Positions 1 to 64,000 of a DNA stretch of 64,000 nucleotides are shown here, in pieces. Under the pieces are notes generated by a model, which worked only from the letters and a program-made list of their open reading frames with translations, was not told the DNA's origin and did no database searches. How positions within the stretch are numbered: position 1 is the stretch's first letter; every line of letters starts with the position of its first letter. Location of the stretch: assembly GCA_013112585.1 (NCBI GenBank), contig JABFGH010000004.1, positions 62,001 to 126,000 on the forward strand, written 5' to 3'. Source of the DNA: Ignavibacteriota bacterium. GTDB lineage: Bacteria > Bacteroidota > Ignavibacteria > Ignavibacteriales > Melioribacteraceae. A program made the position numbers and the translations under genes.

Positions 1-1
1 A

Positions 2-1159
2 GTTACCGATATTTATTTAAACGGCAGCGAAAGTGTAAACATCTCCCTTCAATCCATTATTGAGTATGACTTAAAACGAATTAGTTTTGGTTTGTTAAGC
101 AATAACTTGTCAGTTTACAATTATTTTTTAATCAACAATATTATTTGCAGTATTTTTAATTTTATTGAATTGGCTGACTACAGTGATGAAATCGAAAAGT
201 TTTTTACTGAACAAAAATTTGGGTCAAACGAAAAATTAGAACAGTTCGTTAAAGAATTTGACAGATTTAGAAACTTACGTATGGATGACTTAAACTTAGA
301 TGAATTTCGCCCTGAAATAAATTTTATTCATAATATTATTCACAGCGAACAGACACATAAAAACTTACTTTACTATACGTCAGTTAATTTAACCGAAAGA
401 AAATTTCGAACAACTATAAAATCAATTTATGATTATATAGTTAATAAAAATTACAAAGGTATTGAAGATAAACTGAATTACTTTGATGCCGAAATTGAAA
501 AAATTAAAGCAAAGATTGAAAAATATAACCGGGAAGGAAAAGGCTTAATTGAAAAGATAAAAAATGAAACAAAAGAAAATATAGCCGAATTTGAAAGAAA
601 AATTGAGCATAACCTATCCCTGCTGGACAACAGATTAAATAACCTAAATCTGCAGAATAGCTATAACCCGGTTAACGCATTTAAGAATTCCTTAACCTAC
701 AGTTTTGTAATATCACTTCTAATTTTTTTAGTAGCCGGAATGGCAAGCTATTCCAATGTAACAGGCGGAGACGTGATTGAGATGCATAGTTCAATTTACT
801 CATTTTTAGCACCGGGAGTAAAGTGGGGTTCAATTGCATTTTTACTTGGTTTTTTATTCGCAATATTTTCATCCATCTCGGCAATTATGGAACGATCGAC
901 ACAAAAACAGAGAATTGTTCAGCGAATAGGTTTTGTAAAAAACCAGCGTGAAAGACAAGTAAAAGAGCTGGAGAAGAAAAAAGAACATGATATTAAAATT
1001 GCGGGAGAAAATCTTGCAGAAATCAAAAAAGAATATGAAGCCCAGATAGAAAAGTTTAAAAATGATAAAATTGAAAAAGAACAAGAAATTAGAAAAGAAG
1101 CAGATGAAAAAATTCAAAAAGAGTCGGAACCAATAAAACCCTTCCTTAAAGAATCTTAA
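2..1159 (+). CDS. Unknown two-TM coiled-coil protein, 5' end outside window
   Basis: The frame is open from base 2 with no stop, so the gene starts upstream of the window; a TTG at 92 is in frame but has no special support as a start. Counted from that TTG, residues about 130-185 and 290-350 are charged Lys/Glu-rich coiled coils. Between them lie two hydrophobic segments (about 204-224 and 245-268) separated by a short polar loop. This looks like a membrane hairpin with long helices on both sides. I recognise no enzymatic motif. It lies outside the flagellar operons and is followed by a small hairpin. Function unknown. Confidence 0.75.
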   Translation, partial: VTDIYLNGSESVNISLQSIIEYDLKRISFGLLSNNLSVYNYFLINNIICSIFNFIELADYSDEIEKFFTEQKFGSNEKLEQFVKEFDRFRNLRMDDLNLDEFRPEINFIHNIIHSEQTHKNLLYYTSVNLTERKFRTTIKSIYDYIVNKNYKGIEDKLNYFDAEIEKIKAKIEKYNREGKGLIEKIKNETKENIAEFERKIEHNLSLLDNRLNNLNLQNSYNPVNAFKNSLTYSFVISLLIFLVAGMASYSNVTGGDVIEMHSSIYSFLAPGVKWGSIAFLLGFLFAIFSSISAIMERSTQKQRIVQRIGFVKNQRERQVKELEKKKEHDIKIAGENLAEIKKEYEAQIEKFKNDKIEKEQEIRKEADEKIQKESEPIKPFLKES

Positions 1160-1166
1160 CAAAATA

Positions 1167-1188
1167 GGTTGGCTGTTATTAGCCAACT
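1167..1188 (+). terminator. Possible weak terminator hairpin
   Basis: GTTGGCT (1168-1174) pairs with AGCCAAC (1181-1187) around a 6-nt loop, 8 bases after the stop of the first gene. No T-tract follows on the + strand, so factor-independent termination is doubtful. Confidence 0.35.
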
Positions 1189-1312
1189 CCTCAATAGTAA
1201 TCACTAAAGTTTTGAAAATAAGTCAATTTGGCTGTTTTATTCTTCTATTAATAAGGCACATTAGTTGAGTTTTGCTGTGTGTTAATAAAATAGTTTTAGA
1301 ACAGGAAAATGA

Positions 1313-4300
1313 ATGGAATACAGCAAGGCGAGTACAACTTTTGTTCAAGAGATAAAACAGCGGCTGAATAATTCAAGCGAAAACAATTTGACGGAAGTTC
1401 AGCAAATCGAAAATTTTATTGCTAAAAAGGAATATGATAAAGCGGGTAATTTGGCAATTCAATTACTTGATCAAAATTCAAATAACCAAAAAGTATTAGA
1501 ATTACTGGCAGAGACTAAATTTCTTCAGGGAGATATTCTTGAAGCAGAAATGCTTTTTGAAAATGTGCTTAAGAATAGCGAAAAAAAATCGGCTGCGTTA
1601 AAGTATTTAATCGAAATTAACATTGAAAAACATTCCCTTTCTGTTGCCTTAAACTATTTTATTGAATTTTTAATGTTAGAACCCTACGATGAACAATCAA
1701 AAATATATTCAGAATTTTTTGCAACAAATTTAAAAGGTGATCTGCAAAAACGTTTTTATAGTTTTATGAATTTCAATGAAATGGTACCCACAACCTTTAC
1801 CATTGAAACTGCATTGGCATGCGATCTTAAGTGTCCCGAATGCGCAATTGGCGGAGGAATGATCAACAGCCGCGCAAAAGGGTTTATGAAATTTGATCAG
1901 TTCAAAGAGATTTTTGATAAAATCAAACCATCATGCGAATATCTATACCTGCACTTGTGGGGGGAGCCAATGCTCAATAAGGAAATATTTAAAATCATAT
2001 CTTATGCATCGCAGTTCACCCGAACAAACATCAGCACAAATGCACAATCATTAGATAATAATAAAATAGAAAAACTAATTACATCGGGAGTCTCTGATCT
2101 GATCGTTTCAATTGATGGTTATTCCCAAGAAGTATATGAAAAATATAGAGTGGGGGGGGATGTTAAACAGGCTCTTAAATCGCTGCACAAACTCGCCTCT
2201 GTAAATACAAAGTATGGTAATAAAGTTCAGATCACACCTCAGTTTATAGTATTTGAGCACAACGAGCATGAAGTTGAAAGCTTTGAAAAATACTGCTCTA
2301 GTATAGGATTAAAACCTTTGTTCAAAGCCCCCTATATACGCAGCAATAATTCGGAATTCTCATTTTCTTCGAACACAAATTACCGAAGAAAACAGTATGA
2401 AGATGAAGTCTCGCTAAAGACTGCTATGGCTGATTGTGTTAATGCAAAAGAGGTTTTTACTATTAATCTTGATGGTTCAGTAATAGTTTGCTGCCATGAT
2501 TATGATAAAGCAACAAATTTTGGAAATATTTTTGAAGAAGACTTGACAACAATTTGGAACAAGTCTGACTATAGAAAATACAGATGGAAAATTATTGACG
2601 GTCAAGCGTCAAGTTTTTGCATAGATAATTGTATGACGTACACCAAAGCATTGGAAGAACCTGAAGTCCAGAAGAAGGAAGTAAAAATTAGTAATAAACC
2701 AGAGCGGCAAAAGGAGGTAAATCTATCCAAGGTAAATCTTTGCAGCGGACCTCGGAAACTAAATGATTATGTAAATATTGATATAACTCCGAACTCCGAT
2801 ATCGTGCTTGATCTCGAAAAATCATTATTGCCCTTTGAAGATAATTCAGTTGAAACCTTGGTCTGCATTTCCGCCATAAATTATTTTACAAGGGCAAGAG
2901 CTCTTGAAATTATTAAAGATGTTTTTAGAACATTGACTGACGGTGGGGTAGCTCGCTTTGGTGTTCAGGATTTAAGGTTATTGACAAAAAAATATTTAGA
3001 TAAAGATGAACAATTCTTTTTTGAAAAACTTGAAGACGGATCAAATCGTTTTCCCAGCGATACATTAGCAGATAAATTTAATGAGTGGTTTTATGGTTTT
3101 CCCTCCTCAGGCAAACACTGCAAATATGTTTACGACTTTGAAAGTTTGGCATTTCTATTTAAGAAAGCAGGTTTTAAAAAAGTAGAACAGAAACAGTATA
3201 GAGAAAGCGAAATTGAAAATATTGAGTTGATAGATAATAGACCGGAACAATTGTTTTTTTTGGAAGCAGTTAAAGAATGCAAAGAAGATTTTGATAAAAG
3301 TAAAATAAAAATTAGTTCGAGCAATGATTGGAGTAATGAAAAGAACTGGCAAGCATTATTAGAAAAATTAGAAGAGAATATTTCTGATAAAAAATCTTTA
3401 GTAAAAGCAGCTCAGTTAATGATCAACACAAATAAGTGGTCTTACTTAATTAAAATGCTCAATAAATATTTATCTGCAAATGCAAATGACGAAGAAATAC
3501 GAAGGTTATTAAACAAAGCTGAGCGTAAGTTAAAAGAGGAAGAACCTACACAACAACAGATTTTGCAGAACCAAAAGGAAAGTTTGAAGTTGAACAAACT
3601 GAACGGATCAGTCCGGTCAGATGAGTTCCATCTTAGAAAAGCAATTGATTGGATATTAACAGCATTTGACGCAGCCGGTGGTAAAGGAATCTCAGCAAAT
3701 TATAATCTTATTGATAAAAAATGGAATATGGCTTATCCGGAAACTACCGGGTACATAATTCCCACTCTAATAGAATTTAGTAAACAAACAAATGATTATA
3801 GCATTATAGATAAAGCAATTCAGATGGCAGATTGGGCAATAGCAATACAATGGAATAACGGCGGCATCGGAGAACCCGTTGGTGTCTTTGGTCGCAAGCC
3901 TATAATTTTTAATACATCTCAAGTGATTCTTGGATTTCTTTCATGCTATGATTTAACAAGTGATATTAAATATTTGAACGCTGCAATAAAGGCGGGAGAC
4001 TGGATAACCGGTAGTCAAGAAAAAGACGGAAGCTGGAAAGAGAACACATATAAAGGTCCCCAGTCATACCATATCAGAACAGCATGGTCCTTATTGGAAT
4101 TATTTAAAGTGAGCAATGATCAAAAATATTCTAATGCTGCGCATAATAATTTGAAATATACATTAAGTCTTGCTGAAGAGAACGGGTTTATAAATAACAC
4201 TAGTTTAGAATATCCCGAAAAATCTTGGACGCATTTTATTGGTTATACATTAGTTGGACTTCTTGAAATTTATAGACTTATCGATGATAAAGAGTCTAAA

Positions 4301-4717
4301 CTCAAATTAATGAGTGTGCTAATTAATGCTGCAGAAAATCTCATCGAATATTATAATCAAAATCGTGAAAGACAAAGCTATCCCTGTTTTCCCGGAACAT
4401 TTGATAACAACTGGAGGAGCACTGATAACTGGAGCTGTATTTCGGGGAATGCACAATTGGAATTCTTTTTAAGAAGAATGCACATTCAAACTAAGTATCC
4501 TCAATATTTAGCATGCGCAGACAAAGTGCTCGATGATTTAAAGCATCTTCAAATTTTGGATATTGCCGAAAATGATAAGAATCTATATGGTTCATTTACA
4601 GGTTCATATCCGGTTGAAGGACAATACAGGAAATATAACATTCCAAATTGGGGAGTAAAATTCTTTGCGGATTCACTAATTCAAAAAATTTATAAAGTAA
4701 ATAAGTATTTAGGCTGA
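1313..4717 (+). CDS. TPR / radical SAM-SPASM / methyltransferase-like / six-hairpin fusion enzyme
   Basis: First gene of the glycosylation island, 1134 aa. A TPR-like N-terminus (about 25-130) leads to a radical SAM core with the cluster motif C170xxxC174xxC177 and the segment HLWGEPMLN. A SPASM-like Cys region starts near C375 (DCVNAKE, then CCHDYD and CIDNC). Residues about 470-650 resemble a class I methyltransferase (LCSGPRKLNDYVNIDI, then FEDNSVETLV). Residues about 770-1134 form an alpha-helical repeat with W and GS motifs (TTGYIIPTL, GSQEKDGSWKE), as in six-hairpin glycosidase or epimerase folds. AGGA lies 7 bases before the ATG. SAM-dependent chemistry on a sugar or peptide is inferred; the substrate is unknown. 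The next gene begins 6 bases after the stop. Confidence 0.75.
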   Translation: MEYSKASTTFVQEIKQRLNNSSENNLTEVQQIENFIAKKEYDKAGNLAIQLLDQNSNNQKVLELLAETKFLQGDILEAEMLFENVLKNSEKKSAALKYLIEINIEKHSLSVALNYFIEFLMLEPYDEQSKIYSEFFATNLKGDLQKRFYSFMNFNEMVPTTFTIETALACDLKCPECAIGGGMINSRAKGFMKFDQFKEIFDKIKPSCEYLYLHLWGEPMLNKEIFKIISYASQFTRTNISTNAQSLDNNKIEKLITSGVSDLIVSIDGYSQEVYEKYRVGGDVKQALKSLHKLASVNTKYGNKVQITPQFIVFEHNEHEVESFEKYCSSIGLKPLFKAPYIRSNNSEFSFSSNTNYRRKQYEDEVSLKTAMADCVNAKEVFTINLDGSVIVCCHDYDKATNFGNIFEEDLTTIWNKSDYRKYRWKIIDGQASSFCIDNCMTYTKALEEPEVQKKEVKISNKPERQKEVNLSKVNLCSGPRKLNDYVNIDITPNSDIVLDLEKSLLPFEDNSVETLVCISAINYFTRARALEIIKDVFRTLTDGGVARFGVQDLRLLTKKYLDKDEQFFFEKLEDGSNRFPSDTLADKFNEWFYGFPSSGKHCKYVYDFESLAFLFKKAGFKKVEQKQYRESEIENIELIDNRPEQLFFLEAVKECKEDFDKSKIKISSSNDWSNEKNWQALLEKLEENISDKKSLVKAAQLMINTNKWSYLIKMLNKYLSANANDEEIRRLLNKAERKLKEEEPTQQQILQNQKESLKLNKLNGSVRSDEFHLRKAIDWILTAFDAAGGKGISANYNLIDKKWNMAYPETTGYIIPTLIEFSKQTNDYSIIDKAIQMADWAIAIQWNNGGIGEPVGVFGRKPIIFNTSQVILGFLSCYDLTSDIKYLNAAIKAGDWITGSQEKDGSWKENTYKGPQSYHIRTAWSLLELFKVSNDQKYSNAAHNNLKYTLSLAEENGFINNTSLEYPEKSWTHFIGYTLVGLLEIYRLIDDKESKLKLMSVLINAAENLIEYYNQNRERQSYPCFPGTFDNNWRSTDNWSCISGNAQLEFFLRRMHIQTKYPQYLACADKVLDDLKHLQILDIAENDKNLYGSFTGSYPVEGQYRKYNIPNWGVKFFADSLIQKIYKVNKYLG

Positions 4718-4723
4718 TTGTAA

Positions 4724-7700
4724 ATGGCATCATCAAAACTTAAAAGACGAGTTAAAAAAAATATTTCAATTACTGACTATCAATCAGCTTTGAATACAGC
4801 AAGGCAATATTTTGAAAGCGCAGCATATGTTGATGCTTTTGATATATATGAGCAGACTTTAAGGACGTTTCCTGATTCTGCTGTGGAACTGCTCTCCGAA
4901 CTATACGATAGATATAAAATGCTTCCTAATAGAAATCGATATAATCTTTACCAATCAAGAATTTATGATTTTGATATAAAGGAAGGTGAAAAAGTTCTTG
5001 ATATCGGAAGCGGGCATATGCCGTTTCCCTTTGCTACACATTTGGCTGATATTTCACTTGAAGATCACAACTATGGCAGAGCCGGGGCACCATTTAAGTT
5101 TCAAGATGGGAAACCATGCTATGAGTTTAATATAGAAGAAATTCCTTTTGAGGATAAGGAATTTGATTTTGTTTACTGCTCGCATGTGCTTGAGCATACC
5201 CAAGTTCCGGAAAGAGCATGCGAAGAATTAATGAGAGTTGCAAAACGCGGCTATATTGAAACGCCAACACGGGCAAAAGATTTATGGCTTAACAGTGCCA
5301 AAATTTCAAATCATATTTGGTCGGTTGAATACTTAAACGAAACACTAATTTTCGATGAGTATGAAGAATCTGATTTACTAGGTGTTGAGACCGATATACT
5401 AATGAACATGCATGTCGCTCCGCAAAATGAACGTGAAAGAGCTTACTCTGCTCTTATCTATCTGAAACCTGATATGTTCAATACAATGGTTTATTGGGAG
5501 AATAATTTTAAGTATGAGGTAAGGAGGAAATCTCAAATCCAGTTGTCAGTTCCGGTTAGTGAACCAACTCAAATAAACAATGAGAAAAAAGAAGAAGTAA
5601 ACTTTGTTCAAGTTCATACATTTTATCCTCAATATTTGGAAAACTTTTTAAGAACGCATCCGCAGCTTTCTAATCTTACATTTGACCAAGCAAGAAAACT
5701 TTTATTGCAAGATGGATTTAGCGCATCACATCTTTTAGGTAATGGGCTCGCTGAGATTGGATATCGCACAGAAACAATAGTTGCTAACTGCGGCACTCTT
5801 CAATCTAAATGGTTGAGTGAAGCTAAGTTAAATGTAAGAGATCAAAAAAGTATCGTTCAAGATATTGTAATTCAACAGTTGGAAGAACTAAAGCCGGAAG
5901 TATTGTATTTAACTGACCCGATAAACTTCGACAGTAGATTTTTAAGAAAACTATCCTTTACTCCAAAATTAGTAATCGGCTGGCGGGCAGCTACAATTCC
6001 CGAAGGAACTGACTGGAGCAGTTTTGATATAATTTTAACCAGCTTAAACGGATTAAAAAACTATGCTTTAGAATTAGGTGCAAAGTCTTCTCAAATATTT
6101 TATCCCGGTTACCCTAATTGGATTTCAGCACACACAAAAAATATTCAGCCTGAATTTGATTTATCATTTGCCGGTCAATGGACTTTAGATCAGCACACAC
6201 AAAGAAATGCATATTTAAAGAGCATTGCAGATGGCTCATCATCTGGAAAATTAAATCTGGCTTTTTACTTAAGCGGACAAATAAATACGATTGATCCAAG
6301 TGTGCAGCAATTCAATAAGGGGGCAAGGTTTGGAATAGATATGCACAAAGCTGTTAGAAGCGGAAAGATCGCATTTGATGCTCGCGGCGACATTAATTAC
6401 TCCATGGCAGATAAAAAAATTGATTTGACTGACAACGAAACTGCAAACATGCGAATTTTTGAAGCGACAGGCGAAGGAGTGTTTCTTTTAACTAAATATC
6501 ACAAAAACTTGAACAGCTTATTTAAAATAGGGAAAGAGATAGAAACCTATTCGGATGAAAAAGAATTACTTGATAAAATAAATTATTACCTAGCTCATGA
6601 AAATGAACGAACAGAAATAGCAATTAACGGTCAGCAAAAATGTTTACGTGAACATTCTTTGGATAATCGAATTAAAGAATTTGATCAGATAGTTAGAACT
6701 AATCTTGAAAAAAAGAGAAAGAATATGGATGAATCACCATTGATCATTGAGGAAAAAAACTCAATTGAGGATATAAATGAAATGATAAAAATAGCTGCGG
6801 ATAAATTGGAAGAAAATAAACTTGAAGAAGCATTCCAATTACTCATAAAAGTAAAAGGCTTAAAACAACCGGTTGAAAATACAGATTTATTACGCGCTGC
6901 ATACTTTATGCAAGTCAATCAGATTGAGGCAGCCCGTGAAGCAGTTTATGAGGAACTCTCGTATTTTCCAAATAATCAGATTGCAAAAAATCTATTAAAC
7001 CAGTTAGAAAAATCAGAACAAATCAATATTCATGATAGTGAGTTCAAATTTGTATTTGAAAAGGTTCGACCATATACAATGCTTAGTCTTGAAAGGCTAT
7101 ATTCACTTTGGCTGCTGGCAAAAAAGGTATGCGAAAAAGACCTACCGGGTAATTTTGTTGAATGCGGTGTTGCCCGCGGAGGCTCATCAGCTTTACTTGC
7201 ATATGTAATTAAAAAATATTCAAACTCTCCCCGAAAAATATATACATTCGATTCTTTTGAGGGTATGCCTGAACCTACTGCAAAAGATACTCATGCAGGA
7301 CAAGGAGCTAATGATACAGGATGGGGAACAGGTACATGCTCAGCACCCGAAGAAAGTTTAATAAGAATTTGTAATGAATTAGATGTGGTTGAATTCGTTG
7401 TGCCTGTAAAAGGATATTTTGAAAATACCTTGCCCGATTATAAAAATAAGGTTGGTTCAGTTGCTTTACTGCACATGGATGGAGATTGGTATGAATCAAC
7501 AAATGCAATTCTTAATAACATTTATGATAATGTAATTTCAAACGGAATTATCCAGGTTGATGATTTTGGATACTGGGAAGGATGCCGAAAATCCATTGAA
7601 GAATTTCAAGAAAAAAGAGCATTAAAATTTGATATAAATATAATTGATAATACAGGTGTTTGGTTTATAAAACCTGCTGATCAAAAAACAGATAGTTCCC

Positions 7701-8464
7701 AATTAGAATTTAAAGATGAAGCGAAATTATTAAATCTTGGCTGTGGAAATCGTTTTCATGAAGATTGGACAAATATAGATTTCGATTCCAATAATGAAAA
7801 TGTTAAAGCATATAATTTAAGAAATGGAATACCATTCAATGAGAATACATTTGATGCTGTATATCACTCACATTTATTAGAACACTTTCCCAAATCTGAA
7901 GCTCCTAAATTTTTAGAAGAATGTTATCGGGTTTTAAAACGCGGTGGAATAATTAGAATTGCCGTACCAAATTTGGAAGAGATTGCAAATCAATATTTGC
8001 TGAATCTTAATAAGGCGGTTGAAGGCGACAGTGAAGCACAAGACCGATATGACTGGATAATGCTTGAATTACTGGACCAGGCAGTTAGAAATTATAGCGG
8101 CGGTGAAATGCTTGAATACTGGAAGCAGAATCCTATGCCCGCTGAAGATTTTGTGGTTGAAAGATTAGGCTCCGAAGTAAAGGGCTTTCTAAATACCGTT
8201 AGAAATGGGAATAATGGTTTTAAAGGAAATATAAATATCTCACCAAAAGATATTGGCGATTTTAGACTGTCCGGTGAAATACATCAATGGATGTATGATC
8301 GGTTCTCCCTCGGAAGATTATTAACTCAAACAGGATTTAAACAGGTAAGTGCCTGTAAAGCAGATAATTCAATGATACCAAAATTTAATAGTTATTTACT
8401 TGATATTGAAAACGATGGTTCGGTACGTAAACCGGATTCACTTTTTATGGAAGCGAAAAAATGA
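4724..8464 (+). CDS. Fusion of three methyltransferases and a CgeB-like glycosyltransferase
   Basis: 1246 aa. A short TPR-like N-terminus precedes methyltransferase 1 (about 85-205; VLDIGSGH near 91, FDFVYCSHVLEHT). Residues about 293-665 look like a GT-B glycosyltransferase of the CgeB/family 1 type (FSASHLLGNGLAEIGY, NMRIFEATGEGVFLLT). After a TPR-like spacer comes a TylF/macrocin-type O-methyltransferase (about 775-980; NFVECGVARGGSS, FDSFEGMPEP, MDGDWYES near 918). The C-terminus is a third methyltransferase (from about 1001; LLNLGCGNRFHEDW, HSHLLEHF, RVLKRGGIIRIAVP). Probable role: transfer and O-methylation of sugars on a surface or flagellin glycan. The stop overlaps the next start as ATGA. 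Order and number of activities are clear; substrates are not. Confidence 0.78.
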   Translation: MASSKLKRRVKKNISITDYQSALNTARQYFESAAYVDAFDIYEQTLRTFPDSAVELLSELYDRYKMLPNRNRYNLYQSRIYDFDIKEGEKVLDIGSGHMPFPFATHLADISLEDHNYGRAGAPFKFQDGKPCYEFNIEEIPFEDKEFDFVYCSHVLEHTQVPERACEELMRVAKRGYIETPTRAKDLWLNSAKISNHIWSVEYLNETLIFDEYEESDLLGVETDILMNMHVAPQNERERAYSALIYLKPDMFNTMVYWENNFKYEVRRKSQIQLSVPVSEPTQINNEKKEEVNFVQVHTFYPQYLENFLRTHPQLSNLTFDQARKLLLQDGFSASHLLGNGLAEIGYRTETIVANCGTLQSKWLSEAKLNVRDQKSIVQDIVIQQLEELKPEVLYLTDPINFDSRFLRKLSFTPKLVIGWRAATIPEGTDWSSFDIILTSLNGLKNYALELGAKSSQIFYPGYPNWISAHTKNIQPEFDLSFAGQWTLDQHTQRNAYLKSIADGSSSGKLNLAFYLSGQINTIDPSVQQFNKGARFGIDMHKAVRSGKIAFDARGDINYSMADKKIDLTDNETANMRIFEATGEGVFLLTKYHKNLNSLFKIGKEIETYSDEKELLDKINYYLAHENERTEIAINGQQKCLREHSLDNRIKEFDQIVRTNLEKKRKNMDESPLIIEEKNSIEDINEMIKIAADKLEENKLEEAFQLLIKVKGLKQPVENTDLLRAAYFMQVNQIEAAREAVYEELSYFPNNQIAKNLLNQLEKSEQINIHDSEFKFVFEKVRPYTMLSLERLYSLWLLAKKVCEKDLPGNFVECGVARGGSSALLAYVIKKYSNSPRKIYTFDSFEGMPEPTAKDTHAGQGANDTGWGTGTCSAPEESLIRICNELDVVEFVVPVKGYFENTLPDYKNKVGSVALLHMDGDWYESTNAILNNIYDNVISNGIIQVDDFGYWEGCRKSIEEFQEKRALKFDINIIDNTGVWFIKPADQKTDSSQLEFKDEAKLLNLGCGNRFHEDWTNIDFDSNNENVKAYNLRNGIPFNENTFDAVYHSHLLEHFPKSEAPKFLEECYRVLKRGGIIRIAVPNLEEIANQYLLNLNKAVEGDSEAQDRYDWIMLELLDQAVRNYSGGEMLEYWKQNPMPAEDFVVERLGSEVKGFLNTVRNGNNGFKGNINISPKDIGDFRLSGEIHQWMYDRFSLGRLLTQTGFKQVSACKADNSMIPKFNSYLLDIENDGSVRKPDSLFMEAKK

Positions 8465-11400
8465 AGATAGTTCACATTTGTACACAAGATTTTGGCGGTG
8501 CCGGTAAAGCGGCATACAGACTTAATTTAGGACTTAATGCAATTGGCATTGATTCCAAAATGGTTGTAATGAGTAAGAATAGCGGCGACTATAGTGTTAA
8601 AGTTCTGCCCGAAACAGGTCAAGAGAATATATTTAATTGCGTAGCTGTAGATGTGCATAGATCTCAAATGTTTTTTCAGCAGTGGCAAAATTGGACTGCA
8701 ATGCTTAACGATTATCCAAATAAACCGCAAGGTTTAGAAATGTTCTCTGATGCAACAGCGCTAAGCAAATTGGAAAATTGTTTGGAGATAAAAGAGGCAG
8801 ATATAATAAATCTTCATTGGGTTGCAGGAATTGTTGATTATGAAACAATGAAGAGGGCTTTCGGCAGCAAGCCTATTATTTGGACACTTCACGATATGAA
8901 TCCATTTACCGGCGGATGTCATTATGCAGGGGATTGTAAAAATTATTTATCAAAGTGCAGTAATTGTGAACAACTTGGCAGCGATTATGAAAATGATGCT
9001 TCAAGCATAATCTGGAATACGAAAAATAGTGCATATCAAAATTTAGATATCAACATTGTTACTCCAAGTAAGTGGCTTGGAGAATGTGCTAAGGAAAGCT
9101 CACTCTTCTCTTCAAGGGATGTTCAAATAATTCCATACGGTTTTCCATTAGAAAAATTTAAGCCTTATGAAACTAAAGAATTAAAAACTAAATATGGAAT
9201 AAGTGAAAACACACAACTAGTACTGTTCGGTGCCGAAAGTGTAACTAACATGCGTAAAGGCTTTCCGTATTTACTTGAATCACTTAAACAAATTCAAGTT
9301 GAGCCTGGATGGGAAATTAAACTTGGTATTTTTGGTAACCTGCCGGATGAAATAAAAATAGAATCAAAATTTGAAATAATCAGATTTGGTTCATTTAGTG
9401 ATGAAGTAGAAATAGCTAAAATTTACAGCCTTGCTGACGTATTTGTAATTCCCTCATTGGAAGATAACCTTCCAAATACTGTTGTGGAGTCAATGGCGTG
9501 CGGAACCCCGGTAGTTGGTTTTAACATCGGCGGCATTCCGGATATGATCTCACATCTTAAGACAGGTTATCTGGCAGAGAAAAAAAATATTAAGGATTTG
9601 GCATTAGGAATAACCACTGTTTTATTCAAATTGAATGCGGATGAACTTAGTAAAAATTGTTTAGAAAACGCGCGCCAAAATTATCCTTTAAAACTGCAGG
9701 CGAGCAGATATGCTGAACTTTATACTAAAATTCTTTCTTCTAAATATATAGTTAAAAATGAACTGGCAGACATTCACAAAGCTGAAGAATTAATTGAAGC
9801 AGGCAAATATGATGATGCCAAGAAAATTTTATTGTCTCTTTTAGAGGATAATAACGAATCCGTTGTAGCATTAAATGATTTAGCTGTTATCAACATTTTG
9901 GAAAATAATTTTAGCAAAGCAGAAACCTATATCAATTCAGTTTTGCTGATTGATCCTCAAAATTCAATCGCTCATGAAAACTTAAATTTTATCATTCAGC
10001 AGAAATCAGCAGGGGATGAAAATCAAGAATTCCCAAAAATAACAATTGTTACCCCATCCTATAACCAGGCAGAATTTTTAGAAGAAACTATCAAATCGGT
10101 ACTTAGCCAGGGCTACCCGAATTTAGAATATATAATTATGGACGGCGGAAGCACTGACGGCTCAGTTGAAATTATTAAAAAGTACGAAGACCAACTTGCT
10201 TATTGGCAAAGTAAACCGGACGGCGGACAATATGCAGCCATTGAAGAGGGGCTGAATAGAGGAACCGGTGAAATAATGGGCTGGATAAATTCAGATGACA
10301 GGCTTTATCCGCAAAGTCTTCAAACAGTCGCCTCAATATTTATGAATGATAATAGTATTGAATGGATTACCGGACGACCTTCCATGTTTAACAATATGGG
10401 CGAACAGTTTTATAGAATCGATTTATCTGTTTGGTCGCAAGAAAGGTATTTGAAAAAAAATTATCAATTTATTCAGCAAGAATGTACGTTTTGGAAAAAA
10501 GTTCTTTGGGAAAAAGCTGGATCAAAATTAAGAAGTGAGTTAAAACTTGCAGGAGATTTAGAACTTTGGACAAGATTCTTCCGACATGCATATTTGCATT
10601 CAGTCGATATCTTATTAGGCGGGTTCAGAAAACAACCCAACCAAAAAACCGCATCATTCATGAATGAATATCTTAAAGAAGCGGAGAATATACTCGATGC
10701 GGAAATTGATTTTATAAATCAGACCGGTAAAACACCCAAAGGAAAAGTTCCGCTAATTAAACTGAATGAAAATTCAATTAGAAAATTTGGAAGCAAAGAA
10801 GAACTTGTAAGCTTAGTTGATTCAGTAGACAAATGTATTGAAGAAAATAAAATAAAATATGCAATAAGTAATTTGAAAAAAGCTCTGGTAATTGAACCGA
10901 ATGCATACCACTTAATTGAAGTATTATCGGATTTAGAATACAAGAACGGAAATACTACCGATTCGAAAATACTATTATGGAATTTAATTGAGCGTTTTAA
11001 TGCCGAAGAAGAGGTGTTTGATAAACTTCTAAAATATGAAATGGAAGAATTCCGTATTGATAATGCTTTTAGATTATTAAAAGTATATAAAAGCTCTTTC
11101 TCCTTAAATAAATACCAAACTGAATACGATAAATTAGATTCACAATTAAAAACATGCAGAGCATTTACAAAATTATTTCAGCTTGATAAAGTCGGAAGAG
11201 CGAGGGAAGCATTATCGAATTTGGAAGCATTTCAAAATAAGCTCTACTATAACTTCGGGGGAAGTGAAATATCATCAAATGGAAAGATCGATATTAGTTT
11301 TGAAGAACTGCTTGCCATAGCGCCAAGAGTAGTGGATCTAATTGATAACTTAAAGATGCAAGAGTTAAAAGTATTTCTTGAAGAAATTGTGCAAAACAAA

Positions 11401-13002
11401 ATCAACAATCCAACGACTGAAAATTTTGTTCAACATAATACTTTAAGTGCTGAAATACCTAACCGGGAAATACTTGTATCTGCAATAGTTTCAACATACA
11501 ACTCCGAAAAATTTATAAAAGGCTGCTTGGATGATCTAACATCTCAAACAATTTACAAAAAAGGATTGCTTGAAATCGTTGTTGTTAATTCAGGTTCAGA
11601 AGAAAATGAAGATGATATTATTGAGCAATACAAAACTCGATCTTCAAATATCACTTACATTAAAACCAATGAGCGAGAAACAATTTACGAGGCGTGGAAT
11701 AGAGGAATAAAAGCAGCAAAGGGAAAATTTATAACAAATGCCAATACCGATGACAGGCACCGCCCGGATGCTTATGAAAAAATGATAAATCAGTTTCAGA
11801 GTGATAAAAATATTGATCTGGTTTATGCTGATGTTCTTCAAACTACAATTCCAAATGACGATTACTATTCCAGCAGTAAAAAAAGTCAATTAAATTGGAT
11901 TGACTTTGATGCAGACCTGCTGCTCTTCGGCTGCTATATAGGTCCGCAGCCGATGTGGAAAAAGGAACTGCATGACAAGTTCGGTTATTTTGATGAATCA
12001 TTAAAAGTAGTAGGGGATTATGAATTCTGGCTGCGAATAAGCAGAGAAGCTAATTTCCATCATATTCAAGAAACATTGGGCTTATATCTTTATGCTGAAG
12101 ATAGCGCGGAACATAGAGACAATTCGTTAACCGAGCAAGAAAACGATAGGGTGAAAACTAAGTACATCTGCAAGTATATTAAAAATGATGAGATGTATAG
12201 TGTAGTCTTGAATAAACTAAATGAGATCAACAAAATCTTTAAACATGAACTCTACTTTACCAGCAATTCCATATTTCTTAAAAAAAGAAAAAATGGAATT
12301 CATCTTGAAAGGAAAATTTTTGAATTCTCACAAAATTTTGGTGCGGGAACTAACGGCAATACAGATTCAATAATTCAAACGCTAATTAATTTGGTGAATG
12401 ATGAAAATGCAATTGTTGATAAAGATTTTTATTTGGGAGTTCTTTATGGTTTACGCGGAAGCTATTATTTAACACTTGGCGATCTCGAATCTGCCCGAAT
12501 TCATTTTGAATCTTCATTGAATTACGATTCGGAATCAAGTGATGCCTGTGCGGGATTAGGAGAAGTTTTTTATCAATCGGGTATTTACAACACTGCCGAA
12601 GAAATGTTTGAATGGGCTATGAAGCTCGATACTAAAAATCAATTTGCTGAAAAACGATTACAAAAAATAAATAGAGAAAATAATATGCAGAATACAAACA
12701 TGAGTACCGATAAATCGGGACATTTTCAAAATATAGAACGAGCGGAAAGTCTTATCAATACTGAAAAATACAATGATGCACGCTTAATTCTAAATGAAAT
12801 TTTGAACGAGGATAACAAACATGTTGATGCTCTAAATGATCTTTCGGTCATTGAAATTCTTGAAGGCAATTTTTATAGAGCGGCGGAGATGATTTCAAAA
12901 ATTATTGATATCGATCCTCAAAATGAGGTTGCAAAAGATAATCTGTTAAACCTCGAAAAAATTGTTGACGAAAATTTAATAACTATACAAAATAAATTAT
13001 AG
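8461..13002 (+). CDS. Triple glycosyltransferase fusion (GT4 + GT2 + GT2) with TPR linkers
   Basis: 1513 aa, starting at the ATGA overlap with the previous gene. Residues 1-425 are a GT4-type GT-B domain (GGAGKAAYRL at the start; PSLEDNLPNTVVESMACG with the conserved acidic pair near 331-347). TPR repeats at about 435-515 lead to a GT2 domain (from 526; IVTPSYNQ, DGGSTDGS, metal-binding NSDD at 610-613). A helical linker precedes a second GT2 domain (about 1004-1210; IVSTYNSE, VVNSGSE, NTDDR with D1097/D1098). The C-terminus (about 1300-1513) is TPR and contains ACAGLGEVFY, the same repeat as the next gene. A processive or multi-step glycan synthase is a reasonable inference. Confidence 0.82.
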   Translation: MKIVHICTQDFGGAGKAAYRLNLGLNAIGIDSKMVVMSKNSGDYSVKVLPETGQENIFNCVAVDVHRSQMFFQQWQNWTAMLNDYPNKPQGLEMFSDATALSKLENCLEIKEADIINLHWVAGIVDYETMKRAFGSKPIIWTLHDMNPFTGGCHYAGDCKNYLSKCSNCEQLGSDYENDASSIIWNTKNSAYQNLDINIVTPSKWLGECAKESSLFSSRDVQIIPYGFPLEKFKPYETKELKTKYGISENTQLVLFGAESVTNMRKGFPYLLESLKQIQVEPGWEIKLGIFGNLPDEIKIESKFEIIRFGSFSDEVEIAKIYSLADVFVIPSLEDNLPNTVVESMACGTPVVGFNIGGIPDMISHLKTGYLAEKKNIKDLALGITTVLFKLNADELSKNCLENARQNYPLKLQASRYAELYTKILSSKYIVKNELADIHKAEELIEAGKYDDAKKILLSLLEDNNESVVALNDLAVINILENNFSKAETYINSVLLIDPQNSIAHENLNFIIQQKSAGDENQEFPKITIVTPSYNQAEFLEETIKSVLSQGYPNLEYIIMDGGSTDGSVEIIKKYEDQLAYWQSKPDGGQYAAIEEGLNRGTGEIMGWINSDDRLYPQSLQTVASIFMNDNSIEWITGRPSMFNNMGEQFYRIDLSVWSQERYLKKNYQFIQQECTFWKKVLWEKAGSKLRSELKLAGDLELWTRFFRHAYLHSVDILLGGFRKQPNQKTASFMNEYLKEAENILDAEIDFINQTGKTPKGKVPLIKLNENSIRKFGSKEELVSLVDSVDKCIEENKIKYAISNLKKALVIEPNAYHLIEVLSDLEYKNGNTTDSKILLWNLIERFNAEEEVFDKLLKYEMEEFRIDNAFRLLKVYKSSFSLNKYQTEYDKLDSQLKTCRAFTKLFQLDKVGRAREALSNLEAFQNKLYYNFGGSEISSNGKIDISFEELLAIAPRVVDLIDNLKMQELKVFLEEIVQNKINNPTTENFVQHNTLSAEIPNREILVSAIVSTYNSEKFIKGCLDDLTSQTIYKKGLLEIVVVNSGSEENEDDIIEQYKTRSSNITYIKTNERETIYEAWNRGIKAAKGKFITNANTDDRHRPDAYEKMINQFQSDKNIDLVYADVLQTTIPNDDYYSSSKKSQLNWIDFDADLLLFGCYIGPQPMWKKELHDKFGYFDESLKVVGDYEFWLRISREANFHHIQETLGLYLYAEDSAEHRDNSLTEQENDRVKTKYICKYIKNDEMYSVVLNKLNEINKIFKHELYFTSNSIFLKKRKNGIHLERKIFEFSQNFGAGTNGNTDSIIQTLINLVNDENAIVDKDFYLGVLYGLRGSYYLTLGDLESARIHFESSLNYDSESSDACAGLGEVFYQSGIYNTAEEMFEWAMKLDTKNQFAEKRLQKINRENNMQNTNMSTDKSGHFQNIERAESLINTEKYNDARLILNEILNEDNKHVDALNDLSVIEILEGNFYRAAEMISKIIDIDPQNEVAKDNLLNLEKIVDENLITIQNKL

Positions 13003-13011
13003 GAGACCGAA

Positions 13012-13887
13012 ATGCCTACATTAAACAAACTTGTTGATAAAGCTTATCAATTGTTTCTAGATAAGGAATATGACCCAGCTCTTGAGATATTAGAGCAGGT
13101 AAATAATGACATCACAAACCCGCAAATAGATTTGCAGCTTACAAAAGAACAAGAAAACGAATTAGTTGCAAGTGTTGAAAACTTTAGAGGATTTAACCTT
13201 TTAGGTAAAGGTGATATAGAGAAGGCGAAAATTGCTTTTGAAAAATCGCTGGAACTTAATCCTCATTCATCACAAGCATGTGCGGGACTTGGAGAAGTTT
13301 TTTACTTATGCAATATGGACTACGAAGCAAAAGTAGTATTTGAATGGGCGCTTGATAACAATCCGCTTAACCAGCTTGCAAAAGCCGGCTTGGCAAAAAT
13401 AAATAAAAACTTGCAGCTTCCTGAAAATCACAACACACTTAACATAAACACGATTGTTAAAAAGAAAAAAAATTTTTACTCGCTGTTGGCAGAAGCATAT
13501 CAGCTTTTTAGCGAAGATGAATATCATGAGGCTTTATCAAAATTAGATGATGCCGATGCACTTTTCAGTAAATCACTTATCAGTAAAGATTCAGCCGCAA
13601 AGATTGCGAGTCTGGAAAACTTTAAAGGATTTAATTACCTGGCATTAAAGGATTACGAAAATGCAAAACTTAGTTTTGAGAATGCGTTAAACTTAAATCC
13701 CAACTCATCTCAAGCATGCGCAGGTTTAGGCGAAATATTATTCTTAGATGAAAAAGATGATCAGGCAAAAACAATGTTTGAGTGGGGCTTAAAACATAAT
13801 CCCGCAAACCAATTTGCCTTATCCGGCTTAAAAAAAGTAAATAGGAATTTAGAATCGGAAAACGTTCATGCTTCATTTATGAACTAA
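13012..13887 (+). CDS. TPR repeat protein made of two duplicated halves
   Basis: 291 aa, without catalytic motifs. Two homologous halves (about 1-140 and 155-285) each run AYQLF, then ENF[RK]GFN, then SSQACAGLGE, then [ML]FEW-type helices. The same module occurs at the C-terminus of the preceding 1513-aa enzyme, so this looks like a duplicated, freed scaffold domain. A ribosome site (AGGAG) lies just upstream in the 9-base gap. TPR modules in glycosylation systems often bind acceptor proteins; a role in presenting flagellin to the transferases is inference. Confidence 0.8.
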   Translation: MPTLNKLVDKAYQLFLDKEYDPALEILEQVNNDITNPQIDLQLTKEQENELVASVENFRGFNLLGKGDIEKAKIAFEKSLELNPHSSQACAGLGEVFYLCNMDYEAKVVFEWALDNNPLNQLAKAGLAKINKNLQLPENHNTLNINTIVKKKKNFYSLLAEAYQLFSEDEYHEALSKLDDADALFSKSLISKDSAAKIASLENFKGFNYLALKDYENAKLSFENALNLNPNSSQACAGLGEILFLDEKDDQAKTMFEWGLKHNPANQFALSGLKKVNRNLESENVHASFMN

Positions 13888-13900
13888 TGGGATTTGAACT

Positions 13901-15400
13901 ATGCCTAAACTTACTTTAAGCATGATCGTAAAAAATGAAGAGCAATTTTTGCCCGGTTGTTTGGAATCGGTGCAAGGTATTGCTGATGAAATTGTAGTTG
14001 TTGATACCGGTTCTACCGATTCAACTAAAAGAATTGCAGAAGAGCACGGAGCAAAAGTTTATGATTTCGTGTGGGTAGATGATTTTTCGGCAGCACGTAA
14101 TTTTGCCCTGCAAAAATCAACAGGCAATTGGATACTGTATTTAGATGCAGATGAAAGACTTACAGAATCATCAGTTGAAGAATTGAAAGAAATAATAGAA
14201 AAGGATAAAAACCTTGCTGTGAATTGCCTGATTGACTGTATCGATAACCACAACAATAAAGCAAGTGTTATAAAATATACTAGGTTGTTCCGCAATAATC
14301 CCAAATTGAAATTCAAGGGTAAAGTTCACGAGCAGATTGTTACATCATTAAAAGAACTGAACTATAAAACGGTAGAATCAAATATTAAAATACTGCATTT
14401 AGGTTATGATATACCAAAGGCGGAGTTAGAAAAAAAAGCTGAACGGAATTTAGCTCTGTTGTTAAAAGAGTTTGCAGAAAAGCCGACAATTTACGCTGCG
14501 TTCCAAATTGCTCAATCTTATGGCGTGCTGGATGATTCAACAAATGTGATAAAATATTTTGACTATATTTTATCGACTAAGGAAAGTCCAAAACTATATA
14601 AAGCCCATGCATATAGGTATAAAGCTGCAAAGGCTTTTGAAAGAGGCGACTTTAAAATTGCTTTAAATCTGGCAAGTAAAGGTAACCGGCTTGATCCCGA
14701 TCAGCCGCTGCTGAATATGCTTCTGGCAAAAATTTATTTGCTTACAGGGCAAATGGAAGAATCGCTCAAGTTTATTTTTAGAGCATATCAAACCAATAAA
14801 AGTGAGACGGTAAAAGAATTTGAATTAGTAATTGATCCTAGATCGGTTCTTTACCTCGCACTTCAAATTTCATCTGCGGCTAAATCTGCCGAACACTTTA
14901 ATTATTATTTCAGTGAGTTAAAAAAACTTGATTCAGGAGAACTTAGCAGCAACAAATTATTAAATTTTGTTCGATTACTTTTTAACGGCGAACCAATTGA
15001 AGAAAATTCTATTAAAGATTATGCCTCACAAATAACTGAAGCAAATTGCGAACTACTATTTTCTTTAATTGAAAAATATCCTCTCCTTGATATAAAACTT
15101 AGACTTTTAAATTTATCATCAGATACTCTTTCGGAACATACGGCATACTTAAATTCCTACGGTTATGCTTTACTTCAAAATAATGCTACTGCAGAAGCTG
15201 CAGAAGTATTTGAAAAATCGATAAAGAAAAAGATTACCGAACCGGCAATTATTTTCTATTTGATATCAGCGTATGTTCAATTAGAACAGTATGAAAAGAT
15301 AACCGCTTTAGTTGAACTGGCGGAAAAAAGTTTTGCAGCACTACCCGAAGTAATGGAAAGATTAAATATGCTTAAAGAAAAATTGTCTGTACTAAATTAA
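13901..15400 (+). CDS. GT2 family glycosyltransferase with C-terminal TPR repeats
   Basis: 499 aa. The GT2 domain starts at residue 3 (LTLSMIVKNEE) and continues with VVDTGSTDST, ARNFAL and the metal-binding LDADE near residue 85. The conserved KVHEQI segment follows. This layout is typical of the SunS-like/TPR-linked GT2 family acting on proteins or peptides. The remaining 300 residues are helical TPR-like repeats. It is a tandem paralogue of the next gene. Together with the TPR protein before it and flagellin after it, a protein O- or S-glycosyltransferase is likely; acceptor and sugar are not visible. Confidence 0.85.
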   Translation: MPKLTLSMIVKNEEQFLPGCLESVQGIADEIVVVDTGSTDSTKRIAEEHGAKVYDFVWVDDFSAARNFALQKSTGNWILYLDADERLTESSVEELKEIIEKDKNLAVNCLIDCIDNHNNKASVIKYTRLFRNNPKLKFKGKVHEQIVTSLKELNYKTVESNIKILHLGYDIPKAELEKKAERNLALLLKEFAEKPTIYAAFQIAQSYGVLDDSTNVIKYFDYILSTKESPKLYKAHAYRYKAAKAFERGDFKIALNLASKGNRLDPDQPLLNMLLAKIYLLTGQMEESLKFIFRAYQTNKSETVKEFELVIDPRSVLYLALQISSAAKSAEHFNYYFSELKKLDSGELSSNKLLNFVRLLFNGEPIEENSIKDYASQITEANCELLFSLIEKYPLLDIKLRLLNLSSDTLSEHTAYLNSYGYALLQNNATAEAAEVFEKSIKKKITEPAIIFYLISAYVQLEQYEKITALVELAEKSFAALPEVMERLNMLKEKLSVLN

Positions 15401-15414
15401 CAATCAGGAAAAAA

Positions 15415-16932
15415 ATGCCTCAGCTAACATTAAGTATGATTGTAAAAAATGAAGAAGCAAATTTAGCTGAATGCTTAAATTCGGTTACAGGGATTGCTGA
15501 TGAGATTGTTATTGTCGATACTGGTTCCAACGACAAAACAAAATCGATCGCAAAATCTTTCGGGGCAAAGGTTTATGATTTTAAATGGGTGAACGATTTT
15601 TCAAAGGCACGCAATTTTGCTTTAAGCAAATCAACGGGCAATTGGATTTTATATTTAGATGCAGATGAAACTCTTGATATAAACTGCATAGATGAAATAA
15701 GTAGTATCATAAATAGAGATGAAAAATTAAGCGTTAGTTGTGTTGTAGAAAGCATTAACGAGTTTAATAATTCCCCGGTTACAATGCGCTATCCGCGGTT
15801 ATTTAAAAATAATCCATCTATAAAATTCAGCGGTAAAGTACATGAGCAGATTGAAAGTTCGTTGGTTGAAAATAGTTACACCTTTGTTGACTCGACAATA
15901 AAAATTTTTCATAGCGGATACAACCTGCCCGAAGATGAATTAAAAAGGAAAGCCGAAAGAAATCTATCAATTCTATTAGATGATTATAAAATTAAACCTA
16001 CCGGGTACTTAGCTTTTCAAATTGCTAACTCTTATACAATTCTTAAAAATAGAGTGGTGGCTGCTGAATATTTCAGTATAGCTTTAAAGTGTTCTTCACT
16101 TGAAAAAGAATACAGAGTTATATCGCTGGCAAATTTAGCAGGCTTTGAACTTGAAAAATTAAACTTTGATAATGCAGAAAAGCATATAGAACAAGGGTTG
16201 AAGCTGAAGCCGCTTGATCCGAACTTCTATTTTACCGCAGCGCAAATTTATCTGAAAAAAGAAAAATTTGGTTCAGCTCTTTCATTTATTATGCATGCAT
16301 CTGAGCTAAATGAAAATGAAATATCAGATTCACACAAACGTATATTTATAAAAATTGATTCCTATAAAATTATTTATCTGGGAATTGAAATTAGTCTGGC
16401 AGCAAATAACGGCAGTTACTTCAATCATTTTTGTAAGAAGCTTGATGCGAAGAACAACGAAAATTTAATAATAAACGATTTTGAAGAATCAGTGATTTTG
16501 AAATCACTAATAAATTTGCGGGCATTAAAGCCGAAAATGCTCGACTCACTATTAGCGTACATTAACAATATTTCACTTTCTACATACTTAAATATACTTG
16601 AGAGCATTGCAGACCCGAATATAACCACTAAAATATTAGCGCCTATAAAAACAAAATTCAATGATAATGAGTTATTCCATTTAACTTTAGGTAATGCACA
16701 CCTGGCTATGGACGATAATAAAAATGGTGAGGCGGAACTTCGGCAGGCATTAAAAGTCAATCCCCAAAACCCTGCGGCTTATTTTTTCTTGATCTCATAT
16801 TACATAAATACATCTCAAATTATCAGAGTAAATGAATTGTTGGAAAAGGCTGAAAGCATATTCCGAAATAATGAAGTGATTCAGAATAAATTAAAAATAC
16901 TTGAAGAAAAAACAAAATGTTTAACAGCTTAA
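15415..16932 (+). CDS. GT2 family glycosyltransferase with TPR repeats (tandem paralogue)
   Basis: 505 aa. The first 90 residues closely follow the preceding protein (LTLSMIVKNEE, DTGSNDKT, ARNFAL, GNWILYLDADE), while the TPR C-termini have diverged. A CAGGA ribosome site precedes the ATG. Last gene of the island: the 285 bases after it carry the flagellin promoter and leader. The pair arose by tandem duplication and may add two sugars or act on two acceptors, possibly the two flagellins; that is inference. Confidence 0.85.
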   Translation: MPQLTLSMIVKNEEANLAECLNSVTGIADEIVIVDTGSNDKTKSIAKSFGAKVYDFKWVNDFSKARNFALSKSTGNWILYLDADETLDINCIDEISSIINRDEKLSVSCVVESINEFNNSPVTMRYPRLFKNNPSIKFSGKVHEQIESSLVENSYTFVDSTIKIFHSGYNLPEDELKRKAERNLSILLDDYKIKPTGYLAFQIANSYTILKNRVVAAEYFSIALKCSSLEKEYRVISLANLAGFELEKLNFDNAEKHIEQGLKLKPLDPNFYFTAAQIYLKKEKFGSALSFIMHASELNENEISDSHKRIFIKIDSYKIIYLGIEISLAANNGSYFNHFCKKLDAKNNENLIINDFEESVILKSLINLRALKPKMLDSLLAYINNISLSTYLNILESIADPNITTKILAPIKTKFNDNELFHLTLGNAHLAMDDNKNGEAELRQALKVNPQNPAAYFFLISYYINTSQIIRVNELLEKAESIFRNNEVIQNKLKILEEKTKCLTA

Positions 16933-17048
16933 AAACGTTAACAGTATTGATGAAAAGCAGAAATAACAAATATAATACAATAAAAAAGTTCAGTCTATAT
17001 TTTTGTAAACCTGGTTTAAAAATAAGAGAATATTTAATTCGAAAACTC

Positions 17049-17075
17049 TAAACAATTATTAAAAATGTTCGATTA
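17049..17075 (+). promoter_or_regulatory. Sigma-28 (FliA) promoter of flagellin 1
   Basis: TAAA (17049-17052), 15 bases, then TTCGATTA (17068-17075), close to the enterobacterial sigma-28 pattern TAAA-N15-GCCGATAA. The same spacing recurs before flagellin 2, fliD, MCP1 and the che operon. It predicts a leader of roughly 135 bases. Confidence 0.7.
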
Positions 17076-17145
17076 TATGTTAGATCAAATAAGGATAGAT
17101 GAGAGAGTGAAAGCACTTATCATTTATCAAATCAAAAAAAATATC

Positions 17146-17197
17146 GGAGCCGGACCATCAAGGACGCTCCAATTTGACGGACTGACAGAAGTCAAAT
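17146..17197 (+). promoter_or_regulatory. Two-hairpin structured leader, copy A (flagellin 1)
   Basis: Hairpin 1: GGAGC (17146-17150) pairs with GCTCC (17166-17170), enclosing GGACC-ATCAA-GGAC. Hairpin 2: ATTTGAC (17172-17178) pairs with GTCAAAT (17191-17197), with a large loop carrying GACTGACAGAAG (17180-17191). A second copy with different stems but matching loops lies before flgE at 50961-51017. The ribosome site ACGGAGGT follows before the ATG at 17218. I match it to no named RNA family. Confidence 0.6.
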
Positions 17198-17217
17198 AAC
17201 TTATTACGGAGGTAATT

Positions 17218-18084
17218 ATGTCACAATTTCGCATTGCTACAAATATTGGAGCCCTTAATGCGTACAACGCTTTAGCGGAAGCTAATAAGCAAACTTACAA
17301 AGCGCAAATACGCTTAGCTACACAAAAGCGTATCAATTCAGTAGCCGATGATACATCGGGATTTTCAGTTGGTAAATCTATTGCATCTAAAGTAGAACTT
17401 ATGGGAGCTGCTTCCCGTAATATTGGTTCTGCAAAAGATATGCTGGCAACTGCTGAAACTCAATTAATTAGTATTAAAGATTTAGTAACTCAAATTAGAA
17501 CAAAAATTGCCGATGCTTCTAATGCTGCTTCTGATAAAGACAGAATTGCTGACGACATCAAAGCAATGGGTAAAGAACTTGAAAGTATTTTTACGAATAC
17601 TAAATTCAACAATACTCAGCTTTTAGTTTCAACTGCAACAGGCAACACCGGAATATTTACATTCCAAACCGGTGCAGATTTTAATGATGTATTAGGAATT
17701 GACTTCGGTGCTGTTTTAGCCGGTTCATATACATCCGCGGGAGTTGGCGGTGTTAATGAAGAAATTAACACAGGCTTGGCAAGTATTGCAGCAGTAACTG
17801 CAACTACAATAGGCGATATCAATACTGCATTAACAAGCTTTGAAACTAATGTTGATACTGCATTAGCAAATGTTGGTAATTCAGTTCAGAGACTTGATGT
17901 AAAAGAAAACTTTTTAACAAACGCAATTGCAAATTCAAAAGCTTCTGTTTCTCGATTGTTTGATGCCGATATGGTTATGGAACAATTAAATGCAACAAAA
18001 GGGCAGATTGGCGGACAAGTAGCAACTGCAATGTTTTCGCAATTAAATATGTCTCCGCAAAATATTTTACAGCTGTTCGGTTAA
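17218..18084 (+). CDS. fliC: Flagellin 1
   Basis: 288 aa, the short form with only D0/D1 regions and a small central variable part (about 140-200). The N-terminus has NIGALNAYNAL and the conserved RINSVADDTSGFSVGKS. The C-terminus has SVQRLDVKENFLTNAIANSKASVSRLFDADM and ends QNILQLFG. It forms the filament after export through the flagellar type III apparatus. The strong ribosome site (CGGAGGT) fits high expression. It has its own sigma-28 promoter, a structured leader and a terminator at its stop. The Ser/Thr/Gly-rich central part would be the natural target for the upstream glycosyltransferases (inference). Confidence 0.95.
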   Translation: MSQFRIATNIGALNAYNALAEANKQTYKAQIRLATQKRINSVADDTSGFSVGKSIASKVELMGAASRNIGSAKDMLATAETQLISIKDLVTQIRTKIADASNAASDKDRIADDIKAMGKELESIFTNTKFNNTQLLVSTATGNTGIFTFQTGADFNDVLGIDFGAVLAGSYTSAGVGGVNEEINTGLASIAAVTATTIGDINTALTSFETNVDTALANVGNSVQRLDVKENFLTNAIANSKASVSRLFDADMVMEQLNATKGQIGGQVATAMFSQLNMSPQNILQLFG

Positions 18085-18104
18085 TGAACAGCTTCTTTTT
18101 TTTC
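18071..18104 (+). terminator. Terminator of flagellin 1
   Basis: AGCTGTTC (18071-18078) pairs with GAACAGCT (18086-18093), followed by a T-rich tract. The stem overlaps the last codons and stop of the gene. Confidence 0.85.
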
Positions 18105-18135
18105 TCATATTCAAAATAATGTTGGGAACTAATTA

Positions 18136-18471
18136 ATGTACACAAATACAAATACAAGCAGATCAAATTCTACAATGAATCCATACTTACTAAATAATAT
18201 TATGGATGCTACACCAGCGCAGTTATTAATTAAAGTATATGATTTTGCTATTGTGAACTGTAAGAAAAATGAATTATCAAAAACCAATGCGGCAATACAA
18301 ACATTAATAGATGCATTGAGATATGATGGAGGCGAAGAGGTCAAGGAAGTTTCAATTGGTCTTTTACGCCTTTATCAATATTGTCAGGAACAAACTAGAA
18401 GAGGCAACTTTGATAGTGTTCTTAAGATATTAACAGAATTACGCGAAAGCTGGTCAGTTATACTAAAGTGA
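18136..18471 (+). CDS. fliS: Flagellin export chaperone FliS
   Basis: 111 aa. The family start is clear: NPYLLNNIMDATPAQLLIKVYDFAI, with the conserved P/QLL/YD pattern. Later helices include ALRYDGG and LLRLYQYC. FliS binds the disordered C-terminus of flagellin in the cytosol and keeps it unpolymerised until export. It sits between the two flagellin genes, after the terminator of the first. No promoter of its own is obvious, so read-through is likely. Confidence 0.9.
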   Translation: MYTNTNTSRSNSTMNPYLLNNIMDATPAQLLIKVYDFAIVNCKKNELSKTNAAIQTLIDALRYDGGEEVKEVSIGLLRLYQYCQEQTRRGNFDSVLKILTELRESWSVILK

Positions 18472-18490
18472 TTAAAATGATGAATGTCAC

Positions 18491-18517
18491 TAAACATTTT
18501 GAACAGCGAAACGATAA
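18491..18517 (+). promoter_or_regulatory. Sigma-28 promoter of flagellin 2
   Basis: TAAA (18491-18494), 15 bases, then AACGATAA (18510-18517), 6 of 8 matches to GCCGATAA. Located 69 bases before the start codon of flagellin 2. Confidence 0.7.
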
Positions 18518-18539
18518 TGAATTAGATTTTTTAACAAAC

Positions 18540-18557
18540 CCGGAAAAGGATTTCCGG
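18540..18557 (+). promoter_or_regulatory. Leader hairpin with AGGA tetraloop (flagellin 2)
   Basis: CCGGAAA (18540-18546) and TTTCCGG (18551-18557) form a perfect 7-bp stem with AGGA in the loop. A second GGA lies in the ribosome site CGGAGG (18575-18580). GGA in a hairpin loop plus GGA in the ribosome site is the classic arrangement for CsrA repression, as on Bacillus hag. No csrA or fliW gene is in the window, so regulation is inference. Confidence 0.5.
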
Positions 18558-18585
18558 ATAAACAACACATTACACGGAGGTAAGA

Positions 18586-19452
18586 ATGTCATCATTTAGA
18601 ATCAATACTAACATCGGTGCGCTTAACGCGTACAATGCATTAGCAAAATCTAATGCTCAAACTTACAAAGCTCAAATTCGTTTGGCTACTCAAAAGAGAA
18701 TCAATCAAGTTGCTGATGATACATCAGGATTTGCAGTTGGTAAATCTTTGAGCAGTAAGGTTAAACTAATGGAATCAGCTAAAGGAAACGTTGGTGCAGC
18801 TAAAGATATGCTTGCAACAGCAGAAACTCAGTTGATTAGTATTAAAGATCTAATGACACAAATTAAAACCAAAATATCTGATGCAAGTAACCCTGCTGCA
18901 GACAAAAGCAGAATTGCTGATGATATTAAAGCACTTGGAAACGAAATCAAAAGTATATTTGCGAATACAAAATATAACGATTCGCAGTTGTTGGTTTCTT
19001 CAGCTACAGGAAATACAGGTACCTTCTCCTTCCAGACTGGAGCAGACTTTACAGACGTACTTGGTGTAGATTTCGCATCCGGCTTAGTAGGCGGTTCAGC
19101 AGTTACCGGCGTTGGCAGTGTTTCTGCCGAAGTTTCTACTGGTTTAGCAAGTATTACTGGTGTTGCCAGCGATACAATTTCTGCCCTAAATACTTCACTT
19201 ACTGCTATGGAAGGCAAAATTGATACGGCATTAGCTGGTACCGGTAACTTAGTTCAAAGGCTTGATATTAAGGACGAATTCTTAACATCGGCTATTACAA
19301 ATTCAAAAGCTTCTGTATCAAGATTATTTGATGCTGATATGGCTGCTGAACAATTAAATGCAACAAAAGGTCAAATCTCCGGTCAAGTAGCTACTGCAAT
19401 GTTTTCACAGTTGAACCTTGCTCCACAAAACATACTTCAATTATTTGGCTAA
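18586..19452 (+). CDS. fliC: Flagellin 2
   Basis: 288 aa, the same length as flagellin 1 and nearly colinear with it: NIGALNAYNALAKS, RINQVADDTSGFAVGKS, LFDADMAAEQLNATKGQI and the same C-terminus QNILQLFG. Differences concentrate in the central region (about 100-215). It has its own sigma-28 promoter, a hairpin leader different from that of flagellin 1, and a strong terminator. Two separately controlled copies suggest either a mixed filament or differential expression. Confidence 0.95.
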   Translation: MSSFRINTNIGALNAYNALAKSNAQTYKAQIRLATQKRINQVADDTSGFAVGKSLSSKVKLMESAKGNVGAAKDMLATAETQLISIKDLMTQIKTKISDASNPAADKSRIADDIKALGNEIKSIFANTKYNDSQLLVSSATGNTGTFSFQTGADFTDVLGVDFASGLVGGSAVTGVGSVSAEVSTGLASITGVASDTISALNTSLTAMEGKIDTALAGTGNLVQRLDIKDEFLTSAITNSKASVSRLFDADMAAEQLNATKGQISGQVATAMFSQLNLAPQNILQLFG

Positions 19453-19480
19453 TATTGTTTTATGATCTTTCAGCATTATA

Positions 19481-19508
19481 ACCCGGAATTTTATTCCGGG
19501 TTTTTTTT
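19481..19508 (+). terminator. Terminator of flagellin 2
   Basis: ACCCGGAA (19481-19488) pairs with TTCCGGGT (19494-19501) around a 5-nt loop, followed by a run of eight T. Confidence 0.92.
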
Positions 19509-19518
19509 GTGCTATGGC

Positions 19519-19545
19519 TAAATAATTTCAATTCTTTTCCGATAA
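19519..19545 (+). promoter_or_regulatory. Sigma-28 promoter of the fliD operon
   Basis: TAAA (19519-19522), 15 bases, then TCCGATAA (19538-19545), 7 of 8 matches to GCCGATAA and among the best in the window. It sits 233 bases before fliD, with a MITE-like repeat in between. The rest of this 325-base gap holds no gene. Confidence 0.7.
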
Positions 19546-19582
19546 TACAATAGAAGCATCAGCATAACCTTATTTATACTCG

Positions 19583-19693
19583 GTCATTGCGAGGAGCTTT
19601 TTCCCGCTTATCCCGCAGCATTATTTTGCGGGGAAGTAATCTTAAACTTGGGGAGATTGCTTCATCACGAAAAACAACGGGATTCGCAATGAC
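19583..19693 (+). repeat. MITE-like repeat with 10-bp terminal inverted repeats
   Basis: GTCATTGCGA (19583-19592) and TCGCAATGAC (19684-19693) are perfect inverted ends of a 111-bp noncoding element. Its interior has GAGGAGC and GGAGATTGCTTC, a pattern seen in dispersed repeats of many bacteria. It lies in the predicted leader of the fliD transcript, so it would be transcribed. Confidence 0.7.
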
Positions 19694-19777
19694 AAGAGAA
19701 AATTTTGCAAGTGCTTCACTTAAAAGAAATAAGTTTTGTTGAATTGATTAAAATTAGTTAAAAAAAGTGAGGTAAAA

Positions 19778-21559
19778 ATGGCACTCGATCTATTATCAAC
19801 ATCGGGTATCAATTCACTCATAAGCCAATACACAATTAGTGAAATGAATAAAAGGATCATTCCTCTTCAGGATAGGAAAGACCGCTATTCAAACTTGTCA
19901 TCAAACTACAGTGCATTGAGCAGCAACTTAAGCTCATTAAAAAGTCTGCTGGATGGTTTTAAAGAAACCGGAAGCTCATCAATTTTTGCCGCAAAATCTG
20001 CTGTCTCGTCAAACACCGATTTTATTTCGGCATCTGTTTCAAGCAGTGTTGTTGCCGGCTCCTATTCGTTAAGAGTAAATCAATTAGCTAAAAGTGATGT
20101 ATTGCTTTCTTCAGATTTTTCATCAGCGGCAACTAATACTTTAACCGGAACTCATAGTTTTACTATTAAAACGGGCGATGGTGAAGGTGGAGAATTTACG
20201 AGCACAATCAGTGCACTTTTTGACGGGAGTGAAACTAATAAAACCGCACTCGAAAAAATTCGTAATGCAATAAATGCCGATAAAGCGGAAGTCCTTTCCG
20301 GTGCACATGATGCTTCCGATACTTTTACCGGCACAGGTTCTTTTGTTATAAATTTAAATGGAACTGAAAAAACAATTGATTACGATTATTCAAACTTATC
20401 ATACGATGAAGTAATAGATGACCTGGTTACAAAAATCGGCAGCAATGTTGACGGGCTTACTGCAGAAAAAGTGGTTAACGGAAATATGGTTGAATTAAAA
20501 CTGACTGTAGAAAATAATGATCAGTATTTAACAATTGACCAAACTGCCGATACCGGCGGATTGCTTGGAGCCGGCAGCTTAAACATCAATGCAATTAAAG
20601 AAAAAAGCAGTGCAGGCATGGTTAGTGCATCTATGTTTGCTCCGCAGAGTGATACCTCGCAGTTATCACTTACTGCCAAAAAAACCGGATTGGATTACAG
20701 AATATTAGACATATCGGATGCAGGCGGAAGCTCGGCACTTACAGCATTCGGACTTAACCTTGGCAACAGCCGTCCCTCATTCGATCAGAGTGCCGACCCC
20801 GACACAGCCGGTTTTGTTTATTCAGATGTAAATCAGAACACAACATTGCTCAACTCGATTTTTGAATTTAACGGACTTACAATTACACGCGGTTCAAATG
20901 TAATAAGTGATTTGGTTGACGGGATGACATTAACCTTAAATGCATCCATGGAAGCCGAGGATACGACTGTTGATTTATCGGTTAGTAATGATGTTGATCA
21001 TATTAAATCTAAAATAGAAAATTTTATTGAAGAATTTAATTCAGTTTACAGTTATGTTAAAATGAACAGTTCATCGAGCAATGGTGTTAGAGGCGTGTTT
21101 TTAGGTGATTCAAATGCTTCATCATTATTAAGCTCGTTCCGTACTTTTGGCTATACTGCAATTGAAGGAATACCGGCAGGCAATTTAAACAAACTTTCTG
21201 ATATTGGAATTTCATTTGATCCGCACACAGGATTAAAAATTTCAGATGCTAATTTACTTGAGCAGAAATTAACGGGAGAAGTTGAACAAGTTGAAGATAT
21301 TTTTAATTCAGCCAACGGAATTGCAAATTTAATTTATGACAAAATTGATCCTTTCCTCGGAATTGACGGTTATCTTTCAACTGCGCAATCACGTTACGAC
21401 AGTAACATAAAATATCTTAATGATAAAATGAGCTCAACTCAAACACGAATAGATAAAAGTGCTGAAGTTATGAGAGGTCGGTATGAACAGCTTCAGATGC
21501 AGATGGCTGAGTTTTATGCAACACAAAATTATTTCAGTCAATTATCAGGGGGGTTTTAG
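19778..21559 (+). CDS. fliD: Flagellar filament cap protein FliD
   Basis: 593 aa. The N-terminus (LLSTSGINSLISQY, then a long helix with LSSNLSSLKSLLDGF) and the C-terminus (YDSNIKYLNDKMSSTQTRIDKSAEVMRGRYEQLQMQMAEFYATQNYF) are the hallmark coiled-coil ends of the cap protein. The Ser/Thr/Gly-rich middle holds the D2/D3 beta domains. FliD is exported, forms the pentameric or hexameric cap and folds flagellin at the tip. AGTGAGGT precedes the ATG. It leads an operon with the FliT-like gene and flgM. Confidence 0.93.
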   Translation: MALDLLSTSGINSLISQYTISEMNKRIIPLQDRKDRYSNLSSNYSALSSNLSSLKSLLDGFKETGSSSIFAAKSAVSSNTDFISASVSSSVVAGSYSLRVNQLAKSDVLLSSDFSSAATNTLTGTHSFTIKTGDGEGGEFTSTISALFDGSETNKTALEKIRNAINADKAEVLSGAHDASDTFTGTGSFVINLNGTEKTIDYDYSNLSYDEVIDDLVTKIGSNVDGLTAEKVVNGNMVELKLTVENNDQYLTIDQTADTGGLLGAGSLNINAIKEKSSAGMVSASMFAPQSDTSQLSLTAKKTGLDYRILDISDAGGSSALTAFGLNLGNSRPSFDQSADPDTAGFVYSDVNQNTTLLNSIFEFNGLTITRGSNVISDLVDGMTLTLNASMEAEDTTVDLSVSNDVDHIKSKIENFIEEFNSVYSYVKMNSSSSNGVRGVFLGDSNASSLLSSFRTFGYTAIEGIPAGNLNKLSDIGISFDPHTGLKISDANLLEQKLTGEVEQVEDIFNSANGIANLIYDKIDPFLGIDGYLSTAQSRYDSNIKYLNDKMSSTQTRIDKSAEVMRGRYEQLQMQMAEFYATQNYFSQLSGGF

Positions 21560-21892
21560 TTGAGCAGCATAATTTATGACATGGATAAATTTTTAGCGGA
21601 GTTGATAAAAGCTTCTGATTATTTTTCAGAAATTGAAAATGATGAGAAAGAGGTTGATTTTAATTACGTAAAGAGATTAATTTCGAGCATTGATTCAAAA
21701 AGAAATGAGTTGAAAAGTAAATACCCGAAAGAGCTGCTTGATAAAAATTTTGAAAAAGTTAAAATAATCGCTAAACAAATCAGTCAAAGTATCGATAATG
21801 TGATAAAGCAGAGAGAGGCTGAAAAAAAATCAGTTGCTTTGGAACTAGAAAAAATAAATAATAAGAAAAAAATAGCAACTTATATTAGGTGA
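21560..21892 (+). CDS. Small helical protein, possible FliT-like chaperone
   Basis: 110 aa, starting at TTG directly after the fliD stop; GGGGGG in the end of fliD gives a good ribosome site at about 7 bases. An in-frame ATG at 21581 is the alternative. The protein is all helical and highly charged (ELIKASDYFSEIEND, LISSIDSKRNELKSKY, LELEKINNKKKIATY). Position after fliD and size fit the FliT chaperone of FliD, but similarity is structural only. Function inferred from context. Confidence 0.6.
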   Translation: MSSIIYDMDKFLAELIKASDYFSEIENDEKEVDFNYVKRLISSIDSKRNELKSKYPKELLDKNFEKVKIIAKQISQSIDNVIKQREAEKKSVALELEKINNKKKIATYIR

Positions 21893-21896
21893 AAAA

Positions 21897-22142
21897 GTGA
21901 AAATTACAGGTGTAAACAACAACGTTAATGTTAATAATTCTGTTCCCAAAAACGAACAAGTTAAATCCGAAAAACAAAATGTTATTAAAGACAAATTGGA
22001 AATCTCGGATAAGGCAAAAGAATTACAGAGCAATAAAGTAAAAGACCCTGAAGTGATTAAACAAAGAATTGCTGACAAGTTTTATGATTCAGACGAAGTA
22101 CTGAATAAAGTTGCCGGTAAAATATTGAAGGAAATTAAGTAA
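21897..22142 (+). CDS. flgM: Anti-sigma-28 factor FlgM
   Basis: 81 aa, GTG start with AGGTGA just upstream. MKITGVNNNVNVNN, then DKLEISDKAKELQ, then a C-terminal helix pair (IKQRIADKFYDSDEVLNKVAGKILKEI) match the FlgM layout: disordered N-terminus, a D-K-x-E-I-S box as in Bacillus FlgM, and a C-terminal sigma-binding part. FlgM holds FliA inactive until it is exported through the completed hook. Being in the sigma-28 fliD operon it gives negative feedback on its own promoter. A terminator follows. Confidence 0.82.
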   Translation: MKITGVNNNVNVNNSVPKNEQVKSEKQNVIKDKLEISDKAKELQSNKVKDPEVIKQRIADKFYDSDEVLNKVAGKILKEIK

Positions 22143-22182
22143 CACTTTAAAAAATATTAACGAATAAAAATCGGTTTTCCAT

Positions 22183-22210
22183 AAACCTGCCGCAATGGCA
22201 GGTTTTTTTA
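22183..22210 (+). terminator. Terminator after flgM
   Basis: AAACCTGCC (22183-22191) pairs with GGCAGGTTT (22197-22205) around a 5-nt loop and runs into a T-tract. Confidence 0.9.
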
Positions 22211-22282
22211 TATCCTTTAACGCATTCAACATTATTAAATTTTTATAAAGCCACAGATATCCGAAATCTCAATGTTTTTCTT

Positions 22283-22290
22283 TATATTTG
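22283..22290 (+). promoter_or_regulatory. Possible Bacteroidota-type -7 element before the kinase gene
   Basis: TATATTTG matches the TAnnTTTG core of Bacteroidota primary sigma promoters, 30 bases before the kinase ATG. No clear TTTG -33 partner is visible. Confidence 0.35.
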
Positions 22291-22320
22291 GTCTGTGAAA
22301 ATAAAATCTAAACAGATTCA

Positions 22321-23040
22321 ATGATTGACGATAAAATACAAAACAACCGGCTCGAATTAATGGGCAGGCTTACGGCAAGTTTAATGCACGAAATCAGAAA
22401 TTCCCTTTCGGCATTAAATCTAAATTTAGAGTTTTTACAGTTCTATAAAGATGATCTCCCGAAAGAGGTTAACGAAACTATTGATTCTTCAATTCAGGCA
22501 ACTGATAGGATCAGTAAATTTACCGAAAACCTTCTGCACTTTTCTAAAAAATCTGAAATGAAATTTGAACTGGTTTCGCTTAATCAAATTACAGCCGAAG
22601 CCATTGACCTGCTTAAAATAAAAGCCCGCAAAAAAAATGTTACAATTTTTTGTGATCTAGATGAATCTATCCCTAATATTTTTGTAAATCATAATCATAT
22701 TTTTCAAGTATGTATGAATCTAATTATTAATGCAGTTGATGCGTGCAGTGAAAAAGGGGAAGTTAAGGTGCGTTCCTATAAAGAGAAAACTGCCGATAGT
22801 AATTTGGTTGTTTGGGAAGTTAGGGATAATGGTAAAGGGATTCCTGAAGAAAACAAAGAGAAAATATTTTCGGAATTTTTTACCAATAAAAAAAATGGTA
22901 CCGGACTGGGTTTGAGTGTTTGTAAAAAATTATTAAACAACCATAAAGCCGAACTCTCTTTTGAAAGTGAAGCTGGAATGGGTACTGTGTTTTTTGTTAA
23001 ATTTAATCCAAAGCTTATGGAGACTTTAAATGACGGGTAA
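22321..23040 (+). CDS. FlgS-like sensor histidine kinase without sensor domain
   Basis: 239 aa, short for a kinase: it starts almost directly at the H box (LMHEIRNSLSALN, H23), with no membrane segment or sensory domain. The catalytic part follows (NLIINAVDAC as N box, DNGKGIPEENKEKIF as G1, GTGLGLSV as G2). Soluble kinases of this kind (Campylobacter FlgS) sense assembly of the export apparatus and phosphorylate a NtrC-type regulator. The gene overlaps that regulator by 11 bases, supporting a dedicated pair. The symbol flgS would be by analogy. Confidence 0.85.
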   Translation: MIDDKIQNNRLELMGRLTASLMHEIRNSLSALNLNLEFLQFYKDDLPKEVNETIDSSIQATDRISKFTENLLHFSKKSEMKFELVSLNQITAEAIDLLKIKARKKNVTIFCDLDESIPNIFVNHNHIFQVCMNLIINAVDACSEKGEVKVRSYKEKTADSNLVVWEVRDNGKGIPEENKEKIFSEFFTNKKNGTGLGLSVCKKLLNNHKAELSFESEAGMGTVFFVKFNPKLMETLNDG

Positions 23041-24424
23041 AATATTAATTATTGATGATGATGATCTCGTTTGTATATCATTAAAAAGGCTGCTGATAAA
23101 ATTAGAATATGATGCTGATTTTTGCATGAAAGCCGAAGAGGCTTTTAGTGTAATTGATAAAACAGAACCGGATGTAATTCTGCTGGATATTTACCTAACT
23201 ACACACAACGGACTGGAACTTCTTAAAGATATTCAAAAATCCTACTCCCACATTCCTGTTATAATGATTACCGGTTATGCCGATGTAAAAATTGCTGTTG
23301 AGGCAATGAAATCGGGCGCATTTGATTTTCTTCTAAAGCCGCTTGATATTGATCAGTTAAAATTAGTACTCAAAAAAGCATTCGATAATCTTAAGCTGAA
23401 ATCACAGGTAGATAAATTCCAGCAACTTACTGCCGAGGACGAGTTAACAAATGAATTTTTTGGTGAAAGCCCGAAAATTCAGAAGCTGTTAAAATCGGTT
23501 GAAAAATTATCAGCAAGTGATGACACAACAATATTACTTGAAGGAGAAAGCGGCACAGGTAAAGAAGTATTTGCAAAATATATTCATCAGCACAGTCCCC
23601 GTAAAGATTCTACATTTATTCAAATTAACTGTTCAACAATTCCTAAAGAATTGGCGGAGAGTGAATTGTTCGGGCATGAAAAGGGAGCGTTTACCGGAGC
23701 CTCGCAAAAAACAAAACTTGGTAAATTTGAACTTGCTCACGGCGGTACAATTCTTTTGGATGAAATTGGCGAACTTACTTTAGATTTGCAGGTAAAGCTT
23801 TTGCGTGTTTTACAGGAAAAGAAATTTTATAGAGTTGGCGGTGAAAAGGAAATTTCAGTTGATGTGCGTGTACTTGCGGCTACCAACAGAAATTTAGAGG
23901 ATGAAATTCAAAACGGAAATTTTAGGCAGGACCTGTTTTACAGATTAAACGTGGCAAAAGTTATTATTCCCCCTTTGCGTGAAAGGAAACAAGATATACC
24001 ATTTTTAGTTTATGCATTTGTTAAGGAGTTTGCTGTTAAGTTTGGTAAAGAGATTAAAGGCATTGAGCCGGAAGCCCTAAAAGTACTTGAAAATTATCCG
24101 TGGAAAGGCAACATTCGTGAACTGAGAAATGTTATGGAAAGGGCAGTACTGCTTTTGGAAGATGAGAGTATGCAAGACCACCATTTTAATTTTCTCTTTG
24201 AAAACAAACAATCCGATGAAACAGACTCCGATGAATTCGTGCTTAAAATTCCTCCGCAAGGAATAAAAATAGATTTAGTTTTAAGAAGTTTAATACAAAA
24301 AACATTGAAAATTACTAACGGCAATCAAGTACAAGCAGCAAAAGTTTTAGGTCTTTCACGCTCCAAACTGCGCTACAGAATGGAACAACTTGGAATTGAA
24401 GTAACGAAAAATATTGTTGTTTAA
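23030..24424 (+). CDS. FlgR-like NtrC-family sigma-54 activator
   Basis: 464 aa. Receiver domain 1-120 with phospho-acceptor D53 (DVILLDIY). AAA+ domain (about 145-380) with Walker A GESGTGKE (172-179), the sigma-54-contacting GAFTGA (219-224) and DEIGELTLDLQVKLLRVLQE. The C-terminus has a Fis-type helix-turn-helix (TNGNQVQAAKVLGLSRSKLRYRMEQLG). It should activate the sigma-54-like promoters at 32483, 39745 and 53536. It overlaps the kinase gene. Equivalent to FlgR or FleR of polar flagellates. Confidence 0.9.
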   Translation: MTGKILIIDDDDLVCISLKRLLIKLEYDADFCMKAEEAFSVIDKTEPDVILLDIYLTTHNGLELLKDIQKSYSHIPVIMITGYADVKIAVEAMKSGAFDFLLKPLDIDQLKLVLKKAFDNLKLKSQVDKFQQLTAEDELTNEFFGESPKIQKLLKSVEKLSASDDTTILLEGESGTGKEVFAKYIHQHSPRKDSTFIQINCSTIPKELAESELFGHEKGAFTGASQKTKLGKFELAHGGTILLDEIGELTLDLQVKLLRVLQEKKFYRVGGEKEISVDVRVLAATNRNLEDEIQNGNFRQDLFYRLNVAKVIIPPLRERKQDIPFLVYAFVKEFAVKFGKEIKGIEPEALKVLENYPWKGNIRELRNVMERAVLLLEDESMQDHHFNFLFENKQSDETDSDEFVLKIPPQGIKIDLVLRSLIQKTLKITNGNQVQAAKVLGLSRSKLRYRMEQLGIEVTKNIVV

Positions 24425-24484
24425 TTTTTAGTGGTTCATACTTCTGAATCAACGGTGCTCCTATCGCTTTTTATTTAAATTTGT

Positions 24485-25420
24485 TGACTGCAACGCAGTC
24501 AAAGATGAATAGCTCCGAATGCAATTCGGGGATAACGATCAAGTAAGATAATTTACAACTACGGATGTAGTTGAAGTAACTTCCCGGTGCTGTCCTTCCC
24601 CTTGAACTGCACTGCATTCGCTATTCTTTAACAATTCTATTTTCTATGGATTTCATCCATAGCAATTGAACTTGAAGTACTTCGTACTTCGGTACAATAC
24701 TGATTTGTTCTTACGCACTCTAATTTATTGTGACTGCAACGCAGTCAAAGATGAGTAGCTCCGAATGCAATTCTGGAATGCTGATGTGGCAATTAGATTT
24801 TCCAACTGCGAAGTAGTTGAAGATATGTTTTTAATTTCAGCTTCGAATTGTTATTCTCCCTTGAACTACTTCGTAGTTCTGATCTTATTCGCTTTCTTTT
24901 TCATTCTATGGATTTCATCCATAGCTATTTATATTGAAGTACTTCGTACTTCTAGGAAATTTCAAATTCGTTTCCTTTGAGCTTTTTATGACTGCAACGC
25001 AGTCAAAGATGAATAGCTCCGAATGCAATTCGGGGATAACGATCAAGTAAGATAATTTACAACTACGGATGTAGTTGAAGTAACTTCCCGGTGTAGTCCT
25101 TCCCCTTGAACTGCGCTGCAGTTCGCTATTCTTTAACATTTCTATTTTCTATGGATTTCATCCATAGCTATTGAACTTGAAGTACTTCGTACTTCTAGGA
25201 AATTTCAAATTCGTTTCCTTTGAGCTTTTTGTGACTGCAACGCAGTCAAAGATGAATAGCTCCGAATGCAATTCGGGGATAACGATCAAGTAAGATAAGT
25301 TACAACTACGGATGTAGTTGAAGTAACTTCCGGGTGCTGTCTTTCCCCTTGAACTGCGCTGCAGTTCGCTATTCTTTAATAATTCTATTTTCTATGGATT
25401 TCATCCATAGTTATTTATCT
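24485..25420. repeat. Tandem array of four ~250-bp units made of short palindromes
   Basis: Units begin at about 24485, 24731, 24989 and 25232 (periods 246, 258 and 243). Each holds six short inverted repeats in fixed order: GACTGC/GCAGTC, CCGAAT/ATTCGG, CAACTAC/GTAGTTG, GAACTGC/GCAGTTC, CTATGGAT/ATCCATAG and GAAGTAC/GTACTTC, each with a 3-4 nt loop. Unit 2 carries GAACTAC/GTAGTTC where others have GAACTGC/GCAGTTC, so pairing is kept. No credible gene lies in 24425-25756; the flanks 24425-24484 and 25421-25640 show nothing I recognise. Confidence 0.85.
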
Positions 25421-25651
25421 TGGACTACATTCGAAGTACTGCTCACATTTCTAAAATCATAAATCAACTATCGTTAATCGATATTCATATTTTTGAGGAA
25501 GAACGAATATCCAGCATATAATGACGAAAATTAATTTCAAATTTCGTTTACCTAGTAATTCATAAATTTTGCATTTCCGGTAAGCCTATTTTCGGTTAAT
25601 GATTATTTTATGAACCCCTGTTTGTCCCTCCTCACTAATTAAAAAAAATAT

Positions 25652-25678
25652 TAAAGATTCCACTGAAACTTCCGATTA
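25652..25678 (+). promoter_or_regulatory. Sigma-28 promoter of MCP1-cheW
   Basis: TAAA (25652-25655), 15 bases, then TCCGATTA (25671-25678). Located 79 bases before the MCP1 start. Confidence 0.7.
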
Positions 25679-25756
25679 TTAGAATGAGAATGGTCTAATA
25701 AGCAGCACCTGCTTATTTACTCACAAATATTTTGGTAAATCAAAAAAGGAATTACA

Positions 25757-27895
25757 ATGAATTGGTTCAAAAATCAAAAAATTTCATTTAAAATTTTATC
25801 CTCATTCGGTTTAATTTCATTTATAGCTGCTGTTATTGGTTTTGTCGGGTATAGCGGTTTAATGTCGGCTAATGAATCCGTGGATGAAATTGGCTTAGTG
25901 AGAATGCCGAGTATAAAAAATCTGCTAACGATTAATGCTGCACAAAATGCCATTATTGTTGGTGAACGCGGTTTAATTAATACCAAAATGATGGACCCTG
26001 TAATAAGGGAAAGACAGTATGAAAGTATTAGCAATCAATATAAAATTATTGATGAGGCATGGGCACTTTTTGATGCTTCTCCAAAAACAAAATTTGAGCA
26101 GGAACTTTGGGAGCAATTTGTAATAGACTTTGAAGCCTTTAAGGAAAAAGATAAAGACCTGATAGAACTATCAAGAGAAAAAGATGAATTGATTTCCGGC
26201 GGATTGACACCTTCGGATCCCTCAGTTCAAATGTTTGATGATATTGTTTTTCAAATGTCTCTGCAGGCAAGCCAGGCTTATGAGAAATCGAATGATGTTC
26301 TTGAAAAAATTATTGCAGAAAACCAGCGAGTTGCAAATGAATTTATTGCAGAAGCACAACAACGAAAAAATAGCGATACTATAAGACTTATTTTGTTTTT
26401 GATATTAGGAGTCGCTATTGCTGTTGCATTAGGATTTATCATTTCGCGTATGATAAGCAATCCATTAACAAAAACTGTTGCAATGATTAAAGAAATGGAA
26501 AAGGGGCATTTAAGTACCAGACTAAATTTAAAAAGTACAGATGAGGTTGGAGCACTCGCTGAAACAATGGACAGGTTTGCCGAAAACTTACAGACGATGA
26601 CCAAAGGAATAGATAGATTATCGAAAGGTGATTTAACAGTTAATTTTCCTCCCGCTGATGAATTAGATGAAATTGCTCCTGCACTTAATAAAACAGTAGA
26701 AACTTTACAAGAAGTTAAAGTTGAAACCGATATGTTAACAGCCGCTGCATTAAATGGTGAGTTAGATAAAAAAGGTAACTCAGAAAAATTTGAAGGCGGA
26801 TACAGAGAGATTATTGAAGGTTTTAATAATACACTCGATGCAATTGAAACCCCGATACGAGAAACAGAAACTGTACTTCAGATTTTATCTACCGGAGATT
26901 TAACTGCCACGATGGAAGGAAGCTATAAAGGAAACTTTAAACGATTACAAGATTATGTCAATAATCTCGGCAGTTCATTAAGCTCACTTATTAAGGATGT
27001 AACAGAATCGATTCAGGCAACAGCCAGTGCAAGTACACAAATTTCTTCCAGCGCCGAGGAAATGGCGGCAGGCTCGCAGGAACAGTCTGCGCAATCAGCC
27101 GAAGTAGCTATAGCAGTTGAGCAAATGACGCGTACAATAATTGAAACAACTCAAAATGCAAGCAAGGCTGCCGAGACTTCAAACGCTGCAAAAGAAAAAG
27201 CTTTGGAAGGCGGACAAAAAGTTAGTGAAACAGTTTCCGGCATGGTTAAAATTGCAGAGGTTGTTAATCAAGCTGCAGAAACAATAAAAGAATTAGGAAA
27301 GAGCAGCGACCAGATTGGTGAAATTATTAGTGTTATAAATGACATTGCCGATCAAACAAATTTACTTGCACTTAATGCTGCAATAGAAGCTGCCCGCGCA
27401 GGTGAACAGGGCAGAGGCTTTGCCGTTGTGGCTGATGAAGTGAGAAAACTTGCCGAGCGAACTACGAAAGCAACAAAAGAAATTGCCGGTATGATTGAAC
27501 AAATTCAAAAAGATACCGAAGGTGCGGTTACATCAATAAGCCGTGGAACTGAAGAAGTTGATAACGGGAAAGAGATGACACGTCAAGTGGGCGAGGCTTA
27601 TGAAGAAATTATTGAGCATACTACAAATGTTGGTGATGTAATCAATCAAGTGGCTGCTGCAAGTGAAGAGCAATCAGCTACTGCCGAAGAAATAAGCAGA
27701 AGTATTGAAACTATAACTACAGTATCGCAGGAATCTGCAAGCGGTGTGCAGCAAGTTGCTAATGCTTCCGAAGACTTGAATAGATTGACCGTTAATTTGC
27801 AAGAGTTGATAAGCAGGTTTAAAATTGCAGAACAAAAAACTGAAATGGCCGATAAAGTTGAAAGTGACTCTGAGTACTGGATTAATGAAAATTAA
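25757..27895 (+). CDS. Methyl-accepting chemotaxis protein 1 (4HB type)
   Basis: 712 aa. TM1 at about 12-34, a periplasmic helical domain to about 205 (4-helix-bundle type), TM2 at about 211-233, then HAMP (to about 285) and a further HAMP-like stretch ([20 protein letters not shown]). The signalling domain (about 430-690) has the invariant hairpin tip near 545-560 ([26 protein letters not shown]). No C-terminal CheR-docking pentapeptide is present. It senses an unknown ligand and controls CheA via CheW; cheW follows 45 bases later. Confidence 0.95.
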
Positions 27896-27940
27896 ATTTT
27901 GTAAATAAATTATTTAAGCAGAAAATGATAGGAAATTAAA

Positions 27941-28423
27941 ATGGAATTTGTTGACGAGAAAAAAACCGACTTAACAGAACTTCTGCAGTTAGTAAGTTTT
28001 AAAATTGGCGAAGAAGAATTTGGAGTAGATATTTTAAAAGTACAGGACATAAACAGAATGCTGGCAATTACAAAAGTTCCTAACGCCCCTGTTTTTGTTG
28101 AAGGAGTTATTAACCTTAGGGGCAGAATAATTCCCGTAGTTGATTTACGCTGCCGTTTGGGTATGCCGAGTATTGAACATAATTCTAAAACAAGAATTGT
28201 TGTCGTTGAACTTGAAAATAGAACAGTAGGATTTATTGTAGATGAAGTACGCGAAGTTTTACGCATTCCCCGCGATATTACTGAACCACCTCCATCAATG
28301 GTTGCGAATGTTGATGCCGATTACATTACCGCTGTTGGAAAATTAGAAGACAGACTGCTAATTCTTCTGGACTTAGATAAGATATTTAATTTTGAAGAAG
28401 AGAAGTTGTTAGAAGAGATTTAA
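27941..28423 (+). CDS. cheW: Chemotaxis coupling protein CheW
   Basis: 160 aa, a single CheW domain: LVSFKIGEEEFGVDILKVQDI, then ITKVPNAPVFVEGVINLRG, then IIPVVDLRCRLG and VGFIVDEVREVLRI. It bridges receptors and CheA in the signalling array. Transcribed with MCP1 from the sigma-28 promoter and closed by a hairpin. No other stand-alone cheW is in the window. Confidence 0.95.
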   Translation: MEFVDEKKTDLTELLQLVSFKIGEEEFGVDILKVQDINRMLAITKVPNAPVFVEGVINLRGRIIPVVDLRCRLGMPSIEHNSKTRIVVVELENRTVGFIVDEVREVLRIPRDITEPPPSMVANVDADYITAVGKLEDRLLILLDLDKIFNFEEEKLLEEI

Positions 28424-28445
28424 AAAAACATTTTTAAATTACATC

Positions 28446-28482
28446 CCCCTCTTCATATTTTTTTTTGAAGAGGGGTTCAATT
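28446..28482 (+). terminator. Terminator after cheW
   Basis: CCCCTCTTCA (28446-28455) pairs with TGAAGAGGGG (28466-28475), a perfect 10-bp stem with a T-rich loop, followed by TTCAATTT. Confidence 0.65.
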
Positions 28483-28547
28483 TGCCAAACCGGGCTCATC
28501 GTAAAATACTTACTTCAAAAAAACAGAAATTTGTGAACGAATTAATA

Positions 28548-28574
28548 TTAACAAATTATATAAAACTTCGATAA
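28548..28574 (+). promoter_or_regulatory. Probable sigma-28 promoter of porin-MCP2
   Basis: TTAA (28548-28551), 15 bases, then TTCGATAA (28567-28574). The -10 part is strong; the -35 part deviates from TAAA. Confidence 0.5.
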
Positions 28575-28616
28575 TTAGGAAAAGATTATATCAACAATTT
28601 TCGGAAGCAGGGGAAC

Positions 28617-29684
28617 ATGAATAAACAATCTATTACAAAAAATTATCGAACATTATCATTTTATATTTTAAGTTTCTTCTTATCGATTAACACTATTACA
28701 CATGCGCAAATGAGCCATCAAGAGCTATTGGATGCTATATCAAGAAAAATAACATCACTTCAAACACAGCTTAACGATATCAAAAGTATATCAACAAACA
28801 AAATTACAAGCAGAGTGGACAACAATGAATTGATTAACGGCATTCAAGAATCAATACATAACTTGGGAGAAAAGGTTGAAAAAATTACTCCAGATGAATC
28901 AAACACTAATGCTAACGAGCAGAGATTATTGGATCATCTTTCCAATATGGAGGGCAGTTTAAATAAACTTGTTCAAATTAAATTAGAAGAGCAAAGTGAA
29001 AAAGAAATCTTAGAACAAGAAATTGAGTCATTTCAAATTCCGGAAGAATCACAACACAATGTCAGCTTAGGGTTTGGAACTAATATAGTCAGCCGCTATG
29101 TTTGGCGGGGAGGCGACTTTGGAGATTCGCCCAGTATTCAGCCTTACATTGGGGTTACTTATGCCGGTTTTGAATTAGGTACGTGGGCTTCATTTCCATT
29201 GTCTTCTTCTGCCTCAGGCTATAATGAACATGACCTATATTTATCATACACACTCGAATCGGAATTAGGCAGTTTTGGATTATTGCTGACAGACTTTTAT
29301 TATCCAAACTCAGGTGTAGATTTTTCTAATTGGGATGGAGGAGGTACAGGAGCGCATACATTAGAACTCTCAGCATCATACTCCGGTCCATTTAATTTCC
29401 TTGCAGCCTATAATGTTCATAATGATCCTGATAAATCATTTTATATGGAATTAGGATATTCGATGAATTTAGCTGATGTACCGGTTGATATTTTTTTAGG
29501 AGGTACAAGGGGTAGAAGCACTTGGTACGGCATTTCTACAGATAAAATTGAAATTACTAATATCGGACTTAAAGGGAGCAGAGAAATAGTTTTTACTAAT
29601 AATTTTTCTCTCACTTTGTCAGCTTCATATATAATGAATCCTTATGCCCGCAAAACTTTTCTGGTATTCGGAATTTCTATATAA
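28617..29684 (+). CDS. TorF-like outer-membrane beta-barrel protein with coiled-coil N-terminus
   Basis: 355 aa. A signal peptide (about 1-30, ending THAQ) leads into a coiled coil (about 35-140). The barrel starts near 145 (VSLGFGTNIVSRYVWRGGDFGDSPSIQPYIGVTYAGFELGTW), the pattern of TorF-like putative porins, with alternating strands such as HDLYLSYTLES to the C-terminal FGISI. Probable outer-membrane protein. It is placed between two chemotaxis units under a sigma-28-like promoter and 46 bases before MCP2. A link to sensing or uptake of the MCP2 ligand is inference. Confidence 0.75.
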   Translation: MNKQSITKNYRTLSFYILSFFLSINTITHAQMSHQELLDAISRKITSLQTQLNDIKSISTNKITSRVDNNELINGIQESIHNLGEKVEKITPDESNTNANEQRLLDHLSNMEGSLNKLVQIKLEEQSEKEILEQEIESFQIPEESQHNVSLGFGTNIVSRYVWRGGDFGDSPSIQPYIGVTYAGFELGTWASFPLSSSASGYNEHDLYLSYTLESELGSFGLLLTDFYYPNSGVDFSNWDGGGTGAHTLELSASYSGPFNFLAAYNVHNDPDKSFYMELGYSMNLADVPVDIFLGGTRGRSTWYGISTDKIEITNIGLKGSREIVFTNNFSLTLSASYIMNPYARKTFLVFGISI

Positions 29685-29730
29685 AAAGAATCGAAATATA
29701 TATTAAACTTTTATCAGTTGGAGAATCAGA

Positions 29731-32025
29731 ATGAAATTAATAACACTAAAAAACAAAATAGCTCTTGGGGTTGGAATGATTATTACAGTTCTATCCCTAA
29801 TTTTAATACTTAACTCAGCTGATAGTGCTAAAAAGTCGGCTCTTAAAAATGCAAAAGAACAACTTCAGTCAATCGGTCAATCAAACTCAAATAAACTAAA
29901 AGAAAATATTGAAGATGCTTTAGAGTCTGCTAGGGTTTTAGCAAATTCCTTTAAAGCAATACCCGCTCAAAATGTTAAACTTTCCAGAATGGCAGCGAAC
30001 GGAATGTTGAAACAAGTTTTAACAGAAAATCCGGATTATCTTGGAATATATACATTGTGGGAACCTAATGAATTTGATGGACTTGACGAAGAATTTATTG
30101 GGGCTAAAGCACATGATAATACGGGTAGATTTATTCCGTATTGGGTAAGGTCGGGTGATAAAGTAATTGTTGAACCGTTATTAAATTATGAATCTGAAGT
30201 TTATTATCAATTACCAAAAACTAAACGAGAAGAAGTAATAACAGACCCATTTCTGTATCCCATTGCCGGAGTAGATGTTTTGCTTACTTCTTTAGTTGTT
30301 CCAATTATTGAAGGCGGGAAATTTTCCGGAATAGTGGGCGTTGATATTAAACTAGATTTTCTTCAACACCTAACCGACGAAGCAGATATTTTTGATAAAA
30401 CAGGGACTGTTAAACTTATTAGTAATGGGGGAGTTATTTCTGGTATTTCCAATCAACCTAAAAAAGTTGGTAAGAATTTAAAAAATTTTAACGATGGTTC
30501 GGATAAAGTATTAAAATATTTAAATACAGGCAAACCAAGTGTAGAAGATACAGATGATGAACTTGTAGTTTACCTGCCTATTAACATTGGGAAAACAACC
30601 ACACCATGGTTAATGATTGTTGATGTTCCCAAATCCAAAATAATGGAAGAGGTGAATGCTGAAATGTGGCAGAATATTTATTTAGGAATATTTATTACCT
30701 TACTAGCCCTTGTAGTTGTTTGGTTTACTGCCGGTCGTATATCTACACCAATTAAAAAAATTACAAGTGCCGCAATAGATGTTGCGAAGGGAGATCTAAA
30801 TCAGAATGTTGAGTTGAAAAATAAAGATGAAATTGGTGTTCTTGCCGCATCATTTAATAAAATGGTTGAAAATCTTAAGATTGCTATTCATGATGCAAAA
30901 GAAAAAGGTGAAATGTCTGATAAAGCAGCACAAGAAGCTGAGAGAGCAAAAGAAGCTGCTCAAAACAGTCAAAGGTACTTAGAAAGAAATGCAACAGTTC
31001 TATTAACGGAAATGGGAAAATTTGCAAAAGGTGATTTAACAGTTAAAGTTAAAGCAGAAAATGAAAATGATGATATAGGAAAACTATTTGCAGGCTTCAA
31101 TAAATCGGTAGAAAATATAAGAGCGATGATCAATCAAGTTCTTGAAGCAGTTCAAGCCACAGCCAGTGCAAGCAACCAGATATCAGCCAGCACCGAAGAG
31201 ATGGCTGCGGGAGCACAAGAGCAAAGTTCTCAAACAACAGAAATTGCAAGTGCTGTTGAAGAGATGGCGGCAACTATTGTTCAAACAACCGAAAATGCAG
31301 GAACTGCGGCAGCAAGATCAAAAGAAGCCGGAAGTAAAGCAGAAGATGGAGCTGCAAAAGTTGAGGAAACAAAACAAGGTATGAAGGATATTGTTGCTTC
31401 AGCGCAAGGTACGGGTACAATAATAAGTTCACTAGCAAATAGAACAGAACAGATAGGTGAAATAGCGCAGGTAATTGATGATATAGCCGACCAGACCAAC
31501 CTGCTTGCACTTAACGCTGCAATTGAAGCCGCAAGAGCAGGAGAGCAGGGAAGAGGCTTTGCAGTAGTTGCAGATGAAGTAAGAAAGCTGGCAGAGCGAA
31601 CAACGAAAGCAACAAAAGAAATTGCTGAAACAATAAAGGATATCCAGCGTGAAGCTAAGGAAGCAGATGATTCGATGGCAGTTGCAGGTGAGGCTGTAGG
31701 CAAAGGTCAAGAGCTTACTGAAGAAGTTTCTGTTTCATTAAATGAAATATTGGAAGGCTCGCAGACTGTTGTAGATATAATATCACAAGTAGCCTCAGCC
31801 AGTGAAGAACAATCAGCAGCAGCCGAGCAGATAAGCCGTAATGTAGAATCAATTAGTTCTGTCGCCAATGAATCGGCATCAGGTATTCAGCAGATTGCAC
31901 GGGCTTCTGAAGACTTGAACAGGCTCACTGAAAATTTAGGCGAATTGGTTTCGCAGTTCAAACTTAATAACAATGAGGCATCAGAATTTTCTGTTAGAGG
32001 TAATGGAGTTCTTATACATGAATAA
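29731..32025 (+). CDS. Methyl-accepting chemotaxis protein 2 (Cache type)
   Basis: 764 aa. TM1 at about 10-30, a large periplasmic dCache-like domain (about 35-305; [52 protein letters not shown]), TM2 at about 312-333, HAMP and a second HAMP-like part ([10 protein letters not shown]). The signalling domain (about 470-750) has its tip near residue 600. Cache domains bind small metabolites such as amino or carboxylic acids directly. No CheR-docking pentapeptide. A palindromic terminator follows at the stop. Confidence 0.95.
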
Positions 32026-32027
32026 AA

Positions 32028-32065
32028 AGAAGCCCAACTTCTTCAAGAAGTTGGGCTTCTAATAT
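32028..32065 (+). terminator. Terminator hairpin after MCP2
   Basis: AGAAGCCCAACTT (32028-32040) pairs with AAGTTGGGCTTCT (32048-32060), 13 bp with a 7-nt loop. A further partial copy of the right arm lies at 32078-32092. Confidence 0.7.
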
Positions 32066-32164
32066 TTTGGCTGATCTAAGAAGTTGGGTTTCTAAAACTT
32101 TCGTTCAATTTAGTAACCGGGCTTCTGAAGATTCGTTTCAAATAAATATTTTCATTCTCCTTAG

Positions 32165-32206
32165 GCAAGTTGTGTTTCCCTTTTTTGCGCAGCTTGCTTT
32201 TTTTTA
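32165..32206 (+). terminator. Second terminator-like hairpin with T-run
   Basis: GCAAGTTGTG (32165-32174) pairs, with two G-U pairs, to CGCAGCTTGC (32188-32197), followed by a run of T. It lies in the 552-base spacer 32026-32577, which has no gene and ends with the che promoters. Confidence 0.6.
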
Positions 32207-32482
32207 TAAAAAAATTCAAAATTCAACCAAGTGAATAATATTATACATTTTAAGTAACCAATAATTGTTTGATTTGAATTCTAAAGGTTTGCATAACTAA
32301 TCTAAAAATCCGGTTTACTCATTTCCCGCCCTTAAATTAAATTTTAAAAAATTCTATTTTGAATAAAATAAGGCACTTATAAGCGAGCGGTTAGATTAAT
32401 TATGTCAACTTAATAAAAACTTACAGTTTAAAGTATTAGTACACTTTACAGCAATAATTTTTTAAAGAATAAAATTAAAAAA

Positions 32483-32497
32483 CGGCACTGAAATTGA
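32483..32497 (+). promoter_or_regulatory. Sigma-54-like promoter of the che operon
   Basis: CGGCAC, 5 bases, TTGA, with GG and GA at the -24/-12 spacing. It matches the TGGCAY-N5-TTGA pattern found before flgB and fliL. It lies immediately upstream of a sigma-28 site. Confidence 0.5.
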
Positions 32498-32506
32498 AAA
32501 AGCAAT

Positions 32507-32533
32507 TAAACAAAGAATGTTAAAATTCGATAA
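32507..32533 (+). promoter_or_regulatory. Sigma-28 promoter of the che operon
   Basis: TAAA (32507-32510), 15 bases, then TTCGATAA (32526-32533). Located 45 bases before the HEAT-repeat gene start. Confidence 0.7.
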
Positions 32534-32577
32534 TAAATGAAGAAAGAGTGCTTTTACCAGAATAAAAAGATTAAAAT

Positions 32578-33966
32578 ATGACAGAAGAAATTTTAATAAC
32601 TCACTTAGAAAAAATTAATGATAATGATCCGGGTGAAAGAAAAGCAGCAATTGAAGAATTAATGTTTGAAGACCTGGATGAAAAAACATTAAAGGTTATC
32701 AGTGAAAAAATAGTTGATAATGATAGAGGAGTTAGAAACGCTGCCTCAGCATTATTGATAAGTAATGAAAATTCCGCTGTGCCGGGTTTTATTACCCCGT
32801 TTATAGCATCTTCGGATATTGCGGCTAGAAATTTAGCAGGTGAAATACTTATACAGTACGGCAGTACCGCTGTGCCGTCTCTGCTGGAATTTTTACCCAA
32901 CGGAAATGATGACGATAAAAAATTTGTGATTGATGTTTTAGGTTTAATCGGTGATGAAAAAGCCGGCGAAGATATTTTAAAAGAAATTGACAAAACTGAA
33001 AACGAAAATGTATTGCTTGCCTGCCAGGAAGCTTTAGGAAATATAAAGTATTTACCCGCGGTAAAAAAACTATTAGAGCAATACCCGCTTAACGAGCTTT
33101 ATAAACCAACAATAATAGAATCACTCGGTAAAATAGGATCACAAGAAGCTTTAGATTTTATGATAAGTATCTTTAATGATGAAGATGATTTAACAAGATT
33201 TTCATTAATTGAAAGCCTGGGATTAATTGGTGATGAAAAGACATTTTTCTTTTTACTTTCCCAGTTAAATACTGCAAGCGGACCAATATTATATCCAATA
33301 GTAACAGCTTTAAACGAGCTCAAGAACAAATTTGGTTTTGATATTCCATTTGATGAAACTATGAAGAATGCTCTTTTAGAAACTGTACTTGATGCGGATG
33401 ATCAATACAAAGAAGCAGCAATACACTTGGCTTCGGCATTTAATGATAAGGATTTGCTTTTAGCCTGCTTAAAAATTTATGGTAAAAATTTAGAGCTTGA
33501 TGAAATTGTTAAACCAAAGTTTATGGAAAATCCGAAAATTATTTTGAAAAATATTTCATCGTACCTTAAATCGAATGCGGCAAACTTAAATGCACTTTTA
33601 GAACTTCTTCAGGAACTATTGCAATTTGAAGGGGATCAGATAGGCGATATGCTCTCAATATTGGAATTAAGAAACCTAACAGATGCATTAACCGATGGAA
33701 TAGAACACCCGGATGAAGAAGTCCGCCGGGCTGCTTTTGAAATATTGTATAAACTAAATATAGAAATGGCAGTTCTGTTTATAGATAAAGTTGTTGAAGA
33801 CGATAATATGTGGAATAGGCTGAAACTGCTGGAATTAGTTGTAGAAAATAACAGTGATGAAGTAAATGAAGCACTAAATAAATTGGCTGAAGATGCTGAT
33901 GAATTTGTCAGTGAGCGTGCCAAAGAAATATTAACTCAAAGGAATAATCCTAATATAACAAACTGA
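32578..33966 (+). CDS. HEAT-repeat protein heading the che operon
   Basis: 462 aa of helical repeats typical of HEAT/PBS-lyase families: DPGERKAAIEELM, DNDRGVRNAASALLI, SSDIAARNLAGEIL, ALDFMISIFNDEDDLTRFSLIESLGLIGDE, PDEEVRRAAFEILY. No membrane segment, signal peptide or catalytic motif is visible. It is the first gene of the che operon, 5 bases before cheR, and directly follows the dual promoter, so it is probably a cytosolic scaffold or adaptor for signalling. It is not a standard chemotaxis component. Function unknown. Confidence 0.8.
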   Translation: MTEEILITHLEKINDNDPGERKAAIEELMFEDLDEKTLKVISEKIVDNDRGVRNAASALLISNENSAVPGFITPFIASSDIAARNLAGEILIQYGSTAVPSLLEFLPNGNDDDKKFVIDVLGLIGDEKAGEDILKEIDKTENENVLLACQEALGNIKYLPAVKKLLEQYPLNELYKPTIIESLGKIGSQEALDFMISIFNDEDDLTRFSLIESLGLIGDEKTFFFLLSQLNTASGPILYPIVTALNELKNKFGFDIPFDETMKNALLETVLDADDQYKEAAIHLASAFNDKDLLLACLKIYGKNLELDEIVKPKFMENPKIILKNISSYLKSNAANLNALLELLQELLQFEGDQIGDMLSILELRNLTDALTDGIEHPDEEVRRAAFEILYKLNIEMAVLFIDKVVEDDNMWNRLKLLELVVENNSDEVNEALNKLAEDADEFVSERAKEILTQRNNPNITN

Positions 33967-33971
33967 GCATT

Positions 33972-34871
33972 ATGGCATTTAATAATAGCGTTATTCTAAA
34001 TAAGCCCGTAAATCCGGTAATCTCATTTTCTGCTAAAAGTCAAGCTATGACTGATGATGCGTATGAAACGTGGCGAAAATATATTTACGATAATACGGGT
34101 ATATATTTTCAAGATAACAAAAAATACCTGCTGGAAAGCAGGCTTCAGAAAAGAATAAATTTTTTAAAATTAAAATCATTCGAGGAATATTTTAACTTAA
34201 TAAAGTTTAAAGGCAACCTTAATGATGAATTAAAATATCTGTATGAAGTTATAACAATAAACGAAACCTTCTTTTTCAGAAACCAGCCGCAATTTGATGC
34301 ACTGATTTCAAAAATATTACCGGAAGTAATTAAAACTAAATCGAGCATTGATAAGAAAATTAGAATTTGGAGCGCAGCCAGTTCTTCGGGTGAAGAGGCT
34401 TATACTATTGCTCTTATGTTTAATGATTTAATAAAACCAAAATTTCCCGGTATTGAATTAGAAGTTGTTGGAACGGATATTAATCACGCAGTAATAAAAA
34501 CAGCCAGGCGGGGTATTTATAAAGATTACTCAATCAGAAACACATCGCCGTATTTCCTTAAAAAATATTTTGCTAAAACCGCTGCCGGGTACGAGATTGA
34601 CCCGAAAATAAAAAGCATGGTAAAATTTAAGGAGCTTAATTTAAATAACAGTATTGCGATGCGCTCAATGAATAATTTTGATGTAATATTCTGTGCCAAT
34701 GTTCTTATCTATTTCGATAAACAATCGAAAATGAGAACAGTGCAGCATTTATATAATTCACTAAAACCAAATGGTTATTTGTTTATCGGTTATGCCGAAA
34801 CTTTACACGGTATTTCCAAAGCATTTAAAATTGTCAGTTTTCCAAAAACAATAGGTTATAAAAAGGGGTAG
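33972..34871 (+). CDS. cheR: Chemotaxis protein methyltransferase CheR
   Basis: 299 aa. The N-terminal helical part has YIYDNTGIYFQDNKKYLLESRL. The SAM-binding domain has the CheR box VITINETFFFRN, WSAASSSGEEAYTIAL, VVGTDINHAVIKTARRGIY and FDVIFCANVLIYFDK. It methylates receptor glutamates with SAM. The receptors here lack the docking pentapeptide, so CheR would act without tethering. The N-terminus has a 25-30 residue extension before the usual start. Confidence 0.95.
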   Translation: MAFNNSVILNKPVNPVISFSAKSQAMTDDAYETWRKYIYDNTGIYFQDNKKYLLESRLQKRINFLKLKSFEEYFNLIKFKGNLNDELKYLYEVITINETFFFRNQPQFDALISKILPEVIKTKSSIDKKIRIWSAASSSGEEAYTIALMFNDLIKPKFPGIELEVVGTDINHAVIKTARRGIYKDYSIRNTSPYFLKKYFAKTAAGYEIDPKIKSMVKFKELNLNNSIAMRSMNNFDVIFCANVLIYFDKQSKMRTVQHLYNSLKPNGYLFIGYAETLHGISKAFKIVSFPKTIGYKKG

Positions 34872-34880
34872 TTAAGTATT

Positions 34881-35246
34881 ATGAAAAAAGTAATACTTGT
34901 TGCGGATGATTCACCAACTATAAGAAAATTCGTTTCATTTTCTCTTAAGATGAAAGGGTTTGACATTATCGCCGTTAACGACGGCATGGAAGCCTTAGAA
35001 GTTCTTCCGAAAGAAAATATTGATCTTGTAATTACCGACTTGAATATGCCGAACATAGACGGCTTCGAGTTAATTAGGTCAATTAGAGAAAATCAAGAGT
35101 ATTCCGAAATGCCGATAATTATTTTGTCGTCGTTAGGAGCAAGCGAAGAAATTGAAAAAGGAATTTCAACGGGTGCAAATTCATATCTCGTTAAACCATT
35201 CGATCCTAATAGGATCGCTTACGAAATTTCAAAGTATTTGAATTAG
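34881..35246 (+). CDS. cheY: CheY-like response regulator (first copy)
   Basis: 121 aa, a lone receiver domain: acidic pair ADDSPT, phospho-acceptor D53 (VITDLNMPNIDGFE), SSLGASEE as the Ser/Thr segment and VKPFD with the conserved Lys. No output domain. It may be a motor-binding CheY or a phosphate sink. The second receiver gene follows 10 bases later; which one binds FliM cannot be told from sequence alone. Confidence 0.93.
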   Translation: MKKVILVADDSPTIRKFVSFSLKMKGFDIIAVNDGMEALEVLPKENIDLVITDLNMPNIDGFELIRSIRENQEYSEMPIIILSSLGASEEIEKGISTGANSYLVKPFDPNRIAYEISKYLN

Positions 35247-35256
35247 GAGAAATATT

Positions 35257-35631
35257 ATGAGCTTAAAGTTTTTAGTTGTAGATGATTCAGTAACAATGAG
35301 AAGAATTGTAGCAAACTCATTAAAAAATTTAGGTTATAACGATTTTGTTGAAGCAGTTGACGGAAAGGATGCTCTTTCTAAATTAGCAACTGATGAAAAT
35401 ATTAACTTTGTTATAACCGATTGGAATATGCCGAATGTATCGGGATTAGAGTTGACTAAAGCAATACGCAGTGATGATAAATTTAACGAACTGCCGATAC
35501 TAATGGTTACAACGCGCGGAATTAAAGAAGATATAATTCAGGCATTGCAGGCAAGAGTAAATAACTACGTCGTTAAACCATTTACTCCGCAAATACTTAA
35601 AGAAAAAATTGATCAAGTTCTTGCAAATTAA
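35257..35631 (+). CDS. cheY: Chemotaxis response regulator CheY (second copy)
   Basis: 124 aa receiver: VVDDSVTMRRIVANSLKNLGYNDFVEAVDGKDAL, D55 in VITDWNMPNVSGLEL, VTTRGIKED and VKPFTPQILKEKI. The opening FLVVDDSxTMRRI and the DWNMP box are close to canonical CheY, so this is the better candidate for the motor-binding form. AGGAG precedes the start. Co-transcribed with the cheZ-like gene after it. Confidence 0.95.
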   Translation: MSLKFLVVDDSVTMRRIVANSLKNLGYNDFVEAVDGKDALSKLATDENINFVITDWNMPNVSGLELTKAIRSDDKFNELPILMVTTRGIKEDIIQALQARVNNYVVKPFTPQILKEKIDQVLAN

Positions 35632-35642
35632 ATAGGAATAAA

Positions 35643-36404
35643 ATGAACGAAAAACTAAACATGGCGCATGTTTTCGACAAACTAGACGACCTGAAATCAG
35701 TTTTTACCTATGGCCAAAAAATAATTCCTACCCTGCAGGGACTTATAGAATTTATGGGTGAGATAATTCCATTGCTGCAAACTGTTAATGCATCAATTGC
35801 CGAAAGCACAAACCAAATGCCTAAAGCATCAAATCAAATTAGCGATGTTACAAATGCTACCGAACTGGCTACCACAGAAATTTTAGATACTGTGGATACA
35901 ACACTTTCAACGCTAGAAGGCATCAAAGAAAAGCTGGAAGAACAGGCAAAACTGGAAGCTAAAAAAGAAGAAATCATCGGTGAGTTAAAAAAAGAATTTG
36001 AAGGAAATAAAAAAGCTGCAGCACTGCTTTCTGAATATGATGAGTATAATCACAGTTCAGAAAAAATGAGTGCGATATCCGACAGCTTAAGTTCAATAAA
36101 CGATAATCTCTTTAATATTACTCTATCACTTCAAGTTCAGGATATTACCTCGCAGCAGCTTGCGGCGGTTAATCATCTTATTGAATCCGTTCAAGTTAAA
36201 TTGGCTTCACTGATGGATGATATTGACGGTGCCGATTTGAAAAAGGATTTACCCGAACTAAAAGTTGAAACGCCGCGTGACGGCACTTTTAATCCAGATG
36301 CTAAGTACAGCAAATCGACCGCTAATCAAGACTTAGCTGATTCATTAATTAAAGATCAAAAAAATATTGCATCGCAAGATGAAATAGATAAACTATTTTC
36401 TTAA
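35643..36404 (+). CDS. cheZ: CheZ-like CheY-P phosphatase
   Basis: 253 aa, mostly helical. The key segment SLQVQDITSQQLAAVNHLI contains D167 and Q171 in the same D-x-T-x-Q spacing as the catalytic Asp143/Gln147 of E. coli CheZ. The C-terminus ends SQDEIDKLFS after a flexible linker, matching the CheY-binding tail of CheZ and resembling the FliM N-terminal peptide. The long helical N-terminus (about 10-140) fits the dimer hairpin. It would dephosphorylate CheY-P. Located between cheY and cheA. Confidence 0.82.
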   Translation: MNEKLNMAHVFDKLDDLKSVFTYGQKIIPTLQGLIEFMGEIIPLLQTVNASIAESTNQMPKASNQISDVTNATELATTEILDTVDTTLSTLEGIKEKLEEQAKLEAKKEEIIGELKKEFEGNKKAAALLSEYDEYNHSSEKMSAISDSLSSINDNLFNITLSLQVQDITSQQLAAVNHLIESVQVKLASLMDDIDGADLKKDLPELKVETPRDGTFNPDAKYSKSTANQDLADSLIKDQKNIASQDEIDKLFS

Positions 36405-36426
36405 ACATTAAGCAGAATTATAAATT

Positions 36427-38349
36427 ATGAATATGTTAACCGATCCGGATATGAAGGAAATTGTTGATAGTTTTCTTGTAGAGTCCAAAGAGATTCTTGA
36501 AAAACTGGATTTAGATCTTGTTACTCTTGAAAATAAACCGAAGGATACTGAACTGCTGAATGAAATTTTTCGTGCATTCCATACAATTAAAGGTACATCG
36601 GGATTTTTAGGATTAGAAAAACTAACTTTAGTTACGCACAAGTGTGAAGACTTGCTGAATAAACTTCGTAAAGGTGAAGCTGAACTAAATTCAAATTTGA
36701 TGGACGGGATACTTAGCGGTTATGATAAAATTGGTGAACTGACCGATTGTATTGAAAATAATAAATCTGAAGATGTAGAAATTGATGATACAGTTAATGT
36801 ATTAGTCGGGCTTTTAGAGAACTTGAATAATGGTAATACTGCTGATGTCAAAACTCCGGCAAAGAAAAAAGCTGTAAAAAAGAAATCTGCTCCGGTTAAA
36901 AAGAAAACTGCGGCAGTCAAAAAAACGCCCGCAAAAAAAACTGATTCAAAAAAAACTACGCGGAGAAAAAAGCCTATAGTTAAGGCTCAGCTAGAAAATG
37001 AAGCAGATACAGACGTGCTTGTTGAAGTACTTCCCGAAGAATTTTTAATTGAAGAAACTGAAATTCTTGAAGATACTCATCCGGTATCTGAGCAGACGGC
37101 AGAAGAAAAAAAATCTGAAGAGGCAATGAACAATGCTGCACAAAAGGTAATGGGCAATGGTAAGGAAACCACAATCCGGGTTGATGTAGAACGCCTGGAT
37201 GATTTACTTAATATTGTTTCGGAAATTGTACTCGGCAGAAATCAGCTTTCGCAGATTAACTCTGAATTTGCAATGGAGTACGAAGGCACTAAACATTCTA
37301 AAGACCTTTTTGAAGCAACACGTTTAATTGATCTTATGACGAATGAGCTGCAGCTTGTTGTAATGAAAGTTAGAATGGTTAAAATAGGCAAGGTGTTTAA
37401 CCGGTTTCCCCGTTTAGTTAGAGACCTATCAAAAGAAACAGAAAAAGATATTGAGTTAAAAATTAATGGTGAAGAAACCGAACTTGATAAAACACTTATT
37501 GAAGAAATTAATGATCCTTTAGTTCATTTAATTCGTAATTCCGTAGATCATGGAATTGAATCGCCGGAAGAAAGAGAAAAAGCTGAAAAACCGCGTGCGG
37601 GTAAAATTGTTTTAGATGCCGAACAAGAAGGCAACAATATTCATATTACAATTGCAGATGACGGCAAGGGTATTGATCCCGAGAAAATTAAAAATCATGC
37701 AATTAAAAAAGGATTGATAACCAAGGAGAAGGCAGATGAACTTACAGAAAAAGAGTCATTCAATTTAATATTCTTGCCCGGTTTTTCTACAGCCGCAAAG
37801 GTAACTAATGTATCGGGGCGCGGCGTAGGTATGGATGTAGTAAAAACTAATGTTGCAAAACTCCGCGGTTCAATTGATATTGAATCGGAATTAGGCAAGG
37901 GTACAAAAATAACAATCTCACTTCCTCTTACTCTCGCCATTATTCATGGAATGATTGTGCGTGTTGGTAAAGAAAAAGTTGTAATTCCCCTTAATTCAAT
38001 TTTGGAAGTATTACGTGTTCACAAAAAAGAGGTGTATAAGGTTAATCAGAAGGATGTAATAAAACTGCGTGACATGACATTGCCGTTAGTAAGCATTGAT
38101 AAGATACTTAACATTAGCCGCAACGGGGATGCAAATTGTGATTACCAGAATGTGGTTGTTGTAAAAATTGCTGATAAGAGTTTTGGTGTTAAGGTAGATG
38201 AACTAATTGGGCAGAAAGAGGTTGTTATAAAATCGCTGGGCAGCTATCTTGGTAATTTAGAAGGTATTGCCGGCTCAACAATTATGGGTGACGGCACAGT
38301 TGTAATGATATTAGACCTAAGTGAATTAATGAACCAATTGACAGCATAA
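36427..38349 (+). CDS. cheA: Chemotaxis histidine kinase CheA
   Basis: 640 aa. The HPt domain carries H52 (FRAFHTIKGTSGFLG). Residues about 142-183 are a Lys/Ala/Pro-rich tract like histone H1 tails (repeats of PAKK and VKK), followed by an acidic linker. No P2 CheY-docking domain is visible. Dimerisation starts near residue 240 (IRVDVERLDDLLNIVSEIVLGRNQL). The ATPase has HLIRNSVDHGIE and ADDGKGID, then GRGVGMDVV. The CheW-like C-terminus has VVIPLNSILEVLRV. It phosphorylates CheY and CheB. Confidence 0.96.
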   Translation: MNMLTDPDMKEIVDSFLVESKEILEKLDLDLVTLENKPKDTELLNEIFRAFHTIKGTSGFLGLEKLTLVTHKCEDLLNKLRKGEAELNSNLMDGILSGYDKIGELTDCIENNKSEDVEIDDTVNVLVGLLENLNNGNTADVKTPAKKKAVKKKSAPVKKKTAAVKKTPAKKTDSKKTTRRKKPIVKAQLENEADTDVLVEVLPEEFLIEETEILEDTHPVSEQTAEEKKSEEAMNNAAQKVMGNGKETTIRVDVERLDDLLNIVSEIVLGRNQLSQINSEFAMEYEGTKHSKDLFEATRLIDLMTNELQLVVMKVRMVKIGKVFNRFPRLVRDLSKETEKDIELKINGEETELDKTLIEEINDPLVHLIRNSVDHGIESPEEREKAEKPRAGKIVLDAEQEGNNIHITIADDGKGIDPEKIKNHAIKKGLITKEKADELTEKESFNLIFLPGFSTAAKVTNVSGRGVGMDVVKTNVAKLRGSIDIESELGKGTKITISLPLTLAIIHGMIVRVGKEKVVIPLNSILEVLRVHKKEVYKVNQKDVIKLRDMTLPLVSIDKILNISRNGDANCDYQNVVVVKIADKSFGVKVDELIGQKEVVIKSLGSYLGNLEGIAGSTIMGDGTVVMILDLSELMNQLTA

Positions 38350-38350
38350 C

Positions 38351-39436
38351 GTGAAAAATGTAATTAGAACAATAATAATTGACGATTCGGCTTTTATGAG
38401 AAAGTCACTTTCTCTTATGCTCGAAAGTGATCCTGATATAAAAGTGGTAGGCACTGCAAGAAACGGACTTGAAGGATATCAGCTTGTTGTTAAAGAGAAA
38501 CCGGATATTGTAACTCTGGATATTGAAATGCCTGTTATGGATGGGCTTACCTCTCTTAAGAAAATAATGCAGGATTCCCCAACCTCCGTAATAATGGTAA
38601 GTTCATTAACAACCGAAGGTGCAGAATCAACAATGAAAGCGTTTGAATACGGCGCTGTTGATTTTATTCCAAAGGGAATGTCGCACGTAAACATTGGTAT
38701 TGTTGATGTTAAACAGGACTTGATAAATAAAGTTAAAGAAATTTATAAACAGAAAACTTTACAAGCCAGATTTGCAAGATTAAGATCAGCATCAAACGTT
38801 AAACCGGCTGCCACTGCAAGGCGTGTAATAAATAGTAAAATTCCAACAACAGGATTTAAAGCTGTAGGATTAGGTATTTCAACAGGCGGACCTCTTTCGC
38901 TTCAAAAAGTTATTCCATTGATTGAGGATAATTTTAATTTACCGATTTTTATTGTTCAGCACATGCCTCCCAAATTTACTAAATCATTAGCCGATAGACT
39001 TAATGGACTTTCTAAAGTGGATGTAAAGGAAGCTGAAAACAATGAACTTGTTAAAAACGGTACAGTTTACATTGCGCCGGGCGGTTCTCACATGACGGTT
39101 CAAAAGGGGAGCAGCGGAAACAGAATAAAAATTTCCGATAAACCGGATACAACTCTTCATCGTCCTTCGGTTGATGTTATGCTTAATTCGGTTATTGATA
39201 TTTACGGCAGAGGTGCATTGGGAATTATTATGACAGGTATGGGAAAAGATGGTTCAGAGGGAATTAAAAAATTAAAAGATCTTGGCGGATATTGTGTTGC
39301 ACAAGATGAGGCAAGCTGTGTTGTTTACGGAATGCCGAGAGCTGTTGTTGAAAACGGCTCAGCCGATGTTGTTCTTCCGCTAGATAAAATTTCTGAAATT
39401 ATTAATCAAGTAGGTCAAAATGGACGCAGAATTTAA
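38351..39436 (+). CDS. cheB: Chemotaxis receptor methylesterase/deamidase CheB
   Basis: 361 aa, GTG start one base after the cheA stop. The receiver domain has D57 (VTLDIEMPVMDG). The esterase domain carries the catalytic triad S177 (GISTGGP), H204 (IVQHMPPKF) and D300 (MTGMGKDGSEG). It removes methyl groups from receptor glutamates when phosphorylated, opposing CheR. A basic linker (about 125-165) joins the domains. The 3' end overlaps the next small gene by 17 bases. Confidence 0.96.
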   Translation: MKNVIRTIIIDDSAFMRKSLSLMLESDPDIKVVGTARNGLEGYQLVVKEKPDIVTLDIEMPVMDGLTSLKKIMQDSPTSVIMVSSLTTEGAESTMKAFEYGAVDFIPKGMSHVNIGIVDVKQDLINKVKEIYKQKTLQARFARLRSASNVKPAATARRVINSKIPTTGFKAVGLGISTGGPLSLQKVIPLIEDNFNLPIFIVQHMPPKFTKSLADRLNGLSKVDVKEAENNELVKNGTVYIAPGGSHMTVQKGSSGNRIKISDKPDTTLHRPSVDVMLNSVIDIYGRGALGIIMTGMGKDGSEGIKKLKDLGGYCVAQDEASCVVYGMPRAVVENGSADVVLPLDKISEIINQVGQNGRRI

Positions 39437-39668
39437 CGAAGCTCTTTACAAAGAAATTTATGTTGAAGATGAATTCAACAAAAAGAAAAATATATTAAAA
39501 CCGAGTGAAGTTGAAATAATCGGTCATAAAAAAATTACCGTCGATGAAGAACTTCATTCAGGAGTAAAAATTTTATTAGAAAAAGATGAGAATGATAACA
39601 TTAAAGAAATTAAATTTTACTGTTCATGCGGAAATACAAAATCAGTAGTACTTGACTATTCTGAATAA
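39420..39668 (+). CDS. Small unknown protein after cheB
   Basis: 82 aa, overlapping the end of cheB by 17 bases, which argues for translational coupling. Acidic N-terminal half; the C-terminal half has strand-like stretches (VKILLEKDENDNIKEIKFYCSCGNTKSVVLDYSE) with a CxC pair. No family recognised. Its place as the last gene of the che operon suggests a link to chemotaxis or the motor, without direct evidence. Confidence 0.65.
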   Translation: MDAEFNEALYKEIYVEDEFNKKKNILKPSEVEIIGHKKITVDEELHSGVKILLEKDENDNIKEIKFYCSCGNTKSVVLDYSE

Positions 39669-39744
39669 TAGTTCTCACCTGTTCATATTTAGCCACACAT
39701 CTAAAAAAAACCTTAAAAACACTTCATAATAGCAATCTTTTTAC

Positions 39745-39760
39745 TGGCATCAGTTTTGAA
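39745..39760 (+). promoter_or_regulatory. Sigma-54-like promoter of the flgB operon
   Basis: TGGCAT at 39745, then TTGA ending at 39759, with sigma-54 spacing (-12 box TTGA instead of TTGC). It is 32 bases before flgB, in the 123-base gap after the che operon. Confidence 0.6.
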
Positions 39761-39791
39761 AAATTAGTTCAAAAATAAACAAGGAATACTG

Positions 39792-40175
39792 ATGGCAGGA
39801 TCAAATATTAAACTTCTTGAAAATTATATCGACTTTCTTTCGCAGAAAAATAAAGTCGTTACCAAGAATATTTCTAATATCGGAACAGCCAACTACAGGC
39901 GCGAAGATGTAAACTTTAAAAATGTGCTCAATTCTCAAATGGCTGCAAAATTAAAAACTACTGACAGCAAGCATTTGAATATAACGCCGAACACATCAGT
40001 TCCCTTTGAAACAATTGTTGATAAAGATGATACTATGATTTCAGGAATGAACAATGTTGATATGGATGCAGAGATGATGTCCCTCGCTGAAAACTCGTTA
40101 AAGTATAAATTCGCTTCGAGAAAAATCGGCAGGTATTATAAGACACTTCAAAAAGTAATAAACGGTAGAGGTTAA
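39792..40175 (+). CDS. flgB: Flagellar rod protein FlgB
   Basis: 127 aa. N-terminal helix LENYIDFLSQKNKVVTKNISNIGTANYRREDVNFKN carries the rod-protein NxxNxxTxxY pattern; the C-terminal helix MSLAENSLKYKFASRKIGRYYKTLQKVINGRG is typical of FlgB. Proximal rod subunit exported by the type III apparatus. First gene of the long hook-basal-body operon. flgC starts 2 bases after its stop. Confidence 0.93.
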   Translation: MAGSNIKLLENYIDFLSQKNKVVTKNISNIGTANYRREDVNFKNVLNSQMAAKLKTTDSKHLNITPNTSVPFETIVDKDDTMISGMNNVDMDAEMMSLAENSLKYKFASRKIGRYYKTLQKVINGRG

Positions 40176-40177
40176 AA

Positions 40178-40675
40178 GTGAAAGTAAACAGCGGATTTTA
40201 CGGCATGAATGCAAGTGCAAAGGGTTTAAGTATTCATAGAAAAAAAATGAATTTGATTGCTGAAAACCTTGCTAATGCCGAAAGCGTAAGAGGCAAAGAC
40301 GGTAAGCCTTATCAGAGAAAATTTTTAAATGTTGTTGAAGAAAGCACAAAGGCAAATATTGCAGCGGCAAAGTCAAGTTCAAATATTAAAATGAATGTAA
40401 CAAATAAAAACCACCTTAACGGCGCAAGTACAAATGCACCCCAGCCCGGCAATAAAAATGAATTAGCGCTGAATGTTGTTGAAGATAAAAGTGAAGGCGA
40501 CTGGGTTCACATGCCGGAACACCCGAATGCAAATGAAGAAGGTTATGTTGAATTATCAAACGTTAATGTTATTAACGAAATGATTGATATGATTGCCGCT
40601 ACAAGAAGTTACGAAGCGAATCTTACCGCTTTCAATGCTTCAAAGCAAATGGCTAAAGATGCACTGGAGATATAA
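40178..40675 (+). CDS. flgC: Flagellar rod protein FlgC
   Basis: 165 aa, GTG start. Family signature MNASAKGLSIHRKKMNLIAENLANAES, the central box MPEHPNANEEGYVELSNVNVINEMIDMIAATRSYEANLTAFNASKQMAKDALEI. Proximal rod subunit, partner of FlgB. A small downstream gene appears to repeat part of the central box. Confidence 0.95.
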   Translation: MKVNSGFYGMNASAKGLSIHRKKMNLIAENLANAESVRGKDGKPYQRKFLNVVEESTKANIAAAKSSSNIKMNVTNKNHLNGASTNAPQPGNKNELALNVVEDKSEGDWVHMPEHPNANEEGYVELSNVNVINEMIDMIAATRSYEANLTAFNASKQMAKDALEI

Positions 40676-40676
40676 A

Positions 40677-40898
40677 ATGAGGACTACAGCTTATACTCCG
40701 AAAAATAAATCAAAATGTGAAAAAATATTTTTACCGGATCATCCGGCATCGGATAAGCAGGGCTTTGTTAGTATTGATAATCCCGGTTTGCTTAGTGAAT
40801 TAACTTGCTCGATTGAAAAAAGAATAAAAACACGCCGCTCCTTAAAAGAGTCGGATTTGCAAAATAGAGTTTCAAACAAAATCTCGGATAAATACTGA
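40677..40898 (+). CDS. 73-aa protein resembling the FlgC central box
   Basis: ATG one base after the flgC stop; the longer upstream frame overlaps flgC and is not needed. Residues about 19-40 (FLPDHPASDKQGFVSIDNPGLLSEL) align with the FlgC box (HMPEHPNANEEGYVELSNVNVINEM), with P, HP, G, V and N kept. The rest is basic (KRIKTRRSLKES). The paired rod helices are missing, so it is not a rod subunit. It may be a decayed duplication or a small assembly factor. The frame is intact. Confidence 0.6.
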   Translation: MRTTAYTPKNKSKCEKIFLPDHPASDKQGFVSIDNPGLLSELTCSIEKRIKTRRSLKESDLQNRVSNKISDKY

Positions 40899-40899
40899 C

Positions 40900-41145
40900 A
40901 TGAAAATTTCTACAAATCCAATTGGGAACTATGTACCAAGCTACACTAATAACCAGGCTGTAAAACCAAAGCCGGCGCCGGAAGTGCAAAAAACTGAAAT
41001 GGCTGCACTTTCAAAAAATGAAAAAGAATTTTTTATAAAGAAGTATCCTGAAAATAAAGCTGATGTAGCAGATTACCATTTCTATAAAAAGGGCGGTACT
41101 ATGTCAGGTGTATCTGTTGGAAATTTATTTGATAGAAGAGGTTAA
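40900..41145 (+). CDS. Small unknown protein between flgC and fliE
   Basis: 81 aa, starting one base after the preceding stop. N-terminal MKISTNPIGNYVPSY is followed by a Pro/Lys linker and then a folded-looking part (LSKNEKEFFIKKYPENKADVADYHFYKKGG) ending VGNLFDRRG. I recognise no family. Tight packing in the basal-body operon indicates a real gene, perhaps a lineage-specific assembly factor. Confidence 0.6.
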   Translation: MKISTNPIGNYVPSYTNNQAVKPKPAPEVQKTEMAALSKNEKEFFIKKYPENKADVADYHFYKKGGTMSGVSVGNLFDRRG

Positions 41146-41146
41146 A

Positions 41147-41440
41147 ATGGAAATTAATACAGGCTTAAAAATATTACCGAAAATTACTGATGCGATTGAG
41201 CTTCAGCCGAAAAAAGATGATGCAAAATTTAAGAATGTATTCACTGAATTTATCGGTTCGGTAAATACCGAGCAAATGAAGGCTGCTGAAATAACCGGTG
41301 ATTTTATTAATGGCGAAGATGTTGAATTACACGATGTTATGATCGCCGGCGAAAAAGCAAAAACTTCGCTCGATTTACTTATGCAGATTAGAAACAACGC
41401 AATTGACATGTACAAAGAACTAAGCAGGATGCAAATTTAA
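41147..41440 (+). CDS. fliE: Flagellar hook-basal body protein FliE
   Basis: 97 aa. The start at 41147 is preferred over 41108 because AGAGG lies just upstream and the shorter protein fits the family. C-terminal MIAGEKAKTSLDLLMQIRNNAIDMYKELSRMQI is the FliE hallmark. It links the MS ring/export gate to the proximal rod. Located directly before fliF as usual. Confidence 0.92.
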   Translation: MEINTGLKILPKITDAIELQPKKDDAKFKNVFTEFIGSVNTEQMKAAEITGDFINGEDVELHDVMIAGEKAKTSLDLLMQIRNNAIDMYKELSRMQI

Positions 41441-41443
41441 ACC

Positions 41444-43072
41444 ATGGACAAGAACCCCCTTGCAGAAATATTAGCATTATTTAATAAGCTTACCCTGCCC
41501 CAGCGTGTAATGATTGGCGGCGGTATTGCAGTTACCGTAGTGATGATAGGCGTTCTTTTAACTTTTTTAAATGAACCAAATTACTCTACACTTTTCACTA
41601 ATCTTGAAGAAGCTGATGCATCAAGAGTTGTAGAACATTTAAGCTCGCAGTCAGTTCCGTACAAATTAGAACATAACGGAAGAACAATTAAAGTGCCTGC
41701 TGAAATTTTATATGAAACCCGTTTGGATTTGTCTGGCAAAGGTATTCCCGGTTCAGGTATTGTCGGGTACGAAATTTTTGATAAGAACACAATGGGAATG
41801 TCAAAATTTCTTCAGCAGCTAAATTATAAGCGCGCGCTCGAAGGCGAGCTATCCCGGACCATATCGCAGATAGACGGTGTGGAAGGGGTTCGTGTTCATA
41901 TTGTGTCACCGGAAAAAGCTCTATTCAAAGAAGATCAAAAACCGACCACAGCTTCGGTCATTCTAAAAGTTGGAAGGGCTGCGTCGGTATCAAATAATAA
42001 TATTGTTTCAATTGTTAACCTGGTTTCGAGCAGTGTTGAAGGTTTGATACCTGACAACATAACAATAATTGATGATAGAGGAAGATTACTATCGGGTGAA
42101 AAAGAAAAAAATTCATTGGCAGTTTCCAGTTCCCGTCAATACGAAATAACCCAGAAGGTTGAAAATTATTTAAGCGGTAAAGCACAAAGTTTGATGGATA
42201 ATGTTTTGGGCTACGGCAACGCAATTATTAAAGTAAATGCCGAGCTTAATTTTAATCAAGTTGAAAAAACAATTCAATCATTTGACCCCGAATCTCAAGT
42301 GGCAATAAGTGAGCAGTTAATTACATCAGAGAATTCAAATATTGCCACCGGTGATTCCAGCGGCGCCCTAACAGAAAACAGTACAACCAATTATGAAATA
42401 AATAAAACGGTTGAAAGAGTTATTGAAGGAAGCGGAAATATAATGAGGCTAAGTGTTGCTGCTGTAATTAACGATGCCGTTACTGAAGAAATGGTTGACG
42501 GAGTTTTAACCACTAAAACAGTTCCCCGAACTCCGGAGCAGATAGAAAAATTAGAAAACATAATTAAAAATGCTGTGGGTATTAATGAAATGCGGCGGGA
42601 CCAGTTTTCAATAGTTAATATTTCCTTTGAGACTAAACCTTACGGCACACAAAATATCGAAGAATTTTCCACTGCGCCTACTCTGCTTGAGGACTGGGAT
42701 AAACTTACAAAACTGATTTTAGTTTTGCTCGCAATTGCAGCATCGCTCTTCATTGTTAAAAAATTAATGTTCAGATTAAAAAATGAAAAAATCGTCATCG
42801 GCACTTTTAATCAATCCGATTTGGCTTATGAGAATGTTGGCGGAGGCGGACAATTAGCGGGAAGGCAAACACAGGAGCTTGAGGAAGCCCCGCTGACAAA
42901 AGCTAAAAAGAAGAAAAGGCTGCTGCCCGAAGGTGATTTAGAAGATGAAATTTCGGATGAGGCAGCAATTAAAAAAGCGCGTCATGATAAAATTGCTTCG
43001 TATGTTCAGAAGAATCCTATTGATGCGGCAAAAATGATAAATGCATGGTTACACGAAGATGAACTCAGTTGA
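41444..43072 (+). CDS. fliF: Flagellar MS-ring protein FliF
   Basis: 542 aa. TM1 at about 22-44, then the ring-building motifs (NEPNYSTLFTNLEEADASRVVEHL, ELSRTISQIDGVEGVRVHIVSPE, VSSSVEGLIPDNITIIDDRGRLLS). TM2 at about 425-443 and a cytosolic tail that binds FliG (ending KKNPIDAAKMINAWLHEDE as YVQKNPIDAAKMINAWL). The tail motif confirms a complete C-terminus. It overlaps fliG. Confidence 0.96.
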   Translation: MDKNPLAEILALFNKLTLPQRVMIGGGIAVTVVMIGVLLTFLNEPNYSTLFTNLEEADASRVVEHLSSQSVPYKLEHNGRTIKVPAEILYETRLDLSGKGIPGSGIVGYEIFDKNTMGMSKFLQQLNYKRALEGELSRTISQIDGVEGVRVHIVSPEKALFKEDQKPTTASVILKVGRAASVSNNNIVSIVNLVSSSVEGLIPDNITIIDDRGRLLSGEKEKNSLAVSSSRQYEITQKVENYLSGKAQSLMDNVLGYGNAIIKVNAELNFNQVEKTIQSFDPESQVAISEQLITSENSNIATGDSSGALTENSTTNYEINKTVERVIEGSGNIMRLSVAAVINDAVTEEMVDGVLTTKTVPRTPEQIEKLENIIKNAVGINEMRRDQFSIVNISFETKPYGTQNIEEFSTAPTLLEDWDKLTKLILVLLAIAASLFIVKKLMFRLKNEKIVIGTFNQSDLAYENVGGGGQLAGRQTQELEEAPLTKAKKKKRLLPEGDLEDEISDEAAIKKARHDKIASYVQKNPIDAAKMINAWLHEDELS

Positions 43073-44102
43073 TAAACTAAAAATAAGAGATAAAAAAACC
43101 GGTTCAATTTCCGGGGTTCAGAAAGCTGCATTGCTGATGATTGCACTGGATGTTGAAATTGCCGCCGAAGTGTTTAAACACCTCGACCCAAATGATGTTG
43201 AAAATATATCAGCGGCTATTTCGCAGGTCAAAAACACACCTTCAAATACAATCAGTAAAGTTATGGAAGAATACCATAGCATGGTTACAGCAAGGGAGTA
43301 CTTGCTTGAAGGAGGAATGGACTATGCCCAGGCAATTTTAGAAAAATCGTTTGGCTTATCAAGAGCAGTGGAAATAATTGAGAAGGTGAAAGATATAACC
43401 ACACTGCGCGGTTTTGATATTCTTAAAAAAGTTGATTCGAGTCAGCTTGTTAATTTTTTGAATAAAGAACACCCGCAAACAATTGCACTAATACTTTCGC
43501 ATCTTAGTCCCGATCAAACAGCAAATGCAATAAAAGAATTACCCGATGAATTAAAAGCTGATGTATCATACAGAATTGCAACGCTCGGAAAAATTTCACC
43601 GGTTACACTTAAGCAAATTGAAAAAGTTGTTGATGATATGGCAAGTCTTTCAATTAACAGTACCGTGGCAAAAATTGGCGGAACTAAAAGTTTAGCTACA
43701 ATACTTAATAGAACGAGCGTTACATTAAGTAAGGAAATTTTAGAGGAGATAGAACAGAAAAATGTAGAGGTTGCAGCGGAAATAAAAAGATTAATGTTCA
43801 TCTTCGATGATATTATTCATATTCAGGATAAAGATATACAAAGAATTTTAAGGGAAGTTGATAGAAAAGATTTAGCTCTTTCTTTAAAAATTGGTGATGA
43901 CAAACTGAAAGAAAAAATTTACGGCAACATGTCGGAAAGGGCTGCTGATCTGCTTAAAGAGGAACTCCAATATATGGGTATGGTAAAACTTAAAGATGTT
44001 GAAGCAGCACAGGCAAGGATTATTGATGTAATAAAATCATTAGAAGAAAGCGAAGAAATCTCTCTCAACATTCGCGGTATGCTGGATGAGGTGTATGTCT
44101 AA
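43059..44102 (+). CDS. fliG: Flagellar motor switch protein FliG
   Basis: 347 aa from the ATG at 43059, overlapping fliF by 14 bases; an in-frame ATG at 43041 would add six residues and neither has a clear ribosome site. Motifs: SGVQKAALLMIALDVEIAAEVFKHL, HPQTIALILSHLSPDQTANAIKELP (EHPQ box), MFIFDDIIHIQDKDIQRILREVD with charged torque residues, and NMSERAADLLKEELQYMG. Rotor protein that meets the stator and links FliF to FliM. Confidence 0.94.
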   Translation: MNSVDKLKIRDKKTGSISGVQKAALLMIALDVEIAAEVFKHLDPNDVENISAAISQVKNTPSNTISKVMEEYHSMVTAREYLLEGGMDYAQAILEKSFGLSRAVEIIEKVKDITTLRGFDILKKVDSSQLVNFLNKEHPQTIALILSHLSPDQTANAIKELPDELKADVSYRIATLGKISPVTLKQIEKVVDDMASLSINSTVAKIGGTKSLATILNRTSVTLSKEILEEIEQKNVEVAAEIKRLMFIFDDIIHIQDKDIQRILREVDRKDLALSLKIGDDKLKEKIYGNMSERAADLLKEELQYMGMVKLKDVEAAQARIIDVIKSLEESEEISLNIRGMLDEVYV

Positions 44103-44739
44103 TATCATAAAACTGAAATCGGATTCCAAAAAACTGAAAGTTAGAATTCAGGAATCGAGTGTTAAAACAATTCATGAAGAACAGGAATTAGCTAAAGAGA
44201 AAGAACGATTAAATCTGGAAAATGCTCTAACTCAAAAATATGAACTTGGCTATGAAGAGGGGCAGGCTGCAATACGTAATGAGATTGAGGAAAAATATAA
44301 TTCTCAACTGCTTACCAGGTATGATGAAATAGCTAAAACTTTTAATTCTATAGAAGAGGAATTAGAAGAGTACAAAGATATTTTCTCGAATCTTGTAACT
44401 GATTTAGCTTATATGATTGCTGAAAAAATTGTTAGACGCGAAATTAAAAAGGAAACAATAATCACTGGCGTAATTAAAGAATCACTAAATAAAATTGTCG
44501 GCGCCAACAATATTCAAGTAAAACTTAATCCGGATGAACTGGAACAGATTAAAATGGAAAGCGGCAGTTCATTTGCGGGGAAATCACTTTCGAGTATAAA
44601 CTTTGAAGCCGATGAGAGAATAGATAAAGGCGGCTGCTTAGTTATAACAGAAATTGGAAATGTGGATGGCAGAATTACAGCACAGATGGAAGAAATTCAA
44701 AAACAATTAAATGCTGCTTACTCGGTTGATGAAGAATAA
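44095..44739 (+). CDS. fliH: Flagellar export regulator FliH
   Basis: 214 aa. ATG at 44095 is chosen over 44086 because GAGG lies at the right distance and inside the end of fliG. Long charged coiled coil (about 15-75, with YELGYEEGQAAI), then the conserved DLAYMIAEKIVRREIKKE and LNPDELEQI, ending with GGCLVITEIGNVDGRI. It forms the peripheral stalk that binds ATPase FliI. The next start follows immediately after its stop. Confidence 0.9.
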   Translation: MSNIIKLKSDSKKLKVRIQESSVKTIHEEQELAKEKERLNLENALTQKYELGYEEGQAAIRNEIEEKYNSQLLTRYDEIAKTFNSIEEELEEYKDIFSNLVTDLAYMIAEKIVRREIKKETIITGVIKESLNKIVGANNIQVKLNPDELEQIKMESGSSFAGKSLSSINFEADERIDKGGCLVITEIGNVDGRITAQMEEIQKQLNAAYSVDEE

Positions 44740-46068
44740 ATGAATATTCAAGAACAATATATTTCCCAATTCCGCAGAGTAATATCAAACACCGAGCTAA
44801 TAAAGGTAAACGGAAAAGTTACTGATGTTATCGGACTGGTAATTATCTCATCCGGACCTAATGTTACTCTGGGCGAAGTATGCAACATAAGCGACCGCGA
44901 TGGAAATCATGTTTGTCAATCGGAAGTGGTTGGGTTTAAGGATGGCAAAGTACTCTCAATTGCGCTTGGTGAAGTAAATAATATTTCGCCCGCATGTGAA
45001 ATTATAGCTACCGGAAAAAGTTTTTCAATTCCCGTAGGTATGGAATTGCTGGGCAGAGTAATTGACGGACTTGGCAACCCGATAGACGGCAAAGGTGCAT
45101 TAATTGGATCTGCGAACAAAAATATTCACAGAGAACCGCCTAACCCGTTACAGCGTAAAAGAATTACTGAACCGCTTCAGACCGGAATTAGATCCATTGA
45201 TGGATTGCTTACTGTGGGTAAGGGGCAGCGGGTAGGTATTTTTGCCGGCAGCGGTGTCGGCAAAAGTGTAACACTCGGTATGATTGCAAAAAATACTAAT
45301 GCAGATATAAATGTTATTGTATTAACCGGCGAACGCGGCAGAGAAGTAAGAGAATTTATTGAAAAAGATTTGGGCGAAGAAGGGTTGAAGAGGTCTGTTG
45401 TTATTGTTTCAACTAGCGATAAATCGGCACTGATAAGAATGAAAGGTGCGTTTGTTGGAACAACCATTGCCGAATATTTTAGAGATATGGGAATGGATGT
45501 GGTGCTGATGATGGATTCGGTAACAAGGTTTGCAATGGCGCAGCGCGAAATTGGCTTGACTATTGGCGAACCCCCAACAACAAAAGGATATACGCCATCG
45601 GTATTTGCAATTTTGCCAAAACTTTTGGAAAGAGCCGGTACAACCCGGAACGGATCAATTACAGGATTTTATACTGTACTTGTTGACGGTGACGATATGA
45701 ACGAACCAATTGCCGATGCAGTCCGTTCAATTCTTGACGGGCACATTGTACTTTCTAGACGACTGGCAAATATGGGGCAGTTTCCGGCAGTTGACCCGCT
45801 GCAGAGTGTAAGCCGCGTGATGCCTGATATTGTTGATAAAGCACACAGGCAAAGGGCATTGGACTGCAACGAGATTCTTGCAACTTACCGTGAGGCTGAA
45901 GACCTTATAAACATTGGTGCATATGTTAAAGGGAGTAACCCGCAAATTGATTATGCTCTTTCAAAAATTCATAGTATTAAAACATTTTTAAAACAAGACA
46001 TGTTTGAAAAAACAATTTTTGATGAAACACTTATCAGGTTGGAAGAAATAATCGGTGCGAGTTTATAA
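44740..46068 (+). CDS. fliI: Flagellum-specific ATPase FliI
   Basis: 442 aa. Walker A AGSGVGKS (169-176), Walker B VVLMMDSVTRFAMAQREIGL, GERGREVREFIEKDLG and TTKGYTPSVFAILPKLLERAGT are all canonical. F1-beta-like hexamer that drives substrate unfolding at the export gate. No base separates it from fliH, and fliJ follows 3 bases later. Confidence 0.97.
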   Translation: MNIQEQYISQFRRVISNTELIKVNGKVTDVIGLVIISSGPNVTLGEVCNISDRDGNHVCQSEVVGFKDGKVLSIALGEVNNISPACEIIATGKSFSIPVGMELLGRVIDGLGNPIDGKGALIGSANKNIHREPPNPLQRKRITEPLQTGIRSIDGLLTVGKGQRVGIFAGSGVGKSVTLGMIAKNTNADINVIVLTGERGREVREFIEKDLGEEGLKRSVVIVSTSDKSALIRMKGAFVGTTIAEYFRDMGMDVVLMMDSVTRFAMAQREIGLTIGEPPTTKGYTPSVFAILPKLLERAGTTRNGSITGFYTVLVDGDDMNEPIADAVRSILDGHIVLSRRLANMGQFPAVDPLQSVSRVMPDIVDKAHRQRALDCNEILATYREAEDLINIGAYVKGSNPQIDYALSKIHSIKTFLKQDMFEKTIFDETLIRLEEIIGASL

Positions 46069-46071
46069 TCA

Positions 46072-46503
46072 ATGGCAAAATTTCATTTCAAATATGAACC
46101 GATTAAAAGAATCAAAGAACAGCTTGAAAAGAAAGTTCAAAAGGAAATTGCTGTTATTAATGATTTGATTGAGAAGAACAAAGAAAAAATTGTAAGCATT
46201 AGAAATGAGATGTTCGCCAAAAAAGTAAAATATAATGCAGGGGCGAAAGCTAAAGAACTTCAGTTTCAGAAAAACTATGAAACATATATGCTGGGCTTAA
46301 TTGAAAATATCAATTTGGAAAATGCTGAGTTGGAAAAAGAAAAAAGTATCAAGCTTAAAGAGCTCCTCGAAAAATCGAAAGAGAAGAAAATTTTAGTAAA
46401 ACTTGAAGAAAAGCATTTAGAAAATTTTAATAAGGAAGAAAATAGAATTGAGGCGGAAAGAGTTGATGAAGTAGCAACTCAAAGTTTCATTCGAGGTAAA
46501 TAA
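46072..46503 (+). CDS. fliJ: Flagellar export protein FliJ
   Basis: 143 aa, one antiparallel coiled coil: FHFKYEPIKRIKEQLEKKVQKEIAVIND with the family FxYxxxxxxKxxxExxxxxE start, then a long charged helix. It acts as the central stalk between the FliI ring and FlhA. Assignment rests on layout, length and place after fliI. Its stop overlaps the next gene by 1 base. Confidence 0.85.
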   Translation: MAKFHFKYEPIKRIKEQLEKKVQKEIAVINDLIEKNKEKIVSIRNEMFAKKVKYNAGAKAKELQFQKNYETYMLGLIENINLENAELEKEKSIKLKELLEKSKEKKILVKLEEKHLENFNKEENRIEAERVDEVATQSFIRGK

Positions 46504-47105
46504 TGAAAAATACTCTGATATATACTGCTGCATTTTTGCTCGTATTTGTTTTAACCACGGGCGCAATTATTATTATGAATGAAAACTTCAATAACATTTT
46601 CCGATTTGATTTTAGAGAAATTCAGCCGCCCGAAGATGATTTATCCTTTGTTCTTTCCGATAGGAATATTGCTGATTTAAGAGATGCCCCTGACTCGGTA
46701 AAGTACGGTGTTTACAGCCAATTATTTTCTTCTGATACTACTGTGTTTTTAGTGCAGGATAAAGCCTTACTTGACAGTTTGAGCAACATCCGTGAGATAA
46801 TTGCAGAATTACAAAGCTCTCAAAAAGGATTGGAAAAACTTAAAACCAAAAATAGAGAAGAAAACAAACTCAAAACAGAAATAAAAAATGAAACTGTAAA
46901 TCAAGATTCTCTATACCAGGTATGGCTTAAAAAGACAGTTAAATTTTATGAAAAAATGAAACCGGCTGAAGCCGCTAAAATAATTGTAGGATATTCCGAT
47001 GATATAGCTAAAGACATTGTTTATAAAATGAAACCGAAACAAGCTGCAAAAATATTAGCGTCACTTAGTCCGCAAAAAGTTCAAAAAATTACACGAGTAG
47101 AATAA
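46503..47105 (+). CDS. MotE-like flagellar protein
   Basis: 200 aa. N-terminal TM (about 5-26), a periplasmic stretch, a coiled coil (about 95-130), then the MgtE-N-like segment YEKMKPAEAAKIIVGYSDDIAKDIVYKMKPKQAAKILASLSPQK, typical of the MotE/FlbB family that follows fliJ in many operons. In known members it is a chaperone or scaffold for the stator protein MotC or for basal body assembly. motA/motB are not in the window. Confidence 0.75.
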   Translation: MKNTLIYTAAFLLVFVLTTGAIIIMNENFNNIFRFDFREIQPPEDDLSFVLSDRNIADLRDAPDSVKYGVYSQLFSSDTTVFLVQDKALLDSLSNIREIIAELQSSQKGLEKLKTKNREENKLKTEIKNETVNQDSLYQVWLKKTVKFYEKMKPAEAAKIIVGYSDDIAKDIVYKMKPKQAAKILASLSPQKVQKITRVE

Positions 47106-49846
47106 TGTTGTTTAACCCAATATTTATAAATCCGGAAAAGCTTTTAAGTACACCCGAAACCGGAGGAACAAAACAAAATAAACTGAGTTATTTGTTTTCA
47201 GATATTATCAAGAACAGCCTGGGTGTAAAAAAGCAAGTTAGTGAAAGTGAGATTGAGAGCATTAACGCATCGAATTTAATTTCAGCTCATTCGGCGAAGG
47301 ATAATTTAAAGGTTAACACAGAAATAGAATTAACAGAAACGGATAAAAAAATAATTAGTGAACTCAATTCAATTTTATCCGCAATTGGCAATACTTCAGC
47401 GAATGATAAAACTGAAACGATAAAAATTGAAAATTTGAATAATGAGAAAATTGAAATCAGCACGGATGATGAAGCTGCGGGCACTTTACTAAGCGGATTA
47501 ATAAATTTAATCGAAAAACATAATTTGCAGATTGAGACAGTTAAATCAGAGCAGCCCGAAAATGTTATTAAAGAATTTAACAGCAGCGATTTCAAAAATA
47601 TTTTACCCGAACTGAAAAAAATTATTAATCAACTTGATGCAGACAAACAACTGCAAGTTACAATTAATGTCGGCGGTAAGAAGATTGACTTAAACATTGC
47701 CAAACCTAAATTAGAAAATGCAGTCAAAGATGCAGCAGTAAATACAGCTGAGCCGGAAGTTCAAAATGTAAAAAATGAAACTACTGTTCAAAGCGAAAAA
47801 ATAGTTGGCGGGAATACAAATCAGGCTAAAGCACCGATTAGTACTGAACTGCCAATTGAAAATAAAGCTGCCGAAAGTAAAAATGATTTAACAAGTATTA
47901 TTAAAAATGCTGCACCGCAGGATGTGAATGGGAATTCGCAAAAGGCTGAAGTAAATCTAAACACGGTTCCGGCTGCCGCTGCTGAAATTAAAGCTGTTAA
48001 AACTTCGGTGAATGAAAATTCTGTAAGTACTACTATTTCTAAAATTAAATTAGATGTTAAAATAAGAAAAGCAGCGCCTATCCTACGAGACGTTGTTTTT
48101 AATAGCTCTGCTAAGTTAATGGCTGAAACACAAAAAGTAGAAAACGAAACAAGCACGAGCAAAATTAGTATTAAAGTGATAAAAGCAGCTGCTGAAATAG
48201 CGGGTGTAAATAATAATAATTCTGTAAATGCTGCCACAAATCTTAAGAATACTGATACAGAAAAAAATAACGCAAGCAGTAAACTTATACAAAGTATTAA
48301 AAAAATTGAAAGCAGTATGCTGAGGCAGGATATTGTACCGCGTCAAATTAAATTTAGTCCAGTTGCCGTTGATGAAATCAAAAATCAAAAATTTGAATTT
48401 CTAAATTTAGCTACTGCGGTGCGTACAATTAAAAGTTTAAATAAACCTATTGCAGAACAAGTTGATGGCAGTTCATTTAAACTGAATATTAATAATTCAG
48501 CCGGCGACGAAAACAATAAGGTAAACATAAAAAATATAACGGATGCGCTTAAGCCTAATACAGGGATAAAAACTGATAATAATTTAGAAATGGTAAAGGA
48601 GACCTTGCCAAAGTCTGAAAATACAATTAAGCCAAAAACAGAAAACGAGATTAATGTAAGCAGTAAGGAAATTCTAACAACAATTAAAAGCAGCAGCAAA
48701 TCAGTTGAGATAAAAAAACTTCAAGAGTTTTTGAGTTTAAACAGGAATGAAAAATTATCAATTAAAATTTTTTCTGCCGAGCCTGAGGTAAAAGCAAACA
48801 GTGATAACATTATCAAATCTGATATTATTGCTGAACCCGCAAAACCGAATGCTGCACAGTTTGTTCAGCAGAAGGGAACAGGCAGCAATCAATTTGAAAT
48901 GGAGCTTCAAAAATTTGAGAAAGCTGTAAAAGAAAAAGGCGGAAGTAAAAATATTCGCGAATTTATTTCTAACAGCGATAAATTAGAAAAAGCGAGAATT
49001 GTTATTGAGCCGGTTAAAACCAATGCTGCCGAAAAAAATGTTGCAAAAATTAATGAAGCTGCAAAGATAAATGTTGAAGAAAATTTAAAAACAGTTCAGA
49101 ATAATTTATCCGGCAAAGAAGAATTTATCATCAAAGAAGCATCCCGATTAAATGAAGTGCGATCAGCAGAATCTCAAAAAGAAATAAGGGTAGAAGCTAA
49201 CCAGGCATCTGAAAAAGAGACAGCTTCCAATGAAAATAGTGGTTCTTCCGGAAAGCAGAATGAGCAGAATAGTTATTCAAAAGGTGCGGCGGTGGAGTCT
49301 AACAAATATCAAACTGTTAATTCGAGTGAAGAATTTTCTGAAGAATTGCAAAATGCAAATATTGCAAAACCTTTGGAATCCGCGCAAACGCTTCAAACCG
49401 GTGAATTGAATACTGCGGCTAAACAAATGCCTGAAATAGTTAGAGATGTTAAAGCTGCTGAATTATATAAAGAGCTTTATAAAATTATTGAAAAGAAAGA
49501 GCATCAATCAATAACTCTGCAGGTAATTCCTAAAAAATTAGGCAGGGTAAAAGTTGTTGTTGATATAGTTGATCAAATGGTGCAGACAAAAATTGAAGTT
49601 GAAAATGAATCGGCAAAACAACTGCTGCAGAATAATATGGATACACTAAAACAGTCATTAAGTCAAAGCGGCATACAGCTTAGTAATTATTCAGTTTCGC
49701 TAAGCAGCAGCAATAACAAAACTTACCGACCATTTAATTCAAAGAAAAAAGATTCCGGCGATAATGAACCGGAAAACACAGAAAATGAAAACATGCCTAT
49801 TTCAGGGAAGAAGATGGGATACAACACATACGAGTATTTAATTTAA
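47105..49846 (+). CDS. fliK: Flagellar hook-length control protein FliK
   Basis: 913 aa, large for the family. Residues to about 750 are a low-complexity Asn/Lys/Glu-rich ruler with no fixed fold. The C-terminal hook domain (about 785-880) has ELYKELYKIIEKKEHQSITLQVIPKKLGRVKVVVDIVDQMVQTKI, with the L-x-P-x-x-L-G-x-V core of FliK. It is exported, measures the hook and switches FlhB specificity. A longer ruler would predict a longer hook than in Salmonella. One-base overlap with the preceding gene. Confidence 0.88.
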   Translation: MLFNPIFINPEKLLSTPETGGTKQNKLSYLFSDIIKNSLGVKKQVSESEIESINASNLISAHSAKDNLKVNTEIELTETDKKIISELNSILSAIGNTSANDKTETIKIENLNNEKIEISTDDEAAGTLLSGLINLIEKHNLQIETVKSEQPENVIKEFNSSDFKNILPELKKIINQLDADKQLQVTINVGGKKIDLNIAKPKLENAVKDAAVNTAEPEVQNVKNETTVQSEKIVGGNTNQAKAPISTELPIENKAAESKNDLTSIIKNAAPQDVNGNSQKAEVNLNTVPAAAAEIKAVKTSVNENSVSTTISKIKLDVKIRKAAPILRDVVFNSSAKLMAETQKVENETSTSKISIKVIKAAAEIAGVNNNNSVNAATNLKNTDTEKNNASSKLIQSIKKIESSMLRQDIVPRQIKFSPVAVDEIKNQKFEFLNLATAVRTIKSLNKPIAEQVDGSSFKLNINNSAGDENNKVNIKNITDALKPNTGIKTDNNLEMVKETLPKSENTIKPKTENEINVSSKEILTTIKSSSKSVEIKKLQEFLSLNRNEKLSIKIFSAEPEVKANSDNIIKSDIIAEPAKPNAAQFVQQKGTGSNQFEMELQKFEKAVKEKGGSKNIREFISNSDKLEKARIVIEPVKTNAAEKNVAKINEAAKINVEENLKTVQNNLSGKEEFIIKEASRLNEVRSAESQKEIRVEANQASEKETASNENSGSSGKQNEQNSYSKGAAVESNKYQTVNSSEEFSEELQNANIAKPLESAQTLQTGELNTAAKQMPEIVRDVKAAELYKELYKIIEKKEHQSITLQVIPKKLGRVKVVVDIVDQMVQTKIEVENESAKQLLQNNMDTLKQSLSQSGIQLSNYSVSLSSSNNKTYRPFNSKKKDSGDNEPENTENENMPISGKKMGYNTYEYLI

Positions 49847-49856
49847 GAGGTAAATT

Positions 49857-50573
49857 ATGGTAAACACAATAGGCTCAATAGGCGGAGGCAGTACACAAGC
49901 ACAGGGCAATAGTTCTCTGGGAAAAAATGAATTTCTTGAATTACTTATCGCGCAATTAAAAAATCAAGATCCCTTAAATCCTATGGAGGGAACGGAGTTT
50001 GCATCTCAGTTGGCGGAGTTCAGTTCATTAGAACAGCTTTCAAATCTAAATGATTCAATGACTGAAAGTATTGATGCAAATTATTATTTAACGCAGTCAA
50101 TCAATAATACTATGACAGCAACACTAATTGGCAAAGATGTTAAACTAAGTAATCCACATTTTGAGTATAAGGGACAAAGTGAAATCAGTTTAGGATATAA
50201 TTTACCTGTTGCCGCACGAAGTGTTGATATAAAAATTTACAATGAAGAAGGTGCGTTAGTAAAAACAATAAAAAATGCACCAACTACTTCGGGTAACACT
50301 AAAGTTTCTTGGGATTTTACCGATAATGATGGTAACACGGTTCCTAATACGAACTATAGATTTGAAGTAGAAGCTAAAAACAATAAAGACGAGAAAATGG
50401 CAATTGAAACTTTTATATGGGGAAAAATAGACGGAGTGAAATTCACAAACTCCGGCAGCAAAATTCTCGTTAATGGTGTTGAATACAGATTATCCGATAT
50501 AACTGAAATCTTAAACCCTACGGTATCAACAAATACTGATCCCGGACCAGGCGGAGATGATACTGATGGCTGA
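49857..50573 (+). CDS. flgD: Flagellar hook assembly protein FlgD
   Basis: 238 aa. N-terminal LGKNEFLELLIAQLKNQDPLNPMEGTEFASQLAEFSSLEQLSNL is the scaffold signature. The C-terminal half has the FlgD Tudor/Ig-like fold (ATLIGKDVKL, SVDIKIYNEEGALVKTI, VSWDFTDNDGNTVPNTNYRFEVEA). It forms the temporary cap for hook growth. AGAGGT precedes the start. Confidence 0.94.
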   Translation: MVNTIGSIGGGSTQAQGNSSLGKNEFLELLIAQLKNQDPLNPMEGTEFASQLAEFSSLEQLSNLNDSMTESIDANYYLTQSINNTMTATLIGKDVKLSNPHFEYKGQSEISLGYNLPVAARSVDIKIYNEEGALVKTIKNAPTTSGNTKVSWDFTDNDGNTVPNTNYRFEVEAKNNKDEKMAIETFIWGKIDGVKFTNSGSKILVNGVEYRLSDITEILNPTVSTNTDPGPGGDDTDG

Positions 50574-50940
50574 AATTAATGGAATTAAAGTACCATTTAA
50601 GCCGATTGTTACAGAAAGCGAATCGACGAAAAATCGTGTTCAGAATTACAAGCAGGATTTCGGTTCGATATTTAAAGAAGAATTAGAGAAAGTAAAATTT
50701 TCCAATCATGCTATAACAAGATTAGAATCACGCAACATAAAATTTAATGAAACAGAATTAGGTAAAATTCAAAACGCAGTAGAAAAAGCAGAATTAAAAG
50801 GCTCGAAAGATGCATTGGTTTTAATGAATGATACGGCATTAATTGTAAACATTCCTAATAAAACAGTAGTAACAGCAATGCAGGTAGAACAACAGAATGA
50901 AAACATTTTTACAAATATAGACAGTGTAGTTTTAACTTAA
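50566..50940 (+). CDS. Flagellar operon protein (TIGR02530-like)
   Basis: 124 aa. Start at 50566 rather than 50557 because GGAG in the end of flgD is then 9 bases away. The core KFSNHAITRLESRNIKFNETELGKIQNAVEKAELKGSKDALVLMNDTALIVNIPNKTVVTAM matches a conserved family located between flgD and flgE in many bacteria. Its role is unproven; it is thought to assist hook assembly. Overlaps flgD by 8 bases. Confidence 0.85.
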   Translation: MAEINGIKVPFKPIVTESESTKNRVQNYKQDFGSIFKEELEKVKFSNHAITRLESRNIKFNETELGKIQNAVEKAELKGSKDALVLMNDTALIVNIPNKTVVTAMQVEQQNENIFTNIDSVVLT

Positions 50941-50960
50941 AGAAAATAATTAAATAACAT

Positions 50961-51017
50961 AAGAGCGGGACCTTCTTTGGACGCTCTTGACCCAGCCGAC
51001 TGACTGAAGCCGGGTCA
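50961..51017 (+). promoter_or_regulatory. Two-hairpin structured leader, copy B (flgE)
   Basis: Hairpin 1: AAGAGC (50961-50966) pairs with GCTCTT (50983-50988), enclosing GGGACC-TTCTTT-GGAC. Hairpin 2: TGACCC (50988-50993) pairs with GGGTCA (51012-51017), its loop carrying GACTGACTGAAG (50998-51009). Same plan as copy A before flagellin 1, but with different stem sequences. It sits 29 bases before the flgE start. Confidence 0.6.
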
Positions 51018-51046
51018 TATTAAAACATAATCCTTTGGAGGATCAC

Positions 51047-52732
51047 ATGGCACTTTCAAATTCACTATTTAGTGGTGTATCAGGTTTAAGAAATCACCAA
51101 TCAATGATGGACGTTATCGGTAATAATATCGCTAATGTCAGCACAATCGGTTTTAAAGGTTCAAGAATGACTTTTGCTGATACATTCAGCAGGTTTATCA
51201 GAACCGGTACAAACCCGAGAGAGGGTGTGGGCGGAACTAATTCATTTCAGATTGGGCTTGGTGTAAAAACAAATTCAATAGATAAAAACTGGGCACAAGG
51301 TACTTTTGAAACAACAGGTATAAGTACCGACTTAGCGTTAGAGGGACCCGGTTTGTTTGTTCTAAAAAGCAGCGATCAAACATTTTATTCGAGAGCAGGG
51401 GCATTTAATTTTGATGCCGAAGGCAAATTAGTAAATCCGCAGAACGGAGCTATTGTGCAAGGTAAAGTTGCTGATAGCGAAGGTAATATTCCGCTTGGCA
51501 ATAGTTTGGAAGATATTATTATTGATTCCAATTTGAAATTGCCCGCAATTTCAACTACAGAAGTTGAATGGGCGGGAAATCTAAGCAGTGATTCTAATAT
51601 AACCAGGTCTGAGATTGTTGCCCAAAGAGGAAATATTGATCTCAATGCTGCGGGACCTTTTGTTACCAATACTTCAATTTATAATGAATTTGGAAACGAA
51701 TATACACTGCAGGTTACCTACACAAGAACAGCACCTAATACTTATGATATGGATTGGGAAATTCAGGATGCCGATGGTAACGCCTTGGCACCGGCACAAA
51801 CAGGAACAGTATCACCAATAGTATTTGCAGAAGATACGCCCGGCAGCGGAAATTTTAAATTGGATGCAGCAAGTGAAGCTCTATTTGATCCTACGTCAGG
51901 TACATACTTCGGCGGAATTCAAGTTGCATCAGAAAACTTGGATTTTACTATTGACCCTGAATTAGTTACACAAAATGCTGCCGTCGGCAATTTAAGTCTT
52001 TCAGCCGATGGAGATAGAGAACCAAATGTTATCGGCGGTTCCATTACTGTTTATGATTCATTCGGCAACACGCATCAAATATCGCTTAAATTTACTAAAC
52101 GAGCAGATAACCTCTGGAACTGGAGTGCATCTGTGCCGGGCAGTTCCACCGGTGACGGTAATCCTGTTGAAGTTAGAGGCTCGGTAGAATTTGAACCGGA
52201 CGGCTCTTTAGACCCGACAAAAATTTTACCTAATAACCCGGTACTTGCTTTTCAGCCTAAAGGCGGAGCGGATGTGGTTTCAGTTGACTTAAATTTCGGC
52301 GAGAGTTTTAGTGGACTTACTCAAACTAATTCAACATCTGTACTATCTGCAATAAATCAAAATGGTTCACCTTCCGCATCTTTATCAAATGTTTATATCG
52401 ATCAATTCGGTTTTGTTCAAGGTATTTTTGATACGGGAGATACCAGAAACTTAGCCCAGATTATGGTTGCAACATTTAATAATCTTAATGGACTAATAGG
52501 CACCGGTGATAATATGTATCAGGCTTATTCAAACTCAGGTATAGCACGCATAGGCGCTTTGGGTGATGAAACCGATACATTAGTTCAAGCCGGAGTTTTA
52601 GAACAGTCGAATGTTGATTTATCTGAAGAATTTACAAAAATGATATTATCGCAAAGAGGTTTTCAGGCGAATGCACGAGTAATTACAACCTCAGATGAAT
52701 TGCTTCAGGAAGTAACAAATTTAGTTAGATAG
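51047..52732 (+). CDS. flgE: Flagellar hook protein FlgE
   Basis: 561 aa from the ATG at 51047, with GGAGG just upstream (a TTG at 51035 is in frame but overlaps that site). N-terminal LFSGVSGLRNHQSMMDVIGNNIANVSTIGFKGSRMTFADTF and C-terminal QAGVLEQSNVDLSEEFTKMILSQRGFQANARVITTSDELLQEVTNL are canonical rod/hook ends. The middle holds the D1/D2 domains (GPGLFVLKSSDQTFYSRAGAFNFDAEG). Last gene of the flgB operon; a terminator follows. Confidence 0.96.
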   Translation: MALSNSLFSGVSGLRNHQSMMDVIGNNIANVSTIGFKGSRMTFADTFSRFIRTGTNPREGVGGTNSFQIGLGVKTNSIDKNWAQGTFETTGISTDLALEGPGLFVLKSSDQTFYSRAGAFNFDAEGKLVNPQNGAIVQGKVADSEGNIPLGNSLEDIIIDSNLKLPAISTTEVEWAGNLSSDSNITRSEIVAQRGNIDLNAAGPFVTNTSIYNEFGNEYTLQVTYTRTAPNTYDMDWEIQDADGNALAPAQTGTVSPIVFAEDTPGSGNFKLDAASEALFDPTSGTYFGGIQVASENLDFTIDPELVTQNAAVGNLSLSADGDREPNVIGGSITVYDSFGNTHQISLKFTKRADNLWNWSASVPGSSTGDGNPVEVRGSVEFEPDGSLDPTKILPNNPVLAFQPKGGADVVSVDLNFGESFSGLTQTNSTSVLSAINQNGSPSASLSNVYIDQFGFVQGIFDTGDTRNLAQIMVATFNNLNGLIGTGDNMYQAYSNSGIARIGALGDETDTLVQAGVLEQSNVDLSEEFTKMILSQRGFQANARVITTSDELLQEVTNLVR

Positions 52733-52753
52733 TAAATCACTCCTATGATGGCG

Positions 52754-52785
52754 GGGAGTACAGCCTGGTACTCCCTGCATTTTAT
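52754..52785 (+). terminator. Terminator after flgE
   Basis: GGGAGTAC (52754-52761) pairs with GTACTCCC (52768-52775) around a 6-nt loop, followed by a T-rich stretch. Confidence 0.75.
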
Positions 52786-52881
52786 TTCATTTCTGCTAAC
52801 TTTATCCACTCCGTTAGTTGGATTGCTTCAACTTGTATTTCCCTGACGTATTTTGATTAGCTAAAGTCTCCACTACTTCCT

Positions 52882-53080
52882 CTGTGTCTTGGTGACTTCG
52901 CGGCTGTTCTGTTTTTGCCACTAAGCCAGGAAGACTCAAAGGTTTTACTTCTAATAACTCAACTATGTTATTAGTGCCTATATCTTGCTGTTTATTTTGA
53001 ACTTCACCAATTTTTTCTTTGTGTCTTGGTAACTTCGCGGCTGTTCTGTTTTTGCCACGAATCCACGAAGACTCAAAGTT
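52882..53080. repeat. Two direct copies of a ~60-bp repeat
   Basis: Copies at about 52882-52941 and 53018-53078 share GTGTCTTGGT, ACTTCGCGGCTGTTCTGTTT and GAAGACTCAAAG, 137 bases apart. The left and right parts of each (TTCGCGGC and GCCACGAA) are roughly inverted. Part of the 850-base gene-free spacer 52733-53582. Confidence 0.7.
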
Positions 53081-53184
53081 ATTTCTTCTACAAACTCATC
53101 GATACTGTTGAGGGCTCTGTTTTACGGTTTGTATTGTGATACTCAATTATTTCTCAGTGTACTTTATAAAAAAGATTCTTCAGT

Positions 53185-53415
53185 AGATTCTGGATGCTGG
53201 ATACTGGATGCTGGTTTCTGGATGTTGGATGCTGGATGATTAGATTTGTTTTTTGGAATTTGTCACCAGCCTTCCGGCAGGCAGGTTTGTCATTTGTTAT
53301 TTGTTTTTTGGAATTTGTTTTTTGGAATTTGTTATTTGGGTTTTGTTATTTGGAATTTGTTATTTGGGTTTTGTTATTTGTTTTTTGGAATTTGTCATTT
53401 GTCATTTTAATTTTT
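53185..53415. repeat. Low-complexity tandem repeats (CTGGATG and TTTGGAATTTGTTA types)
   Basis: About 53185-53240 is a degenerate array of CTGGATGCTGGA, and about 53248-53410 is an array of TTTTGGAATTTG and TTATTTGG units, interrupted by CTTCCGGCAGGCAG. The open frame running through it encodes only repetitive F/W/L and is not a gene. Confidence 0.8.
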
Positions 53416-53535
53416 GAATACTTCCTTCTCCTTCTCGAAAGCTATTTTAACCTGAGTCTATCCTCCAATTGTAGAATAATAGCCACTACTTGAAAATTCA
53501 CCTCCCTAAGTCCTTATTTTACAACACTTTGTAAA

Positions 53536-53550
53536 TGGCATATCTATTGA
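53536..53550 (+). promoter_or_regulatory. Sigma-54-like promoter of the fliL operon
   Basis: TGGCAT, 5 bases, TTGA, with correct -24/-12 spacing, 33 bases before fliL. It has the same variant -12 box as the flgB and che sites. Confidence 0.6.
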
Positions 53551-53582
53551 TTCACATGTGCAAATAAAAAAATGAGATCAAT

Positions 53583-54137
53583 ATGCCAGATGAAGAAAAA
53601 GAATTAAACGAAAAGGAACTTGACGAAAAAATTGAGGTAGTTCAGCCGCCTTCATCTTCAAAAATAAATATGAAAGTATTTTTGTTTGGATTGCCGGTGT
53701 TTATTCTTCAGCTCGTTTTCGTTTACTACATCACTGCAAATATTTTAATTAACAGACATGAATACGGAACCGAAGCTGCAACAGAGAAACCTGAAACAGA
53801 GGACGTAGAAGATTCTGCTAACGTTGTTGAATTAGGAAAATATATCTACTCGGTCGATGATATTATTGTTAATCCGGCGGGTACAGATGGTAAAAGACTG
53901 CTGCTAACCTCAGTAGGGTTTGATGTTGTAAATGAAGAATGCATGAAAGAATTAGAAAGTAAGGAAATTTTAGTTAAAGATATGATCATATCAACTCTAT
54001 CCGAAAAGAGCTTAAGCAAATTAAGAAATTGGAATTACAAAGATAGTTTGCGATTTGAAATTGCTGCAAATATGAAAAATTTTATGCCAGGCATAAATGT
54101 TAATAAAGTTTATTTCTCAAAATTTATAATTCAATAA
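53583..54137 (+). CDS. fliL: Flagellar basal body protein FliL
   Basis: 184 aa. Charged cytosolic N-terminus (about 1-28), a single TM (about 30-52), then the periplasmic domain (YIYSVDDIIVNPAGTDGKRLLLTSVGFDVV, KDMIISTLSEKSLSKL) and the C-terminal VNKVYFSKFIIQ typical of FliL. It surrounds the stator and increases torque. First gene of the export-apparatus operon. Confidence 0.9.
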   Translation: MPDEEKELNEKELDEKIEVVQPPSSSKINMKVFLFGLPVFILQLVFVYYITANILINRHEYGTEAATEKPETEDVEDSANVVELGKYIYSVDDIIVNPAGTDGKRLLLTSVGFDVVNEECMKELESKEILVKDMIISTLSEKSLSKLRNWNYKDSLRFEIAANMKNFMPGINVNKVYFSKFIIQ

Positions 54138-54139
54138 TT

Positions 54140-55123
54140 ATGGCTGAAGTATTATCACAAAAAGAGATTGATGCGCTTCTGAATAATGTTCAAGGCGGAA
54201 GTGAAGGTGCATCTACGGAAACTAATAATGATAAAGATGTTGTTCCGTTTGATTTCAGATTGCCGAACAGGATTTCAAAAAATCAATTAAGAACCTTCCG
54301 CAACATTCATGAAACCTTTGCAGAAGGATTCGGTTCTTTCCTGGTTTCTAAACTTCAATCAATTGTAAATATAACTGTCACTTCAGTTGATCAGATTTAT
54401 TATTCAGAATATGTGCTGTCGGTTGCCAACCCTGCTTGTCTTCATACATTTGATATTAAAAATACAGATGTGAAAGGAATATTTGAACTTTCGCCAGACC
54501 TGGTAATGAATTTAATCGATATGCTGCTCGGCGGAAACGGTGAAACAGTAAGTAAGGCAAAACCAATAACACCAATTGAACAAAAAGTTTTAAACGTGAT
54601 AATTGACAGGGTTATGCAGGACCTAACAAAATCATGGCAGATAATTGGTGATTATGAATTTAGAACAGAAAGGTTTGAATCGGATATTGACTTTGCACAA
54701 ATTACATCTCAAAGTGAATCTGTACTGCTTGTTACTTTTGAGCTGATGATTGGAGACAAAACATTTTTTATGAATTTATGTTTTGCAACCTTTGCCTTCG
54801 ATACAGTTCTAAGCAAGCTTACAACTCAGCATATGTCAAACATTCGACCCGGTAAATATTCCGGTACAACAGCTCAAAACATGATACGCGAAAACTTAAA
54901 TGGTTCCGAAGTGCCGGTAACAGTGGAGTTCGGTAAAACCAAGGTATCATTTAAAGAATTAATTGAACTTGAAAAGGGCGATATAATAAAATTAGAAAAT
55001 AAAATTGATAGTGATTTTCCGGTTAAACTTAATGGTAAAGTTGTTTTTTACGGTAAACCGGGAGTAGTAAACAAACATAAGGCAGTAAAAATTATTCGAA
55101 AAGTAAATAGTGAAAATTTATAA
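54140..55123 (+). CDS. fliM: Flagellar motor switch protein FliM
   Basis: 327 aa. The N-terminal CheY-binding peptide LSQKEIDALL is intact. The middle CheC-like domain has FDFRLPNRISKNQLRTFRNIHETFAEGFGSFLV, and the C-terminus is a SpoA-type domain (PVTVEFGKTKVSFKELIELEKGDII). Core of the C ring; CheY-P binding reverses rotation. The CheZ-like tail (SQDEIDKLF) mimics this peptide. Starts 2 bases after the fliL stop. Confidence 0.96.
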   Translation: MAEVLSQKEIDALLNNVQGGSEGASTETNNDKDVVPFDFRLPNRISKNQLRTFRNIHETFAEGFGSFLVSKLQSIVNITVTSVDQIYYSEYVLSVANPACLHTFDIKNTDVKGIFELSPDLVMNLIDMLLGGNGETVSKAKPITPIEQKVLNVIIDRVMQDLTKSWQIIGDYEFRTERFESDIDFAQITSQSESVLLVTFELMIGDKTFFMNLCFATFAFDTVLSKLTTQHMSNIRPGKYSGTTAQNMIRENLNGSEVPVTVEFGKTKVSFKELIELEKGDIIKLENKIDSDFPVKLNGKVVFYGKPGVVNKHKAVKIIRKVNSENL

Positions 55124-55138
55124 ATCCAGGGTACAATC

Positions 55139-55579
55139 ATGACAGAAGAGACAGGAAAAAAAATAACTGAAAATGAAGAAAGTAAAAAGAGTGAAGCTGC
55201 TGCGGAAGAAACTAAAAAACCTGCTGATGCAGTAGAGAACACTCCGGAAGAAAGTGTACAAGCCGGGGATGCTGAATTTGAAAATTTTGATGAGTCATTT
55301 AATTTTAACTCGGAAACACTTAATAAACTCGATTACTTAAATGACCTTCAGTTGAACATTTACATCGAACTCGGCAGAACTAGAATGAAGATCAAAGATA
55401 TTCTTGAATTGGAAAGAGGATATGTTATTGAACTTGATAAACTAGCCAGCGAACCGGTGGATATTTTTGTAAACAATAAAAAAATTGCCGAAGGTGAAGT
55501 TGTTGTAATTGATAAACACTTCGGAATAAGAATTGTAAACTTAGTTGATCCTAAAAAAATGATGCAGGGAATTTCTTAA
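55139..55579 (+). CDS. fliN: Flagellar motor switch protein FliN
   Basis: 146 aa. The first 60 residues are acidic and Ala/Glu-rich, probably disordered. The SpoA domain (about 65-146) has LNDLQLNIYIELGRTRMKIKDILELERGYVIELDKLASEPVDIFVNNKKIAEGEVVVIDKHFGIRI, canonical for FliN. It forms the base of the C ring and docks FliH. Confidence 0.95.
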   Translation: MTEETGKKITENEESKKSEAAAEETKKPADAVENTPEESVQAGDAEFENFDESFNFNSETLNKLDYLNDLQLNIYIELGRTRMKIKDILELERGYVIELDKLASEPVDIFVNNKKIAEGEVVVIDKHFGIRIVNLVDPKKMMQGIS

Positions 55580-55921
55580 ATGGGCTTTGTAGATATCTTA
55601 AAAATGCTGGGACCAATTGTTTTAATTCTTGGAATGCTTTACGGTGCTTTAGTTTTAGTCCGTAAGTATTCATTCCCTCTAAAAGGCAAGCAGGCAAGCA
55701 CCTGCAGAATTAATGTACTTAATACTCAAATGATTCTGCCTAAAAAATATGTTTCGGTTATTAAAGTTGATGACAAAATGCTCGTACTAGGAATAAGTGA
55801 AAACTCAATAAATCTTCTGAGAGAAATGGACAGTGTTGAGGAAGAGATTATCGAAGAACCGGTTCAGCAGCCCCCGAAGAATTTTTTAGAAATGCTCCGT
55901 AAAAATATTACGAATAAATGA
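55580..55921 (+). CDS. fliO: Flagellar export protein FliO
   Basis: 113 aa. One TM (about 8-28), then a small basic cytosolic domain with CRINVLNTQMILPKKYVSVIKVDDKMLVLGISENSINLLREM, the FliO/FliZ pattern of short strands. It assists FliP assembly into the export gate. Starts directly after fliN and overlaps fliP by 4 bases (ATGA). Confidence 0.88.
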   Translation: MGFVDILKMLGPIVLILGMLYGALVLVRKYSFPLKGKQASTCRINVLNTQMILPKKYVSVIKVDDKMLVLGISENSINLLREMDSVEEEIIEEPVQQPPKNFLEMLRKNITNK

Positions 55922-56676
55922 AACAGAAATTATTACTCCTACTTTTTTTAACACTTACACTATTCGCAGTTGAAGCATCGGCGCAGCAAACAACTACGCT
56001 GCCTTTGCCAAAAATTGGTATTGATGTAGGCACTGCCGACAGCCCGGAAGATATATCAGTAACTTTACAGCTACTTTTACTATTAACTGTTTTATCACTT
56101 GCACCTTCAATACTTATAATGACAACCTCTTATCTGCGGATAATTATTGTCTTTCACTTCTTAAAACAAGCCTTAGGCACACAGCAAATGCCGCCCAGTC
56201 AGCTGCTGGCCGGTGTGGCTTTGTTTATTACCTTTTTTATTATGGCACCAACATGGAGTGTGGTAAACGACACTGCGCTGAAACCTTTAATGGATGGCGA
56301 AATAACAATGGAAGAAGCCTACGATAAAGGTATTGAACCGGTTAGAGAATTTATGTTCCGCCAGGTTAGGGATGAAGACCTTGAATTATTTATGAGTTTT
56401 ACAACTTTGGAAAGACCTGAAAATAAATCTGAATTACCAACTTATATTTTACTGCCTGCATTTGCGCTCAGCGAACTTCGAACGGGATTCATCATCGGTT
56501 TCTTCTTATTCATACCATTTTTAATGATGGATATGATTGTTGCTAGTGTTCTGCTTTCGATGGGTATGATGATGATACCGCCCATGATGATTGCGCTTCC
56601 ATTTAAAATTTTACTTTTCGTTTTAGTCGATGGCTGGAATTTAATTGTAGGATCAGTAGTGAGAGGATTTTCATAA
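55918..56676 (+). CDS. fliP: Flagellar export gate protein FliP
   Basis: 252 aa. Signal peptide (ending ASAQ near 22), then four TM helices with LTVLSLAPSILIMTTSYLRIIIVFHFLKQALGTQQMPPSQLLAGVALFITFFIM and GFFLFIPFLMMDMIVASVLLSMGMMMIPPMMIALPFKILLFVLVDGW. Pentameric core of the export channel. Confidence 0.97.
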   Translation: MKQKLLLLLFLTLTLFAVEASAQQTTTLPLPKIGIDVGTADSPEDISVTLQLLLLLTVLSLAPSILIMTTSYLRIIIVFHFLKQALGTQQMPPSQLLAGVALFITFFIMAPTWSVVNDTALKPLMDGEITMEEAYDKGIEPVREFMFRQVRDEDLELFMSFTTLERPENKSELPTYILLPAFALSELRTGFIIGFFLFIPFLMMDMIVASVLLSMGMMMIPPMMIALPFKILLFVLVDGWNLIVGSVVRGFS

Positions 56677-56946
56677 ATGACTGAAGATTTAATTATAGAA
56701 TTATTAACAGATGTATTTTTTACATCATTCCTAATTTTACTGCCTATACTTGGCGTTTCGTTAATTGTCGGTTTAATAATTTCAATTTTCCAGGCAACAA
56801 CTTCTATTCAGGAAATGACGTTAACATTCGTGCCAAAAATTTTAATTACTGCCATTGCAATAATTGTATCGCTGCCCTGGATGATGGATAAGCTGATTAC
56901 AATGACATTAAGAATTTTTGAATTAATAACAACAGTTATAAAATGA
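56677..56946 (+). CDS. fliQ: Flagellar export gate protein FliQ
   Basis: 89 aa, two TM helices: TSFLILLPILGVSLIVGLIISIFQATTSIQEMTLTFVPKILITAIAIIVSLPWMMDKL, with the conserved Q-A-T-x-I-x-E-x-T-L box. Four copies wrap the FliP/FliR core. No base separates it from fliP; it overlaps fliR by 4. Confidence 0.96.
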   Translation: MTEDLIIELLTDVFFTSFLILLPILGVSLIVGLIISIFQATTSIQEMTLTFVPKILITAIAIIVSLPWMMDKLITMTLRIFELITTVIK

Positions 56947-57716
56947 CCGGAATACAAATAACAGATTTTGTGGTTGTGCTTTTTATTTTCTTACGAATAG
57001 TTGCAGCGCTAAGTGCAGCACCGGTATTCGGAAATAAAGCCATGCCGGTTCTATCAAGAATGATTCTGTCATTTTTTCTTGCCGTTATTATATTTCTTGC
57101 AGTCGATACTTCCTCATGGGAAATTGAATTTACTATCTCATTTTTGGCAATCACGGCAATTAAAGAAATTATTACGGGGTTAATTATTGGGTTCATGGTA
57201 AACCTGGTATTCTACGGAATATCTTTTGCCGGTACATTTATTGGTTTTGATATTGGTTTAATGATGGCTCAGGTAATGAACCCATTGGAAGAAACAAATA
57301 ATAACGTTGTCGGCGAGATGATCTACTTTTCTGCAATGCTCATATTCTTTTTAGTTAACGGGCATCATTACGTTTTAAAAGGATTAGGGTATTCATTCAC
57401 AATAATTCCAATCGGCAGCGAAACAATTAATGAATCTGTAAATATTATAATTATAAAATACTCGGCACAGGTATTTATACTTGCCGTAAAAATAGCATCA
57501 CCAATAATTGTATCATTTTTTTTAGTAAAGCTTGCAGAAGGCGTTACCGCAAGAGTTATACCTCAGATGCAGGTGTTTTTTGTAACCCAGCCGTTAAAAA
57601 TCGGGTTGGGATTTATACTGCTTTCAATAGGTGTTCCGATTTATGTACATGTAATTAAAAACTTATTGGAATCTTATGAAAATAGTTTATTTGAATTAAT
57701 TAAGGCAATGGAGTAG
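56943..57716 (+). CDS. fliR: Flagellar export gate protein FliR
   Basis: 257 aa, about six TM segments. FLRIVAALSAAPVFGNKAMPVLSRMILSFFLAVIIF at the start and LVKLAEGVTARVIPQMQVFFVTQPLKIGLGFILLSIGVPIY near the end are family motifs. One copy completes the FliP5-FliQ4-FliR1 gate. flhB follows 3 bases later. Confidence 0.96.
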   Translation: MTGIQITDFVVVLFIFLRIVAALSAAPVFGNKAMPVLSRMILSFFLAVIIFLAVDTSSWEIEFTISFLAITAIKEIITGLIIGFMVNLVFYGISFAGTFIGFDIGLMMAQVMNPLEETNNNVVGEMIYFSAMLIFFLVNGHHYVLKGLGYSFTIIPIGSETINESVNIIIIKYSAQVFILAVKIASPIIVSFFLVKLAEGVTARVIPQMQVFFVTQPLKIGLGFILLSIGVPIYVHVIKNLLESYENSLFELIKAME

Positions 57717-57719
57717 CCG

Positions 57720-58802
57720 ATGGCTGAGAATGACGGTCAGGAAAAAACCGAACAACCGACCGGTAAAAAGTTAGACGACGCCCGCGAGAAAGGTCAAGTA
57801 GCCAAAAGTATGGAGATTAACTCCTTTGCGATTTTTACTTTTGGTCTGCTTATTATTTTTGCTGCACATCAGTTTATGGGCGATCTGTTAAGTGAACTTG
57901 CCTTTACAATTTTTACTCAGCTCGATACTTTAACAATTGATCAGAATTTAATTCAATCCTTTGCTTCAAAAGGATTTCTAAAATATACTCTCATACTATT
58001 CCCAATATTTCTCGGATTAGTAATAATTGCCGTTGCTGCATCGGCTTCGCAAGTTGGAATTAAATTTAGTTTTAAAGCAATGGAGCCTAAGTTCAGCAAG
58101 TTAAATCCGATAAAAGGAATTAAGGAAAAATTCTTCTCAAGCCGTTCATTTGTTGAAGCAGCTAAAACAATTGTTAAACTTATTATTATTGGTGTATTTG
58201 TTTATAACGTGCTCGAAAAATTCTTCCTGCAATCTGTCTCTCTCGTAAGTTTTACAATATCGGAAATTGTTGATTTTATGATTGATTCATCCATCAGTTT
58301 TTTATGGCAAATAAGTTTAGCTTTTGCTGTTATTGCCATTGCTGATTTTGTATTTCAGAAATACAAATTCAAAAAAGATATGATGATGACCAAACACGAA
58401 GTAAAGGAAGAGGGGAAGCAGACAGAAGGCTCGCCTGAAATAAAATCTAGAATTAAAAAAGAACAAATGCTGGCAGCAAGAAAAAGAATGATGGCGGAAG
58501 TACCGAATGCAGATGTGGTGATTACTAACCCAACCCATTATGCGGTTGCGTTAAAGTATGATATGGATAATGAAGCTGCGCCCCAAGTTATTGCAAAGGG
58601 TGTTGATACACTTGCCCAGCGCATTAAAAAAATTGCTGCCGAAAATGATGTTCCAATTCATGAAAATAAAGTATTAGCCCGCGCACTTTACAAGCATTGC
58701 GATGTTGGCGATTCAATTCCTGAAAAATTGTTTCACGCAGTTGCCCAAATATTAGCGTTTATTTATCAATCAAAAAATGAAAAGAGCAAAAGCATAGTTT
58801 AA
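57720..58802 (+). CDS. flhB: Flagellar export switch protein FlhB
   Basis: 360 aa. KTEQPTGKKLDDAREKGQVAKS at the N-terminus, four TM segments, and the autocleavage motif NPTH at 270-273 in DVVITNPTHYAVALKYD. Cleavage after Asn270, triggered through FliK, switches export from rod/hook to filament substrates. The cytosolic domain is complete. Confidence 0.97.
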   Translation: MAENDGQEKTEQPTGKKLDDAREKGQVAKSMEINSFAIFTFGLLIIFAAHQFMGDLLSELAFTIFTQLDTLTIDQNLIQSFASKGFLKYTLILFPIFLGLVIIAVAASASQVGIKFSFKAMEPKFSKLNPIKGIKEKFFSSRSFVEAAKTIVKLIIIGVFVYNVLEKFFLQSVSLVSFTISEIVDFMIDSSISFLWQISLAFAVIAIADFVFQKYKFKKDMMMTKHEVKEEGKQTEGSPEIKSRIKKEQMLAARKRMMAEVPNADVVITNPTHYAVALKYDMDNEAAPQVIAKGVDTLAQRIKKIAAENDVPIHENKVLARALYKHCDVGDSIPEKLFHAVAQILAFIYQSKNEKSKSIV

Positions 58803-58803
58803 T

Positions 58804-60855
58804 ATGAATAAACTTGGAAAAAATACAGATGTACTATTAGCATTCGGAATAATTTTTATTCTTGGATTAATGCTTATTCCATTGCCTGCCGGTTTTCTCG
58901 ATTTTTTCCTCGCGTTAAATATTACCGCCTCTGTGCTTTTACTTATTGTATCGCTTTATATTCAAAAGCCTTTAGATATTTATGTCTTTCCAAGTTTGCT
59001 TCTCGTATTAACAATTTTCAGACTCGCACTTAACATCAGCTCCACAAGGTTAATTTTAATAGAAGGTTTCGCCGGTAAAGTAATTGAATCATTCGGTTCC
59101 TTTGTTGTAGGCGGAAATTTTGTAGTCGGGTTCATAATCTTTATCATCCTTGTTATAATTCAATTTATAGTAATCATAAAAGGTTCGGGTAGAATATCGG
59201 AAGTAGCGGCGCGATTTACTTTGGATGCTATGCCCGGTAAACAAATGGCAATTGATGCCGACTTGAATACAGGGCTTATTACTGAAACTGAAGCAAGACA
59301 AAGACGAGAATCCGTAAGTAAAGAAGCAGAGTTCCACGGTTCTATGGATGGTGCAAGTAAGTTTGTTAAAGGAGATGCCATTGCCGGATTGTTAATCAAT
59401 GCAATTAACATTATCGGCGGTTTAGTTATTGGTGTTGCCCAGCGCGACTTATCTTTATCCGACGCATTGCAGACTTATACAATATTAACAATTGGCGATG
59501 GTTTAGTATCACAAGTACCGGCGTTATTAATTGCTACTTCAGCCGGTTTGGTAATTACACGTAATACTTCCGGCTCGGCTTTAGATATGCAGATCAAGGC
59601 ACAATTATTCGGAAATCCTAAAGTACTTGCCACTGTTGCGGTTATCATGCTTCTTTTTTCAATCATTCCCGGTATGCCCACCGTTCCATTTGTAATACTT
59701 TCGGTTGGATTAGGGGCAGGGTCATATTTTACTAAAAAGAGAATTCAAAGTGAAGACCATGTAATTATTGATGAACAGGAGGAAGAGCCAGCATCAACAG
59801 AGGAAAGAGTTGAACAATATTTACAAGTTGATCCAATAGAAATTGAAATCGGTTACGGATTAATTAATTTAGTTGATGAAGAACAAGGCGGAAATCTTTT
59901 TCATAAAATATCCTCAACCAGAAAATATATTGCACTTGAATACGGCGTTCTTGTGCCGCCGGTTAGGGTAAGGGATAATTTACAATTAGACCCGAATGCT
60001 TATCTTATCAAAATAAAAGGTAATGTTGTTACCCAGCATGAACTTTACACCGATAGATATCTTGCAATGAATCCCGGTAATATTGATGACCCGATTGATG
60101 GAATTGAAACAACCGATCCGGCATTTAATTTACCAAGCTGCTGGGTAGCTTCGGAACAGAAGGACAAAGCCGAACTGCTTGGCTACACTGTTGTTGATAG
60201 TGTTTCTGTTTTATCAACACATCTTCAGGAAACGTTAAAACGGCATTTTGATAAAATATTATCCCGCCAGGCTGTAAAACAATTGCTCGAAAATCTTAAA
60301 GAAGATTACCCCGCAGTTATTGATGATATAAATTCCGAAGTGCTTTCACTTGGAACCATTCAGAAAGTGCTGCAGAATTTGCTGAAAGAATTGATACCGA
60401 TAAAAGATTTAGTGCAGATTTTAGAGGCATTAATTGATTATTCCAAAGTAACAAAAAATGTGGATGTATTAACGGAGTATGTTCGTCATTCAATAGGGGA
60501 TACCATTGCTAATATTTACATTGATGCAAACGGAATCATCCACGGTTGTTTGATCGGTGATCAACTGGAAATGCTTATTACTAATTCTCTAAAAGAGCAG
60601 AAGGAAGCTACAAATACATTGGGGTTAAATCCGGTGCAGATAAACCAGTTGAATATGAAAATAGAAGAAGTACAAAATAAATTTAGATCATTAGGTTATA
60701 CACCTATTATTATTGCGTCAGCGGCAATCCGCCCTTATTTCTTCAGACTAATAAATTCCTCATTTACGGATTTTGTTGTTCTGTCTTATTCCGAATTACC
60801 GCCGACAGCAGAGTTAGAATTTATAGATAAATTGGAGTTAGGAAATGAAGGTTAA
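58804..60855 (+). CDS. flhA: Flagellar export protein FlhA
   Basis: 683 aa. Eight TM helices in the first 310 residues with the FHIPEP-family core (FPSLLLVLTIFRLALNISSTRLILIEG, RFTLDAMPGKQMAIDADLNTGLITETEARQRRE, FHGSMDGASKFVKGDAIAGLLI). The cytosolic domain (about 345-683) docks chaperones. Nonameric export gate ring. It overlaps flhF by 11 bases. Confidence 0.97.
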   Translation: MNKLGKNTDVLLAFGIIFILGLMLIPLPAGFLDFFLALNITASVLLLIVSLYIQKPLDIYVFPSLLLVLTIFRLALNISSTRLILIEGFAGKVIESFGSFVVGGNFVVGFIIFIILVIIQFIVIIKGSGRISEVAARFTLDAMPGKQMAIDADLNTGLITETEARQRRESVSKEAEFHGSMDGASKFVKGDAIAGLLINAINIIGGLVIGVAQRDLSLSDALQTYTILTIGDGLVSQVPALLIATSAGLVITRNTSGSALDMQIKAQLFGNPKVLATVAVIMLLFSIIPGMPTVPFVILSVGLGAGSYFTKKRIQSEDHVIIDEQEEEPASTEERVEQYLQVDPIEIEIGYGLINLVDEEQGGNLFHKISSTRKYIALEYGVLVPPVRVRDNLQLDPNAYLIKIKGNVVTQHELYTDRYLAMNPGNIDDPIDGIETTDPAFNLPSCWVASEQKDKAELLGYTVVDSVSVLSTHLQETLKRHFDKILSRQAVKQLLENLKEDYPAVIDDINSEVLSLGTIQKVLQNLLKELIPIKDLVQILEALIDYSKVTKNVDVLTEYVRHSIGDTIANIYIDANGIIHGCLIGDQLEMLITNSLKEQKEATNTLGLNPVQINQLNMKIEEVQNKFRSLGYTPIIIASAAIRPYFFRLINSSFTDFVVLSYSELPPTAELEFIDKLELGNEG

Positions 60856-61978
60856 AAAATATCGTGCACTTTCTCTTAGAGAGGCTTCGCAATTAATGAA
60901 AGATGAGTTAGGCGGCGAAGCAATTATTTTAAGCACACGATTGATTGAAGCAGACCCTTCTATAGGTCAGAGAAAAATGTTTGAAATATCCGCCGGTATT
61001 GAAGAACCAATGGTTGATGACGAAGTTCAAGTACAGGCAAATCCAAAATTAGAAATAAATCCACCTAAAAGTTTTGTAGATGAAATGCAGATTTTGACAG
61101 AGAAGATTGCTAAGAATAAAAATTCAAATAACGGAAACGGCAGCCTTAATAAGACCGGCGGAACGCATCAATCGGCAAAAGTTATGTCGGTGCTGAAAGA
61201 TGAAATAAATTTAATCGGCGAAAAATTAAAACATAATGACATTAGCGATCATATTGTATCTTCAGTAATTGAGCAATTAAAAAAATCGGAAGAAGTATTA
61301 GATGAATCAAACATAAATAATTTTGTGTTGTCCAATATTTCTTCAATGATATCTACGGCAGAATTTGAAATTGAAAAAAAATCGGGTTCGCAGCGTGTTG
61401 CTTTTGTTGGTCCAACCGGGGTTGGTAAAACTACATGTATAGCAAAGCTGGCAACAATTTCAAAAATCCTTCATAACCTGGATGTTGGAATAATTTCAAT
61501 TGATACATATAGACTTGGTGCAATTGATCAGCTTAGAATTTTTTCCGAAATAGTTGATATTGATCTTCTTGTAGCTTACGAGCCGGAAGAGATGCCCGCA
61601 TTGCTTAAAAAGTTTAAATCGAAGGATATTATTTTTATTGATACAGCAGGAAGAAGCCAAAAGAATACCGAGCATTTACAGAAGATGAAAGAATTTTTGG
61701 ATGCTGCAAAACCAGATTCTACCCATTTGGTTTTAAGTTCAACAAGTACTACGCGCACTCTTTACGATGTAGCTGATAAATTCGATTTATTTAATTATGA
61801 TTCTATGGTTTTTACAAAAATTGATGAGGCAGTAGTTTACGGCAGCATGCTTAATGTTTCGGCTAATTTTAATAAGCCGATTATGTATTTAACAAACGGG
61901 CAGGTTATACCCGATGATATTATTTCGGCTGAACCAGATTTTATTGCCAATATGATTTACAGCGGAAAGTATAATTGA
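60845..61978 (+). CDS. flhF: SRP-type GTPase FlhF
   Basis: 377 aa. Basic N-terminus with the FlhF start (VKKYRALSLREASQLMKDELGGEAIILSTR), a linker, then the NG domain: P-loop GPTGVGKTT (189-197), SIDTYRLGAIDQLR, DTAGRSQKN and FTKIDEA. It places flagella, usually at a pole, together with FlhG. Its presence with FlhG suggests a polar or otherwise controlled flagellar pattern. Confidence 0.95.
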   Translation: MKVKKYRALSLREASQLMKDELGGEAIILSTRLIEADPSIGQRKMFEISAGIEEPMVDDEVQVQANPKLEINPPKSFVDEMQILTEKIAKNKNSNNGNGSLNKTGGTHQSAKVMSVLKDEINLIGEKLKHNDISDHIVSSVIEQLKKSEEVLDESNINNFVLSNISSMISTAEFEIEKKSGSQRVAFVGPTGVGKTTCIAKLATISKILHNLDVGIISIDTYRLGAIDQLRIFSEIVDIDLLVAYEPEEMPALLKKFKSKDIIFIDTAGRSQKNTEHLQKMKEFLDAAKPDSTHLVLSSTSTTRTLYDVADKFDLFNYDSMVFTKIDEAVVYGSMLNVSANFNKPIMYLTNGQVIPDDIISAEPDFIANMIYSGKYN

Positions 61979-62829
61979 TGATTGGACAAGCAGAAAGAAT
62001 AATTGAACTAAGCAAGTTAAATACCGGCTCGGGTTCAGCAGGTAAAAGGAATATAATTTCTTTTACTTCAGGCAAGGGGGGAACCGGTAAAACTGTGCTT
62101 TCAGTTAATACGGCTTATGCTCTATCTAAACAGGGTAAAAAAGTGCTGCTTGTTGATTTAGATTCCAATCTTTCCAACATTAATATTTTGCTTAATGTTT
62201 ATGCTGAAAATACAATAGCTAATTTTCTTGAAGGCAAAAAATTATTTTCCGATTTAATTTACGAGCATGATTCTAATCTTCATGTAATCTTTGGCGATTC
62301 CGGCAATACTGAATATCCTAAACCAAGGATCGATCTTATAAAATTTATTTTTGTACAAATTTCAAAAATCCAAAATGATTATGATTTTGTTATAATTGAT
62401 TCCACAGCAGGAATTGATGAAGATGTTTTAACAATATTAAAAAACTCTGACCTGAACATAATTGTTACCACTACAGAACCAACTGCAGTTATGGATGCTT
62501 ATGTTGTACTTAAATTTTTGAAAAAGAATAATATTTTATCAAGCAGCAAAATATTAGTTAATAAATGTTTTGATAATTCCGATGCAGATTCCGCAGAGGA
62601 AAACTTAAAGCAAGCCTCAATTCACTTTCTTAAACAAGAAGTCAGTTTTTTAGGTAAAGTAGGTTTTGATACAGATGTAAATAAATCAATTATCAACCAA
62701 AATATTTTAGTAAAAGAAAACCCTGATAACAAAACCTCTAAACAAATTTACTCACTTTCAGCACAGTTAGAAAAACTCATTCAAGTGGTTAATAATAGCC
62801 AGTCCGCAAAAGTAACTTTCTCCAAATAA
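61978..62829 (+). CDS. flhG: MinD-like ATPase FlhG (flagellar number control)
   Basis: 283 aa from the ATG at 61978, sharing one base with the flhF stop; a TTG at 61975 is in frame but less likely. Deviant Walker A SGKGGTGKTVLSVN, DLDSNLSNINILL, FVIIDSTAGIDEDVL. The short N-terminal stretch (QAERIIELSKL) resembles the DQA-type FlhF-activating helix of FlhG. It limits flagellar number and feeds FliM/FliN to assembly. Confidence 0.93.
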   Translation: MIGQAERIIELSKLNTGSGSAGKRNIISFTSGKGGTGKTVLSVNTAYALSKQGKKVLLVDLDSNLSNINILLNVYAENTIANFLEGKKLFSDLIYEHDSNLHVIFGDSGNTEYPKPRIDLIKFIFVQISKIQNDYDFVIIDSTAGIDEDVLTILKNSDLNIIVTTTEPTAVMDAYVVLKFLKKNNILSSSKILVNKCFDNSDADSAEENLKQASIHFLKQEVSFLGKVGFDTDVNKSIINQNILVKENPDNKTSKQIYSLSAQLEKLIQVVNNSQSAKVTFSK

Positions 62830-62928
62830 GTCCCCAAACAGCTTAAAATCAAACAAAACATAGCTCAATTAATTATTAAACCCTTGGTATAAATGTTGTC
62901 AAATTACATATAAAAATAATGGTTAATA

Positions 62929-63165
62929 ATGAATAAAATTGTAATGCTAATAAGTTCACTTTCCTTTTTTCTGTCGATAATCTTTTTCAGTCAAAGAGAT
63001 TTTCCGCTGCAGGAAATTTTCCTCCGCTCTTTTGCAGTTTTCATAACAATAGCATTACTGCTCGGAATAATTACCATAGTTTTTATAAAATCTATAAATA
63101 AAGCTTCAATAAAAAGAAGTAAAGAAGTTCTTGATAACACAGCGGGAATAACGAATAATGAATAA
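62929..63165 (+). CDS. Small two-TM membrane protein
   Basis: 78 aa. TM helices at about 4-22 and 33-53, then a basic and polar tail. No family recognised. It starts 99 bases after flhG and overlaps fliA by 8 bases, so it belongs to the fliA transcript. Similar short membrane proteins occur before fliA in other bacteria; function unknown. Confidence 0.65.
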   Translation: MNKIVMLISSLSFFLSIIFFSQRDFPLQEIFLRSFAVFITIALLLGIITIVFIKSINKASIKRSKEVLDNTAGITNNE

Positions 63166-63787
63166 TTTACACTTGTGGACACAATATAAGTCCTCGCCTA
63201 CAACTGATGTAAAAAAACAGATAATGCTCAGCTATTCTAACTTAGTTCATTATGTAATTTATCATTCCAAATTTTTCAATCAAGATTTACTGGATGACGG
63301 TGACTTTTACCAATTTGGAATTGAAGGACTAAGCGAAGCAATAGAGCGATTTGACCCTGAATACGGAACTAAGTTTGAAACTTATGCCATTCAGAGAATA
63401 AGAGGCAAAATAATTGATGAACTAAGAAAAGTTCAGATAAAGCCCCGCATTAAATCTACTGAAGACCCCGATGCTTTATACTACAGTAATGTATCCTTAA
63501 ACCGATCGTATAACGATGACGAAGGCTACATGCTGTATGAAACAATTCCGGATGAAGTAGAAATACCTGACCAGACGGTAGAGAAAAATGAAGAAAAAGA
63601 ACTGCTGGTTGCTACAATGAAAACTTTGGAAGAAAGAGACAGACTGATACTCAGTTTGTATTATTACGAAGGCTTAAATTACCGGGAGATTGCAGAGATA
63701 TTAAAAATTACCGTTTCCCGCGTTTCACAAATTCATTCAAAAATTTTAAAAGTACTTAAGAAAAAATTAGAAACAATTGATGAATAA
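63158..63787 (+). CDS. fliA: Flagellar sigma factor FliA (sigma-28)
   Basis: 209 aa. Region 2 has LVHYVIYHS, DDGDFYQFGIEGLSEAIERFDPEYGTKFETYAIQRIRGKIIDELRK; region 3 includes YYSNVSLN; region 4 has ERDRLILSLYYYEGLNYREIAEILKITVSRVSQIHSKILKVLKKKL. FliA/WhiG-type sigma. It should read the six sigma-28 promoters found in this window and is held by FlgM. Overlaps the small membrane protein gene and the next start. Confidence 0.95.
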   Translation: MNNLHLWTQYKSSPTTDVKKQIMLSYSNLVHYVIYHSKFFNQDLLDDGDFYQFGIEGLSEAIERFDPEYGTKFETYAIQRIRGKIIDELRKVQIKPRIKSTEDPDALYYSNVSLNRSYNDDEGYMLYETIPDEVEIPDQTVEKNEEKELLVATMKTLEERDRLILSLYYYEGLNYREIAEILKITVSRVSQIHSKILKVLKKKLETIDE

Positions 63788-64000
63788 TCAGACTATTGAC
63801 ATAGAAGCAAAGAAAGAGAAGAATAGAAACTTTTTAGCAAGTATTCAAAATCTTCCTTCAATACCGGTTGTTATGATGGAGGTTACAAATTTATTAGGTA
63901 ATCCAAATACAAGTGCCGGAGAGCTGGGTAAAATAATTAGTAAAGATCAGGGACTTGTAACTAAAATTCTGCGAGTCGCAAATTCACCTTTGTACGGCTT
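63780..64000 (+). CDS. HDOD domain protein, 3' end outside window
   Basis: ATG at 63780, overlapping fliA by 8 bases; open to the end of the window (73 full codons). The sequence FLASIQNLPSIPVVMMEVTNLLGNPNTSAGELGKIISKDQGLVTKILRVANSPLYG is the start of an HDOD domain. Such proteins act in signalling and are frequently next to flagellar or chemotaxis genes. The exact role is unknown, and the C-terminal output part is not visible. Confidence 0.85.
   Translation, partial: MNNQTIDIEAKKEKNRNFLASIQNLPSIPVVMMEVTNLLGNPNTSAGELGKIISKDQGLVTKILRVANSPLYG

Follow-up and report, generated by a model that had tools for sequence, protein, structure and literature searches.

A putative flagellin O-glycosylation island of fused glycosyltransferases and methyltransferases in Ignavibacteria

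Described flagellin glycosylation systems

GmaR of Listeria monocytogenes is both a flagellin O-GlcNAc transferase and an anti-repressor of MogR; it puts GlcNAc on flagellin, which its authors propose is recognized through the TPR part (PMC9638930). Two genes of the locus reported here, ORF5 and ORF6, resemble GmaR in carrying an N-terminal GT2 domain followed by TPR and in their presumed target, flagellin (assigned here by linkage); among solved structures, GmaR is also the nearest to ORF5 in sequence. Unlike GmaR, which has 637 residues and an anti-repressor domain, the two are shorter paralogues with no anti-repressor match, and they are accompanied by four further genes for three multi-domain enzymes and one TPR protein. 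In Clostridioides difficile type B, GT1, GT2, and GT3 act stepwise beside fliC, and GT2, which has a fused methyltransferase (PF08241), is proposed both to attach rhamnose and to methylate it (PMC5207246). Our locus shares with that system the (here presumably) stepwise GT2-family enzymes beside flagellin and the glycosyltransferase-methyltransferase fusion, whereas the available portion of that report describes a single fusion and no radical SAM-SPASM protein, six-hairpin domain, multi-glycosyltransferase giant, or TPR adaptor. Enterobacteriaceae likewise have variable islands at the flagellin locus, in which a methyltransferase domain is found in most GT41 enzymes and in one type of GT2; the accessible part of that survey gives 1 to 3 glycosyltransferases per island, compared with up to 10 glycosyltransferase domains per gene run and ORFs of up to 4,710 aa in the islands treated here (PMC4875605). 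FlmG of Caulobacter is, as here proposed, a cytoplasmic flagellin O-glycosyltransferase, and it has a separate flagellin-binding domain; it uses pseudaminic acid and is set beside our island by description only (PMC7591256). Finally, the peptide S-glycosyltransferase SunS has a similar GT2 domain (TIGR04195; PDB entries 7msn and 7msp), but ORF5 and ORF6 fall below its NCBIfam cutoff. The SunS acceptor is a cysteine of a bacteriocin peptide.

The earlier note on this DNA knew of no described system with such a domain order. We found none in the literature searched either, but smaller glycosyltransferase-methyltransferase fusions have been published (PMC5207246 and PMC4875605, each as far as available). 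Flagellin islands are thus already on record together with such fusions, and the larger fusions are a variant of them.

Six tightly packed genes ahead of flagellin

The window, which denotes the whole 64,000-nucleotide stretch analyzed, contains six forward-strand ORFs of 1,134, 1,246, 1,513, 291, 499, and 505 aa that fill positions 1313 to 16932, with intergenic gaps of 6, −4, 9, 13, and 14 bp. The end of ORF6 lies 285 bp from flagellin 1 (17218..18084, + strand, 288 aa; Pfam), which is followed on the same strand by a FliS-like flagellin chaperone (18136..18471, 111 aa; Pfam), flagellin 2 (18586..19452, 288 aa), the filament cap FliD (19778..21559), and then flagellar and chemotaxis genes. 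Both flagellins are presumed acceptors. Glycosyltransferase genes adjoining the flagellin locus are a feature of flagellin glycosylation islands, and the linkage is kept in relatives. The cluster was thus rightly placed in front of flagellin by the earlier note, which counted five adjacent genes; the sixth is ORF4, which encodes TPR only.

ORF1 (1313..4717, + strand) begins with weak TPR similarity and continues with radical SAM (residues 167 to 303), SPASM (375 to 440), methyltransferase (about 481 to 655), and six-hairpin (about 776 to 1134) domains. Radical SAM and SPASM give clear Pfam matches, and a CxxxCxxC motif is present (regular expression). The methyltransferase scores 17.1 bits against a Pfam cutoff of 21.2, and its homologue in one relative, G036, is above the cutoff at 28.9 bits. 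The six-hairpin part is borderline by Pfam (C5-epim_C, 25.4 bits against 23.3) and found no useful PDB match by sequence (best E value, 0.71). It is 49% identical in G036. At an E value of 0.001, 17 of the 146 genomes sampled have homologues, but strong ones occur, besides the window, just in G036 and G028, and the ORF1 six-hairpin part is therefore not general. We accordingly rejected ORF1 as a general part of these islands.

ORF2 (4724..8464, + strand) joins a methyltransferase (residues about 75 to 267; Methyltransf_11/23), a Glyco_trans_1_2-type glycosyltransferase (about 290 to 665), a TylF O-methyltransferase (783 to 982), and another methyltransferase (about 991 to 1171; Methyltransf_11/25). 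The outer two methyltransferases have GxG-type motifs, and TylF is unmatched by the same regular expression. In G036, a homologue is 51% identical over residues 2 to 1245. ORF3 (8461..13002, + strand) has a GT4-type domain (about 1 to 425; Glycos_transf_1) and two GT2 domains (526 to 719 and 1005 to 1207) with NSDD and NTDD motifs (regular expression), and TPR follows the first and third of these. ORF4 (13012..13887, + strand) is a TPR-only module whose homologues stand alone in some genomes and form part of giant glycosyltransferase ORFs in others; matches below 100 bits were left out of counts, as they might reflect no more than a general resemblance among TPR proteins.

In all, Pfam gives six glycosyltransferase domains (one in ORF2, three in ORF3, and one each in ORF5 and ORF6) and four methyltransferase domains (three in ORF2 and the subcutoff one in ORF1). 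These totals agree with those first read from the sequence, as do the single radical SAM-SPASM and six-hairpin domains. The numerous TPR repeats also hold for ORF3 to ORF6, where they exceed the Pfam cutoff; that all genes are tied by TPR modules was overstated, since TPR is weak in ORF1 and none was found in ORF2 at an E value of 0.01. A simple hydropathy scan gave no transmembrane-like segment in ORF1 to ORF6, and Pfam (E value, 0.01) detected neither flippases nor polymerases nor polyprenyl-phosphate transferases among these six ORFs. It likewise detected no sugar-nucleotide synthesis gene there; genes of that kind are among the features of flagellin glycosylation islands, and their absence counts against the island reading. 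A sigma-54 promoter pattern, sought on account of a nearby NtrC-type regulator, gave 0 matches with at most one mismatch (1.75 expected).

GmaR-like signature enzymes

ORF5 (13901..15400, + strand) and ORF6 (15415..16932, + strand), which are 38% identical, each have a GmaR-like GT2 domain at the N terminus, a DADE motif (regular expression), and TPR above the Pfam cutoff behind it; we refer to this family as GT2S-TPR. The best PDB match of ORF5 is the GmaR glycosyltransferase domain (22ao; E value, 4.6e-36), followed by the SunS-type entries 7msk (1.9e-23), 7msp (4.4e-21), and 7msn (6.8e-21), and a family profile of 52 rows matches the GmaR glycosyltransferase at an E value of 3.5e-57. ORF5 matches the SunS model TIGR04195 at an E value of 4.5e-29, and the scores of ORF5 and ORF6 (101.5 and 95.4 bits) stay below its curated cutoff of 350. 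The GmaR chain 7x9r is also matched (1.7e-20), as are unrelated TPR chains. Some TPR chains unrelated to flagella score at least as well against the family profile as the TPR part of GmaR, so the TPR half lends flagellin no specific support. A PF01973-type domain, a model that we take to include the Maf flagellin glycosyltransferase, is not found in the window's genome and exceeds the cutoff in 5 of the 146 genomes, with a control set that held no known Maf carrier.

As GmaR is bifunctional (PMC9638930, as far as available), ORF5 and ORF6 might be mainly regulators like its anti-repressor half. We consider this extremely improbable: the 7x9r alignment ends at about residue 296 to 299 and the proteins have 499 and 505 aa against 637 in GmaR, while DADE and other glycosyltransferase residues are invariant across 52 homologues. 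MogR has no match in the window's genome, although this shows little, since the same search matched no control genome either.

Conservation across Ignavibacteria

Among genomes sampled from the order Ignavibacteria, the GT2S-TPR family (E value, 1e-30) occurs in 86 of the 95 that encode flagellin and in 0 of the 51 that do not (Fisher test, 2e-30, a value that ignores kinship of the genomes). At least six genera (g2, g6, g12, g29, g39, and g41) mix the two kinds of genome, and no flagellin-less member has the enzyme. Had the same cluster occurred in relatives with no flagella and in connection with another pathway, the earlier note would have regarded its proposal as refuted; the signature gene was sought for this reason in the 51 flagellin-less genomes, and none was found. 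Six of the nine flagellin-encoding genomes lacking a match are at most 90% complete; the others (G050, G106, and G111) are 95 to 98% complete. Melioribacter roseus is described as motile by flagella (PMC3534657, as far as available).

The enzyme is found in 49 of 59 regions with at least 1.5 kb upstream of flagellin, and 43 of the 59 have it immediately upstream of flagellin in the same orientation. Where the upstream stretch reaches 8 kb or more, 43 of 49 regions include it, and in the other 6 it lies away from flagellin elsewhere in the genome. A same-strand ORF of at least 1,000 aa, whatever its content, occurs in 42 of these 49, and ORFs of at least 2,000 aa occur in 14 of 49 contiguous runs. 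According to our own HMMs, 32 of the 49 runs include an ORF with at least two glycosyltransferase domains, a single run has up to 10 such domains, and the largest island ORF measures 4,710 aa; these domain maps are coarser than those of Pfam (a 1,720-aa ORF in G006 had no glycosyltransferase by our HMMs and TPR plus GT9 by Pfam), and glycosyltransferase counts in relatives are therefore rough. Long GT2 ORFs characterize this locus in particular: among the matches listed, 19 of 20 GT2 domains in ORFs of at least 900 aa fall in a flagellin island (7 genomes). Chance fusion or assembly error was rejected as a source of the long ORFs because they recur in many genomes and in a record not labeled as a metagenome-assembled genome, that of Stygiobacter electus (2,116 aa).

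A cell-surface polysaccharide or lipopolysaccharide cluster that lies beside flagellin by chance could look similar. Sets of GT4, GT2, TylF, and methyltransferase domains are common in polysaccharide loci, some relatives have sugar-metabolism-like genes further upstream (N-terminal sequences, judged by eye), and in G013 a copy of the ORF2 domains (contig C95) lies off the flagellin contig, beside sugar-nucleotide-like genes. Against this stand the order-wide adjacency to flagellin and absence from flagellin-less genomes, the similarity of ORF5 to GmaR, and six ORFs with no membrane enzyme, flippase, or polymerase, and we regard such a cluster as very unlikely.

The target might also be another exported protein (hook, adhesin, or S-layer) or several that include flagellin. 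Six glycosyltransferase domains seem a large number for a single filament protein, and longer GT2-TPR relatives occur in other groups. Of 34 named loci (L149 to L182), 33 could be evaluated, and flagellin (own HMM, >100 bits) was in none of the stretches. Most of their enzymes are longer GT2S relatives, many of 720 to 790 aa, from groups that include Kapabacteria; in L117, L133, L136, L146, and L166, enzymes within the usual length range (497 to 505 aa) also had no flagellin over the 4.9 to 10 kb covered downstream. Judged by these sequences, the GT2S catalytic fold is not specific to flagellin. We nevertheless hold another target to be very unlikely, given the nearly one-to-one co-occurrence of GT2S-TPR with flagellin and the genome G038, in which each of the two flagellin loci is directly preceded by a GT2S-TPR copy of its own.

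Proposed pathway

We assign a probability of about 85% to the reading that the six genes form a cytoplasmic flagellin O-glycosylation island in which ORF5 and ORF6 initiate, ORF3 and ORF2 extend, ORF1 and ORF2 modify, and ORF4 serves as an adaptor. The acceptor, the sugars, the order of steps, and the role of every domain are what we infer from sequence. ORF5 and ORF6 would recognize flagellin through their TPR part and attach the first sugar to Ser or Thr. The four further glycosyltransferase domains of ORF3 and ORF2 would then extend the glycan on the protein sugar by sugar, with no lipid carrier, and the methyltransferases of ORF1 and ORF2 would methylate it. The radical SAM-SPASM and six-hairpin parts of ORF1 may change one sugar chemically, the latter perhaps in an epimerase-like manner. 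ORF4 would keep the giant enzyme and flagellin together, and flagellin would be exported once modified.

Modification of flagellin, one of the targets first proposed, is well supported by GmaR as the nearest solved relative of ORF5, the order-wide synteny, and the 86/95 versus 0/51 distribution. The assembly line proposed with it is partly supported: tandem fusions and the fission and fusion of ORF4 show that the parts belong together, but hand-over between domains and an order of action are conjectural. The best reading of the islands appears to be a constant GmaR-like enzyme combined with a variable mosaic of fused glycosyltransferase and methyltransferase modules.

The described flagellin glycosylation systems, as far as the sources at hand go, use smaller, separate enzymes, whereas a whole, mostly uncultured order here couples flagellin to a GmaR-like enzyme and long multi-glycosyltransferase fusions of variable make-up. 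Since the parts occur both fused and split, the islands offer a natural test of whether fused glycosyltransferases act in a set order. They could also supply modules for protein O-glycosylation, putatively cytoplasmic and lipid-free, for rebuilding in a laboratory host. A clear prediction for cultured members, such as S. electus, follows from the co-occurrence pattern.

A candidate membrane-anchored partner

The 3' part of a further, unannotated gene borders the island (1..1159, + strand). The whole gene (616 aa, start codon uncertain) lies at 61309 to 63159 of contig C4 in the window's genome (L203:109-1959). Its product has a helical N terminus with weak TPR-like matches at most, two hydrophobic segments, and a coiled-coil-like C terminus; the window's copy contains 0 Pfam families at an E value of 0.01. 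The protein is probably membrane-anchored and a candidate partner of the island. A more far-reaching and rather doubtful idea is a protein-glycan megasynthase, in which tandem glycosyltransferase, methyltransferase, and sugar-altering modules (up to 4,710 aa) with TPR docking at or near the C terminus would build a strain-specific glycan on cytoplasmic flagellin, in an order fixed by the modules, while tethered beside the export gate by this protein with its two transmembrane segments; if so, module swaps would rewrite the filament glycan. Homologues of the border gene occur in 89 of the 95 flagellin-encoding genomes and in 3 of the 51 others. In the 81 genomes where both it and GT2S-TPR were placed, the two are on different contigs in 37 and on the same contig in 44, always within 30 kb.

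Organization of the gene cluster

Positions 1313 to 16932 of the window (+) are packed with six ORFs (ORF1 to ORF6) of 1134, 1246, 1513, 291, 499, and 505 aa, separated by 6, -4, 9, 13, and 14 bp; the first of two flagellin genes (17218 to 18084 and 18586 to 19452) starts 285 bp after the end of ORF6. The earlier note had counted only five genes here, and the one missed is probably ORF4, a TPR-only protein. The domain counts of the note held up: by Pfam, the six ORFs carry six glycosyltransferase (GT) and four methyltransferase domains, together with one each of the radical-SAM, SPASM, and six-hairpin types. TPRs scored over the Pfam cutoff in ORF3 to ORF6 and weakly in ORF1, and none was found in ORF2 at an E value of 0.01. 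Many of the ORFs scanned downstream are flagellar or chemotaxis genes on the same strand, comprising the two flagellins, FliS-like, FliD, MCPs, CheW, CheR, CheA-type, CheB, FliF, FliK, FlgE-type, and the FlhA family. The window is G000:C4:62001-126000 of a 4.94-Mb genome, and its named relatives are Ignavibacteria, including Stygiobacter and some records titled Melioribacter.

After FliD, positions 22321 to 24424 encode a histidine kinase and an NtrC-type regulator (sigma-54 activator); a scan of the whole window that allowed at most one mismatch gave no sigma-54 promoter consensus. A 355-aa ORF amid the chemotaxis genes (28617 to 29684) is without a Pfam match.

A GmaR-like enzyme adjoins flagellin

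ORF5 and ORF6 (38% identity) belong to a family of ∼500-aa proteins, here called GT2S-TPR, in which the GT-typical motifs DTGS.D, DADE, and HEQ are invariant across a 52-member alignment. A sequence search of solved structures ranked the GmaR GT domain closest to ORF5 (22ao, E value of 4.6e-36), with SunS-type enzymes next. The family profile likewise matched GmaR (22ao, 3.5e-57) ahead of SunS-type enzymes (3.9e-31 to 2.4e-39), and it also matched 7x9r (1.7e-20), listed as a 503-aa "Glycosyl transferase family 2," in our identification the published GmaR construct from which most of the GT domain is missing. The TPR half alone says little, because the profile also picks up TPR proteins of consensus or engineered design (9qhb, 2.4e-50; 8bu0, 9.5e-29). 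The GmaR report assigns the transfer of GlcNAc to flagellin to the N-terminal domain, and its authors propose that the TPR region recognizes flagellin (PMC9638930).

Among 146 genomes from the order, 95 have flagellin and 86 have GT2S-TPR (E value of ≤1e-30), every one of the latter being flagellin bearing (86/95 versus 0/51; Fisher P = 2e-30, with genomes that are not independent). At least six genera contain both states (g2, g6, g12, g29, g39, and g41), and in each the genomes lacking flagellin also lack GT2S-TPR. Linkage was gauged on 60 flagellin-upstream regions of our choosing, plus G036, G038, G009, and the window. Where at least 1.5 kb of upstream sequence was available, GT2S-TPR was found in 49 of 59 regions, in 43 of them as the gene immediately preceding flagellin in the same orientation. 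With at least 8 kb, it was found in 43 of 49 regions, and 42 of the 49 had, on the strand of flagellin, an ORF of ≥1000 aa with any content. Among named records (loci L103 to L148), 38 of 46 have, by our reading of the result table, a same-strand flagellin gene downstream. The misses are L117, L119, L130, L133, L134, L136, L146, and L147; L119, L130, and L147 have <300 b downstream in the stretch, and L134 has flagellin upstream on the opposite strand. The G038 genome has two flagellin loci (G038:C7:12701-15864 and G038:C36:66661-69861), and each is immediately preceded by a GT2S-TPR gene of its own, an arrangement that would fit joint duplication of the enzyme with its flagellins.

In six genomes (G006, G028, G026, G080, G043, and G085), GT2S-TPR is absent from a long flagellin-upstream region and present elsewhere. 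An ORF of 1518 to 1720 aa adjoins flagellin instead in G006, G019, G012, G024, G028, G026, and G080; the G006 copy, the one scanned of this group, combines TPRs with a GT9-like part (Pfam). An ORF of 786 to 790 aa adjoins flagellin in G043, G085, and G108, with the G043 copy being TPR rich. Alternative ORFs at L044:12591-17753 (1720 aa, with TPRs and, by Pfam, a GT9-like part) and at L083:10926-13286, L086:15508, and L102:3961 (786 to 790 aa) lie directly upstream of flagellin, with GT2S-TPR elsewhere. They may be flagellin glycosyltransferases of a second type.

No flagellin was found in any of the 33 evaluable loci among the 34 of L149 to L182 (L149 was not evaluable). Most carry a longer, lower-scoring relative of GT2S-TPR, from Kapabacteria and other groups; L166 has an enzyme of the usual kind (505 aa), with 10 kb downstream and without flagellin. 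The longer relatives of the GmaR-like GT2 enzyme in L150 to L182, many of ∼720 to 790 aa, occur in Kapabacteria, Desulfobulbaceae/Desulfobacteraceae MAGs, and other groups; the sequence available around them shows no flagellin.

Giant ORFs, mosaic domains, and fusion of ORF4

Domain content was counted with our own HMMs over 49 contiguous runs before flagellin, which hold 0 to 10 GT domains (median, 4). Of these runs, 40 include an ORF of ≥1000 aa (some being TPR ORFs in which these HMMs found no GT) and 14 include one of ≥2000 aa; ORFs with at least two GT domains occur in 32 runs and with at least three in 22. The longest ORF (G055, 4710 aa), on a different fragment from the one counted, contains by Pfam seven GT2 stretches, one GT1/GT4-type and one GT9-type domain, three methyltransferase stretches, and TPRs; a 2840-aa ORF of G009 is similar in kind. 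Among the matches listed for seven genomes, 19 of 20 GT2 matches in ORFs of at least 900 aa lie in the flagellin island (the sole exception being G036:C5:44648, 1125 aa), and the remaining GT2 matches lie in ORFs of ≤673 aa.

Single-linkage clustering at 35% identity of 175 GT2-type domains, from 56 genomes with at least one, placed 54 domains from 50 genomes in the GT2S cluster, the largest. Patchier clusters followed (39 domains in 30 genomes, 19 in 17, 17 in 17, 8 in 8, 6 in 6, and further ones), along with 12 singletons; the first and second GT2 domains of ORF3 fall in the 6-in-6 and 19-in-17 clusters, respectively. From this pattern, the island is one nearly constant enzyme with a mosaic remainder.

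The ORF4-like module was counted from the table at ≥100 bits, and weaker matches were excluded because TPRs resemble one another. It stands alone in 16 ORFs of ≤311 aa, including that of the window (two are cut by a stretch end), and is followed by GT2S-TPR in 10, and by an ORF of 1030 to 1322 aa in 5; for the remaining 1, the next gene lies past the stretch. In eight further cases (G047, G097, G055, G070, G095, G037, G001, and G056) it lies within a GT-bearing ORF, ending 1 to 5 residues before the C terminus in five; in G057, G024, and G054 its ORF has no GT by our HMMs. Parts seen both fused and as neighbors are usually partners, and this pattern is the best evidence for a putative multienzyme complex.

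Across the 146 genomes, the ORF1 six-hairpin domain has strong homologues in no more than two, G036, where it is fused within the same architecture, and G028, where it stands alone; any match at an E value of 0.001 occurs in 17. By eye, the G028 gene has a GT-like ORF as its neighbor; in G033, a weaker relative (L186:1-1566) is fused to an apparent methyltransferase and overlaps a GT2-like ORF. From this context, the domain seems to belong to glycan loci. An epimerase-like action is a guess prompted by a borderline Pfam match (C5-epim_C). The radical-SAM/SPASM part of ORF1 passed no NCBIfam cutoff among the matches listed.

Proposed pathway and relation to known systems

By analogy to the cytoplasmic flagellin glycosylation systems FlmG (PMC7591256) and Clostridioides difficile type B (PMC5207246), sugars would probably be added singly to flagellin in the cytoplasm before export. 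ORF5/ORF6 would initiate, ORF3/ORF2 would elongate, and ORF2/ORF1 would methylate; the pair of initiators may act on separate sites or on separate flagellins. A hydropathy scan gave no transmembrane-like segment in ORF1 to ORF6, and Pfam gave no lipid-carrier enzyme family, which fits cytoplasmic, preexport glycosylation.

Flagellin islands with GT-methyltransferase fusions are of a known kind, published examples being C. difficile GT2 (PMC5207246) and Enterobacteriaceae GT41 and GT2-30 (PMC4875605). In the literature searched, outside which most subscription journals fall, nothing on a system like this one came up under multidomain or giant flagellin GTs or under flagellin glycosylation in Ignavibacteria; the present island is a variant not found there.

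The gene bordering the island

Upstream of ORF1, a gene cut by the left edge of the window (1 to 1159, +; whole gene, L203:109-1959) encodes a 616-aa protein with no Pfam match at an E value of 0.01 and no NCBIfam model above cutoff. A simple hydropathy scan marks hydrophobic segments at residues 457 to 475 and 509 to 527, flanked by charged, coiled-coil-like sequence. Most of 19 aligned homologues have two such segments (L099 and L079 have one over threshold, and L068 has three), and their TPR-like matches are weak. As a candidate partner of the enzymes, the protein could be their membrane tether, or it could be a flagellar protein of other function. The gene occurs in 89 of 95 genomes with flagellin versus 3 of 51 without (P = 4e-28). 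It shares a contig with GT2S-TPR in 44 of the 81 genomes in which both were placed, always ≤30 kb away and, in 41 of the 44, upstream on the same strand. In the other 37 it is on a different contig, even in some good assemblies (e.g., G009); a position at the island is thus not universal.
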